From a virus: a DNA stretch of 43,013 nt. Below are positions 1 to 43,013 of this stretch, one piece after another. Under the pieces are notes generated by a model, which saw nothing but the letters and a program-made list of their open reading frames with translations, was not told where the DNA came from and searched no databases. Both the position numbers and the translations under genes were made by a program. The stretch is from the IMG/VR virus record IMGVR_UViG_3300042507_006786, positions 1 to 43,013 of that record; one strand, given 5' to 3'. Numbering within the stretch: position 1 is the stretch's first letter; the number at the start of each line of letters is the position of its first letter.

Positions 1-287
1 TAGGGCGGGTATGCCCGTGACTGGGGCGGCGCGGCGGTCGCCCGCGCGAAGCAAGGCGCGTACCCGTGGGCGGGGCGGGGCTGCGGGTAGCGTCGGGTTT
101 GCGCGGTCGCAGCATGAGCGGCGGCGGCGAGCGAGTGCGCGAGTGTGCGGACGCAAGACGCGCGAGGGGGTGGGGGGGTAGGGGTCGGTCGGCGGCGCGC
201 GATCCTGAACCCGCCCCTGGGGTCAACAAACATCATTAGCTTATCCCCACCCCGAGACTTCATTCTGACTTGTGGTAAACTGGCCTC
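1..287. other. GC-extreme non-coding left end
   Basis: No convincing gene is visible. Positions 1-230 are extremely rich in G and C, with long G runs at 166-184, and the composition drops abruptly to normal at about 230. A short open frame at 113-238 is low complexity and is not credible. If the genome is circular, this stretch lies just after the truncated gene at the right edge. It would then separate the AAA+ module from the packaging genes. A possible -10 element (TAAACT, 276-281) sits just before the first gene, without a good -35. Confidence 0.6.
166..184 (+). repeat. G-quadruplex-capable G-run cluster
   Basis: G runs of 5, 7 and 4 bases occupy 166-170, 172-178 and 181-184, separated by one or two bases. 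The 7-base run can be split to give four G3 tracts, the usual condition for an intramolecular quadruplex on the plus strand. This is a sequence-only call. C-run clusters at 41,446-41,455 and 41,487-41,506 mirror it on the other side of the AAA+ module. Confidence 0.5.
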
Positions 288-878
288 ATGAGACGAGCAA
301 TGAGCATGAAGATGGAGATCCGCAAGTGGGCTGAGGAGAACAAGCTGTGGCCCCAGTACGTGGAGATCCGCGAGCGGTTGAAGAAGGATGGCTTGCCTGC
401 TGCCGACGCATGGGTTGAGGCGGCGAAGGAGCTGGATCCGGAGAGGTGGGGAAGTGGAGGAGGAGGAGCTGTCGGGGTGGAGGTTCCGAAGGACCTGCCA
501 CGTGGCAGGTCGGACGAGGAGCAGGAGGTTCCGGATGAGTCTGTTGCTGATGGCGGTGGTGCTACGAAGGCTGTGTTCGCGGGAAAGAAGGTTCCGACTG
601 TCAAGGTGGTTGAGTGGGTCGCGAGCAACATGCAGGTGGTCGACGTGTCGCCTTCGGACGCACCGAGCAGCGAGGCGTGGGGAATGCTGGTGTGGGCAAG
701 GCGGAGCCCGATGAACGAAAGTCAGTTCTGGGGCTCGATTTACGCGAAACTTTTGCCTTCGAGGAGTGCAATCGAGGCGGAGCAGCGGTATTCTGACGAT
801 GGAAGGCGCATCGAGGAGACGGCGGAGCGCCTTCTCCGGATGCGCGGCGACAGCGAATCCCAGATGGAGGCGGGCTGA
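288..878 (+). CDS. Hypothetical phage protein, possible small terminase
   Basis: A 196-residue protein with no family I can name firmly. It has an N-terminal helical part (about 1-50), a Gly/Ser/Glu-rich linker (about 55-95) and a C-terminal helical part (about 105-190). It is the first gene of the packaging operon, upstream of two tiny basic proteins and the large terminase. That position is where a small terminase subunit often lies, but no DNA-binding motif is clear. In-frame ATG codons at 288, 300, 306 and 312 make the start uncertain, and no strong ribosome site favours one. The linker codons contain one full copy of the 18-bp palindrome (493-510). The stop shares one base with the next start. 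Confidence 0.7.
   Translation: MRRAMSMKMEIRKWAEENKLWPQYVEIRERLKKDGLPAADAWVEAAKELDPERWGSGGGGAVGVEVPKDLPRGRSDEEQEVPDESVADGGGATKAVFAGKKVPTVKVVEWVASNMQVVDVSPSDAPSSEAWGMLVWARRSPMNESQFWGSIYAKLLPSRSAIEAEQRYSDDGRRIEETAERLLRMRGDSESQMEAG
493..510. repeat. Dispersed 18-bp palindrome, copy 1
   Basis: Exact ACCTGCCACGTGGCAGGT; flanking G and C at 492 and 511 extend the dyad to 20 bp. It lies inside the low-complexity linker of the first gene, where insertion would be tolerated. It is the only full copy inside a coding sequence. Confidence 0.9.
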
Positions 879-1015
879 TGGCGAAGCGAGGGCTCTACTC
901 GAACATCAACGCGAGGAAGGCTGCGGGTACGTCGCGGCCGAAGTCTCGAAGCACTGTTTCCGACAAGTCGTGGAAGGCAATGAAGTCCGATTTCGGACGA
1001 AAGCGAGGCAAGTGA
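878..1015 (+). CDS. Small basic protein, MAKRGLY-type
   Basis: A 45-residue protein starting MAKRGLYSNINARKAAGTSR and ending RKRGK, rich in Lys, Arg and Ser. Its start overlaps the previous stop (TGATG), and its own stop overlaps the next start in the same way, so the three are probably translationally coupled. Very short proteins beginning MAKRGLY occur near packaging genes in many uncultured phages, as I recall them; the function is unknown. Basic composition suggests nucleic-acid binding or virion packing, which is inference. Confidence 0.75.
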   Translation: MAKRGLYSNINARKAAGTSRPKSRSTVSDKSWKAMKSDFGRKRGK

Positions 1016-1134
1016 TGCCGAAGGTTGGCAAGAAGTCGTTCCCGTACACTCCCGAGGGGAAGAATGCCGCGAAGAAGGAGGCCGCGAAGAGCGGCAAGCC
1101 GATGAAGGGCCAGTCCTGGAAGCGTTCGTACTGA
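1015..1134 (+). CDS. Small basic protein, MPKVGKK-type
   Basis: A 39-residue protein beginning MPKVGKKSFPYTPEGKNAAK, rich in Lys and Gly. This short motif (MPKVGKKxFxYTxxGK) is familiar from many phage genomes as a conserved small protein of unknown role. It is coupled by a one-base overlap to the upstream 45-residue gene and lies 19 bases before the terminase start. Both small genes have proper codon structure, and together with the downstream terminase they form one operon. Confidence 0.75.
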   Translation: MPKVGKKSFPYTPEGKNAAKKEAAKSGKPMKGQSWKRSY

Positions 1135-1153
1135 TGGATGGGGGCTGGACCAG

Positions 1154-2884
1154 TTGAGCGGCAAGTGGATTCATCTTGTGCCGAAGGGGTACGAGGCGAA
1201 TTTGCGCTGGCGCAAGTCCGTCTACGCCGCCGCGCGCCAGTCGGAGCAAGACCGGCACGCGCTGAAGAGGATGTGCTCCGAGGACCTGCTGTTCTACGTG
1301 AACGCGTTCTGCTGGACGTACGATCCGCGCCTCGAGAGCCCGATGGTTCCGTTCATCACGTACCCGTTTCAGGACGAGACGTTCATGGACCTGAACGATG
1401 CGATCGGCAAGCGGGACATCTGCATCAAGAAGAGCCGAGACATGGGCGCGAGCTGGATGCTCTGCACGCTGTTCGAGTGGCGCTGGCACTTCCGGGACGG
1501 CCAGTCGTTCCTGCTGGTGAGCCGCAACGAGGACTACGTCGACAAGCCTGGCAACTCGAAGTGCCTGTTCTGGAAGATCGACTACCTGCTGAAGAACCTT
1601 CCAGGGTGGCTTCTCCCGAGGTTCACGCGCACGAACCTTCGGCTCACGAACGACGAGAACGGTTCTGCGATCGACGGCGAGAGCACGACCGGCGACGTGG
1701 CGCGCGGAGACCGCCGCACCGCGATCGGCATGGACGAGTTCGCCGCGTTCGACGTGGACGCCGGCTACAAGGCGCTCGCATCCACGCGCGACGCGACGAA
1801 GAGCCGCATCTTCAACTCGACGCCGGATGGCGCGGGCAACGCGTTCTACGACGTGGCCCACAACGCGCAGGTGAAGCAGGTCGTCCTGCACTGGACAAGG
1901 CACCCGGTGAAGTCGGCGGGCCTGTACATCGGCGAGAACGGGAAGCCGAGGAGCCCGTGGTACGACGAGGAATGCCGCCGGTGCATCCATCCGAGGGAGA
2001 TCGCGGCCGAGCTCGACATCGACTTCGAGGCGTCCGACTTCCAGTTCTTCGATCCGAAGGACATCACGAGGCTGATCGTCCAGCACTGCCGGCCTCCGAA
2101 CGGACGCGGAGAGCTCGAGTTCGATCCGCAGTCGCTCCAGCCAAGGCAGTTCGTGAAGTCGCCGAAGGGAAACCTGCGGCTGTGGTGCGAGGTCGACTCG
2201 GCCGGCCAGGTCGCTGCGGACGACGGGTACGTCATGGGCGTGGACATCTCGTCCGGAACCGGCAGCAGCAATTCGGTGATCTCGGCCGCTTCGAGGAAGA
2301 CCGGCGAGAAGGTCCTCGAGTTCGTCACTCCGAACATGCGGCCGGACGAGCTCGGCCGCTACGCGGTCGCCCTGGCGAGGTGGCTGAAGGACGGGAGCGG
2401 CAACGGCGCGTACATGATCTGGGAGGCGCCTGGACCAGGAAGGAACTTCGGCGACGTCGTGATCGAGTCCGGGTACCGGAACATCTACTACAGGACCAAG
2501 GAGGAGTCGCTCGCGAAGAACACCGTTCCCGTTCCCGGATGGTGGCCCGTGAAGGACGCGAAGCGCGCGGTCTTCGGAGACTACCGCAGGGCGATCCTCG
2601 ATGGCCGGTTCGTGAACAGGTCGAGCGACGCCATGGACGAGCTGCGAGAGATCGTCTACACGGCGAACGGATCGATCGAGCACTCGAAGTCGATACGGAC
2701 GATCGATCCGAGCGGAGCGCGGGATAATCACGGCGACAGACCTACCGCCGACGCATTGTGCTGCTATGCTCTCGCACGCAGGGCGCCTGTCGCGGCGAAC
2801 CGCGTCGATGAGCGTCCGGAAGGAAGCCTTATCTCGCGCCGCCAGAAGTTCGAGGAACGCAGGCGCAGACTGGAATTCTGGTGA
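1154..2884 (+). CDS. terL: Terminase large subunit
   Basis: ATP-driven motor and nuclease that packages DNA into the prohead. The 576-residue protein has an ATPase half with an atypical Walker A (KSRDMGASW, 93-101), Walker B (IGMDEF, 191-196) and a coupling-like NSTP motif (221-224). The nuclease half opens with GVDISSG (362-368), whose Asp is typical of the RNase H-like fold, and continues with an acidic IWEAPGPG segment (422-429). The start is probably TTG at 1154, since no in-frame ATG occurs before codon 40; a slightly longer N-terminus cannot be excluded. Its stop overlaps the portal start. Arginine is often encoded by AGG, unlike the AAA+ gene at the right end. Confidence 0.95.
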   Translation: MSGKWIHLVPKGYEANLRWRKSVYAAARQSEQDRHALKRMCSEDLLFYVNAFCWTYDPRLESPMVPFITYPFQDETFMDLNDAIGKRDICIKKSRDMGASWMLCTLFEWRWHFRDGQSFLLVSRNEDYVDKPGNSKCLFWKIDYLLKNLPGWLLPRFTRTNLRLTNDENGSAIDGESTTGDVARGDRRTAIGMDEFAAFDVDAGYKALASTRDATKSRIFNSTPDGAGNAFYDVAHNAQVKQVVLHWTRHPVKSAGLYIGENGKPRSPWYDEECRRCIHPREIAAELDIDFEASDFQFFDPKDITRLIVQHCRPPNGRGELEFDPQSLQPRQFVKSPKGNLRLWCEVDSAGQVAADDGYVMGVDISSGTGSSNSVISAASRKTGEKVLEFVTPNMRPDELGRYAVALARWLKDGSGNGAYMIWEAPGPGRNFGDVVIESGYRNIYYRTKEESLAKNTVPVPGWWPVKDAKRAVFGDYRRAILDGRFVNRSSDAMDELREIVYTANGSIEHSKSIRTIDPSGARDNHGDRPTADALCCYALARRAPVAANRVDERPEGSLISRRQKFEERRRRLEFW

Positions 2885-4629
2885 TGCAGCTCGATCGTGT
2901 ATCCAGGCTGGTGACGGCATTCGACCATTCTCGGCGCAAGATGCAGCCTTTCCGAGAGCGGCGGCTTCACATGATCCGGCAGTTCGTCGGAGGCGCGTGG
3001 TCCGACGGAGGCGCTCCGGACCGCGTGCCGGTCAACTTCCTCGAGATGGCCCTCAACATCTACCGGCGCCAGGTCGCCGCGAAGGCTCCGCGCGTCATGG
3101 TCCGGTCGAAGATGGACGAGCATCTTTCGTTCGCCGACGACCTCGAGATCGCGCTGAACCTTGCGATCGAGGACATCCGGTTCGACGACACGATGCGCCG
3201 GTGGGTGCTCGAGGCGATGTTCGGCATGGGCATCATGAAGGTCGGCCTTGCACCGAGCAACCAGAAGGAGATCCTCGGGTTCACGCATGATCCCGGCCAG
3301 CCGTTCGCCGACGTGGTCGACTTCGAGGACTTCGTCTTCGACATCACCGCGAAGCGTTGGGACCAGATGCAGTTCTGCGGCAACCGGTACTCGCTCCCCT
3401 ACGAGGCGGTCGAGGACCTGAAGATGTTCAAGGCGAAGGACATCGTCCGCTACGAGCGCAGGACCACGAACGAGCAGGGAGACCAGAAGATCGCGAACCT
3501 CGTCGACGACGGCGGCTCGTACGGCGAGGAGTCCTACATGGACCTCGTCGAGCTCTGGGACATCTGGCTTCCGTACGATGGGAAGGTCTGCACGTTCCAG
3601 GCCGATCCGAACGGAGGCATCGAGAACCGGGCTCCCTTGCGCGAGGTCGATTGGGAAGGACCCGAGAGCGGTCCGTACCATCTGCTTGCCTTCGGAGACG
3701 TGCCAGGGCAGATCATGCCCCTTCCGCCTGCGGCGCTGATGATCGACCTGCACGAGCTCGGGAACCGCGTGTTCCGCCGCCTCGGCCGGCAGGCTGACCG
3801 GCAGAAGACGATCACCCTCGTGGCGAGCGCAAACCAGGACGACGGCAAGCGAATTACCGACTCGAGCGACGGAGACGCGATCGCCGTCGACCGGCCGGAG
3901 GCGACCAAGGACGTGCGGTTCGGCGGAGTCGACCAGGCCAGCCTCGCCTTCTTCCAGCAGCTGCGGCAGCTGACCTCCTACTTCGGCGGAAACCTCGAGA
4001 CGCTTGGCGGCCTCAACAACGCCACCAACACCGCGTCGCAGGAGCAGCTGGTCAAGAGCCAGGCAACGATGCGCATCGCCGACATGCAGGAGCGTGCGAC
4101 GGCAGCCGCCGGCTCCGTGATCAAGAGCATCGCCTGGTACATGTGGTCCGATCCGGTTCGGACCTACCGGGTTCCGAAGAAGATCCCCGGAACGGACATG
4201 ACGATCCAGTCCGAGATCAAGCCGGAGATCCGGAACGGAGAGTTCCCGGATTACGCCATCGAGATCGTTCCGTTCTCCATGCAGTCGAGGACGCCGTCCG
4301 AGCGGCTCCAGACGCTCATGCAGGTGATGCAGACGTACGTGGCCCCGATGGCCCCGATGCTCCAGCAGCGCGGCCTTGTGCCGGACATCGAGAAGTTCCT
4401 CAAGATCTCGGCCGAACTCAGCGGCACTCCGGAGATCCTGGACCTTGTGACGAAGGTCCAGCCGGAGGAGCTCATGCAGGGACCGCCTGCCCCAGGTGGG
4501 GGCGCAGGCGGATCCCCTGCGAACACGACCCGGAACTACGTCCGGTCAGACCGTGGGCAGGACAGCCTCTCCAAGCAGGACCAGGCGATCTCCTCGATGA
4601 TGCAGGCCGCAAGGCCGGAAAGCCAGTGA
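2884..4629 (+). CDS. Portal protein
   Basis: A 581-residue protein in the canonical position directly after the large terminase; portal dodecamers form the vertex through which DNA enters and leaves. The N-terminal region (about 30-110, FLEMALNIYRRQVAAK and an MFGMGIMKVGLA stretch) and the middle (about 300-400, ETLGGLNNATNTASQEQL) resemble portals of podovirus-like phages. The C-terminus is a Gly/Pro-rich, disordered tail ending near MMQAARPESQ. The ATG at 2884 overlaps the terminase stop (TGATG); a GTG three bases earlier is an alternative. Similarity is by eye only, but the context is strong. Confidence 0.9.
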   Translation: MQLDRVSRLVTAFDHSRRKMQPFRERRLHMIRQFVGGAWSDGGAPDRVPVNFLEMALNIYRRQVAAKAPRVMVRSKMDEHLSFADDLEIALNLAIEDIRFDDTMRRWVLEAMFGMGIMKVGLAPSNQKEILGFTHDPGQPFADVVDFEDFVFDITAKRWDQMQFCGNRYSLPYEAVEDLKMFKAKDIVRYERRTTNEQGDQKIANLVDDGGSYGEESYMDLVELWDIWLPYDGKVCTFQADPNGGIENRAPLREVDWEGPESGPYHLLAFGDVPGQIMPLPPAALMIDLHELGNRVFRRLGRQADRQKTITLVASANQDDGKRITDSSDGDAIAVDRPEATKDVRFGGVDQASLAFFQQLRQLTSYFGGNLETLGGLNNATNTASQEQLVKSQATMRIADMQERATAAAGSVIKSIAWYMWSDPVRTYRVPKKIPGTDMTIQSEIKPEIRNGEFPDYAIEIVPFSMQSRTPSERLQTLMQVMQTYVAPMAPMLQQRGLVPDIEKFLKISAELSGTPEILDLVTKVQPEELMQGPPAPGGGAGGSPANTTRNYVRSDRGQDSLSKQDQAISSMMQAARPESQ

Positions 4630-4630
4630 C

Positions 4631-4999
4631 ATGCCGATCTACGTGTACAGCAACCCGGAGACGGGCGAGTCGGTTGAGCTCTCCATGACGATCTCGGAGA
4701 TGAACCGACGGCAGGACAAGGACAAGTCGATCGTCCACGAGGGCGTCAGGCTTGTCCGGAGCATCGCCGGAGAGCACCGTGGATTCCGGAACACGCCGGG
4801 ATCCTGGCCGATGAAGAGCGACGCGGCAGGCGTGCACCCTTCCCAGATCCGAGAGGCGTCCGAGGAGATGTCCAGGCTGGGAGTCCCGACTCGGTTCGAT
4901 TCAGACACCGGTCAGGCAATTTTTGAATCAAGAATGCATCGAAGGGCTTTCCTTCGTGCCAAGGGAATGTATGATCGAAACGGAGGTTATGGTGACTGA
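4631..4999 (+). CDS. FmdB-like small protein without zinc cysteines
   Basis: A 122-residue protein beginning MPIYVYSNPETGESVELSM, an opening like FmdB-family zinc-ribbon proteins (MPxYxY), except that no cysteines are present, so no zinc site can form. Proteins of this type occur between portal and scaffold genes in phages; their role is unknown. It starts one base after the portal stop, and its last 29 bases overlap the scaffold gene. The second half is helical and charged. The product is certain; the family link is moderate. Confidence 0.75.
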   Translation: MPIYVYSNPETGESVELSMTISEMNRRQDKDKSIVHEGVRLVRSIAGEHRGFRNTPGSWPMKSDAAGVHPSQIREASEEMSRLGVPTRFDSDTGQAIFESRMHRRAFLRAKGMYDRNGGYGD

Positions 5000-5858
5000 C
5001 ATGCGAGACGAAGGCGACGAACACATCCAGCAGGACGATCCGTTCGACATCGTTGACCCGATGACCGAGGACGAGACTGCACCCGAAGGCTCTTCGGAGC
5101 CAAGCTTGCTCGAGTCCACCGGAGAGCAGAACGACGCCAACTGGCAGTCGTCGCTCGTCTCGGCTGCACGCGAGAAGGGCCTTCCGCAGGAGCTGATCGA
5201 GCAGATCGAGGGCGCGTCCGACATGGCGGGCATCCTGTCGATCATCTCCGGCGTCGTCCAGAAGAACCAGGAAGTGTCGCAGCCGGAAGCAGGCCAATCG
5301 GCCTCCTCGAAGAGCGACGAAGCTGAATTCGACATCGAGATGGACGAGGAGTCTGCGTTCGACCCAGACGCCGTCCGCGCGATGCGACGCATGAACCAAC
5401 ACTACTCGAAGAAGATCCGCGAGCTTGAATCCAGGCTCTCCGATCGGAGCTCGAGGGACTCGCTTGGAACGACCTCCGAGTTCGTGAAGACGCTTGGTTC
5501 CGAATGGAACACCGTCTTCGGAACTTCGGAACGGCCGAATCCAGGCAACATCAAGATGCTTGAGGAGGCGGTGCAGACCATCCGTGCGGGTTATGCAGCG
5601 CGCCACAAGCGGCTTCCTGGAGAGCAGGAGGTCTTGAACATGGCTCTGAACACCGCGTTCGGATCCAAGGCAACTGAAATCGCACGCAACAAGATCAACG
5701 AAAAAGTCTCGAAGCGCTCTTCCCAGATCGTTTCCCGTCCCGGAACCCGGACTTCCTCTGCGCCGAACCCGCGAACGCGGGCGACCCAGGGAGTCGCGGA
5801 CTGGTTCAAGGCACGTGGAATCGATCCGTACGGCGCAAACGAAGACGCATTCCAGTGA
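4971..5858 (+). CDS. Scaffolding protein (probable)
   Basis: A 295-residue, strongly acidic N-terminal region (about 1-130, many Asp, Glu, Ser) followed by a helical, coiled-coil-like centre (about 135-165, NQHYSKKIRELESRL) and a basic C-terminus. It lies immediately before the major capsid gene. This composition and position are typical of scaffolds that guide prohead assembly and leave before packaging. I chose ATG 4971 because AAGGGA lies just upstream; ATG at 4989 and 5001 are alternatives. The C-terminal basic patch would bind the capsid protein, by analogy with other scaffolds. Confidence 0.8.
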   Translation: MIETEVMVTDMRDEGDEHIQQDDPFDIVDPMTEDETAPEGSSEPSLLESTGEQNDANWQSSLVSAAREKGLPQELIEQIEGASDMAGILSIISGVVQKNQEVSQPEAGQSASSKSDEAEFDIEMDEESAFDPDAVRAMRRMNQHYSKKIRELESRLSDRSSRDSLGTTSEFVKTLGSEWNTVFGTSERPNPGNIKMLEEAVQTIRAGYAARHKRLPGEQEVLNMALNTAFGSKATEIARNKINEKVSKRSSQIVSRPGTRTSSAPNPRTRATQGVADWFKARGIDPYGANEDAFQ

Positions 5859-5875
5859 AAGAAAGTGAGTGAATC

Positions 5876-6943
5876 ATGCCTATTCTCCAGGCAGAAGACA
5901 TCGCAGACCTGATCACGACCACCCAGCGCAACCTGGGCGAGATGAAGTGGACCGACCTCTCCTACTCGCTCCAGGAGCACATCGCTCTTCCCCAGCTCCT
6001 CAACAAGAACAAGGTTTCGTTTGTCAGCGGCACCGGCATCCAGTGGAACCTGATGATCGGAACCACCGGCGCGACGAAGGAAGTCGGCCTCTACGCGACC
6101 GACAGCGTGAACGTGTCCGACGTGATGATCACGGCAAACATCCCGTGGCGCCACATCAACGCCTCGTACGCCATCGAGCGCCGCGAGATCGCGATCAACC
6201 GTTCCCCGGCACAGATCGTCGACCTCGTGAAGATCCGACGCCACGACTGCATGACCGACATGGCTGGTTTCATGGAGACGCGCTTCTGGCGTCGTCCGTC
6301 CGGCACCTCGGACACCCTCTCGATCTACGGCGTGCCGTACTGGCTCACCTGGACCGACAATTCGTCGACCAACGTGAACGGTGGATTTGACGGCGGCAAT
6401 CCGACCGGTTTCAGCGCCGGCGCCGCGAACGTCGACTCAACCGTCTATTCGCGATGGACCAACTGGTGCGGCAAGTACACGGCGGTCACGAAGGACGACC
6501 TCATTGCCAAGTGGCGCCGTGCGTCTACCTTCACCAACTTCAAGCCGCCGGTCACCGCTCCGAGCTACCAGAACGGGAACATGTACGGCTACTACACGAA
6601 CTACAACGTGATCGGCCAGCTCGAGCGAATTCTCGAGACCCAGAACGACAACCTCGGAAACGACGTTGCGTCGAAGGACGGTCGCGTCACGTTCCGTCAG
6701 ACTCCGATCACCTGGTGCCCCCACCTCGAGGGACGCGCAGGCGATCCGATCTACGGCATCAACTGGGGCTCGTTCCGCCCGGTCTTCCTCTCCGGCGAGT
6801 ACATGCGCGAAGAGGGCCCGAGCAAGGCGAGCAACCAGCACACCGTCTTCGTCACCCACATCGACACCACCATGAATCTTCAGTGCACCAACCGCCGCGT
6901 GAACTTCGTTCTCGCGACCGCATCTCCTGACGTCTCGGCGTAA
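5876..6943 (+). CDS. Major capsid protein
   Basis: A 355-residue protein starting MPILQAEDIADLITTTQRNL, placed directly after the scaffold. It shows the expected features of an HK97-fold shell protein: an N-terminal helical arm, a central SFVSGTGIQWNLMIGTTGATK segment with E-loop character (about 48-66), and a C-terminal part ending in a TTMNLQCTNRRVNFVLA strand. The surface segment at about 160-195 is rich in Asn, Gly and Ser. It uses a high-expression style of codons. No cleavage site is evident. The identification rests on gene order and overall pattern. Confidence 0.9.
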   Translation: MPILQAEDIADLITTTQRNLGEMKWTDLSYSLQEHIALPQLLNKNKVSFVSGTGIQWNLMIGTTGATKEVGLYATDSVNVSDVMITANIPWRHINASYAIERREIAINRSPAQIVDLVKIRRHDCMTDMAGFMETRFWRRPSGTSDTLSIYGVPYWLTWTDNSSTNVNGGFDGGNPTGFSAGAANVDSTVYSRWTNWCGKYTAVTKDDLIAKWRRASTFTNFKPPVTAPSYQNGNMYGYYTNYNVIGQLERILETQNDNLGNDVASKDGRVTFRQTPITWCPHLEGRAGDPIYGINWGSFRPVFLSGEYMREEGPSKASNQHTVFVTHIDTTMNLQCTNRRVNFVLATASPDVSA

Positions 6944-6966
6944 TCCGAGAGAAAGGCAGTTCAACC

Positions 6967-7698
6967 ATGCCTCAGATGATTACCAAGTACAACTCGGGTC
7001 CCCTTGGCATTTCCGAGGCGGCAGACGCGCTTCTCGACCCGAAGAGCGCGTTCCGCTATTTCCTTGACTTCATCAGCGATGTTGAGGACGGTCAGTACGT
7101 TTCCACGGCAATTGCTGGAAGTGCGACTGCGGCAATCCAGAGCGCGCACGGCGGCACGGTTCTTCTCAGCACCGTCGGCACGACTGCTGGAGACGGTGCT
7201 ATTGTCGGAAGCCCTAACGACCTCATCGTCCTTGATGGCGGTCGCTTCGTGTACGCCGAAGCTCGCATTCAGTTCAGCAGCACTTCGGCGTCGTGGTACT
7301 TCGGCCTCACTGCCGACGCGCCGGCGACGACCGAGTGGTCTACTGCGGCAATTGCTCCCGGAGGCGCAGCAGTTCTTGTCGGCCTGGACGCCGGAACCGA
7401 CAGCCTCACAGGTGCGGTTGCTGGAAAGTCGCTTCAGCTCTCGACGTACGGAAGCTCCCATGTCGAGACCCTGATCCCTCTTGATTTCACTCTTGCGGCT
7501 GACACCTACTACCGCGTTGGGTTCGTCATTCAGGGATGGACCGTTCAGGTCTTTGTCAACGGCAAGAAGTACGGTCCTGCGACGAAGATCAATAGCAACG
7601 TCACGACAGCGATGGGCGTTCAGGTGAGTTGCGTTACCCGAGGAACCACGGCACGCACGCTCACATGCGACTACATCGACGTCGTCTGCACGCGCTGA
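6967..7698 (+). CDS. Capsid decoration or head-associated protein
   Basis: A 243-residue protein following the capsid gene with a purine-rich ribosome site (AGAAAGGCAG) upstream. After a helical start (1-40) it is mostly predicted beta strand with Ala, Gly, Ser and Thr-rich turns. The pattern, including RFVYAEARIQF and YYRVGFVIQGWTVQVFVNGK, resembles lectin- or LamG-like jelly rolls seen in phage head and decoration proteins. It is the last gene of the rightward block and ends 20 bases before the convergent terminator. Confidence 0.7.
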   Translation: MPQMITKYNSGPLGISEAADALLDPKSAFRYFLDFISDVEDGQYVSTAIAGSATAAIQSAHGGTVLLSTVGTTAGDGAIVGSPNDLIVLDGGRFVYAEARIQFSSTSASWYFGLTADAPATTEWSTAAIAPGGAAVLVGLDAGTDSLTGAVAGKSLQLSTYGSSHVETLIPLDFTLAADTYYRVGFVIQGWTVQVFVNGKKYGPATKINSNVTTAMGVQVSCVTRGTTARTLTCDYIDVVCTR

Positions 7699-7718
7699 AA
7701 CAGACCATGTCTCCCCTG

Positions 7719-7750
7719 CACAACGACCTGCCACATGGCAGGTCGTTGTG
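7719..7750. terminator. Bidirectional terminator containing palindrome copy 2
   Basis: A 32-base inverted repeat with 15 perfectly paired bases per arm and a two-base centre. It lies between the stop of the rightward head block (7,698) and the stop of the leftward block (7,753). T runs are short (TTT on the plus strand after the stem), so intrinsic termination may be modest. Its inner 18 bases (7,726-7,743) are a copy of the dispersed palindrome, ACCTGCCACATGGCAGGT. Confidence 0.8.
7726..7743. repeat. Dispersed 18-bp palindrome, copy 2
   Basis: ACCTGCCACATGGCAGGT, one base from perfect symmetry. It is the exact reverse complement of the copy at 41,325. Here the dyad is extended by further pairing on both sides to form the convergent terminator. 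Confidence 0.9.
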
Positions 7751-7752
7751 TT

Positions 7753-7905
7753 TCATGACTTGTTCGAGATCGCAGATGCGGCGTGTATCGCCCAGGATGC
7801 CGCGTCGGTGACTGTTTTCAGTCCTTCCTGCTGCATGAGCGAGATCAGAAGGTCGTAGTCCGACTCCCTGATCCTGATGCTCTGCGTCGGCTCCTTGCGC
7901 CTCAT
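7753..7905 (-). CDS. Ribbon-helix-helix-like small protein
   Basis: A 50-residue protein, MRRKEPTQSIRIRESDYDLL followed by a helix containing a TVTDAASWAI segment. The order of one short polar strand (TQSIRIR), a helix, a turn (EGLKT) and a second helix matches Arc/MetJ-type ribbon-helix-helix DNA-binding proteins, which dimerise and bind palindromic sites through the strand. Its ATG overlaps the stop of the giant gene (ATGA), so it is probably translated from the same transcript. Its stop lies 3 bases from the terminator that contains palindrome copy 2. The fold is inferred from pattern; a role as regulator is a hypothesis. Confidence 0.7.
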   Translation of the reverse strand: MRRKEPTQSIRIRESDYDLLISLMQQEGLKTVTDAASWAIHAASAISNKS

Positions 7906-10900
7906 TCGTCGACCTCCGCCATGCCGTACTTGTCGATCATGTACTTGGCGAGCTCGTCGTTGAGCTGTCCGAGGCGGCGCTGGCGGGTGTCAAGCGTGCG
8001 GTCGTCGACCTTGCGCTTGATGCGCCGGCCGATGCTCGGGTCCTTCATGAGGCCCTTCATCGTGTACGGCATCGGCATCTCAGGGAACATGGCGTTCCAG
8101 TTGCGAATCTTCTGCTGCGCCTGCACGATCATCCCTGACGCGATCAGCGTTGCGATCTCGTCCTTGTAGGAATCGAGCGAGTCCTTCATGACGACGATCT
8201 TGTTGTACTCGAGGCTCTCGAGGCTTTCCTTGATCGTCCTGAAGCCCATTGCTCCACGGACCTGCTCGGCGACCGTCTTCCTGAACTTCAGGCGGCCCTG
8301 CATGTCGTAGTAGTCGGCTTCCTTGCCAGACAGGACTCCCATGAGGTTCTCCACCTGCTGGAAAGCAGGGGACGACGCGTACGCGGCGCCAGCGAGCTCT
8401 GTGAACCCGTTCTGGTAGACGGCGTCCTTCTGCGTGGCGGATCGGAACGCGTCGGAGAACGCAGACAGCGTCGGCCCTGCTGCGAAGTTCCCGATCATCT
8501 CGTAGACGGTTCGCCCGTACGGCTTCGGGAACAGGACGATCGAACCAGAGATGTCGACGCCGGCCGCAGCAGGAAGGCCCATTGTCACGACGTTGGCCCA
8601 TCCCTCGCCGAACTGCTCTCGCATTCCCTGGTAGATGTCGTAGCCAGCCGCCTTGTCCTCCTCGTCGGTCAAGTACCGAGCAAGCAGGTCGAACAGGAGG
8701 AAGACAGGAAGCCCCTTGACGCCGCCCATCAGGAGGAACGTGCTGGCCCAGCGGCCAAACATCATGCTCCTTGTGGTCGTCGACAGGAGCTCGTTCGTGC
8801 GCGGATCTCGAGCCCTGACGATGTTGTCGTAGGCAAGGCCGAACGACGAGAACATGAAGCGCTTGTACTGCAGGATCGTCGCCCTGGTCGGCCCACGGAA
8901 GGCGATCGGGTTGTTGGCCTTGCTGAACGAGAACTGGGTCTGGGCGACGCGGAGGAGCGCGTGGCGCGCGGCCTCGTTGTCGTCCATGCCGAGCTCTTCC
9001 TTGGCGTAGGTGTAGAAGGCGAAGAACGTGAAGTTCTGGTTCCTGCTTTCAGATCCGCTGATCGGGACCTTCTCAAAGATCTTCTTGATCCCGTCGTACG
9101 ACCTCGACAGCCATCCCGTTCCGCTCGTAAGCCTGAACTCGCGACCCTCGTACCATTCTCCGTTCGGCCGCAGGTAGCCGTACCGGGACATGATCTCCTT
9201 GCCTTCGCGTCCGTTGTACCGCTTCGCATAGCCGACGAACCGCTTGGCGCCGATGATCGGGAACACGGTCTGGAACGGCTGCATCGAGTTCACGACCTGC
9301 TGGCGAACCGTCATCAGCTGCCGGAAGACGTTGACGGCGCGGACCATCTGCAGCCATCTGCGCGTCGGCATTGGGCCGACCATCGTCCGGAGGCCGGGGA
9401 TGGATGCGATGAATCCATCGACGAACTGCTCGAAGTGGCTCTGCCTGAAGGTGGTCGTGTAGTCGAGGGTGTCCTGGAAGTGCGACGCCCACCCGACGAA
9501 TCCCTGGCGACGCAGGTCTTCGATCGACGCGGTCACGTTCCGGCGCATGCGGTTGAAGTACAGCCACTTGTAGTAGCCGGCAGTCTGCGCCTGCCATGCC
9601 CGCATGAAGTCCATGTCGAAGCCTTCCTTGCCGGTCCTCTGCAGGAGAGGGGCGTAGAAGCGCTGCTTGGCCTCGGTCTTTCCGATGCGTCCTCGAAGCA
9701 TCTCGCTGACCTGATGGCTCTCGAGGTCGGCCGCGTTCTGGATGCTCCTTCGGATCGCGGTGTACTGCTTGCCGCTGACGCGAACGACGTCCGGAGGAAC
9801 GTGGGTCTGGACCTTGATCTCGATCCTTCCGATGTCAGCCTTGTCGACTCCGGCCGGCGGATTGCGGCGGAAGGCAAGCAGCCTTCGAACCATCTCCGCC
9901 TCGGTGTTGGCCGTTGCGGTTCCTCCGTCCATCGAGACGGACCGCCTCGACTCCTTGAGCGCATCTTCCTTGCTCAGTCCACGCGCGATGGCGCTTCGGT
10001 ACGCCTTCTTGGAGTACCAGACGCCCTCGTACGACCCAAAGAACCCGTGGAAAGCGTGCGAGAACTTCTTGCCCCAGCTGTCAGGAACCATGATGTTCAC
10101 CAGGGCGGCCTTCGCCTCCTCGACGGTCATCATGTTCCCGGTGTCAGAGTCGACGATCATGGTGACGACGTCGCTTGGGAGAAGCCCAATCTGGACCCGT
10201 TCCGAGTACCAGTTCGATCCGTTCTCGTTTGCGATCGACAGGACCCTCGAGACCTTCATGTACCGAACCATCTCTCCTGCCGCGTCGCGCTTGGCACGGA
10301 TGATCCCCTGGCGCTGGACCTCATCGATCTTCTTGAACTCACGGAGGACGTCGATGACGTCGTCCGAAAGTCGGTTTCCGTTAGGGTCGACCCACTGGGA
10401 ATCGCTGTTCGGCTTGTTCGGGTCGTAGTAGCGGTCCATCAGGACGTAGAAGAGCTTTCCGTTGTCCTTCCGGTACTCGCGAGGAAGACGCGCGTACAGG
10501 TCCTTGCCCTGCTCCATCGCGCCCTCGGTGACCCTCGCTCGCTCCATGTCGCCTGCAACAAGCTCCTCGGCGATGTAGCGGACGGTGCGGTTGCTGGAAG
10601 CCCACGCCGACGTGATGAGAGGCATGAACCACCGGCGGAACATGCCGATGTCGCCCTTCTTCTTGTACTGGACGACCGGAACGTCGGACTTTGTCCCAAA
10701 GAACCGCCTGATCGATGCAAGGGCTCCGCCCTTCTGTTCCGCCTGCTCGAGCTCGGGAGGAAGCGGAACGTCCGACTCGGACTTGAACTCAACCTCAGCG
10801 TCGTCCTTTGGAGCGAGAGCGGCCGGGAAGCTGAGAACGCCGGTCCTTGGTTCTGGATCCGTCTCGCCCGGGATGTCACCGTCGTCAGGGAACAGGTTGT

Positions 10901-13900
10901 TGACGGCCCTCCGCTGCGCCTGCGCTACTTCTGGCGGGACATCTCCAAGTCGCTCTGCGATGGCTTCCGTCGATTCTGGGTATCCATCGGCAGGTTCGTC
11001 ACGTAGATCGATTGCTCGGTCTGAGTCGGATTCGATTCCAACTGACGCAGCAACGATTGCCTGAATTCCCCGTGGGCCTTTCTGTTGCCCTGGCCGGAGA
11101 TCAGAGAATGCATCCAAGCCTTCGCTTCCATTGGGAGCTCCTTCGATTCCAAGAGTGACCGCTTCGCCGTAGGTCGGCTCGACGGAGTTGTTGATGATGC
11201 CGCCGTTGTACAGCGACTCGAGCTTGTCCACCATCTGGTCGGTTCGAAGCTGCACGATCGCGTCGACAGACGCAATCGTCGACACCGAGGACCTGAAGGC
11301 GTTCTGGCGAACGGCAGGGTCGTTGTCGGCCATGTAGTGGATCCGAAGACCGGTCACCTGTCCCTGCTGGACAAAACCGGCATCGGAAGACCGTGGATCG
11401 AACTGCGGCTCGACATGCCACCCAGGGACGGAGGCGTTGATCTCCTCTGCCAGGGCGAGCGCCTGGGTCTGGCTCATCGGGTTCCGAAGCATGACCCTGA
11501 AGATCGGACGCGTGTTCTCCGTTTTCTGGCCGAACGGAATGGTTCGCACGATGGTGACGCGCTGGTTCGATCCGGACTTCTCGACGATGTCGGAGATCTC
11601 CGAATGGAATCGGTTTACGTCGAATCCCTGCTTCACGACGAGCGAGACGTTGATCGACCTCCCGTTCGAGGACGATGCATTCTTTCCGTAGTCGACCACG
11701 ACGACGTCGTCATCGTCCTTCAAGCGCTGAACGAGCGGCGAAATCAGCTCGCTGGATGGATCGACGTCCGATGGGATCTCGGCCTCGACCATCGCGATCC
11801 CCATCCGGTCGAATGCGCGCTCGAACGATCCGCCTGCTCCCTGCGAGGTTGTCCATCCGTTCGACGACCACAGGTCCTTCTCCATGAACCACATGAGAGC
11901 CTGCAGGTTCATCGGGGTCATCCCAAGCTCGGCGGCCGCCTCGTTCAGGATCGACTGGCCGAACTCGTATTCGCCCGTCGGCCTGTTGATGTCGCCGTCG
12001 AGAAGACGTCCCTGGACGGCAATCTCCGCGTAAGCGGGGATCCGCTTCTCTCCAAGGACGTTCCTGATGGCCCTTGCCATCCACAGGTCGATGGTCGCGT
12101 TCGTGCTGAATCCGGTCAGGTTCGAGTAGAAGGTGTGGACCTTGGGGCTGTTGACTCGCTGACCCCACAGGCCGGCCATCACGTTCAGCGCGGCCATCGA
12201 GTTCATTCCGAAGTTGCGCGGGAACGTGATGGTCGCTCCGTCGACGACGGACCCGTCCTCGTTGAATGCACCCGGGTTCTGGTTCCTCAGCATCGACATC
12301 CACTCGCCCATCGCCGTCTTCTGCATCTGCTCGTCGCCGTCGAAGTCGCTCTTCTTCGGCCCGTACTGCGACATCAGCTGCTCTGCGGTGAGGAAGACCT
12401 TCTTCTCCGGCATGACGACGTTGCCTTCCGAGTCCTCGTACGGCTCGGACGGGAACTTCTGCCCGTGGACCACGGTGATGGTCCTGAACGGCGTTGGTCC
12501 GTCGTACTTGTTCATGGCCGATCGCTGTGATCGAAGCATCTTCAGGACCGTGTCGTTCTTCGGCACGATCTTCTCGACCAGCGATTCGTTCTCCGACTCG
12601 ATCTGGGAAATACGAGAATCGATTTCGGTCTCGAGCCTCGAGATCTCGGCGATCCTCCCCTTGTCCGTGAACCAGTTGAAGTACTGCTCCAGGATGGCGT
12701 CGTACTCGCCGCGCGTGAACGCCTGGATGGCGTCCACCGCGTACGTGAAGTTGATGTCCGCAGGAGTCTGAGGGCTCAAGGCCGCGAGGAGCTCGGTGAA
12801 CATCCCCTGGTGGCGGCCGAAAGACCTGGACAGCCGGCCGAAGATGTTGTTGTACCACTTGTCCTGGGCGATGATGTACACGGAGCGCGGGTCGTTCTTC
12901 CCGCGAAGCTCGCGAACGCGGTCGACGATGTTCCTTGCCGCCTTCGATCGACGCTTCGAGAGACGCCGCTGGTTCCTCGATTCAGCTGCCTTCTTCGATT
13001 CCTTCGACATCCCGGACGTGCCTTCAAGCTGGCCCATCAGGCCCCATCCCACCTGCGACGTGGAGATGACGATCGATCCGTTCCTCTCGGAAATCGACTC
13101 GATGTCAGGAACTACCCAGCCGATGTCGCCGGATGCCCTGCGCGAGTTGGACGAGATAGTCTCTCCGAACATCGAGACGGCCCTGGAGGTGACCATGAAC
13201 TTGATGACGTTGACGAGCTGCGCGGACTCCTCCTTGTCCTTGATGCCGAGCGAGTCGATGAACTCCAGGATCTTTTCGCCGTGCTGCTGCGGCAGGCTCC
13301 CCTTGAACGACACGACTTCATCGACCTCTGCCGGGCGCATCGAGTTCGTGGACGAGATCAGCGAGTACACGGCGGTCTTCGACGCGTCTGAAAGCGACGC
13401 GAAGCCAGGCATTGATTCGACGACGTCCTTGCTGACGACGATCTCGCGGGCAGAAGGAGCCTGCGCCTGCAGCTTCTTCTTGTTCTGCATGAAGAAGTCT
13501 TCCATCTTCGGCTTCTTCCCTGTGGGGAATGCCTGGGAGATGGCTTCCTTGATCGCGCTCTTCGAGTAGTGCCACGTCATGCCGATCGAAACACCGGCCA
13601 GCGAGAGGTTCCACTTGCTCGTGACGGCTCGCGGGTTTTCCTTCACCGAAGCGATCGGACCGATTGCGGTCGAGTCGTCCTGGCCTGCGAGAAGCGCCAT
13701 AGACAGCTCAGGAGAAGATCCCTGCGGAACGTTCGTGTTGATGCGGAACTGTCCGCTGAGAAGCGGGCCGAACTTCTGGTTCGACTTCATGATGATCGAT
13801 GCAAGCTGCTCAATTCTGGCAACGGCCTCGCTCTTCGAGACGACTCCTTGCTTTCCCTTCTCTGAAAGGAACGTCTCTGCAAGTCCTGGATCCTTCATCT

Positions 13901-16900
13901 GGCGCTTGACATCGGCCCTCTTCGACTTGTCGAACAGCGACAGGAACTCAGATTCAAGCTCAGCGACCCGCTGGACATGGGCATCGTGCATCGCCCTCTG
14001 GTCGCTGTTCATCATGGAGACGGAGATTGCCGTCAGGGCTTTCTTTGCGGATGCGATCGCGCTTGCGATCACCCGCATGATGGTCTCGTACATGGTGGAT
14101 GCGTGCGAGTCGTCGAGAACAATCGTTCCGTTCTTGATCTTCCTGACGACGTCAGAAAGAGCCTCATGAAGCGCTTCTGGATCGGCAGCCACCATTGCCG
14201 TGACCTGCTCGAGGAACCTGACAAGAACCTCCTGGTGAATTCCTTCTCCAAGATCGGGGTTTGCCTCGTAGCCGTCCCTGCGAAGCAGCTCCGCGATTGG
14301 ACCGAAAATCGCGGAAGCAGCCTTTGGATCCTCTTGCTGAAGCTTCTGCAGGAACGACCGCGAAGTTTCGTATTGAGCTCTTCGGTTGTCGCCGGACTTG
14401 GTCAGGAGAACGTGCCACACTTCGTGGTAGACCACTGCGGCGAATGTTCGAAGAGAGAACTGTCGGCTCCTGTCTCGAGCAAGTTCATCGTTCACGGTGA
14501 CGAATTCGACCTTGACGCGACGCTCGTTCTTTCCAAGCGGCAGCCTGTTGTCCGGAATGGTCTTCCATCTCTTCGATCCATCGGTCATGGAAACCTGGAC
14601 CTGACGGAAGATCATCGGGTATCCGCCATAAGCCCTTCCAATGGCTCCCGTGTCGCCTGGAGCAAACAAGACGAGCACGCCGTTCGAAGCGGCGAATCTC
14701 ACGATGTCGGCGGCGCGATCTCCGTACTTTTTCGCAGCAGCAAGTGGGCTCAGGAACTTGCTGGACTGCAGAATTGGGAGAAATTCGGCTGTGAAGAGCC
14801 TTGGATCAAGATGCCGCCATCCAAGGTTCATGTTGATTGGCTGTCTGGCATCCGCAAGGTCGCTGTAGATGTCCTCGATGGTTTCCTGGTCCGTGACCGG
14901 GATCCCATCGTTGCGCAGGCGCTCCGACTCCTCTGGAGTCATCTTTTCAGCAGTGGCAGCAATGACCGGGAAGTCTCCGAGGTTCGCGCCGTCGCCTTCC
15001 TGGATCTTTCCGGCAAACTTGCGCAGGTTGCCGGTGATGACGAAGTTCTTGCCGGTGAACGCGGCGTCGCTGCCTGAGTCGAGCTCGTCGATCAGTCGAT
15101 CTTCGGTCCAGATCTCGATGCCTCGGGCCTTTGCGTCTTCGATCTTTGCCTGTCCTGGTTCATCGCCGACAACAAGGATGTTCGTCTTGCCGGAGATCCC
15201 GGTCGTGACGACGCCTCCCATGCCGTTGATCGAACCAGTCGCCTCTGCCCTGCCCGCCTGTTCCGGCTTGCGGAACGTGGTGCGGACGGTCTTCTTCGGC
15301 TCAGCTGGCTTCTCTGCGGCAGGCTTCTCCTTGGAAGGAGCCTTGGCAGGAGCAGCTGGCGCTGGCGCCGCCTCCTTCTGCGCAAGGTAATTCTGCATCA
15401 TCTGGTCGATAAAGCTGATTGAACCATTGAGCTCTTTTGTAGTTTTGTTCCGTTCCAGCAATTGCCGAACCGGAGCTTCGAAAGCTTCAAGAAGACTGAG
15501 GAATCGATCTGCATCGGCCTTTGATTGCTTGATAGCAAACCTAGCTAGTTCTTCAACGATAAAGTCGTTGTTCGGCGTTGCAAGATTGGCTTTCAGGGCA
15601 TTCTGCAAATCCTCTTTGAGAGTCTTCTGATTTTGATTTGGACTAAGCCACGCAGGACGCTGGGTCCCTAGAGACTCAAAATTTGGATCTGGCCGTGCCT
15701 CTGGCAACGACCAATCTTCCTCGCCATCGGACTCTTCGTCCGTTTCTTCATCTGCCGCTTTGTTCTTGGCGGGTTTCTTTGCAGCCTTGGCCTCTTCCTT
15801 CTTGGAAGTCTTGGCTTCTTCCTTCTTTGCAGGTTTGGCTGCCTCTTCCTTTGCTTCAAAACCAGCAGGGAATCTATCGATTCCAAATTGCTTGGCAATC
15901 TGATCGTCAGTCAGCTGCTTCTCTTCAATGCGTTTCGACTTTGGCTGATCCCAAATACGGTACTTTGGAGAAAATGGATCGTTGGATCCATAAACGCGTT
16001 CAGTGATTGTGGAAACTGCATATCCATCTGCTGCTGCTCGTTTCACTTCCCGGGCAACTTCAGACGCTGCTACTTCTGCACTTCCTGCCAGACGCCAGCT
16101 TTGTTGAGATTCTTCCCATTTCATCCATCGAATTTTGTAGGTTGAAGCCTTGTGCGGGTAACTTTTAGCCGCAGTCTTTGCTTCTTCCGCCGGCTTTGCC
16201 TTCTCCGCAGCCTTGGCCTCTTCCTTCTTGGAAGTCTTGGCTGCCTTTTCCTTTTTCGTAGGCTTGGCTGCAATATCTGGCGATCGCTTGGAAGCAGCCT
16301 TGTAGGCTTCAGCTTCCTGTTCGGCAAACTGCAATCCCGACTCTACAGTGTCAAACCTGTGGGACTCGACAAATTTGTCATTCTCGTCATAAATATTACG
16401 AGCAAGAGAGATTTCGATTCGTTCGCTAGGTTCCTTGCGTGATCGAATTTTGTCGATCAGGAAAGGAAGACCGTACGCGGCAATGTCGTTTAGAGAAACA
16501 TGCTGGCCTCCACCTGCATGCTGAGTCTTTGATTTGCCTTCGTAAAGCGTGTAGCTGATGACATATGAAACGGTTTGCGTTGAGGATGGCTTTGAAGGCG
16601 CGGTCTTCTCCGCAGGCTTGGCCTTCTCCGCAGGCTTGGCCTTCTCGGCAGGCTTGGCCTTCTCGGCAGGCTTGGCTGCTTCCTCCTTCTTCTTGGCTTC
16701 GGCCTGTCGAGCTTCCTCCTTGGCCTTCTTCTCTGCCTGCTGCTTCTCCTGCTTGGCATTTCGCTCCGCATCGGTCTTTGCCTTGAGAGCAGCGCGCTCC
16801 TCGGCGCGCTTCTTCTCTGCGGCCTGGCGAATCTCTTCCCTCTTCGATCGCTCGATGCTCTTTGCCTCCGCCCGCTTTCGGCGCTCCTCGGCAATCTTTG

Positions 16901-19900
16901 CCTCTCCCTCGGCCTGCTTCTTCTTTCGCGCCTCAATTGCATCCTCGTCTACTGCAAGCCCTTCCCTTGCCTTGAGCGAGACGTAGTCCTCGATCAGGGT
17001 CGGGCGAGAGGTTCCGAGCGGACGACCGTCGGTCAGCTGGCTGGTTCGAAGCTCGAGCCGCTTGCGCTCGCTCTCCGAAAGCGGCTTGCCTCTCTTGACA
17101 GGAGAGACCTCTGGAAGCGGCTCCGGAGCCCATGCACGGGTTGCCCGGCGCTTGCGGTCCTCGATGTCGTCGATCTTCTCCTGGCGGGACTCGCGCTCGC
17201 GGCCAGGACGTGCAATGGCAAGTTCTTTCTTGAGGCGCTTGAGCTCCCGCTCTTCGAATGGAGACACCGGCTGCAGCGTGTCCGCAGGACGCTCCTCCGG
17301 CTTCATCTTCGGAGCAGGCGCCGGCTTCTCTGCCTTCGGAGCGGGCGCAGGCTTTTCCTTCGGCTTGACGCCCTCACGGGCTTTCAGGGCCTTGTACTCG
17401 TCCTGCCACTTCCGCTTGCGCTCTGGATCAGAATCGATGCTGCCGCTGTTCAGCCGATCCTCGAGATCAGCCATCCTGGTCTTCTCCCAGTCCTTGAGCG
17501 GGCCCTTGCCCTCGGCCGCAGCGATCTCGCTTGCGCTTGGAACAGGAAGCGGATCAGGGGTGTACGTTCCGGTGCTCCTCGACCTGCGCTCCAGGGATGC
17601 GATCTTCGCGGAGATCCTGTTCTTCGCATCCTCGTCCTTTGCGGACTTCAGAGACTCGCGGAGCTTCTCGAGAATGCTCTTTTCGTACGGACTGAGAGGA
17701 GCCAGCGTTTCGTCGGCGACTCCGTAGATCTTCCGGACGGCAAGGTTCTCGCGCTCCTTCAGCATCGACTGAAGGTCCTTGCCCTTTGGCCTCTTCGCCT
17801 CGTCCTCAAGCAGGGCGTCGATTTCCTCGAGCCGAGACTCTTCCTTCGGAGTCAGCGCGACGGGAGCCTCTGCAGGCTTCTTGGTGATGCCGTCCTTGTC
17901 AGCCGCAAGACGAAGCTGTGCAACGAATGCAGCGCGCTTCTTCGGGTCGGAGAGGATCGCGTCCATCTCCTTTGCGATGGTCGGGTTTGGAAACAGGCGA
18001 AGCAGGTTTGCCTTGGAGATCGCAAGCCCTGGCGTGGCAAGGATCATCTGGACTGCGGTGCGGTTCTTGGAAACAAGAAGCCCAAGCTGCCCTTCGTCTC
18101 CGGCAGCCACCTTCGTTCCATCGATCGCGTCGTTGTCGATCTTGATGGGCTCCTTGGTCTTTCGATCGACCAGCGGGATCCCATCCATCGGGGTGCGCGA
18201 CACCTTGCCTGCTCCAGCAGCAGGCTCGGCCGGCTTCTCTTCGGCTGGAGCAGCTTCTGGAGCTGGCGGCTTTTCAATCTTCACCGCATCGCTTGGTACC
18301 TTGAGGCCGCGACGCTTCAGCTCGGCAATCGCATCCTCTGGGCGAACTCTCAGGTTCTTTTTCTTTCCAGACTTGGTTTCGACATCGGTCGCGTCGCCGA
18401 CACGCTTTCCGCGCGCGGCGGCGACTAGCTGTTCCTCCGAAAGGTCGGTTGGATTTCCTGCAAGGAACTCGCCTCTGGATTCCAGGCCAGCCTCAAACGC
18501 AGACCAGGCGGCTTCCCTGCTCTTCAGGTCGTGCTTGAACCTGGACAATTCCGTTGCACGAACGGCAAGACCGCCGATGCCGCCGCCGCCGACGCCGCCA
18601 AGGAAGTTTGCAAGCACGCCGCGCCAGGCTTCAGAACGAACCTTCTCATCGTCACTTGTGAGCTGATTGATGAGGTACTCGCGCTTCAGCGGATCTTCGC
18701 CTCCGGCGCGCCAGGCAGCGATCTGCACAAGGTTTCCGAGAGCGTCTTCTGAAATCTCCTGGATGCCTTCGGCGGTTCCGCCGGCAGCAATGCGACGGAT
18801 GAGCTCCGTGCTCTTGCTCAGCTTCCGGACCGATGCGGCAACGGCAGCCCTTGAAAGCGTGTTCGCCGCAGCTTGCTCTGCCTTCCCAAAGATCGCTCCG
18901 GCCGGGATTTTCTGCAGGACCATCGACGAGATGCCGTAGAGAGAGCCGTCGACCGCTCCGATCGCCCGCGCGGACTCTTCGTCGAAGCCGTTTGCAAGAG
19001 CCTGACGGTACGACTGGTCGTAAGCCCCGCCTGCCGCCTGGGCCGCCGCCGATCCCATGAAAACTGCAGGTGCCGCCGCGCCGCCAGTCGCCAACGACAG
19101 GCCGATCGCAACTCCAACCTGTCCGATTCCGTCTCCGATCGCGTTTACGGTCTGCGCAAGCTCGTTGGTCGTTCCAGTCATTTCCTGACGGGCGTATTCA
19201 ATGGCGCCAGACAGGTTGTTGAAAAAGGTAGATACGCCCTCTCCCGTGGTTCCTCGGTCGAATCCGAAGATGTCCTCTGACCACGCCTCAAGTCCCGATC
19301 CAACCATCGCGCCAAAGCCAGAGAAAGCCTTGACGGCCCCCGCAATGCCGGAGAACGGAGAAAGAAGGACCGATCGAACTCCGCTTGCACCTCCGGTTGC
19401 CTGGATCGACTGAGCCTGCTGCTCGAGCTTCCTGTTCATCCATGCGCCGAACTCGCCGCGCTCGATTGCCTTTTCCTGCTCGATCCTCGATCGAACAGCC
19501 TTGCGGAGATCAAGGATCCCGATGATGCCCTGCTGTTCCTTTGAAAGCGAGGAGACCTTGCGGGTCTTGCTGACGAAGTCGTCCTCCCACCAGAACGGAT
19601 TGCTGACCGTTTCTGTATCCCAGATGTCCTTGGACCTTTCGTCCTCAAGCTGCTTTTGCTTGGCGATCGCGGCCTGCACCAGCTTCGGTGGAGCGGACAG
19701 CATCTGGCTCGTTGGAGCGTACTTCTTCGCCACTTCGTCGTACGAAAGACGCGAGTCGACTCCGCCGACAGCGGACTGCATGTTCTTGATCCATGCGTTT
19801 GCGTCGACAGATCGAGCTGTTCCTCCGATCGAAGAAGCGTCCTGCCGGCGCTGGTAGATCCCCTGGGTTTCCTGAAGCTTCTGGTCGGCGACAGATCCCT

Positions 19901-20114
19901 GCCGGCTTCTCTCTCCGATGGCAGCGACAGCCTGGTCGAGCTTCTGCATCGCAGCGCGAGGGTCGTATCCCTGAGCCGTGGTGTCGATCCCGGTATCTGC
20001 TGCAGATTGAACCAAAGATGAAAGGCTGTCCTGGGACGCTTCTTCAATGGGAACCTGCCCGGGAATCTGGCCCTGATTTCCAATAGGAACCTGGTTTGGA
20101 TCGATCATGCTCAT
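7902..20114 (-). CDS. Giant polyvalent virion protein with BRCT and HExxH segments
   Basis: A 4,070-residue protein, 28 % of the window. Visible parts: Gln-rich start; Gly/Ala-rich hydrophobic region (about 220-520); Lys/Glu/Ala-rich low-complexity region (about 620-1,570); a BRCT-like domain around NILVVGD (1,645-1,651) and a second partial one starting FTGKNFVITGNL (1,686); a zinc-protease motif HEVWH (1,897-1,901); a segment with LSPQT (2,446) and ATIDLWMARA (2,673) like a stand-alone phage domain (DUF7178-like, from memory); and a helical C-terminus (about 3,400-4,000) resembling large polyvalent-protein-associated domains. Such proteins are thought to be ejected with DNA. Start: ATG 20,114 after AAGGTG; GTG at 20,123 overlapping the upstream stop is possible. 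No transglycosylase motif was seen. Confidence 0.85.
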   Translation of the reverse strand: MSMIDPNQVPIGNQGQIPGQVPIEEASQDSLSSLVQSAADTGIDTTAQGYDPRAAMQKLDQAVAAIGERSRQGSVADQKLQETQGIYQRRQDASSIGGTARSVDANAWIKNMQSAVGGVDSRLSYDEVAKKYAPTSQMLSAPPKLVQAAIAKQKQLEDERSKDIWDTETVSNPFWWEDDFVSKTRKVSSLSKEQQGIIGILDLRKAVRSRIEQEKAIERGEFGAWMNRKLEQQAQSIQATGGASGVRSVLLSPFSGIAGAVKAFSGFGAMVGSGLEAWSEDIFGFDRGTTGEGVSTFFNNLSGAIEYARQEMTGTTNELAQTVNAIGDGIGQVGVAIGLSLATGGAAAPAVFMGSAAAQAAGGAYDQSYRQALANGFDEESARAIGAVDGSLYGISSMVLQKIPAGAIFGKAEQAAANTLSRAAVAASVRKLSKSTELIRRIAAGGTAEGIQEISEDALGNLVQIAAWRAGGEDPLKREYLINQLTSDDEKVRSEAWRGVLANFLGGVGGGGIGGLAVRATELSRFKHDLKSREAAWSAFEAGLESRGEFLAGNPTDLSEEQLVAAARGKRVGDATDVETKSGKKKNLRVRPEDAIAELKRRGLKVPSDAVKIEKPPAPEAAPAEEKPAEPAAGAGKVSRTPMDGIPLVDRKTKEPIKIDNDAIDGTKVAAGDEGQLGLLVSKNRTAVQMILATPGLAISKANLLRLFPNPTIAKEMDAILSDPKKRAAFVAQLRLAADKDGITKKPAEAPVALTPKEESRLEEIDALLEDEAKRPKGKDLQSMLKERENLAVRKIYGVADETLAPLSPYEKSILEKLRESLKSAKDEDAKNRISAKIASLERRSRSTGTYTPDPLPVPSASEIAAAEGKGPLKDWEKTRMADLEDRLNSGSIDSDPERKRKWQDEYKALKAREGVKPKEKPAPAPKAEKPAPAPKMKPEERPADTLQPVSPFEERELKRLKKELAIARPGRERESRQEKIDDIEDRKRRATRAWAPEPLPEVSPVKRGKPLSESERKRLELRTSQLTDGRPLGTSRPTLIEDYVSLKAREGLAVDEDAIEARKKKQAEGEAKIAEERRKRAEAKSIERSKREEIRQAAEKKRAEERAALKAKTDAERNAKQEKQQAEKKAKEEARQAEAKKKEEAAKPAEKAKPAEKAKPAEKAKPAEKTAPSKPSSTQTVSYVISYTLYEGKSKTQHAGGGQHVSLNDIAAYGLPFLIDKIRSRKEPSERIEISLARNIYDENDKFVESHRFDTVESGLQFAEQEAEAYKAASKRSPDIAAKPTKKEKAAKTSKKEEAKAAEKAKPAEEAKTAAKSYPHKASTYKIRWMKWEESQQSWRLAGSAEVAASEVAREVKRAAADGYAVSTITERVYGSNDPFSPKYRIWDQPKSKRIEEKQLTDDQIAKQFGIDRFPAGFEAKEEAAKPAKKEEAKTSKKEEAKAAKKPAKNKAADEETDEESDGEEDWSLPEARPDPNFESLGTQRPAWLSPNQNQKTLKEDLQNALKANLATPNNDFIVEELARFAIKQSKADADRFLSLLEAFEAPVRQLLERNKTTKELNGSISFIDQMMQNYLAQKEAAPAPAAPAKAPSKEKPAAEKPAEPKKTVRTTFRKPEQAGRAEATGSINGMGGVVTTGISGKTNILVVGDEPGQAKIEDAKARGIEIWTEDRLIDELDSGSDAAFTGKNFVITGNLRKFAGKIQEGDGANLGDFPVIAATAEKMTPEESERLRNDGIPVTDQETIEDIYSDLADARQPINMNLGWRHLDPRLFTAEFLPILQSSKFLSPLAAAKKYGDRAADIVRFAASNGVLVLFAPGDTGAIGRAYGGYPMIFRQVQVSMTDGSKRWKTIPDNRLPLGKNERRVKVEFVTVNDELARDRSRQFSLRTFAAVVYHEVWHVLLTKSGDNRRAQYETSRSFLQKLQQEDPKAASAIFGPIAELLRRDGYEANPDLGEGIHQEVLVRFLEQVTAMVAADPEALHEALSDVVRKIKNGTIVLDDSHASTMYETIMRVIASAIASAKKALTAISVSMMNSDQRAMHDAHVQRVAELESEFLSLFDKSKRADVKRQMKDPGLAETFLSEKGKQGVVSKSEAVARIEQLASIIMKSNQKFGPLLSGQFRINTNVPQGSSPELSMALLAGQDDSTAIGPIASVKENPRAVTSKWNLSLAGVSIGMTWHYSKSAIKEAISQAFPTGKKPKMEDFFMQNKKKLQAQAPSAREIVVSKDVVESMPGFASLSDASKTAVYSLISSTNSMRPAEVDEVVSFKGSLPQQHGEKILEFIDSLGIKDKEESAQLVNVIKFMVTSRAVSMFGETISSNSRRASGDIGWVVPDIESISERNGSIVISTSQVGWGLMGQLEGTSGMSKESKKAAESRNQRRLSKRRSKAARNIVDRVRELRGKNDPRSVYIIAQDKWYNNIFGRLSRSFGRHQGMFTELLAALSPQTPADINFTYAVDAIQAFTRGEYDAILEQYFNWFTDKGRIAEISRLETEIDSRISQIESENESLVEKIVPKNDTVLKMLRSQRSAMNKYDGPTPFRTITVVHGQKFPSEPYEDSEGNVVMPEKKVFLTAEQLMSQYGPKKSDFDGDEQMQKTAMGEWMSMLRNQNPGAFNEDGSVVDGATITFPRNFGMNSMAALNVMAGLWGQRVNSPKVHTFYSNLTGFSTNATIDLWMARAIRNVLGEKRIPAYAEIAVQGRLLDGDINRPTGEYEFGQSILNEAAAELGMTPMNLQALMWFMEKDLWSSNGWTTSQGAGGSFERAFDRMGIAMVEAEIPSDVDPSSELISPLVQRLKDDDDVVVVDYGKNASSSNGRSINVSLVVKQGFDVNRFHSEISDIVEKSGSNQRVTIVRTIPFGQKTENTRPIFRVMLRNPMSQTQALALAEEINASVPGWHVEPQFDPRSSDAGFVQQGQVTGLRIHYMADNDPAVRQNAFRSSVSTIASVDAIVQLRTDQMVDKLESLYNGGIINNSVEPTYGEAVTLGIEGAPNGSEGLDAFSDLRPGQQKGPRGIQAIVAASVGIESDSDRAIDLRDEPADGYPESTEAIAERLGDVPPEVAQAQRRAVNNLFPDDGDIPGETDPEPRTGVLSFPAALAPKDDAEVEFKSESDVPLPPELEQAEQKGGALASIRRFFGTKSDVPVVQYKKKGDIGMFRRWFMPLITSAWASSNRTVRYIAEELVAGDMERARVTEGAMEQGKDLYARLPREYRKDNGKLFYVLMDRYYDPNKPNSDSQWVDPNGNRLSDDVIDVLREFKKIDEVQRQGIIRAKRDAAGEMVRYMKVSRVLSIANENGSNWYSERVQIGLLPSDVVTMIVDSDTGNMMTVEEAKAALVNIMVPDSWGKKFSHAFHGFFGSYEGVWYSKKAYRSAIARGLSKEDALKESRRSVSMDGGTATANTEAEMVRRLLAFRRNPPAGVDKADIGRIEIKVQTHVPPDVVRVSGKQYTAIRRSIQNAADLESHQVSEMLRGRIGKTEAKQRFYAPLLQRTGKEGFDMDFMRAWQAQTAGYYKWLYFNRMRRNVTASIEDLRRQGFVGWASHFQDTLDYTTTFRQSHFEQFVDGFIASIPGLRTMVGPMPTRRWLQMVRAVNVFRQLMTVRQQVVNSMQPFQTVFPIIGAKRFVGYAKRYNGREGKEIMSRYGYLRPNGEWYEGREFRLTSGTGWLSRSYDGIKKIFEKVPISGSESRNQNFTFFAFYTYAKEELGMDDNEAARHALLRVAQTQFSFSKANNPIAFRGPTRATILQYKRFMFSSFGLAYDNIVRARDPRTNELLSTTTRSMMFGRWASTFLLMGGVKGLPVFLLFDLLARYLTDEEDKAAGYDIYQGMREQFGEGWANVVTMGLPAAAGVDISGSIVLFPKPYGRTVYEMIGNFAAGPTLSAFSDAFRSATQKDAVYQNGFTELAGAAYASSPAFQQVENLMGVLSGKEADYYDMQGRLKFRKTVAEQVRGAMGFRTIKESLESLEYNKIVVMKDSLDSYKDEIATLIASGMIVQAQQKIRNWNAMFPEMPMPYTMKGLMKDPSIGRRIKRKVDDRTLDTRQRRLGQLNDELAKYMIDKYGMAEVDE
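16606..16677 (-). repeat. Four tandem 18-bp coding repeats (AEKAKP)
   Basis: Four contiguous 18-base units differing at one or two positions, each encoding AEKAKP in the leftward frame, at about residues 1,146-1,170 of the giant protein. They belong to a longer Lys/Glu/Ala/Pro-rich linker. The repeat length is a multiple of three, so copy-number change would keep the frame. Confidence 0.9.
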
Positions 20115-20119
20115 GTTGT

Positions 20120-22735
20120 TCACCTTGCAGAAGGCTTCTTGGGCATCTCGTTCATGTTTGCGGCGTTACGAGCTTCAGATTCAGTCTTTCTGCCTTGCCG
20201 TTGCGTATCGGCCGTCTTCTGCTCATCAGCAAGCTTTTCTTGACGCAGTTTACCAGCCATGTTTGCTGGAACTTTTTGCTTCGTTCGCTCGTTGTAGAAC
20301 GTGCTTCTGTAATCACCAAACCTGGAATCTGGATTTTCGCGAGACCAACTGTTGATCTTGGCCTGGATCTCGGCCATGACCTTGTTTCTGATCTCGTCGT
20401 TTGTTGCCTGGCCTGAAGACCTGTTCACCATGTCCTCGACAAGAGCGTTGATCCTGTCCCACCGGTTCCACTTTCCTGGACCCTTCCCAGGGCTCATTCC
20501 ATCAAATTCGCCTCCAGCGCCAAAGGCTCCGACCTTGTTGGCGAGATCGGTTTCTTCGGCAACAACTTCGTTCAAGATCGATTCCACTGCAGTGTTCACG
20601 GCACGATCGACCTTTGGGCGCATCTCGTACACCTTGTCCGGATCGTCCAAGTACGCAATGTCTCGCATGGCTTCCGAGAATGCCTTGGAAGTCTTGGCAG
20701 TGACCTCCATGCGACGTCCTTCAAACGTGTTCCCTCTTGAGGTATTGGAGATTTCCGCGATCCTAGATCCCTTTGACTGGTCTCTTGCAAAACCAGTGCT
20801 GGCAAACCCTGGGGCTCCATCTGGGTTCTCGCCGTTCGTGTCGATCTTGTACCCGAGAGAATGGGCGATGTACATCGACATCAGTGCCTTCGCTGGAGTG
20901 TTGAGCTCGCCGTAGAAGGATCCGACGACCTTCATCAGCGCCTCCTGCTTCGGTGACAGGTTCGATGGATCCCATTCCTCGTCGATAGTCTGGTACTTCT
21001 GCAGGGTGTCTGCAAACGCATTCCAGTCCTCGGGGTTGCGCGCCCGGATCTTCCCGAGCTCCTTTCCAAACGACTGCCGCACGCTGTCTGGGAGCGAGAA
21101 GTCCTGCAGGTCGATCGTCTCGGAGTTGAACGGAAGCATTCTGATCTGCTTGCCGTCCTTCTGCGAAGTGATGTTCTGGAACGGAGTGTCGGTCTCGAGG
21201 TCCGCAAGCTGGCGCGGACCGACAGGAGCGGCGACCATCTCTCCGTTCTGATTTCGAACAGCAGGGATGTCCACATCGCTTCCCCTTCGGCGAATGACCG
21301 AGGTTCCATACGTTCCCTGTCGAACGCGGTACCTGTTGGTGTCGACCGGAGGCTTGGCCTTGTCTTCCTGGCCGATTCCGAACATCTCTCCAAGAGACTT
21401 CTTCTGCTGGTTCTGCAATTCGTATGTGCGCTTGAAAGCTGAAAGGCGAGCCTGTGACAGGTCGACCTGGATTCCCTCTGCCTGAATCGCCTGCAGCGCT
21501 GCGACAGGATCTGTCTGCAGCATCGCCTGGATCGACGCTCGCTTCTCTGGGTCTGCAACCTGAGACATCGCCTGGACAATCTGCTCGCGCTCCTCCGGAG
21601 ACGCTCCTTCTTCCGCCTTCTTGTCCCACTTCTGGAACTGAGAGAACAGCTCTTCCTGGTCCGGAACCTGCTGTTCACCTGACGACTGTCCGGACATGGA
21701 CGACTTGGACGAGCGTCCTCGACCTGACGATCCTCCACCGACCGTCTCTACCTTGCCGCTGTTGGCGTCGATGTACTGCGTGCCCTCTGGAAGGGAATCA
21801 ATCTCGACCTGGTCTGCAGTGACAGGGAGAAGCATTCCGTTCGGACCCCTTGCCGCCTGCATGATGTCGCCAGTCTCGGGATTGCGAAGTGCATTCCCTC
21901 CGATTGGCTCAAGTCCCACTGGCTGAACGTCTGCGAACTCCTCCGGAGGAGGGGCGTCGTATCCGAAGGTGCTGTTGGTGAACTCGCGGCCCTGTTGGAA
22001 TCCGGTCTGGATCTCCTGCGCTCTCTGCGAGATTCTTTCAAGAGCCTGCGCTCGCTGTTCTGGCGAGAACCTAGGGTCCATCATCACGTTTTGCGCGGAC
22101 TTCTGGAGGTTTTCGGCTTCCTTGCGGTACGCGTCTTCTGTGAATCCCTTGAACTGACCGATCTTCCTGTCAATGGCCCCGAACCTTCCGCCCTGGAGAT
22201 CCAGGTTGTAGGCATCGGCTTGTTCCTGGCTCACGGGTCCTGGCATGTTGTCCGGAGACGCAGGCCGGCTTGGGTCGTAAGGCGCCTGGGCCTGCGGGGC
22301 CATGCCTGGAATCTGCGGCATGGGAGCCTTCTGCGTCGGCATCCTCATCATGTCAGGGCCAGCCTGATTCATTGGTGCCGAAGAAGGCTGCCCGGACTGA
22401 GCCATGAAGTCGCTTGGAGCTGGTCCCGAATTCTGAGCATCGCGCATTCCACGATACGAAGACAGCGAAGGATTCTGCTGCCTGAACTGCTGCGACATCT
22501 CCGCCATGTTCCGTGGAATGCGAATGTTCGTCCCAGTTGCAAAGGTTCCGCCCTCGGTCTGGGTGAATCCTCCGGCCTGAGATCCAGGAGCAGGCTTTGG
22601 AGCCTTCGGCTGGCCTGGAGGAAGGGATGGCGGCGTGGACGAACCCGGAGCCTTCCAGTTGCCTGGCAGCGGCGGGTTGTTCGGGTTGACCGGAGGCTTC
22701 CAGTCTTTCGGCAATGGAGAATTAGCTTGCTGCAT
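20120..22735 (-). CDS. Large internal virion protein candidate
   Basis: An 871-residue protein directly upstream of the giant gene, whose start it overlaps or nearly overlaps. The N-terminal 60 residues are Pro-rich (WKPPVNPNNPPLPGNW), then about 60-230 is Gln/Met/Pro-rich and probably disordered. The remainder is charged and helical with no domain I recognise. Its pairing with a giant polyvalent protein in a short-tailed phage suggests a core or ejected protein. The start is ATG 22,735, preceded by GAGGACC; a GTG at 22,756 lies inside the palindrome and is unlikely. The palindrome at 22,748 would therefore lie in the leader. Confidence 0.75.
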   Translation of the reverse strand: MQQANSPLPKDWKPPVNPNNPPLPGNWKAPGSSTPPSLPPGQPKAPKPAPGSQAGGFTQTEGGTFATGTNIRIPRNMAEMSQQFRQQNPSLSSYRGMRDAQNSGPAPSDFMAQSGQPSSAPMNQAGPDMMRMPTQKAPMPQIPGMAPQAQAPYDPSRPASPDNMPGPVSQEQADAYNLDLQGGRFGAIDRKIGQFKGFTEDAYRKEAENLQKSAQNVMMDPRFSPEQRAQALERISQRAQEIQTGFQQGREFTNSTFGYDAPPPEEFADVQPVGLEPIGGNALRNPETGDIMQAARGPNGMLLPVTADQVEIDSLPEGTQYIDANSGKVETVGGGSSGRGRSSKSSMSGQSSGEQQVPDQEELFSQFQKWDKKAEEGASPEEREQIVQAMSQVADPEKRASIQAMLQTDPVAALQAIQAEGIQVDLSQARLSAFKRTYELQNQQKKSLGEMFGIGQEDKAKPPVDTNRYRVRQGTYGTSVIRRRGSDVDIPAVRNQNGEMVAAPVGPRQLADLETDTPFQNITSQKDGKQIRMLPFNSETIDLQDFSLPDSVRQSFGKELGKIRARNPEDWNAFADTLQKYQTIDEEWDPSNLSPKQEALMKVVGSFYGELNTPAKALMSMYIAHSLGYKIDTNGENPDGAPGFASTGFARDQSKGSRIAEISNTSRGNTFEGRRMEVTAKTSKAFSEAMRDIAYLDDPDKVYEMRPKVDRAVNTAVESILNEVVAEETDLANKVGAFGAGGEFDGMSPGKGPGKWNRWDRINALVEDMVNRSSGQATNDEIRNKVMAEIQAKINSWSRENPDSRFGDYRSTFYNERTKQKVPANMAGKLRQEKLADEQKTADTQRQGRKTESEARNAANMNEMPKKPSAR

Positions 22736-22747
22736 GGCTGGTCCTCG

Positions 22748-22765
22748 ACCTGCCACGTGGCAGGT
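22748..22765. repeat. Dispersed 18-bp palindrome, copy 3
   Basis: Exact ACCTGCCACGTGGCAGGT in the 39-base gap between the 144-residue zinc protein (stop at 22,775) and the start codon of the 871-residue gene. It could act as DNA (operator) or as an RNA hairpin in the intercistronic region. Confidence 0.9.
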
Positions 22766-22774
22766 GTGGTCATT

Positions 22775-23209
22775 CTACTTGAGCAGGAGCTGGATGAATA
22801 GCGCCTTGATGCGATCTTTCAGCTGGGCGTGACGGCCATTTGCCTTGCCAAACTTGCCTCTTGGGCAGTCAAGGGCCGGCATGGTGAGCTTGACCGAAAG
22901 CCTGGACCGATCACTGACGCCGCATCCGCACCCCTTGCAGAATCCGATCGAGTCCGGGATCGCCCCGGTTCTTCGCAGGTCGCAGCCCATGCACGCGTCT
23001 CGCCTGGCCTGGAAGACCTTGTCGGTCACAGGACCGTAGAGCTGTAGGCTCAGTTCTGCGGTCATGTACTTCTTGGCGTTCGCAACCGTGTACTCAGGCT
23101 TCTGATCCGGGACTCGAGTCTCCTGATGGATCTGCGCGGGAGCCGCATCCAGCTTCTGGTCTTGCTGGAGGTCGATGGTGGTCCTCGATGAGATGTAGTT
23201 GTCGTTCAT
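22775..23209 (-). CDS. Zinc-ribbon-like phage protein
   Basis: A 144-residue protein with a disordered, polar first third and a cysteine cluster: CMGC (C73, C76), then CKGCGCG (C91, C94, C96) and C115 in an LDCPRGKFG segment. The spacing fits one or two zinc sites and resembles a family of small phage proteins with the pattern CxxC...CxxCxC...CPxGKW, whose function is unknown. It starts at ATG 23,209, 5 bases beyond the stop of the cysteine-rich gene, and belongs to the tail block. Confidence 0.75.
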   Translation of the reverse strand: MNDNYISSRTTIDLQQDQKLDAAPAQIHQETRVPDQKPEYTVANAKKYMTAELSLQLYGPVTDKVFQARRDACMGCDLRRTGAIPDSIGFCKGCGCGVSDRSRLSVKLTMPALDCPRGKFGKANGRHAQLKDRIKALFIQLLLK

Positions 23210-23214
23210 GGTGG

Positions 23215-25326
23215 TCACGAGCAGGTGATCGAGTGTCCGATGCAGGCAATCTGATTGGCGTTGGCGTGAGGAGGGCAGTCCGATCCAGAGGAGCACGGAG
23301 TTGCCTGGGGGCCTGTGTACGGATCCACGGTTGTAGGGTCGCAGTCGCACTCGAAATCAAGGCACATTGCTCCGCAGCACATCCTGCCCGTGTACTCGCT
23401 TGATGGGCAAGGAGTGAGGCAACCGCATCCCCAGCACCACGAGTCGCTGTCAGAGCCAGGGGTGATTGCTGGATTGCAGATGCTTGACTGCGGCGCCGGA
23501 TGGCTCTTCGACCACATTGCCCAAGAATTGAAGACAGGAAGAGGAGGAGATTCCGTCCTGCATGTGAACGGCACTGAGTCAAGCCACGAGTCAACGGATC
23601 TCTTTGCCCCGACAAGGTAGGACTCGAGAGTCATCTTGCAGGATATCTTCGTGCACAGCTTGCACTCCGGGCCGGGCGCGCAGACCGACATGTCAGGGGA
23701 TTTGAGCTCGTTGTCAGCCGCGTATAGGAAGTACTTGAAATGAAGTCCCTCGCAGTATGGTTGCGCCGAGAGGCTCTGGCAAATGTCCGGAGGACCGCAG
23801 TTTCCAAGCGGAAGATCGCAATCGTATGTGTCGCATCCCCTGCAGTTTACTGTGACTCCAAGAGACGAGGTCGTGTTGCAGCAGGAACATGCGGTTGCGG
23901 TGCCAGCGGTCCTGCATGATCCGGTCAACGCGCCAATGCAGTTGGCGGATCCCCTGGTGTCTCCGAGAAGAATCGACAGCTTTTCGTCTCCGGAGCACAG
24001 GGTTGCGTTCCAGTCAGCCCATGTCCATCCTCCTGGACGGCCGCGAAAGTAAACCCACTGACGCTCGCACCAGTAGTCGTAGTCGGCCTGGTTGAGCGTG
24101 GATCCCGGGTAGTCGATGAAGCAGCTTGCCTGCAGAGGTGCAAGGTCCGGGTTTGACACCACGTCTCCCTTCCGCAGCAGCGGCTGGAGGGATGTTCCAA
24201 CCGTCTTGTACGTCATCCGCTTCCTGAACGGACCAAGGGGGTTCATGTTCTCGACCTTGGTGATGCATCCGGCGTACCCTGCGCCTGGAAACCGCACGTT
24301 GAGTTCCTGGTAGGCGGCCTTCTGCTCGTCTCTCCAATCGTTGGCGCGGATGTATCCGGCGTCTGACAGCTTCTTCAGGACGGCTTGGCTTGGGTGGGCG
24401 CAGGCAGTTGCCAGGTCTGTCAGGATCTGGAGAGCCTCGGCGCCAGTGATGACTCCAAACCTGGTTGCGTCGATGAGATCGCCTGCGTACAGGGGGATTC
24501 CAGAGCATGCGAAGATCCACCACTTCGGGACAAGCTGAGACGTGTTGCATGTCCCAGGATCGTTCGGGATGTAGATCCTTGCTCCTTCCGGGCAGGTCTC
24601 CGCGATCTTCCACCACCGCTCGAAGTGCACGACGCACAGGACCTGGTTCGCTCGGTTCAGCCCGCCGAGACGGTCGCAGTTCGAGTACCCGCCGATGAGG
24701 TCGCAGTCGCCTCCAGATCCGAGGTTCTGACCGTTCTTGTGGCAGATGGCCTCGACAAGCCATTTCCACCTGTCCGTGACGGACATCCTGGCGCGACGCC
24801 AGATCGACATGCCTTCATCGTTGCACGTGTCGCAGCACGTGATGCAGTTCTTGCTCCACGGCTGTCCGTTCCAGTTTGGATCGTTGCAGCATCCGTTTTG
24901 CGGAAATGAGCACGGAGGAAAGGAGTTGCATGCGGTGCTCAGGTACGACGCGCACGCAGTCGGAAGCCCGCTGATCGGGTCAATCTCGCAGGATGACGGC
25001 GGGCACATCTCGGCAAGTCCGTCGTATCCAGCCAGGCCAAGGGACGTCATCTTCACGCATCGGAACCAGCATGAATCGTAGTGATAGATGGCTTGGATCG
25101 GTTCTTCCGAAGGCTGCGATCGAATGCAGCAAAACTCGTCGAACGATGTTCCGCCGGACTTGTAGCATCCGGCGTTTGTCCTGATCGAGTATCCCGGACG
25201 CTCGCACCAAAGGAGCAGCGTGTCCTCCTTGTGGCAGCATCCGGAATCGATCTCGGTCTGCCAGATGCAGTCCTTGACGCAGGCGCCCTCCGCTCCGCAG
25301 CAGCATGCCTGAAGAATACCGCTCAT
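23215..25326 (-). CDS. Cysteine-rich tail or virion protein
   Basis: A 703-residue protein with 66 cysteines by my count (about 9 %), many in pairs (CCC, CC) and clusters such as WCWGCGC and CCGAMCLDFECDCD. Cysteines are dense at both ends and sparser in the middle (about 270-430). There is no signal peptide or obvious CxxC zinc array, so disulphides or metal clusters are possible. Its ATG overlaps the stop of the upstream virion gene (ATGA). Position among tail genes suggests an adhesin-like virion protein, but I know no characterised homologue. Long open frames upstream in the same frame are antisense noise. Confidence 0.8.
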   Translation of the reverse strand: MSGILQACCCGAEGACVKDCIWQTEIDSGCCHKEDTLLLWCERPGYSIRTNAGCYKSGGTSFDEFCCIRSQPSEEPIQAIYHYDSCWFRCVKMTSLGLAGYDGLAEMCPPSSCEIDPISGLPTACASYLSTACNSFPPCSFPQNGCCNDPNWNGQPWSKNCITCCDTCNDEGMSIWRRARMSVTDRWKWLVEAICHKNGQNLGSGGDCDLIGGYSNCDRLGGLNRANQVLCVVHFERWWKIAETCPEGARIYIPNDPGTCNTSQLVPKWWIFACSGIPLYAGDLIDATRFGVITGAEALQILTDLATACAHPSQAVLKKLSDAGYIRANDWRDEQKAAYQELNVRFPGAGYAGCITKVENMNPLGPFRKRMTYKTVGTSLQPLLRKGDVVSNPDLAPLQASCFIDYPGSTLNQADYDYWCERQWVYFRGRPGGWTWADWNATLCSGDEKLSILLGDTRGSANCIGALTGSCRTAGTATACSCCNTTSSLGVTVNCRGCDTYDCDLPLGNCGPPDICQSLSAQPYCEGLHFKYFLYAADNELKSPDMSVCAPGPECKLCTKISCKMTLESYLVGAKRSVDSWLDSVPFTCRTESPPLPVFNSWAMWSKSHPAPQSSICNPAITPGSDSDSWCWGCGCLTPCPSSEYTGRMCCGAMCLDFECDCDPTTVDPYTGPQATPCSSGSDCPPHANANQIACIGHSITCS

Positions 25327-26168
25327 CAGACGATCTCCCTGTAGCGGACGAACGATCCCGCCTTTGCCACGATCGCGCTGCCGCCGACCTCGCTCGCGAA
25401 GCGCGCGATCAGAGTCGCGTCCGCGTTCGCGCGGATGACGCCCTCGATGACGGCGAGGTTGTTTCCCGTGGCCGCGCTCGTCGCGTTCGAGGCCGCCGGC
25501 GAGTCGAACGCCTGGATCAGCGCGTTGCGCGTGGTGGTCGTCGTGGTCAGCGAGTATTCGCTTGTGTAGGAGCAGGTCGCCGCCGTTCCAGCCGATGCGT
25601 TGATCGACCAGCGTGAACCCGTGGTCGTCGCGGCGGCGGTATAGAAGCACACGAACTTGAACTCGTAGAACTTCGTGTTCGTGATCGCGAAGGACAGGCC
25701 CGTGACATCGGCGATCGTGTTGGCGACGGCGTTGTTGTTGGTGATGTCCGAGGCCAGCACGACGATGCTGAAGCCGCTCTGCGCCGCGCCAGCGATCTGG
25801 TTGATGCTCGACTTGACCGTGCCCGCGCTCGACAGGACGTACCAGCCAGCCTCGTCGGTGTAGACGAGCGTCTCGCCAGTCGCGAGCGCGAGCTTGCAAA
25901 GGATGCGCGTCCCGACCTTGACGGTGCAGGTGATGCTTGAAGTGTCCTCGTTGTAGACATTGACATAGTCGACGCCGCGTGTGTAGGTCGCGGCGGGCGC
26001 GGGCACGATGTTGACGGCGCTGGTGTTGTTCGTGTCCACCGAGGTGAACCCCGGCGAGAGTTCCCCGGACTTGGTGTCGCGCCACGACGCGTACGAGCGG
26101 GCCTGATTGGTGGCCACGGTCGCGTTCAGTTGGATCGTGAGGTTGGTAGAGGAGTCGAGGAAGATCAT
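25326..26168 (-). CDS. Virion structural protein, beta-rich
   Basis: A 280-residue protein starting MIFLDSSTNLTIQLNATVAT, rich in Ala, Thr, Ser and Val, and mostly predicted beta. The C-terminus has an IARFASEVGGSAIVAKAGSF segment followed by RYREIV, the form of ending found in phage tail-fibre or minor tail proteins that present small beta domains. It is coupled by ATGA overlap to the cysteine-rich protein, so the two may work at the same structure. The exact role is unknown. Confidence 0.75.
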   Translation of the reverse strand: MIFLDSSTNLTIQLNATVATNQARSYASWRDTKSGELSPGFTSVDTNNTSAVNIVPAPAATYTRGVDYVNVYNEDTSSITCTVKVGTRILCKLALATGETLVYTDEAGWYVLSSAGTVKSSINQIAGAAQSGFSIVVLASDITNNNAVANTIADVTGLSFAITNTKFYEFKFVCFYTAAATTTGSRWSINASAGTAATCSYTSEYSLTTTTTTRNALIQAFDSPAASNATSAATGNNLAVIEGVIRANADATLIARFASEVGGSAIVAKAGSFVRYREIV

Positions 26169-26171
26169 TGG

Positions 26172-26714
26172 TCAGATTCCGATGTAGGCGACGCGCATGG
26201 CCTCGTCGAAGGCGACTCCTCCGCCAATCCCCCCTCCGCCGCCTCCGTCGCAAAGAACCTCAACCGGGTTGACCTCGTTGAACCATGCGCGACCTGCGGA
26301 ATCGATCCACATCGGAACGATGGAGTCGATTGGGTACTCGAGCCTGGCAATTCCTGCAGGGCCGATGTTTCCTCCGTCGTCGTTGACGGTGGTCTCGTAG
26401 CAGTTCCACGCCTTGCCGCTCCTGCCAGAGGACCTGCCGAAGTTCACGGCCACCCATGTGCCTCCGGTCGCGGATCGCTCGACCTCCAGCCATTCGTACT
26501 CCCACCACGTTCGTCCAGACACTGGAGATTGGAGGAGAGACGCCGTGATCTTTGCGGCAAAGACCTGTGGAACAAGCCTGTCGACGGTCCTGTCCGGAGT
26601 TGCCTGTCGAGACGACCTCGAGATGTCCTCGATGTAGCGATCGATCGCCTCGTCGCGGGCGCGCTCAGATCCCCGTCGTCCGGGGGTGGGTAGCATCTGC
26701 AGGATTTCGCCCAT
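26172..26714 (-). CDS. Hypothetical tail-block protein
   Basis: A 180-residue protein with a charged helical N-terminus (ERARDEAIDRYIEDISRSSR, about 17-36) and a beta-like remainder with several Trp residues (TWWEYEW). A run of glycines (CDGGGGGGIGGG) precedes a short conserved-looking C-terminus, FDEAMRVAYIGI. The start is ATG 26,714, overlapping the stop of the previous gene. No family recognised. The position between tail genes and the absence of a signal peptide fit a virion or tail-assembly protein. Confidence 0.7.
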   Translation of the reverse strand: MGEILQMLPTPGRRGSERARDEAIDRYIEDISRSSRQATPDRTVDRLVPQVFAAKITASLLQSPVSGRTWWEYEWLEVERSATGGTWVAVNFGRSSGRSGKAWNCYETTVNDDGGNIGPAGIARLEYPIDSIVPMWIDSAGRAWFNEVNPVEVLCDGGGGGGIGGGVAFDEAMRVAYIGI

Positions 26715-27502
26715 CAAAACACCGTTGATTCATAGATGATCTGGTCGCTCTGCGTCTTCCACTTTCCGTTGCCGGAATCCAGCGACTGATCCCACTGCGG
26801 CTGCTGCCGGTAGTGCCCCGAAGGGTCGTAGATCAGCGTGAGGCTCGTGGCCCACGGGAATGAGCCAATGTCGTTCTTCACCGACTCGAACGACTCGTAC
26901 TTCAGCGTGTAGTCTGCGAACACACCGGAGATCTCCGGAATCGAGAAGGTGTTGGAGTTCACTTTCCCTACCTTCAGCAATTCTGCGTCGCTCACTGTCA
27001 GGAACGACGTCGTGTAGTCGATGTCGATTCGCATCATCGGGCGCTGCATCTTGTACGGCCTCGGGAACATCTCCGGGGTCTGAAGATTCCCAGGTCGCAG
27101 CTGGAGCGAGTACCAGTCCTGAACGGATGGATCGGAGCTGTGCCTGTACCCGTTCTGAAACGAGGACGAGTTGACCAGGAACCCGTCCACATGGTCGATG
27201 ACGCTGCGAACCCTGATGCGTCGCTCGATCTGGTTCCTTCGTCTCGTCCTCGCGGTTCGGCCGTACTGAAGCGTGACGATGTACTTCCCGTTTCCGAACC
27301 TCGTCGCATCTCCAGACAGAAGCGGGATGTTCAGCGTGCCAGAGTAGATCGTGCTGCCGACGCTTGCAACGGCGGCGTCGATTGCGTCCGTCTGCGTGAA
27401 TGTGTCGGTCACCATGCACTTGATGACCGCGCGGTCAGATGTCTCGGACTCATAGCCGACCGAGAGCGATGTCCCAGGGATGAAGGACTTGACCGTAGGC
27501 AC
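26714..27502 (-). CDS. Hypothetical tail-block protein
   Basis: A 262-residue soluble protein without recognisable motifs, mixed strand and helix, with many Tyr, Ser and Arg residues (GRTARTRRRNQIERRIRVRS). It starts at GTG 27,502 with only a weak ribosome site, 7 bases after the previous stop. The next in-frame Met is at residue 29, which would remove a good beta strand, so I kept GTG. Gene order suggests a tail or neck component. Confidence 0.65.
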   Translation of the reverse strand: MPTVKSFIPGTSLSVGYESETSDRAVIKCMVTDTFTQTDAIDAAVASVGSTIYSGTLNIPLLSGDATRFGNGKYIVTLQYGRTARTRRRNQIERRIRVRSVIDHVDGFLVNSSSFQNGYRHSSDPSVQDWYSLQLRPGNLQTPEMFPRPYKMQRPMMRIDIDYTTSFLTVSDAELLKVGKVNSNTFSIPEISGVFADYTLKYESFESVKNDIGSFPWATSLTLIYDPSGHYRQQPQWDQSLDSGNGKWKTQSDQIIYESTVF

Positions 27503-27508
27503 TGTGGA

Positions 27509-27772
27509 TCACATTCCCGACCTGATGGTCTGGTGAATCGAGCGCAGTTCGGCAAGAACCGCCTCGAGAAGATGCGCGGTCTGGTCGATACCAAGGTCTT
27601 CCTGTGAGAAAGAAGGCTCCCGGCCGGCCGGAGGAGCGGCGGAGGAGGACGCGTCCTTCACGACCGGCCGGGAACTGGCGGCAGACTCTCCGCCGCGCAT
27701 GGTCTGCTCGGGCGTCCCGAATGCGGCTTCGTAAGCGCGCATGTCGATGGAGTCTTGGTTCTGGTTCATCAT
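27509..27772 (-). CDS. Small hypothetical protein
   Basis: An 87-residue protein: a polar, Ala/Ser/Pro-rich, probably disordered region (about 15-55) followed by an amphipathic C-terminal helix, IDQTAHLLEAVLAELRSIHQ. Two adjacent Met codons begin it, and the first overlaps the upstream stop (ATGA). A helix of this kind may pack in a coiled coil. The function is unknown; the position is inside the tail block. Confidence 0.6.
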   Translation of the reverse strand: MMNQNQDSIDMRAYEAAFGTPEQTMRGGESAASSRPVVKDASSSAAPPAGREPSFSQEDLGIDQTAHLLEAVLAELRSIHQTIRSGM

Positions 27773-28260
27773 GTGAACGCCGCCGTCTCTTCGGTGTCAA
27801 GTCGAGCGGTGTCGGTGATCCGTCCTGAAATCGTCAGCTGAACCGTCGCGGCGGTCCTGACCCAACGCACCCTGCAGGACTCGACGATCATGGACCCGCG
27901 AAGGTAGATCCCGCTCGCAAGCTGGACGGACCACCGCATCCTGCAGAAGGTGTCGTCAGTCGAGAACATGTTGGCGATGCCGATCCACGCGTTTCCGCCA
28001 CCTTGTTCTGCAAGGGTCTGGGTCGAGACAAGCAAGCCCTGAAGGGCAATCTGCCCGCCAAGGAGACCGGAACCTTCATGGGTGTGGAAGGTGTCGGCGA
28101 CGGTGTTCGTTCCACCTGTGGTGTCTTCGACTACCTGACGGTAATCGATGTCGCACGCCTGCAACTTGAGCCGCATGGACTCAGTTACGGCATTTGACTT
28201 GACGATTTGCAGGATCGCCGTGCCTGCTGTTCCCGGCTTTGCAAGTTGGACGGTTGCCAT
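27769..28260 (-). CDS. Tail-block structural protein
   Basis: A 163-residue protein, mostly beta strands, beginning MATVQLAKPGTAGTAILQIV and ending in an amphipathic TVQLTISGRITDTARLD segment. Size, beta content and position (downstream of the adaptor candidate) fit a small tail or head-completion protein. Two Cys near the end are isolated. No family is recognised with confidence. Confidence 0.65.
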   Translation of the reverse strand: MATVQLAKPGTAGTAILQIVKSNAVTESMRLKLQACDIDYRQVVEDTTGGTNTVADTFHTHEGSGLLGGQIALQGLLVSTQTLAEQGGGNAWIGIANMFSTDDTFCRMRWSVQLASGIYLRGSMIVESCRVRWVRTAATVQLTISGRITDTARLDTEETAAFT

Positions 28261-28268
28261 GAATCACC

Positions 28269-28505
28269 TCACGCGCTGGTGGTGATGCTTGCCCAGGTCG
28301 CGGAGGTGTTGGTTCCACTGTTGACGTAGATTCGCGTTGTGGTAGTGCTAGCTGCCACGTTGATCGCGATGCATCCCTTTGCGTATCCAGGCGCAGAAGC
28401 GGTCGGAACTCCGTTGAACCATGCAAAGCACTTTCCCTGGCTGGTTCCGATGTTGGACGGGCCGACTGCTTCTGCAAGCTCATCGATGGTGTTGTGGGCT
28501 GACAT
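28269..28505 (-). CDS. Small virion protein
   Basis: A 78-residue protein, MSAHNTIDELAEAVGPSNIG, then a Gly/Ala/Thr-rich beta-like half (AINVAASTTTTRIYVNSG, TSATWASIT). Short proteins with this end pattern occur in virion gene clusters of phages and often resemble the tip repeats of fibres or decoration proteins. Its function is not known. It lies between the adaptor candidate and the 163-residue gene, with short gaps. Confidence 0.65.
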   Translation of the reverse strand: MSAHNTIDELAEAVGPSNIGTSQGKCFAWFNGVPTASAPGYAKGCIAINVAASTTTTRIYVNSGTNTSATWASITTSA

Positions 28506-28514
28506 CTTGGTCTC

Positions 28515-29651
28515 CTAGTAGAGGACGTTGTTGTAGGTGATCTGGTTGGGCAACTTCGCCCTTCCCTGAGAATACAGTGTATCGCTGCGGTCGGAGTTGT
28601 GGCCGATCATGGCAGAGCCGGCCATCTTCCGGTCAAGGGACACGCTTGCCGCGATTCGCTTTTCAAAGTACGCGCGATGCTCTCCGTTCGGAGAGTCGGC
28701 GTACTGCTCGGCAACCGCCAGGCAAGACGCAAGCATGGCCTCGTGGTGGTAGGCAATCCCTGGAGGATGAAGTTCGGTTACTCCAGATCCTGATCCGACC
28801 AGATCCGTTACTCCAGGAAAGATGAACAGATACCGAAACGACAGGTTGTAGGTCTTGTCCGGCCTTGGGAACAAAACAAGTTCGTAGCGGGTGTACTGTC
28901 CAATGTGGCCTGTATTGCCACGATGGTCAATTCCAGGGTTTCGCCAAGGACGGACGCAGAAGTACGCAGGCACTCCTGTCTGCACCGCGCTGTTCAGGAA
29001 CATCTCGCGAATCTGCTGGTCGCCGACTTGTCGGACAGGCATGTATCCGCTTCCGGCCTCAAGCGTGAGATCGCCCTCAATGCCTCCAAAGGATGTCGGG
29101 AGGGCAAAGATCGAATCGGTGATCGTGAACGGGACCCGGCTTGCTCCTGAAAGCGTGAATTCGTCGGAGGAAACCACATCTTCGAGTAGAAGAGTATCCG
29201 TATCGTCTATGGAGAAGATGTGAATGATCCGCTTTGCGTCGAATGGACTTGAAGTTGAAACCGTCATCAGAGAGTTGTCGATTGAATACTCGAGTACTCC
29301 GTGGACGCACCATGCAGGAAAGGAAGGACTGCCTCCAAAGTTTGCAAATCCGTTTGGTGCGGAATCGACTGCAACAAGACCAGCGGATGCTCCTCCGATT
29401 CCCTTGTACTCAGCATGAACGGCAATCGTCATCGTCGGACGCATGAACGACCAGATGTGGCTTGTCCCGTCCGCAAGGATCGGAGGGGCGTAGAACTGCC
29501 GCATTCCACGGTCGATGACCGCATCGACATCTGCCTGCTGCTGGGCGGTCATGGAAGTGTATGTCCGTCCAAACCCGAAGTAGCGACCAATCTCTCCGCG
29601 CCACTGGTCGAGATGAATCGCAAGGGATGTGTGCGAAGTTGATGCAGGCAT
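28515..29651 (-). CDS. Head-tail adaptor candidate
   Basis: A 378-residue protein starting with a helical region (TAQQQADVDAVIDRGMRQFY, about 35-54) followed by FMRPTMTIAVHAEYKG and long beta-rich segments. The opening (a helical repeat with an RGxRxFYxPP pattern) resembles neck or head-to-tail adaptor proteins of uncultured short-tailed phages. The adaptor role in a podovirus would be to join the portal to the tail tube. This is inferred from pattern and position, not from a named match. C-terminal helices (EAMLASCLAVAEQYADSPNG) complete it. Confidence 0.6.
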   Translation of the reverse strand: MPASTSHTSLAIHLDQWRGEIGRYFGFGRTYTSMTAQQQADVDAVIDRGMRQFYAPPILADGTSHIWSFMRPTMTIAVHAEYKGIGGASAGLVAVDSAPNGFANFGGSPSFPAWCVHGVLEYSIDNSLMTVSTSSPFDAKRIIHIFSIDDTDTLLLEDVVSSDEFTLSGASRVPFTITDSIFALPTSFGGIEGDLTLEAGSGYMPVRQVGDQQIREMFLNSAVQTGVPAYFCVRPWRNPGIDHRGNTGHIGQYTRYELVLFPRPDKTYNLSFRYLFIFPGVTDLVGSGSGVTELHPPGIAYHHEAMLASCLAVAEQYADSPNGEHRAYFEKRIAASVSLDRKMAGSAMIGHNSDRSDTLYSQGRAKLPNQITYNNVLY

Positions 29652-29652
29652 G

Positions 29653-30240
29653 TCAGCCCATCCGAATCATTGCGTTTGCGACAGCAGCAGTTGCCGACCC
29701 GGAGAAAGTGATTCCGATGTAGTCGGCTCCACCAAGGTGCGGAGATCCGATCACGCCGATCACAGTAGCGGATCCGGTTCTAGATCCGGTAGATGCACCA
29801 ATCGTGTTGTCGAGTACCGCATTGAAGCCGTTGGTGACTGCGATAGCAGCGCTTGTGTATTGAGTTCCTGCGGGAGATGAAACGACAAGTCCTCCGTCAG
29901 TCAAGGCAGCCGAGTAAAGCAGTTTCACGGTCCAGAAGGTCTGGTCTGCATCCTGCGCCTTGTTGCCGTAGTACGCCCAAACGTACATGGTCCCTGCATT
30001 CGATGCAGCGCTGACCACCATCGGCATCACATACAGCTCTTCGAATCCGGAAACATACACAGGAGCGTAGTCGGCTCCAGTGGCTACATTTCGGATCGGA
30101 GGAGGTGAGGTTCTGAAGTAATTTCCTTCACCAGAGCTGGGTCCGGATGATCCAAGGATTTGAGTTCCCTGAGAAGCGGTGCTCGTACCGATGCTGACGC
30201 CATCTGGGTATGCATAGACGGTTGGAGAGTATGCGGTCAT
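29653..30240 (-). CDS. Virion protein, beta-rich
   Basis: A 195-residue protein rich in Ala, Gly, Ser, Thr and Tyr, with little helix; MTAYSPTVYAYPDGVSIGTS at the start and a GATVANAMIRMG-like end (TAAVANAMIRMG). The pattern of short beta strands joined by Gly/Ser turns fits a phage decoration or tail protein. The stop is one base before the start of the adaptor candidate. No domain named. Confidence 0.65.
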   Translation of the reverse strand: MTAYSPTVYAYPDGVSIGTSTASQGTQILGSSGPSSGEGNYFRTSPPPIRNVATGADYAPVYVSGFEELYVMPMVVSAASNAGTMYVWAYYGNKAQDADQTFWTVKLLYSAALTDGGLVVSSPAGTQYTSAAIAVTNGFNAVLDNTIGASTGSRTGSATVIGVIGSPHLGGADYIGITFSGSATAAVANAMIRMG

Positions 30241-30241
30241 G

Positions 30242-30469
30242 TTACTTCCCGTTCCTAGATCGGTTGACGGACTTTGATTGAACTCTCAGGTTGGAAGGCT
30301 TGTTGTTGCGGGGGTTGGAATCGCGGTGATCCACATCGCGTCCGTCCCCCTTCCGAACCACGCCTTGCTTCTCCATGAGACGACGAGCCTTGTTGCGGCT
30401 GGATCGATCCGCAATCTTTTCAGGCTTGCCGTGGAAATCACGGTATTCCTTGGCGTAGTTTCTAGGCAT
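30242..30469 (-). CDS. HNH-like small DNA-binding protein
   Basis: A 75-residue basic protein with RDVDHRDSNPRNNKPSNLRV near the C-terminus, which matches the HNH core pattern (DH...N...N.x.NL). The first half is charged and helical (RRLMEKQGVVRKGDGR). A single H and the N/NL residues suggest either a minimal HNH nuclease, as often found next to phage packaging or virion genes, or a degenerate DNA-binding relative. I chose ATG 30,469 because the upstream extension is not conserved-looking. Confidence 0.7.
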   Translation of the reverse strand: MPRNYAKEYRDFHGKPEKIADRSSRNKARRLMEKQGVVRKGDGRDVDHRDSNPRNNKPSNLRVQSKSVNRSRNGK

Positions 30470-30473
30470 TGAA

Positions 30474-30587
30474 TTACTTCCCGCCACCACCGAGCTGACC
30501 AAGCTTGGCTGCCATGAACTTCTTGTTTCCAACCTGCTTGCTAGTTCCGGACTTTGCCGAAGCCTTCTTCATCTTGCTCTTGGGCAT
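30474..30587 (-). CDS. Very small basic protein
   Basis: A 37-residue protein, MPKSKMKKASAKSGTSKQVG then NKKFMAAKLGQLGGGGK, very rich in Lys, Gly and Ser. It is easily missed but has a strong ribosome site (AAAGGAGG) before the ATG at 30,587. It lies between two virion genes. Like the small basic proteins at 878-1,134 it may bind DNA or help in packing; this is inference. The function is unknown. Confidence 0.7.
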   Translation of the reverse strand: MPKSKMKKASAKSGTSKQVGNKKFMAAKLGQLGGGGK

Positions 30588-30631
30588 GTTGCCCTCCTTT
30601 GATTGTGCGTGCCTGCACTTGCAGCCGCGTT

Positions 30632-31024
30632 TCACTTTTCGGCAATCCAGTACTGGAGCACTGGACTGCCAGTAACCGAACGGAACGTCGGCGCTAGTGC
30701 GCCCGCAGTTCCGTTCAGACGAAATAGAGCCACTTCCTTCGGCCGGAGCTCGATGAATGGCGTGAACGACGAGGTGCCGGTTCCAACGAGGATGACCTCG
30801 CTTCCGGTGACCGAGGTGTTCCTGAGATACATCCATCCACAGTCTGTGCTTGCGAGCGTTCCAAGGTCGATTGCAACGGCGGTAGCCGAATTGCTCGCGG
30901 CTTGGGCACCACCGGCCGCGCGGGTCCCGCTCATGTCGAATAGCTGCGTGCCTGGGTTCTGCGTGTTAGCCAGAAGACCCTTGGTGACGGACATGACCAT
31001 CGTGATGGAGATTTCGTTTGCCAT
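30632..31024 (-). CDS. Small virion structural protein
   Basis: A 130-residue beta-rich protein beginning MANEISITMVMSVTKGLLAN. Openings of the type MANEIxIT recur in small tail or decoration proteins of phages. The remainder alternates polar loops and strands (VGTGTSSFTPFIELRPKEVA) without cysteine pairs or membrane segments. It is the first clearly structural gene after the lysis cassette and is followed by the 37-residue gene. Confidence 0.7.
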   Translation of the reverse strand: MANEISITMVMSVTKGLLANTQNPGTQLFDMSGTRAAGGAQAASNSATAVAIDLGTLASTDCGWMYLRNTSVTGSEVILVGTGTSSFTPFIELRPKEVALFRLNGTAGALAPTFRSVTGSPVLQYWIAEK

Positions 31025-31025
31025 G

Positions 31026-31280
31026 TCAGCAGTTCCACGCCCGAAGGCTCTTGTTGATGCGGCTGTTCGGGTCCCGGGCAGTCTTCTCCGAAGTCAGCTT
31101 CTTCTTCATCCCGCCCATCCGAGCGCAAAATGAAGCTCGGCGAGAGGCGTCCTTCTTCGTCTTTGGATTGGGAGCGGGCGGCTTGATGTCACGCCCTTCT
31201 GCCCGTAGCGACGCACGCCCCTTCGCATTCAGACCGCCTTTCGGATCCTGGCCTTCCTTGCGTTGCCATGCAGCGCTCAT
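31026..31280 (-). CDS. DUF6321-like small basic protein
   Basis: An 84-residue basic protein, MSAAWQRKEGQDPKGGLNAK then a KGRASLRAEGRDIKPPAPNP segment and a RRASFCARMGGMKKKLTSEK segment. This conserved order (GGLNAKGR, then an xSFxxRMGGMKxKLTxxKTAxDPxSRIN pattern) matches the phage protein family DUF6321 as I recall it; the function is unknown. Its ATG overlaps the upstream stop (ATGA). It belongs to the late leftward block. The two Cys are not paired. Confidence 0.8.
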   Translation of the reverse strand: MSAAWQRKEGQDPKGGLNAKGRASLRAEGRDIKPPAPNPKTKKDASRRASFCARMGGMKKKLTSEKTARDPNSRINKSLRAWNC

Positions 31281-31582
31281 TGGTCGTCCTCCACGAAAGA
31301 GGGTGGCACCATGTACCACCCTTCAGGAACCGTCACCTTGTTGTCGGACAGGATCCACTCGCCGCTCCTGAGCGTGTAGACCTGCATCCTTGCGCACGGT
31401 CCCACTCGGATCGGGCTTGACTCCGGAACCAAAACTGTCCTGTTGCACCCAGCCGCGAACGCGAGAGCCGGCACGGCGAAGAACAGCAGGATCGCTGTCG
31501 CCGTCGACGGCCTTGCCCCGGTCCTTTGCGAAGATCGCGAGGACTTCTGCGATGAGCCTGGAGATGAAGGCGAGGAATGCAT
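31277..31582 (-). CDS. Nested lipoprotein, o-spanin-like candidate
   Basis: A 101-residue frame whose residues 27-45 are hydrophobic (TATAILLFFAVPALAFAAG) and end at C46 in an FAAGC context, a plausible lipobox. The mature part is short and polar. Position in the lysis cassette and nesting inside another frame suggest an Rz1-like outer-membrane lipoprotein, which would destroy the outer membrane at lysis. The only in-frame ATG, at 31,582, gives a long Ser-rich lead of 26 residues before the hydrophobic part, which is unusual, so the true start may differ. Its stop overlaps the next start. Confidence 0.6.
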   Translation of the reverse strand: MHSSPSSPGSSQKSSRSSQRTGARPSTATAILLFFAVPALAFAAGCNRTVLVPESSPIRVGPCARMQVYTLRSGEWILSDNKVTVPEGWYMVPPSFVEDDQ

Positions 31583-31586
31583 TCAT
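31323..31586 (-). CDS. Overlapping small lysis-cassette protein
   Basis: An 87-residue frame beginning MNAFLAFISRLIAEVLAIFA, a hydrophobic, possibly membrane-anchoring helix, followed by a basic and polar remainder. Its ATG is only 4 bases upstream of the start of the lipoprotein frame, and it overlaps the stop of the holin-like gene (ATGA). Two frames in one stretch, one with a membrane helix and one with a lipobox, fit an Rz/Rz1 type pair, although this inner-membrane partner lacks an obvious coiled coil. The second half, which lies over the lipoprotein, may be non-functional. Confidence 0.55.
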   Translation of the reverse strand: MNAFLAFISRLIAEVLAIFAKDRGKAVDGDSDPAVLRRAGSRVRGWVQQDSFGSGVKPDPSGTVRKDAGLHAQERRVDPVRQQGDGS

Positions 31587-31771
31587 TCGTCCTTCTTCTT
31601 CGAGTCGCTTGCAAGAATCAGTCCGATTCCAGCGATGATCGCCGCTGCAGCAGAAGTCCAGTCAGGAACTGTCGCATCAGATCCGTCAAAGAGCGCAGTC
31701 AGGATCCCGCCAACTGCGACGAGGATCGATCCGATTCCAGCAACTGTGGTGTTTCGATTCTGCAGGTTCAC
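31583..31771 (-). CDS. Holin-like membrane protein
   Basis: A 62-residue protein with two hydrophobic segments (about 10-27, VAGIGSILVAVGGILTAL, and 40-54, SAAAAIIAGIGLILA), a polar loop carrying Asp (FDGSDATVPDW) and a charged end (SDSKKKDE). The small size, two membrane spans and Lys-rich tail are typical of phage holins, which make the inner-membrane hole at lysis. It sits between a small membrane protein and the spanin-like pair. No endolysin gene is adjacent. Confidence 0.8.
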   Translation of the reverse strand: MNLQNRNTTVAGIGSILVAVGGILTALFDGSDATVPDWTSAAAAIIAGIGLILASDSKKKDE

Positions 31772-31911
31772 TTGTCCTCCAATCGCTTCACGCGTTCGTC
31801 CATTCGGACCATCGTCTCTCTGATTTTACCGAGTTGACCGTGAATCCACCCGCTTGCGCAGAATGCCGCTACGAATGGACTGAGGATCGTGGCAAGTTGC
31901 TCGAAGGTCAT
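31768..31911 (-). CDS. Small membrane protein of lysis cassette
   Basis: A 47-residue protein with one membrane span (about 6-23, LATILSPFVAAFCASGWI) and a charged, coiled-coil-like end (IRETMVRMDERVKRLEDK). The pattern resembles small hemolysin XhlA/BhlA-like holin-associated proteins. It is the first gene of the leftward late block; its ATG at 31,911 follows GGAG. A perfect TATAAT lies 9 bases upstream. It overlaps the holin-like gene by four bases. It could also be a second holin or antiholin. Confidence 0.7.
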   Translation of the reverse strand: MTFEQLATILSPFVAAFCASGWIHGQLGKIRETMVRMDERVKRLEDK

Positions 31912-31920
31912 GGTGCTCCG

Positions 31921-31926
31921 ATTATA
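31921..31926 (-). promoter_or_regulatory. Candidate leftward late promoter (-10)
   Basis: A perfect TATAAT on the minus strand, nine bases upstream of the ATG of the first late gene. The best -35 is TTGCAA at 15-base spacing, shorter than usual, so the -10 is the strongest part. Transcription from it would give an almost leaderless message, which contrasts with the GGAG between it and the ATG. It may depend on a phage activator or on the palindrome 70 bases upstream. Confidence 0.45.
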
Positions 31927-31995
31927 CACCAAGCATGAGAATTGCAACCCATGATCCCGAAAACCGTCCGGACGCTCCGACCCCTTGCGGGGGCC

Positions 31996-32013
31996 ACCTG
32001 CCACGTGGCAGGT
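31996..32013. repeat. Dispersed 18-bp palindrome, copy 4
   Basis: Exact ACCTGCCACGTGGCAGGT. It lies 70 bases upstream of the candidate -10 of the leftward late operon and downstream of the early operon's terminators, so at an operon border. Confidence 0.9.
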
Positions 32014-32263
32014 CTGGTGTTTGGTTCAGGCATCCAGGGTTTCACCCTGCCTGCCGATCCAATGGACAAGCGGCTAGCGCTGGGCCGAGGCAGTGTGTCG
32101 TACGCGCACCTCGGCTGGATCGGATCGACGGCGGTCGCCATCGATTCCTACGTGACGAACCCACGAAGGCAGGGTGCTCGAGTAGCCGCAGCTCCGTGTC
32201 AGTCGAGCGTGACCAACAATTTGTGCCCGCAGCGTCATAAGCGCGAGCGTGGGAGCAGCAGGA

Positions 32264-32303
32264 ATAGAAAACGCCCGCCACCGATCGGCACAGTGACGGG
32301 CGC
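32264..32303 (-). terminator. Rho-independent terminator of early operon
   Basis: On the minus strand, a 10-bp stem (arms 32,293-32,302 and 32,272-32,281, with one G.T pair) closes an 11-base loop and is followed by TTTTCTAT. The stem is GC-rich and the T run follows directly, the standard layout. It is placed about 90 bases after the RusA-like stop and so would end the early leftward transcript. Confidence 0.8.
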
Positions 32304-32337
32304 TGGGGGAAAAGATGCCATGAGCGTTTGCTCGAAA

Positions 32338-32367
32338 GCCATCCTTGCCGGGTGCAGCAAGGATGGC
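32338..32367 (-). terminator. Strong hairpin after RusA-like gene
   Basis: Perfect 11-bp stem (GCCATCCTTGC / GCAAGGATGGC) with an 8-base loop, 25 bases after the RusA-like stop. On the minus strand it is followed by only TTT, so it is either a weak terminator or an mRNA-stabilising hairpin in front of the better terminator at 32,264-32,303. Confidence 0.6.
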
Positions 32368-32391
32368 ACGAAAGGAACCTGACCTAGCCGA

Positions 32392-32856
32392 TCACACTTT
32401 AGCATCGGAATACGACTTTGCCATTACTTCGATGAGAATCTTCGAAATTTTGTCGTCTGATTTCTGCTGGTACATCTCGATCCGGCAGTTCTTTGGGTTG
32501 TCGTCGACGATGACCGACAGTCCACGGCGCGACCTTGCAGACGGAGTCTTCAGGCAGTCGATGGTTTGCTTTGCGGACGCAAACAGATTGTCGTCGTCGT
32601 ACGCACGCTTTCCGCTCCCGTACATCCTTGTGATTCTGAGGATCACGGGGCACAGGAATTTCGGAAGCGGGCTGCCGAGAACCCAGACGTACTGCTCCAT
32701 CTGCTCCCTTATCTGCTTTCGGACCCTGTAGTGGCATCGCAGCAGATCTCCCGCCCTCGGGAGGTCGATCGGAAGAACAACGGACCAGTAGACCGGATCG
32801 CCTCTGCAATCAAAGATCGAAGAAGTGGCTGGCCGACGCTTCCCGACGAGATCCAC
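32392..32856 (-). CDS. RusA-like Holliday junction resolvase
   Basis: Cuts four-way DNA junctions during recombination or packaging. The 154-residue protein has a first strand SVVLPIDLPR (25-34), the strand LRITRMYG, and the acidic catalytic cluster DDDN (87-90), K96, D100, then VIVDDNP (115-121). These fit the RusA order of Asp residues. The start is uncertain: no ATG precedes the first strand, so GTG 32,856, after AAAGGA, is proposed; it overlaps the primase gene by 148 bases. It is the last gene of the early operon. Confidence 0.75.
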   Translation of the reverse strand: MDLVGKRRPATSSIFDCRGDPVYWSVVLPIDLPRAGDLLRCHYRVRKQIREQMEQYVWVLGSPLPKFLCPVILRITRMYGSGKRAYDDDNLFASAKQTIDCLKTPSARSRRGLSVIVDDNPKNCRIEMYQQKSDDKISKILIEVMAKSYSDAKV

Positions 32857-33605
32857 GCCCGTGCATCCTTTGCCGGCGGCACAAGGATCCCCACGCGGCG
32901 GCACTTCGTCTTCAGGAACCTCGCCAGCTTCGTCGCGCTGTCGATTCCCACCTCGTCCGAGTCGCTGATCAGGCACACGTCCATCCCCTCCACGACTTCG
33001 CCCACCAGCGCGTGGCTTCCCATCGCGCTTGGCCTCCCGATTGCGTTCATTCCCATGCCCAGCACCGCAGCCGTGTCCGTCGGTCCCTCGCATATGACGA
33101 TTCCCTTTCCTGGCCTGGGCCAGTCAAAAGGCATGAAGAGTCCCTGTTTCGATCCCTTGACTGCCCACTTCTTGCTCGAAAGCGACCTCAGACGAATGCC
33201 TATGAGCCTCTGCCCGTCACGAAACATCGGAAACGAGTAGGCATCCGATGACGCAGACCATCCTACGCGAAGGAGCCTGAGCGCGAACGAAGGAACGCCG
33301 ATCGATCTCGACAGAATCCCGATTCTCTCGTCGGTGCACGCCTCCATCATCTTGCTTGAGAACCGCGACAGCACGAGGTTGTGTTCCGGCAGCTCTTTTC
33401 CTGCTTCGTCTGCCCGGAAAGGCGGCATCGGCACCGTCTTGTCGATGACGTGCAGGTATCCGCTTCCGTCGATGTACTTTTTCGATCCGGTCTCCGTGCG
33501 AGGGCAGATGGCGACTGCGCCATTCGACGAAACCATGCACCAATCGCATTTGCCGCATACAGGACAAGGTTTCTCACGACTCGTCCTCTTCCAGGTCTGT
33601 TCCAT
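32709..33605 (-). CDS. DNA primase, Toprim type with zinc finger
   Basis: Likely makes RNA primers for DNA synthesis. The 298-residue protein has a compact N-terminal zinc motif (CPVC at 14-17, with C20, C23 and C34 near) and a Toprim domain: VICEGPTDTAAV (E173, acidic glycine motif) and LISDSDEVG (D215, D217) for metal binding. No helicase domain follows, so it would work with the SF2 helicase or a host helicase. ATG 33,605 has GGAGGAATT upstream; an upstream frame extension is ignored. It overlaps the 99-residue gene by 32 bases. Confidence 0.8.
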   Translation of the reverse strand: MEQTWKRTSREKPCPVCGKCDWCMVSSNGAVAICPRTETGSKKYIDGSGYLHVIDKTVPMPPFRADEAGKELPEHNLVLSRFSSKMMEACTDERIGILSRSIGVPSFALRLLRVGWSASSDAYSFPMFRDGQRLIGIRLRSLSSKKWAVKGSKQGLFMPFDWPRPGKGIVICEGPTDTAAVLGMGMNAIGRPSAMGSHALVGEVVEGMDVCLISDSDEVGIDSATKLARFLKTKCRRVGILVPPAKDARAWISSGSVGQPLLRSLIAEAIRSTGPLFFRSTSRGREICCDATTGSESR

Positions 33606-33873
33606 CCAATTCCTCCTCGTCAGGAACACGAATCAGCATGGCCGGAGTTCCAAGTCCGACGTACAGGCACTCGATGTTGAAGTAGTAGAACTCCTCCGCT
33701 TCGTCTTCGGTCATCCCCTGGGCGACCAGGTTGGCGACGATGATTTTCGGGTCGTAGATCACGATCGGATTGTGCCCACGCACGCACGAAAGCCCGAGGA
33801 TCGCGTTGTCGTGCCCGTCCAGCGTCAGAGCGTCTCCGTTGTGTTCTCCGATCCACTTCTGGATGTCCTTCAC
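33574..33873 (-). CDS. Conserved phage protein of unknown function
   Basis: A 99-residue acidic protein, VKDIQKWIGEHNGDALTLDG at the start, with a central strand-rich segment (NPIVIYDPKIIVANLVAQGM) and TEDEAEEFYYFNIECLYVGL. The pattern (IVYD..., then DMTxxEAxEYxxFN) resembles small proteins found beside phage helicases or primases; a role is not established. It starts at GTG 33,873 with GGAGG six bases upstream, immediately after the helicase stop. Confidence 0.65.
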   Translation of the reverse strand: MKDIQKWIGEHNGDALTLDGHDNAILGLSCVRGHNPIVIYDPKIIVANLVAQGMTEDEAEEFYYFNIECLYVGLGTPAMLIRVPDEEELDGTDLEEDES

Positions 33874-33874
33874 C

Positions 33875-35512
33875 TTACGCCTCCTTCCATTGGTTCTTTG
33901 CAAGCCTGTCGATGATGGCCTTCGCATCCGAGAACGAGCATTCAGACGAGTATCCGTACCGCTGCAGGAGCTTCGCCTGCCGGTACGAGCATCCGTTCTG
34001 CTTGAACCTGCGGATCGTCTCCTTGAACAGGGCCCGTTGCTGCCATTCATCCATTCGCTCGAACGGAACGCCCTGCTTGCGCAGCACGTCCTTCTGTCCT
34101 TCCGTGAGCGGCAGAACGCGCATCGAGTAGGTCGAGTTCCTCTTCGGGATTCCGTAGACCGAGAACGCATCCAGTTCCTGGACGTCTACCTTGGCCTTGC
34201 CGACGACGACCCTGCGCTTCTCCTTCAGCCTGCGCTGTTCCTCTTCTTCCTCGAGAAGCTTCTCCTCCATCTCGAGTATCGAGATGATGTCGATTGGCTC
34301 CTCGCCATCCGCATCCTCCGCCTTCTTCTTCGCTCTCTCGACAACCTCTGGAAGCATCTTGCCTCCAAGGATGTCTGGCAGCGAGGCGAGAGAATGCTTC
34401 CCTGCGTTGCCGCAGAAGTCGAGCACGATGCAGTCGGGCTTTCCGCTCGACGCAATCGAAGACCTTCGATCTTCAGAAGTCTCCCTTCCGTCCACGGTTC
34501 CTGGAAGCGGGCGCGTGCCTCTTCCCACCATCTGCGCGTACAGGCTTCTCGACTTCGTTGGCCTTGCGATCACGACCATGCCGATGTCCGGGCAGTCGAA
34601 CCCCTCCGTCGCGACCATGCAGTTCACCAGCACCTGGAACTTTCCTGCCGCGTAGTCGCGTAGAAGCTGTCGCCGCTCGTCAGGAGGAGTCTCGCCGCTG
34701 ATGAACCTGGCAATGCCGGGCTTGTGCCTGTCGAGGATCTCGGTCAGCATTTCGCTCTGCGCGACTGAAACGCAGAAGACCAGCACCTTCCTGCTTCCCA
34801 TGCGCCGCACCGTCTCGTCGGCGACCCCGTGCAGGTTTCCCTCCCGCTCCATGATGGAGCTGAGTTCGCCCTGGTGGAAGTCTCCTGCCACGTCCCGTAC
34901 GCCTGAGAAGTCGAGGTCGAGGATGCGCGCCGGCATCGACCTGACGGGCACAAGCCATCCGTCCTTCGTCGCGTCAAGGAGGCTGTATTCGAAAGCAACG
35001 GACTCGAACACCTCCTTCATCGCTATCTCGTCGGAGCGGTCTGGCGTTGCCGTGACCCCGAGGATCTTGCACCCTTCGTTCTTACGGAAGTGCTCGATCA
35101 CGTTCCGGTACGACGATGCGACCGCATGGTGCGCTTCGTCGATGATCAGTAGCGAGAACTCCGATGGATCGAACCGAGACATCCTCCGCTCGGCTCCCAT
35201 CTTCGCGTTGAGCGTCTGCACGCTCGCCACGACGCACTTCGAAGGGAACATCGTGCGCTCGTTGCTGTACTGCTCGGCCTTCTCGATGTTCGGACGGTCT
35301 CCCGTGACGACATGGATCTTCTCAGCGCCCTGCGAGATCAATTCCTCTCGGTGGGCGATGACCATGACGCGCTTCTTGGCGATCTTCGCGGCAGATGCGA
35401 ACACCACCGTCTTTCCGCATCCAGTCGGAAGGCACAGGAGCGTCGAGTCGCATTCCCTGAGCGCATCGCAGATGCCGTTTATCGCATCCTTCTGATACGG
35501 ACGAAGGTTCAC
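33875..35512 (-). CDS. Superfamily 2 DEAH-box helicase
   Basis: ATP-dependent DNA or RNA unwinding or branch-migration enzyme. The 545-residue protein has Q-like motif RPYQ (4-7), Walker A PTGCGKT (29-35), motif Ia AHREEL, DEAH (125-128), motif III GVTATP (152-157) and motif VI QMVGRGTRP (about 315). This layout matches UvsW/ComFA/RadD-like helicases. A long acidic segment (about 380-440) and a basic C-terminus (SYRQAKLLQRYGYSSEC) follow, perhaps contacts for a partner. GTG start, overlapping the previous stop by GTGA, after GGGGGAG. Confidence 0.9.
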   Translation of the reverse strand: MNLRPYQKDAINGICDALRECDSTLLCLPTGCGKTVVFASAAKIAKKRVMVIAHREELISQGAEKIHVVTGDRPNIEKAEQYSNERTMFPSKCVVASVQTLNAKMGAERRMSRFDPSEFSLLIIDEAHHAVASSYRNVIEHFRKNEGCKILGVTATPDRSDEIAMKEVFESVAFEYSLLDATKDGWLVPVRSMPARILDLDFSGVRDVAGDFHQGELSSIMEREGNLHGVADETVRRMGSRKVLVFCVSVAQSEMLTEILDRHKPGIARFISGETPPDERRQLLRDYAAGKFQVLVNCMVATEGFDCPDIGMVVIARPTKSRSLYAQMVGRGTRPLPGTVDGRETSEDRRSSIASSGKPDCIVLDFCGNAGKHSLASLPDILGGKMLPEVVERAKKKAEDADGEEPIDIISILEMEEKLLEEEEEQRRLKEKRRVVVGKAKVDVQELDAFSVYGIPKRNSTYSMRVLPLTEGQKDVLRKQGVPFERMDEWQQRALFKETIRRFKQNGCSYRQAKLLQRYGYSSECSFSDAKAIIDRLAKNQWKEA

Positions 35513-35703
35513 GGCTCCCCCTCATCTCGCGGCGATGCCGCGTCCTCAAGGTTCTTGACGAGGTCTTTCGCCGCGCTCACCGTGTACGGCTCGTCGCGGT
35601 CGGTCAGGTGACCTCCCATCGTGATCGTGTCGGCCGCGACCGCGACGGGGAGTCGCACGACGGCCACGCCTGCGCGAAGCAGGCTCTCTGCGAAGTTCAG
35701 CAT
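35509..35703 (-). CDS. Small hypothetical protein
   Basis: A 64-residue protein, MLNFAESLLRAGVAVVRLPV then a polar second half with AAKDLVKNLEDAASPRDEGE. The N-terminal helix is amphipathic rather than clearly membrane spanning. The start overlaps the previous stop region, and AAGGAACC lies upstream. Small proteins with an RLPxAVAADxxT... segment occur in phage early operons; function is unknown. The coupling to the helicase by GTGA overlap suggests co-translation. Confidence 0.6.
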   Translation of the reverse strand: MLNFAESLLRAGVAVVRLPVAVAADTITMGGHLTDRDEPYTVSAAKDLVKNLEDAASPRDEGEP

Positions 35704-35954
35704 TGTTCGGTTCCTTCCTTGAAGCAGTCCCAGCCCCGCTCGGCGGCGATTTGCTCGCAGTTCTGCGATGTCGTGGTGCAGAGCACGCGGAGGGCGCAAG
35801 CCTCCCGCCGCGCCTCGTCGCGCTCGGCGGTGGCCTTCGAAAGTTCGCGCTCCAGTTCGCGGGCGAAACATGCTTGCACAACAGACGCGCTGCGGAGACC
35901 TCCAGCCGTGTAGTGGTGTTCTGCAATTGAGTCCACTCTAGGTGTGTCGCTCAT
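35697..35954 (-). CDS. Small hypothetical coiled-coil protein
   Basis: An 85-residue protein whose centre (ARELERELSKATAERDEARR, about 31-50) forms a strong charged coiled coil. The start MSDTPRVDSI resembles many small phage proteins with a MSDTPRT opening. Four cysteines (C29, C53, C65, C76 approximately) are scattered. Function is unknown. Its ATG overlaps the upstream stop (ATGA). Confidence 0.6.
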   Translation of the reverse strand: MSDTPRVDSIAEHHYTAGGLRSASVVQACFARELERELSKATAERDEARREACALRVLCTTTSQNCEQIAAERGWDCFKEGTEQC

Positions 35955-36646
35955 CGTTTCGCCTCCTTCGGCCTATCTAGGATGCTCTTTGGAAGCCACT
36001 TCGTCCCTCCGCACAGGCAGCTGGATCCATGCGTTCCCCACTCGTCGCATTCTCCGTGCGGACGCGCATGCTTCAGCGCCTCGGCCGCGTTCTTCAGGTC
36101 GGCGACGACGTGCGGCAGGTTGATCCACCGCCCCGACTTCTTCGGATCAAGCGACTTGATCCGCTTGAGCACGGCCCGAAGGTCGGCCAGGCACGAATCG
36201 ATGTCGTCCTGCGCATCCTGCATGTCCGCTTCCGCGTTGACCTTCTCGGGCCCGAACTTCTCCACGACGGACCGGATGTCAGAAGCGGAAGGCTCGGAGC
36301 CGCTTTCCTCGCGAGCCTTCTCCAGCACCTCCCTTCGTTTCTCCGGAGGAACCGACGAGAGCGCGCGGGCCTGCGCCTCGTTCGAAACCGGAGTTCCCTC
36401 GATGACCATCTCGGCGGCCTTCTTCATTCGGCTGGCGTACGAGTCGTCCCATCCGAACGCGGAGCGGCAGAAGGCCGTCCACGTGCCGTGCTCCTCGACC
36501 CACAGGCGGTCGGCGTAGAGGACCGCGAGCGCGCGCACCTGGAGGTGCTCCGTCTTCTTGACGATCTCGCAGAGGATCGGGTAGCGCTCGTCCGGCGTGT
36601 AGTTGGAGGCATCCACCTCGTTGATGAGTTGAGCAATGGGTTGCAT
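35951..36646 (-). CDS. ParB-like DNA-binding protein candidate
   Basis: A 231-residue protein. The middle (GWDDSYASRMKKAAEMVIEG and SNEAQARALSSVPPEKRREV) resembles the helix-turn-helix region of ParB-like or KorB-like proteins, which select SEAQ..L..LPPE patterns. C-terminal residues CDEWGTHGSSCLCGG form a possible zinc site. It could bind DNA and aid replication or segregation; the molecular role is an inference. It lies directly behind recT with an ATGA overlap. Confidence 0.6.
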   Translation of the reverse strand: MQPIAQLINEVDASNYTPDERYPILCEIVKKTEHLQVRALAVLYADRLWVEEHGTWTAFCRSAFGWDDSYASRMKKAAEMVIEGTPVSNEAQARALSSVPPEKRREVLEKAREESGSEPSASDIRSVVEKFGPEKVNAEADMQDAQDDIDSCLADLRAVLKRIKSLDPKKSGRWINLPHVVADLKNAAEALKHARPHGECDEWGTHGSSCLCGGTKWLPKSILDRPKEAKR

Positions 36647-37587
36647 CAGAAACTGTCCTCCTGACGATTCGCGTCCTCAGCGAGAACGCGACGGTCGTCT
36701 TCCTCTGTTTCCTGGTCCTTGTAGTCCTGCCGCGAAGACCGCATCACGTCGAGCGCGTCGGCGATCGACATCTCCTTCGAGAACTTCTCGCAGAACTGGA
36801 TGCAGCAGAGGAAGTCGGCCTGCTCCGCCTTGCCGTCGGTGCGGATGTCGTGCGCGGTCATGACCTGCTTGCATCGTTCCATGAGTTCGCCCTTGTCGAG
36901 GCCAGTCCACTCCTTCACCATGCGGACGAACGCCTCCTTCGGGGACTCCTTGGTGTGGTCCCACTTCGGGTTGACCTTGCCTCGCTTCTCCTTGGACTGC
37001 ACCGGAACGGCCCGCTGCGGCGGAGGCTTGACCTGACTCGTGGCAGGTGCCGCCTCCGCATCGGCGGCCGGCGCAGCGTTGATCGGCTGGCCCGCCTGGT
37101 GCATCTCCTCGACCGTGTAGATGCCGCTGATCGCGGCAGGGAACGCCTTGCGGAGGGCAAGAGCCTCCGCGACCTTCCCGAGCATCAGGTGTGGCATCTT
37201 GCGCCACATGAACGCCATCGCCTCGTTCGGGACATACTGCTCCCACCGAGCCGTGGCGGTGAACGGGCACCGAACGCCTCCGACGACCTTGTACACGGTC
37301 ACGGTCGCCTTCCCCGGAAGCCCGTCTGGGTTGTCAAACACGGGATCGTCGTTGCCCGCGTAGCAGCCCGTACGGTCCGCAAGGGTGCGGTACCCGTCGA
37401 TGCCCGTGGCGATCACCATCTGTCGCTCGCCGGTCTTTCGGTCCGTGCGGACCTGCGGGTAGATCTGGTTCGCGAGCGGGTTGAGTTCGTAGCGGTGCGC
37501 AGCCGCCATGAAGACGTCCATCTCGATGTCGGTCAGCTTGTTCTTGTTCTGGATGAACTGAAGTTCTGCCTGGCTGTAGGTGTGCAT
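36646..37587 (-). CDS. recT: RecT/Redbeta-family ssDNA annealing protein
   Basis: Anneals complementary single strands during recombination and replication. The 313-residue protein has the RecT-family core: the opening QNKNKLTDIEMDVFMAAAHR, YELNPLANQIYP, then a GIDGYRTLADRTGCYAG motif and the strand TATARWEQYVPN, with EALALRKAFP. The C-terminal part (about 170-313) is variable, disordered and charged, and carries a degenerate palindrome copy (37,031-37,048). The ATG follows GAGGAGG. It lies just downstream of the Cas4-like nuclease, the expected partner. Confidence 0.9.
   Translation of the reverse strand: MHTYSQAELQFIQNKNKLTDIEMDVFMAAAHRYELNPLANQIYPQVRTDRKTGERQMVIATGIDGYRTLADRTGCYAGNDDPVFDNPDGLPGKATVTVYKVVGGVRCPFTATARWEQYVPNEAMAFMWRKMPHLMLGKVAEALALRKAFPAAISGIYTVEEMHQAGQPINAAPAADAEAAPATSQVKPPPQRAVPVQSKEKRGKVNPKWDHTKESPKEAFVRMVKEWTGLDKGELMERCKQVMTAHDIRTDGKAEQADFLCCIQFCEKFSKEMSIADALDVMRSSRQDYKDQETEEDDRRVLAEDANRQEDSF
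37031..37048. repeat. Degenerate palindrome copy
   Basis: ACCTGACTCGTGGCAGGT differs from the consensus at two of 18 positions in the left arm. It lies in the low-complexity linker of recT. It may be a decayed copy or chance. Confidence 0.5.
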
Positions 37588-37596
37588 GTGTCCTCC

Positions 37597-38499
37597 TCAA
37601 AGAAGCATGTCGAAGCGAGTGCAGAACGATTCCGCCTCGCAGAGACTGCATCCGATTGGGTCTGGGTTGGTTGGGAACTGGTCCTTGCGCATCATCCTGA
37701 TGCGCATCATGAGTTCGGCGCGGATGTTCTCGATGGCTCCGTGCGTGTACTCGACCTCGCGCCACGACATCCGAACGGGCCTGTCGTCTCCCTTCACGAA
37801 CTCGCGCTGGTTTCCGTTGTCGTCCTCGCAAGTCGTCTTCCTGCCGAACGGTGCGAGGTGGTTGACGTGCAGCCACACTCCGCGAGCCTCCTCGCCGATG
37901 TGCTTCCACTCGGTGGTGAGGCCGTCGTTCAACATGAACCTGCCCTCGAGGCAGCAGCCGAAGTAGCATGCGAACTGCATGTTTCTCGCGAGGTAGTGCC
38001 ATGTCGGCGCAGTCTCGCGAAGCTTCCAGTCCACGAACACGAGACGTCCGTGGTCGTCGCGCAACAGGAGGTCGATGTGTGATGCAAACTCGGGCATTCG
38101 TGGCGCGAACTTCCAGCGGACCGGAACCTCGCATCCTAGGAGCGTCCATCGCGAGAACCTCTCCTTGAACTTTCGGTAGTAGTTCTCGCAGAACATTCCG
38201 ATGTCGCCGATTGTCTCAGACATCGATGCATCGACCGACTCCGATGTCTTCCTCCCCTCATCTGCGAGCGTCCTTCGAACCGAGTCGATTGCCTCCGATA
38301 CGAGCGGAGTGAACATCGCTGGCTCCTCGGACTGTCCGTGGAGGTGGCGCTCATGGAGGTACCTGAGCGCCTCTCCTGCGACAAGCCCGCGAAACAGCGC
38401 GCCTGTGGCGACCGGATTCGTCTTTCCCTGAAGCCGAAGCTGCACGAACCTCATGCACGACGCCGTGAGGTCGCTGCTGTGGATTTCCTTGATCTTCAT
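37597..38499 (-). CDS. Cas4/RecB-like PD-(D/E)XK nuclease
   Basis: A 300-residue exonuclease-type protein. Catalytic residues are D143 in an SHIDLLL motif and VDWK (156-159), the D...(D/E)xK layout. C15 at the N-terminus and C284, C287 and C293 at the C-terminus match the four cysteines that bind an iron-sulphur cluster in Cas4 and AddB-like nucleases. Its 5' to 3' resection would supply single strands for the neighbouring RecT. The ATG at 38,499 follows AGGAGGAGC and overlaps the upstream stop. Activity is predicted from motifs. Confidence 0.85.
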   Translation of the reverse strand: MKIKEIHSSDLTASCMRFVQLRLQGKTNPVATGALFRGLVAGEALRYLHERHLHGQSEEPAMFTPLVSEAIDSVRRTLADEGRKTSESVDASMSETIGDIGMFCENYYRKFKERFSRWTLLGCEVPVRWKFAPRMPEFASHIDLLLRDDHGRLVFVDWKLRETAPTWHYLARNMQFACYFGCCLEGRFMLNDGLTTEWKHIGEEARGVWLHVNHLAPFGRKTTCEDDNGNQREFVKGDDRPVRMSWREVEYTHGAIENIRAELMMRIRMMRKDQFPTNPDPIGCSLCEAESFCTRFDMLL

Positions 38500-38792
38500 T
38501 GTGCTCCTCCTGCATGGGAAGCGTACATGGTTATGTCGTCGTTGTCGAAGTAGACCGTCCTTCCCGCCTCTTCGTTGGTCCCAAGCCCGTTTGACGGCTT
38601 GGAGGTTCCTAGAACAACGAGAGTTCGGTTCTCTCCAAGACCCACCACCCAACACGGGATGACGCAGATCTTCCTCTCCAGATCCTCTGGAGTCGACCCT
38701 GCGAGATAGATGCTCCTGCTCGAAAGCTTCGACAGGACGCTTCCCTTGACGGCGATCACCGCAGGGTACGGCGGTTCTCTTTCAGGATTCAT
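38496..38792 (-). CDS. Small hypothetical protein
   Basis: A 98-residue protein with MNPEREPPYPAVIAVKGSVL at the start and a strand-rich centre (ICVIPCWVVGLGENRTLVVL). No domain or motif that I recognise. It overlaps the end of the XRE-like gene and is directly upstream of the nuclease with ATGA overlap, so it may be co-translated with recombination genes. Function unknown. Confidence 0.6.
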   Translation of the reverse strand: MNPEREPPYPAVIAVKGSVLSKLSSRSIYLAGSTPEDLERKICVIPCWVVGLGENRTLVVLGTSKPSNGLGTNEEAGRTVYFDNDDITMYASHAGGAQ

Positions 38793-39090
38793 GTCCGTAC
38801 TCCTTCCTCACCGCCGCCAGCGCGATTGCATCGGATGCGTCGTTGCGCTCCTTGACGCATTCCTCGACAGCCTTGTCAATCCTCTCTGCTACGAGCATGC
38901 TTGGAACCGTTCGCCCGGCCATGATGTTGGAGATGTGCTGACGAGTAACTCCAGACCGTCGCGCAACATCCGTCATGTTCAGCCTGAACTTCGCGGACGC
39001 ACCCATCCACTTCAAAAGAGTCGCCTTGTAGTCGACCTTGTGCGTCGACATCTTGTGCATCTCTGCCATGTAGTCAACTTGCTTGTCCAT
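38782..39090 (-). CDS. XRE-family helix-turn-helix protein
   Basis: A 102-residue protein with a Cro/CI-type helix-turn-helix at 38-60 (NMTDVARRSGVTRQHISNIM), preceded by a charged N-terminus and followed by helix VPSMLVAERIDKAVEECVKE. Such proteins bind operators; this could regulate the early operon or bind the dispersed palindrome. ATG 39,090 is preceded by GGAGG, so an upstream TTG start is unlikely. It is the only classical HTH regulator in the window. Confidence 0.75.
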   Translation of the reverse strand: MDKQVDYMAEMHKMSTHKVDYKATLLKWMGASAKFRLNMTDVARRSGVTRQHISNIMAGRTVPSMLVAERIDKAVEECVKERNDASDAIALAAVRKEYGHES

Positions 39091-39508
39091 CGCTTTGTCC
39101 TCCGTTCCGCCGTCGTTCAACAGCGGATTCGATTTGGTCGTGTAGTCCCGAGAACATCAGTTGCATGGTTTCGACCATGCTCACCATCTCGTTCGGACAG
39201 TCGATTGTCTCTCCAGTCGATTCGTCCGCGCCGATGATGACCGCGTCTCCACGGATCGGCGAGAACGGTCTTCCCGAGACCATCATCGCAAGGTTGGTTG
39301 CTGACATGTTCGCTGGAAGGTCATTTAGGATTCCCTCGTCGTCAACGAACATGTCCACGGCGGTCTTCTCCGTGCCGAACTTTCCGAGCGAGATCGCGTC
39401 GAACATCTCGCATCCGATCAGCCGACTGATGCCGTCAGCGTCGTCGATCAACACGAGCCTCGCATGACCGTTCGTCGTGATGACGATTGCCTTCGTTCCC
39501 TTCTTCAT
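39074..39508 (-). CDS. DUF3846-like protein
   Basis: A 144-residue protein. The centre (about 55-105, NDLPANMSATNLAMMVSGRP, FSPIRGDAVIIGAD) resembles DUF3846, a family of phage and plasmid proteins with a short N-terminal region; the function is unknown. The C-terminus is a charged helix. Its ATG overlaps the stop of the 73-residue gene (ATGA), and it overlaps the XRE-like gene by 17 bases. The start follows a purine-rich region. Confidence 0.6.
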   Translation of the reverse strand: MKKGTKAIVITTNGHARLVLIDDADGISRLIGCEMFDAISLGKFGTEKTAVDMFVDDEGILNDLPANMSATNLAMMVSGRPFSPIRGDAVIIGADESTGETIDCPNEMVSMVETMQLMFSGLHDQIESAVERRRNGGQSDGQAS

Positions 39509-39726
39509 GGAGCCTCCGAGTGGATGACGGAGTACGGGATGGCGAGATTCTCAGCCGCCCACGCAGCAGCCTGTTCGCGCTTGTGGAACGGTCCCCACAG
39601 GCGAACGCGCTCGCGACCGTCATTCTTCTTGAAGACAATCGGGACAATAGCCACGACGATGAATCGCTTGTCGCGTCGCTGTGGTTCTGCGTTCTTCTTC
39701 ACGATGTCGCTCTTTGCCGGTTGCAT
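39505..39726 (-). CDS. Small hypothetical protein
   Basis: A 73-residue basic protein, MQPAKSDIVKKNAEPQRRDK with a hydrophobic strand (RFIVVAIVPIVF) and AAAWAAENLAIPYSVI. No family recognised. It is preceded by an AGAGGAGC ribosome site and by an 88-base gap containing a perfect hairpin (39,754-39,772), the only sizeable gap in the early operon. Hydrophobicity is too short for a clear membrane span. Confidence 0.65.
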   Translation of the reverse strand: MQPAKSDIVKKNAEPQRRDKRFIVVAIVPIVFKKNDGRERVRLWGPFHKREQAAAWAAENLAIPYSVIHSEAP

Positions 39727-39753
39727 TTGATCGCTCCTCTGTCCTGGTTGAAT

Positions 39754-39772
39754 CCGCCGGACATTCCGGCGG
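39754..39772. other. Hairpin in early-operon gap
   Basis: A perfect 8-bp stem, CCGCCGGA / TCCGGCGG, with a 3-base loop. On the minus strand it is followed by ATTC, without a T run. Weak attenuation, mRNA processing or operator use are all possible. It divides the first three early genes from the rest. Confidence 0.6.
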
Positions 39773-39813
39773 GGAAATCCGTGGACGCGCTTCCGCGCAT
39801 CTACGGGTGCTGT

Positions 39814-40092
39814 TTACATGGGGCTTGATTCGATCTTGAGCCGTATCGCCCTTGCGACAATCGAGTCGAGCATTCCAAGATGCATCTGCTCCACGCTGCG
39901 CCTGTCGTCTCCCTCGTCGGAGTGCTTCTCCCAGTCGCAACTATCATCAATCGCCGTGTCGATGGCTGTAGCCATGCCCTTCAACTGTCCTTCCGTGTAC
40001 GCGGAGGCAAGCGCCGCCGCGACTTCGCGGAGCTTCTTCTCGCTCGGCAGCTTTCCAAGAGACTTCATCCGCTTCTTCTTGTCATTGCTCAT
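39814..40092 (-). CDS. Small hypothetical protein
   Basis: A 92-residue charged helical protein starting MSNDKKKRMKSLGKLPSEKK. No family recognised. Acidic central section (DSCDWEKHSDEGDD) and an amphipathic C-terminus (LDSIVARAIRLKIESS). The ATG overlaps the previous stop (ATGA). It is the third gene of the early operon, in a group of three unknown genes next to the control region. Phage genes in this position often target the host, but nothing here shows that. Confidence 0.6.
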   Translation of the reverse strand: MSNDKKKRMKSLGKLPSEKKLREVAAALASAYTEGQLKGMATAIDTAIDDSCDWEKHSDEGDDRRSVEQMHLGMLDSIVARAIRLKIESSPM

Positions 40093-40616
40093 TTCGATCC
40101 CACTCCTTGCTTCGGGTGATGCACCACGATGACTCGAACCCCAATGTCCGACATCCTCTGTGAGAATGACATCACATCGTCTTCCCCCATTGACCAAACG
40201 CCGCTGTCCGTCTCGACGGCGCACAGACCCTTTCGCAGGGTCTTTGCAACAGCCTTCTCGACATCGGCACGGTCGATCATGTGATGCGCAATCGCATTCA
40301 CGATCTCCTCCATGCCCATGTCAACGGTCTTCTCAGGATCGGATGCAAGGGAAGCCTTGACCTCATCGACAATCGGATGCCCCTCGTATGACGAGAATCC
40401 GACCAGTCCTCCGTTTCCGTCAGATGTCGCGTGCGAGTGAAGCACTCCGTCGATCAACACCTCGCATGTGTAGGCTGCGGTCTCCCTGCTGAGTTTCGGG
40501 TAGTGCTTGAACTTGCGAAGCACGATCCGACCGCCGTATTTAGACACGACGATCACCGTAGATCGTTCGAAAGCCTTCTTGAACTCATCGAACTTGCATT
40601 CCTTCTCGACGATCAC
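40089..40616 (-). CDS. Hypothetical early protein
   Basis: A 175-residue protein of mixed strands and helices (VIVVSKYGGRIVLRKFKHYP, ETAAYTCEVLIDGVLHSHAT). GTG start at 40,616 that overlaps the previous stop (GTGA). No recognisable catalytic motif or signal. Early-operon position only; function unknown. Confidence 0.6.
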   Translation of the reverse strand: MIVEKECKFDEFKKAFERSTVIVVSKYGGRIVLRKFKHYPKLSRETAAYTCEVLIDGVLHSHATSDGNGGLVGFSSYEGHPIVDEVKASLASDPEKTVDMGMEEIVNAIAHHMIDRADVEKAVAKTLRKGLCAVETDSGVWSMGEDDVMSFSQRMSDIGVRVIVVHHPKQGVGSK

Positions 40617-41179
40617 TTTGCCACCTCCGCTCCTGCCAACTTTCCGTTCTTGATAGTGACCGTGGGAACGGACTGGTGCGTCGGATCCCGCATCGGAAGG
40701 TCTCGCTTGACGGGCTTGAAGCCCTTCTTCGCGAGAGAGTCTTTCGAATCAGACATGTCGATGATCTCGCGCATGTCGTCAGAGGGAGGAACGAACCGAA
40801 TCTGCTCGGCGAGAATGTACTTCTGAAGGTGGTAGAGAAGACCACGGTCGGAGAAGTGATCGACATTCTGAATGTACGAACCGATCAGAGCCAGCCCTCC
40901 GATTACCATCGCGAGCCTCTCGGAGACATCCTCGTCGGATTCTTCCCTTGCGTCGATGTCGAAATCGGGAAGAACCCCGATCTTGCGCAGGACATCTCCC
41001 TGCGTGGTCAACTCGGCAAACTCCATGTCGTACCTGATCGCGTGGATCACGATGGACTCGGGCGGATCACCCGATTCCTTCCACATCTTCGCGATTGCGC
41101 TTAGACGCTCCTCGATCTTCCCTTCAAGCCACTTTCGCCCGTGTTCGGGCAGTTCTTCGATCTTGATTTCCCTGTACAT
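40613..41179 (-). CDS. Hypothetical first early gene
   Basis: A 188-residue protein, first of the early leftward operon. It has an N-terminal helical part (LEGKIEERLSAIAKMWKESG) and a hydrophobic central helix (RLAMVIGGLALIGSYIQ, about 87-104) that could be a membrane or core helix. It is downstream of a strong candidate promoter (TTGACT, 16 bases, TATTGT) with about a 75-base leader and AAAGGAACG before the ATG. Function unknown; first-in-operon position suggests an early host-interaction role, which is inference. Confidence 0.65.
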   Translation of the reverse strand: MYREIKIEELPEHGRKWLEGKIEERLSAIAKMWKESGDPPESIVIHAIRYDMEFAELTTQGDVLRKIGVLPDFDIDAREESDEDVSERLAMVIGGLALIGSYIQNVDHFSDRGLLYHLQKYILAEQIRFVPPSDDMREIIDMSDSKDSLAKKGFKPVKRDLPMRDPTHQSVPTVTIKNGKLAGAEVAK

Positions 41180-41260
41180 GTCGTTCCTTTCGTATTGGGT
41201 TCCTGTCGAAACAGCCGAAAGGCGTTGCCGCCCTTCGACCGCAGGGGGAAAGATGCAACC

Positions 41261-41288
41261 ACAATAGCCCCCGTTTCCGTCGAGTCAA
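41261..41288 (-). promoter_or_regulatory. Candidate early leftward promoter
   Basis: On the minus strand, TTGACT (41,283-41,288), a 16-base spacer, and TATTGT (41,261-41,266). Two near-consensus boxes; the -10 differs from TATAAT at two positions. It drives the early operon starting at 41,179. Palindrome copy 5 lies 36 bases upstream of the -35 box. Confidence 0.6.
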
Positions 41289-41324
41289 CAGAAATATACG
41301 GATTTGTTGTCGGAAAGTTGTAAG

Positions 41325-41342
41325 ACCTGCCATGTGGCAGGT
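41325..41342. repeat. Dispersed 18-bp palindrome, copy 5
   Basis: ACCTGCCATGTGGCAGGT, the reverse complement of copy 2. It lies upstream of the early promoter and just before the TCAACATCC repeats. Confidence 0.9.
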
Positions 41343-41368
41343 TTATGCAATTGGCATTCTGTCGCCGC

Positions 41369-41431
41369 TCAACATCCACAAGTCAACATCCGATGCGTGT
41401 CGGCATGGCGTTTCCGCGTTGGTCAACATCC
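41369..41431 (+). repeat. Three TCAACATCC direct repeats
   Basis: Perfect nonamers at 41,369-41,377, 41,383-41,391 and 41,423-41,431, start-to-start spacings 14 and 40. The first and third are extended to the 12-mer TCAACATCCACA. Iteron-like, next to an AT-rich stretch. Protein binding is unknown. Confidence 0.7.
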
Positions 41432-41486
41432 ACAGCTTGCCCTGGCCCCGCCCCCGCGCCGCCCGCCGCGCCGCGCGCGCGGGCGA

Positions 41487-41506
41487 CCCCCACCCCCACC
41501 CCCACC
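41487..41506 (-). repeat. C-run cluster (G runs on minus strand)
   Basis: Three runs of five C, separated by single A, followed by CC (41,487-41,506); two more C runs lie at 41,446-41,455. The minus strand therefore reads as repeated G5 tracts. Three tracts plus GG give a marginal quadruplex. Confidence 0.5.
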
Positions 41507-41510
41507 GAGC

Positions 41511-41560
41511 CGACCCGAGCCGACCCGAGCCGACCCGAGCCGACCCGAGCCGACCCGAGC
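41511..41560 (+). repeat. Five perfect tandem CGACCCGAGC decamers
   Basis: Five contiguous exact copies, with partial copies at 41,504-41,510 and degenerate copies to 41,576. The ten-base period puts all copies on one face of the DNA helix. It is not coding in any credible gene. Could be a binding array or replication slippage product. Confidence 0.9.
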
Positions 41561-41615
41561 CGAGCCGAGCCGACCCAGTCGCCTGAGAAAATCGCGAACT
41601 GGAGCGCGTTTACTG

Positions 41616-41645
41616 TTGACGCAATGGCAAGTCTGCCGATACACT
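41616..41645 (+). promoter_or_regulatory. Candidate rightward promoter
   Basis: TTGACG (41,616-41,621), an 18-base spacer, and TACACT (41,640-41,645). It resembles a sigma-70 promoter and would start transcription about 55 bases before the AAA+ gene at 41,709. Confidence 0.55.
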
Positions 41646-41708
41646 CCGCAACGGGACAGCCCGCGCACGGTGCGCGGATGCCCCAACAGACCTAGCAGAG
41701 GAACACCA

Positions 41709-42614
41709 ATGGCAACTATCAAGACCGCAGCCGCAGCCGAAACCGCCCCCATCATCCGATGCCAGTATGTGCGAGACATCCCGACTACCGACCCGTTCTA
41801 CAGCGTGCCGCCGGACTTCCTCGCAGGGCTGATCGGCTGCGCCGAAACGGGTACGCCCGTCTGCCTGATCGGGGCAGCAGGGACAGGAAAGACGGAGGCC
41901 GCCCGCGAGGTTGCCGCGCGTCTCGGTCGCCCGTTCGTAAAGGTCGATGCAAGCGCGGTTACCTTCGCTAGCGATTGGTACGGCAATCCCACCGCGACCG
42001 AGGGCGGGCGGATCGGTTGGCAAGACTCCATCCTCGTCTCTGCCCTTGCGGATCCGACCGCCGTGATCCTGATCGACGAACTGAACCGCGCCGACAGCCG
42101 CGCACTAAACGGCCTACTCGGCCTACTCGACCGCACGGCGATGGTTCAATTCCCCCAACGAGCCGAGCCTATCCGCCGCGCGCAGGGAGTCGCCATCTTC
42201 GCTAGCGCCAATGTCGGAGTCGAGTACGCGGGAACTGGCGCACTCTGCCGCGCACTCAGCGACCGCTTCCAGATGTACGAAACGGACTACCTCACCGTAA
42301 CCGAAGAGGCTTCGCTCTTGCGCTCTCGCGTTGGCTGCAACGCCACAACCTCGCTTGAATGGGCGAAACTGGCCGCGCATACCCGCTCCGCTTCTTGGAT
42401 CGACCTTGGAGGGATGCCGATCAGCACCCGCGCCCTGATCGATGCCGCACGACTCGCAGAGGTCTACGCGAGTCGCGGCAATCCGCGCAATATTGCGCTC
42501 CGCGCTCTCCTCACTCGTCAGCCACGCGAAACCTACGGCGGCGCGGCGGGCAGCAAGTCGCCGCGCGAGAGGCTCAGCGCATGGGTGACGGCGAACACGC
42601 CCAACCTGCTGTGA
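41709..42614 (+). CDS. MoxR-like AAA+ ATPase
   Basis: A 301-residue protein of the MoxR/CbbQ branch of AAA+ ATPases, which remodel or chaperone partner proteins. Walker A GAAGTGKT (55-62), Walker B VILIDELN (119-126), sensor 1 N168 in FASANVG and a probable arginine finger R186 in ALSDRF are all in place. Upstream GAGGAA supports ATG 41,709; the long open frame before it runs through the promoter and repeats and is rejected. Nearly all Arg codons are CGN with one AGG, unlike the terminase. No VWA-type partner is recognised; the next gene is unknown. Confidence 0.85.
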   Translation: MATIKTAAAAETAPIIRCQYVRDIPTTDPFYSVPPDFLAGLIGCAETGTPVCLIGAAGTGKTEAAREVAARLGRPFVKVDASAVTFASDWYGNPTATEGGRIGWQDSILVSALADPTAVILIDELNRADSRALNGLLGLLDRTAMVQFPQRAEPIRRAQGVAIFASANVGVEYAGTGALCRALSDRFQMYETDYLTVTEEASLLRSRVGCNATTSLEWAKLAAHTRSASWIDLGGMPISTRALIDAARLAEVYASRGNPRNIALRALLTRQPRETYGGAAGSKSPRERLSAWVTANTPNLL

Positions 42615-42634
42615 TCCGATCCACGGAGGAACCA

Positions 42635-43013
42635 ATGCCAACTATCACAATTGACAACATCCACGATATGCGCCCGATGCCATCAATCGCGCGAATGGCG
42701 CGGCTGCTATCGGGTTCCATGTGGAGGCCGCGCGACTGGAACACGGAAACGCCGCAGACTGTCGCAGACGATGCGGTTGCGTTCCTGCGCTGCGCCGGAC
42801 TCGTGTCCTTCACACGGAACAAGGCCGCGATTCGCCGCGTGATCGTTTCCGATGTTCCGCCGCGCCAGAGCGACCATCGGAAAGCGCCCCGCGAAAACAT
42901 GGGGTATGTGTACGCTCCGATCAATCTCATTCTCCGAGGGCGCACGGCGCACCTCCATGACATGGAATCGGATTCCCTAGACGGCGCGCTCGACCTGATC
43001 GCGGGATGGATGC
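42635..43013 (+). CDS. Truncated hypothetical protein at window end
   Basis: Open from ATG 42,635 (GAGGAA upstream) to the edge, 126 codons and one base. MPTITIDNIHDMRPMPSIAR opens it. No family recognised. If the window is circular, the frame continues six codons past position 1 and stops at a TGA, giving about 132 residues. It may be co-transcribed with the AAA+ gene 20 bases upstream and could be its partner. Confidence 0.6.
   Translation, partial: MPTITIDNIHDMRPMPSIARMARLLSGSMWRPRDWNTETPQTVADDAVAFLRCAGLVSFTRNKAAIRRVIVSDVPPRQSDHRKAPRENMGYVYAPINLILRGRTAHLHDMESDSLDGALDLIAGWM

Follow-up and report, generated by a model that had tools for sequence, protein, structure and literature searches.

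This locus raises the question of what kind of protein a virus would encode in a gene that fills more than a quarter of its genome, and what such a protein would do in infection. The window analysed here is a linear IMG/VR virus record of 43,013 bp, whose minus strand carries a single uninterrupted ORF (7902-20114) of 4,070 aa, counted from an in-frame ATG at 20114; a GTG start at 20123 would extend it to 4,073 aa (7902-20123). The gene takes up 28.4 % of the record, in agreement with the 4,070 residues and about 28 % given by a first-pass annotation. The IMG/VR relatives L001-L005 and L017 encode proteins that run co-linear with it, the largest reaching 4,200 aa, with blocks 42-71 % identical and the gene order unchanged, and the ORF is thus not a chance one.

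Genes for virion components adjoin the giant gene. A head module on the plus strand (1343..6943), convergent with it, comprises the terminase large subunit (1343-2884, plus), an SU10-type portal (2941-4629, plus) and the major capsid protein (5876-6943, plus), and this order of head genes followed by the convergent giant gene is preserved in syntenic relatives. On the other side, a gene of 871 aa on the minus strand (20120..22735) shares a 4-bp overlap with the giant gene and stays adjacent to it in relatives; its product is a candidate partner virion or ejection protein. A tblastn survey of 50,697 phage records gave no match to the portal, to the first 2,874 aa of the giant protein or to its DUF7178 region, described below.

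Conservation along the giant protein is uneven. An N-terminal block reaching to residue 1056 (16956..20114, minus) is 42-45 % identical in L002, L004 and L005, and includes a Gly/Ala-rich hydrophobic stretch (residues ~ 200-570; 18414-19526, minus). This stretch and the Ala/Lys/Glu-rich charged linker that follows it (residues ~ 570-1590) had both been described previously and are indeed present. The segment between residues 1057 and 1790 (14754..16955, minus), which holds charged linker and a BRCT domain, is not conserved even between phages with capsid proteins 89-93 % identical. Conservation is highest in the C-terminus (residues ~ 2850-4073; 7905..11576, minus; 56-65 % identical in relatives), which includes a divergent PLxRFG / tail-700 domain at residues 3691-4019 (8067..9053, minus). 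The giant protein resembles the PLxRFG giants in size and matches their model NF032893 in this domain (E 2.1e-16, model positions 312-651 of 681), but its 59.6 bits stay under the curated cut-off of 100. The domain was detected in 8/8 proteins, the giant protein included; Pseudomonas phage 8P has it too, in a protein of 5,145 aa labelled “structural protein”. The 8P protein was also considered as a carrier of DUF7178 and was ruled out, being devoid of this domain. A PLxRFG protein of 495 kDa is known in Klebsiella Lastavirus phages (PMC9505181).

Downstream of the variable segment, residues 1790-2060 (13944..14756, minus) form a zincin-like region around the sole HExxH of the giant protein, the previously noted HEVWH at residues 1900-1904 (14412-14426, minus). 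The HExWH pattern is conserved in all five proteins that cover it, as HEVWH in the giant protein, HEMWH in three relatives and HESWH in one, and H1900, H1904 and E1965 are aligned in the same five; Glu1965 is a candidate third zinc ligand. As for the proposed metalloprotease, the motif and its conservation support a zincin-like metallopeptidase region, while the region has no match in Pfam or NCBIfam.

Taken with the PLxRFG-like C-terminus, the adjoining head genes and the ART-PolyVal, Kinase-PolyVal, GNAT, LPD22 and LPD38 domains of relatives that carry DUF7178, the zincin-like motif supports assignment of the giant protein to the phage polyvalent proteins, as the first-pass annotation had proposed. 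Several unrelated domains are joined in one polypeptide: BRCT, zincin-like HExxH with a Glu, DUF7178 and the PLxRFG-like C-terminus. Polyvalent proteins are likewise giant and multidomain, with a zincin-like motif and genes located beside late or virion genes (Iyer et al. 2017, PMC5512222), and the ART, kinase, GNAT and LPD domains of the relatives add to the likeness. The giant protein differs in its BRCT and OGG-type glycosylase-like domains, neither word being found in the main text of that survey. Another comparable system is the virion RNA polymerase gp50 of phage N4 (Schitoviridae), an ejected beads-on-a-string virion enzyme of ~ 3,500 residues (PMC12633501) whose C-terminal part likewise contains a zincin-like region (PMC5512222); its payload, however, is an RNA polymerase, and the searches performed here gave no sequence match between the two.

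The BRCT domain, of NAD-ligase/RFC1 type, lies at residues 1597-1681 (15081..15335, minus). Pfam PF00533 matches residues 1625-1679 (E 4.5e-6, 27.2 bits) above its curated cut-off of 21.3, the region taken alone matches BRCT structures of RFC1 and LigA (E ~ 1e-6), and PHROG ligase families are matched as well. The sequence core is the same as in the BRCT of the NAD+-dependent DNA ligase LigA and of RFC1, but in the giant protein no ligase or clamp loader is attached and the first strand is displaced: a region resembling strand beta-1, AFTGKNFVITGNLRK (about residues 1684-1700; 15024..15074, minus), is placed after the remainder of the domain. Not significant when searched alone, this region resembles what a permuted BRCT domain, or a relic of a second one, might leave. 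Domains in the plural had been annotated previously; one stands, while residues ~ 1675-1762 alone gave no phmmer match to any PDB entry at E ≤ 10. That a BRCT would be unusual in a polyvalent protein is borne out by the survey mentioned above and by its absence from all 36 related virus records in which it was sought; a search for the segment in other phages gave no relatives either. Occurrence in this phage and in none of those records, together with a first strand seemingly gone from its normal place, would suit a passive and roleless remnant left by recombination with a ligase gene, an explanation compatible with any other reading of the protein. We nevertheless consider it rather doubtful, given that the frame is intact across 4,070 codons and that the core motifs GG..V, KTN-LVVG and EDRLIDEL are well preserved.

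A further domain, DUF7178 (residues ~ 2380-2800; 11724..12986, minus), was missing from the first-pass list of domains. The DUF7178 model is matched by 25/25 aligned modules, and the domain is retained in all relatives of the giant protein. Elsewhere it is found in bins of Burkholderiales, Verrucomicrobiota and one archaeon as well as in giant phage proteins, nearly all of these proteins having HExxH, while in bacterial genomes it is rare (1/299 in one phylum). Solo DUF7178-like homologues, Mycobacterium phage MK4 gp76 and Rhodococcus phage Francesca gp5, are annotated as “glycosylase”; they differ from the domain of the giant protein in being stand-alone genes of 191-209 aa, and have the same catalytic and pocket residues. 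In Francesca, the solo version adjoins a gene for an Lsr2-like DNA-bridging protein. Phmmer matches of Francesca gp5 to WD-40 proteins were rejected as spurious, since they fall outside the catalytic region and no single stretch passes. A literature search found no mention of DUF7178, and we know of no experiment on the giant protein or on any DUF7178 protein.

Alignment of 30 homologues disclosed an invariant Lys-18-Asp pair, with the same spacing as in E. coli Nth. Bifunctional HhH-GPD enzymes rely on a Lys and an Asp for catalysis, and Lys2661 and Asp2679 are the putative equivalents in the giant protein. Trp243 of CacOGG1 is located two residues past the Asp. The DUF7178 Trp at this distance (Trp2681, putatively on the phosphate side) corresponds to it, and the invariant Gln-x3-Trp (Gln2741 and Trp2745, putative pocket residues) corresponds to the residues that contact 8-oxoG and stack on it, Gln315-x3-Phe319 in OGG1 and Asp-x3-Trp in OGG2/AGOG (PMC3397491).

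Profile alignment of DUF7178 with archaeal OGG2, a family identified through PDB 3fhf/3knt (E 2e-38), is collinear, with Lys, Asp and Trp in register. Its score of 27.1 exceeds the best of 200 column shuffles (23.9; 0/200 as good), and again 0/200 shuffles were as good after the solo homologues were added; the positive control, OGG2 against Nth, scored 36.8. At the same time, the hhalign probability was only 5-8 %, and in the first test a control with the Nth alignment reversed scored 23.7, while a single column shuffle out of 100 reached 26.4. HMM searches disclosed no significant link between DUF7178 and known glycosylases: the profile had only chance-level matches in the PDB, where one version of it picked up AGOG at E 1.9 and the other did not, and Pfam HhH-GPD PF00730 and AGOG PF09171 had none in the window up to E 10. 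In addition, no GxG precedes the Lys in the DUF7178 alignment, so the canonical hairpin, present in the OGG2 family, is not conserved in sequence, the hairpin of AGOG being itself unusual (PMC3397491).

The AlphaFold model of a compact homologue, L028 (pLDDT 87.1), points in the same direction as the profile alignment. Lys182 stands at the start of a helix whose successor is capped by Asp200, and the top Foldseek match among 350,542 PDB chains is 3knt, the 8-oxoguanine glycosylase of M. jannaschii (MjaOgg; probability 0.95, E 0.3, TM 0.35/0.49), followed in probability by AGOG 1xqp (0.30) and endonuclease III 4uob (0.20), with the other rows shown at ≤ 0.09. The model of the giant protein’s own domain, with an insertion of ~ 120 aa (pLDDT 76.6), gave no fold match. 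Predicted fold, Lys and Asp, the stacking Trp position and the order of elements are shared with OGG2/AGOG (PDB 3knt, 3fhf, 1xqp; PMC3397491), from which DUF7178 differs as part of a giant phage protein, in a pocket Gln, as in OGG1, in place of Asp, in the non-canonical hairpin, and in the ~ 120-aa insertion of the giant protein’s subfamily.

Each of the statistics that tie DUF7178 to glycosylases is weak individually, as would be expected if it were an unrelated all-helical domain with a convergent or accidental Lys-18-Asp, and the giant protein simply a zincin-bearing ejection protein of PLxRFG type. Such an origin is improbable, because motif, profile register, fold ranking and the “glycosylase” label given by others point to one family, and the matched residues cover catalytic and base-stacking positions. 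An OGG-type helix-hairpin-helix (HhH-GPD) fold is the strongly favoured prediction for DUF7178. The domain might have become a non-catalytic, DNA-binding part of an internal virion protein: enzyme folds can serve structurally in virion proteins, the hairpin sequence is degenerate, and the solo version of Francesca has its DNA-bridging neighbour. Invariance of Lys and Asp in all homologues examined makes this loss of catalysis improbable.

As the probable reading, we propose that the giant gene of this tailed phage encodes an internal virion polyvalent protein of PLxRFG type that delivers an OGG-type glycosylase/AP-lyase. The conserved N- and C-terminal blocks would pack and deliver the protein, which would enter the host together with the DNA; the gene neighbourhood and the “structural protein” label in phage 8P suggest such packaging. 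The zincin-like region would then free parts of the protein by self-processing. DUF7178, the core payload, would act as an HhH DNA glycosylase/AP-lyase on DNA upon entry; purines that have been oxidised or altered in some other way would be its most likely targets. BRCT is the kind of domain that binds DNA ends, and here, inserted in the exchangeable middle segment, it could keep the payload in place at nicks, at 5' ends or on ligase-type partners. The earlier suggestion that the protein protects or handles injected DNA is plausible, and is strengthened by the OGG-like glycosylase domain.

Hosts generally own 8-oxoG repair, so a repair role would bring little obvious gain. The injected glycosylase could instead be a weapon against the DNA of the host or of a competitor, from which it would excise modified or normal bases so that abasic sites or nicks remain. 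Activities of polyvalent proteins are mostly host-directed (PMC5512222), and on the bacterial side there are precedents in Brig1, a defence glycosylase that attacks modified DNA (PMC11078745), and in base-excision restriction enzymes (PMC10273834). Still, the pocket has the Gln/Asp-x3-aromatic arrangement of OGG enzymes, DUF7178 is retained unswapped in all relatives, as expected of a core function, and the phage DNA would itself be exposed unless it lacked the substrate; we hold an attacking role to be unlikely.

The proposal of delivered base excision offers a testable function for the Pfam family DUF7178. Closely related phages swap the middle of the giant protein and retain the capsid and the delivery and glycosylase-like parts, so functions specific to a host or a defence may lie in the exchanged part. 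Tentatively, and with somewhat more reserve than for the reading proposed above, tailed phages may bring into the host a ready base-excision enzyme that forms part of a giant, self-processing virion protein. In this phage the enzyme would be joined to a BRCT domain that binds nicks or ends, and it would mend an oxidised incoming genome or attack modified DNA of the cell. If true, DNA base excision would be one more activity delivered by phages from their virions.

The minus strand carries one uninterrupted frame at positions 7902-20123, of 4,073 codons counted from a GTG, and an in-frame ATG three codons downstream gives the single protein of 4,070 residues (7902-20114) proposed in the first-pass annotation. 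Since the virus contig is linear and 43,013 bp long, the giant gene accounts for 28% of the record. The neighbouring head module is on the plus strand, tail-to-tail to the giant gene, and includes the terminase large subunit (phrog_2, E 9e-19), an SU10-type portal (PF23899, E 2.5e-7) and the major capsid protein (phrog_9953, E 6.7e-9). An 871-aa gene (20120-22735) is located upstream with a 4-bp overlap. Its product, a candidate partner ejection or tail protein, matched no family. Elsewhere in the window, a 1,012-aa frame with a TTG start (23215-26253) is 57-59% identical in relatives across most of its length and is thus probably the real gene, rather than the shorter frame (25326-26168) chosen by codon score in the same region. 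Positions 32709-38655 comprise a recombination/replication module with primase/helicase-like, SF2 helicase, RecT-like annealing and exonuclease proteins.

At least six relatives were found in IMG/VR (L001-L005 and L017). As far as their contigs extend, they keep the gene order TerS-TerL-portal-capsid-small gene-giant gene-871-aa gene, and their 871-aa neighbour is 35-39% identical. In the giant protein, identity is 42-45% in the N-terminal block (residues 1-1056), and downstream of residue 1790 it climbs from about 20-25% to 75-87% near residues 3500-3600. Residues 1057-1790 show no conservation, the corresponding segment being 338 to 744 aa long in the four proteins complete there. The capsid proteins of these relatives are 89-93% identical to that of the window, so the middle is swapped between otherwise close phages.

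Among the records examined, only the window phage has a BRCT domain, which sits in this middle segment. The domain exceeds the Pfam cut-off (27.2 against 21.3 bits), matches LigA families in PHROGs and NCBIfam, and resembles RFC1 and LigA BRCT structures (E ~1e-6). It was absent from all 36 related virus records searched, and a pattern scan of the relatives detected it in none. BRCT domains of RFC1 and ligase are positioned at DNA ends or nicks. The match begins at helix 1. A strand-1-like motif, AFTGKNFVITGNLRK, comes after the domain and not ahead of it (window 15024-15335), which may reflect circular permutation, or remains of a second BRCT in a degenerate tandem. Because the downstream half alone gave zero matches, the plural of the first-pass annotation is not upheld.

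Near the C-terminus, residues 3691-4019 match NCBIfam NF032893 (“tail-700, PLxRFG”) with E 2.1e-16, yet under its curated cut-off of 100 bits, as do all eight alignment members. This region also matches a protein of Pseudomonas phage 8P that is 5,145 aa long and labelled “structural protein”. Giant PLxRFG proteins are known in several phages, e.g. Lastavirus (495 kDa; PMC9505181).

One further domain was found, Pfam DUF7178 (“family of unknown function”; residues ~2380-2800, 37.1 bits, cut-off 27), matched by all 25 aligned modules. Thirty homologues have in common the motif PK[TV]xxFxxNLxGxxxxATID[VL]WAAR, which contains an invariant Lys and, 18 residues on, an invariant Asp. Ahead of the motif lies a turn rich in serine and threonine (window: LSPQTP), and behind it a shared LQALMWFxEK. 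The Lys-Asp spacing is that of helix-hairpin-helix (HhH-GPD) DNA glycosylases, e.g. E. coli Nth, and a glycosylase relationship was therefore tested against a profile of 30 archaeal OGG2 proteins (8-oxoguanine DNA glycosylases), their identity anchored by PDB 3fhf and 3knt (E 2e-38 and 5e-38). The two profiles are collinear across ~190-210 columns, with Lys, Asp and a C-terminal Trp each in register. Their score of 27.1-27.6 compares with a column-shuffle mean of 14 and was reached by no shuffle in runs of 200 and 100 (maximum of the latter 26.4), nor in 200 with solo homologues included; the positive control, OGG2-Nth, scored 36.8. An invariant Gln and, four residues on, the invariant Trp match Gln315 and Phe319 in human OGG1 and the Asp and Trp in OGG2 and AGOG; these residues contact 8-oxoguanine and stack on the base (PMC3397491).

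The structure model of a compact homologue (L028; pLDDT 87.1, pTM 0.83), in which the Lys begins one helix and the Asp caps the next, has M. jannaschii OGG as its top PDB match (3knt; probability 0.95, E 0.3, TM 0.49 by target). Among the matches listed, only Pa-AGOG (1xqp) and endonuclease III (4uob) also exceeded a probability of 0.1. The window version of the domain contains an insertion of ~120 aa; its model was poorer (pLDDT 76.6) and had no match in the fold search. In BFVD, the fold turns up in further phage proteins, several of which carry polyvalent-type annotations (ART-PolyVal-like, RelA/SpoT, N-acetyltransferase). Solo homologues of mycobacteriophages and rhodococcal phages (191-209 aa) keep the same residues and have been annotated by others as “glycosylase”. 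Profile, model, pocket and annotation are individually weak lines, and taken together they make an HhH-GPD DNA glycosylase fold very probable. For tests of glycosylase activity, two cultured actinophages offer convenient stand-alone proteins resembling DUF7178: MK4 gp76 (L104:1650-2225) and Francesca gp5 (L103:2273-2902).

DUF7178 alone also disclosed another giant phage protein (4,096 aa; L035:2331-14618). One polyvalent protein combines it with Kinase-PolyVal and GNAT (L036:738-9578). It occurs in one of 299 bacterial genomes, within a 3,606-aa open frame that is probably a prophage (L071, G235:C12:266710-267198).

The HEVWH protease motif of the first-pass annotation holds at motif level: it is the sole HExxH of the protein (residues 1900-1904), and the four relatives covering the site have HEMWH (three) or HESWH (one). 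A Glu 61 residues downstream (E1965 in the window, within E-x2-VR) is aligned in all five proteins, and HExxH is present in nearly all distant DUF7178 proteins. By these residues the region is zincin-like. In polyvalent proteins, such peptidases are proposed to divide the chain, once it has entered, into its functional units (PMC5512222).

The giant protein would be kept inside the capsid and would traverse the tail as small domains strung in a row, on the model put forward for N4 gp50 (PMC12633501). Its zincin-like part would cleave it, and the predicted glycosylase would act on DNA on entry. The OGG-like pocket favours oxidised purines of the incoming genome as the putative substrate; the main rival, drawn by analogy with the bacterial defence enzyme Brig1 (PMC11078745), is attack on modified DNA. 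The BRCT domain would be an addition particular to the window phage. The initial observation is confirmed and its interpretation, in which BRCT suggested protection or handling of injected DNA, partly supported; the giant protein is a variant of the polyvalent-protein class.
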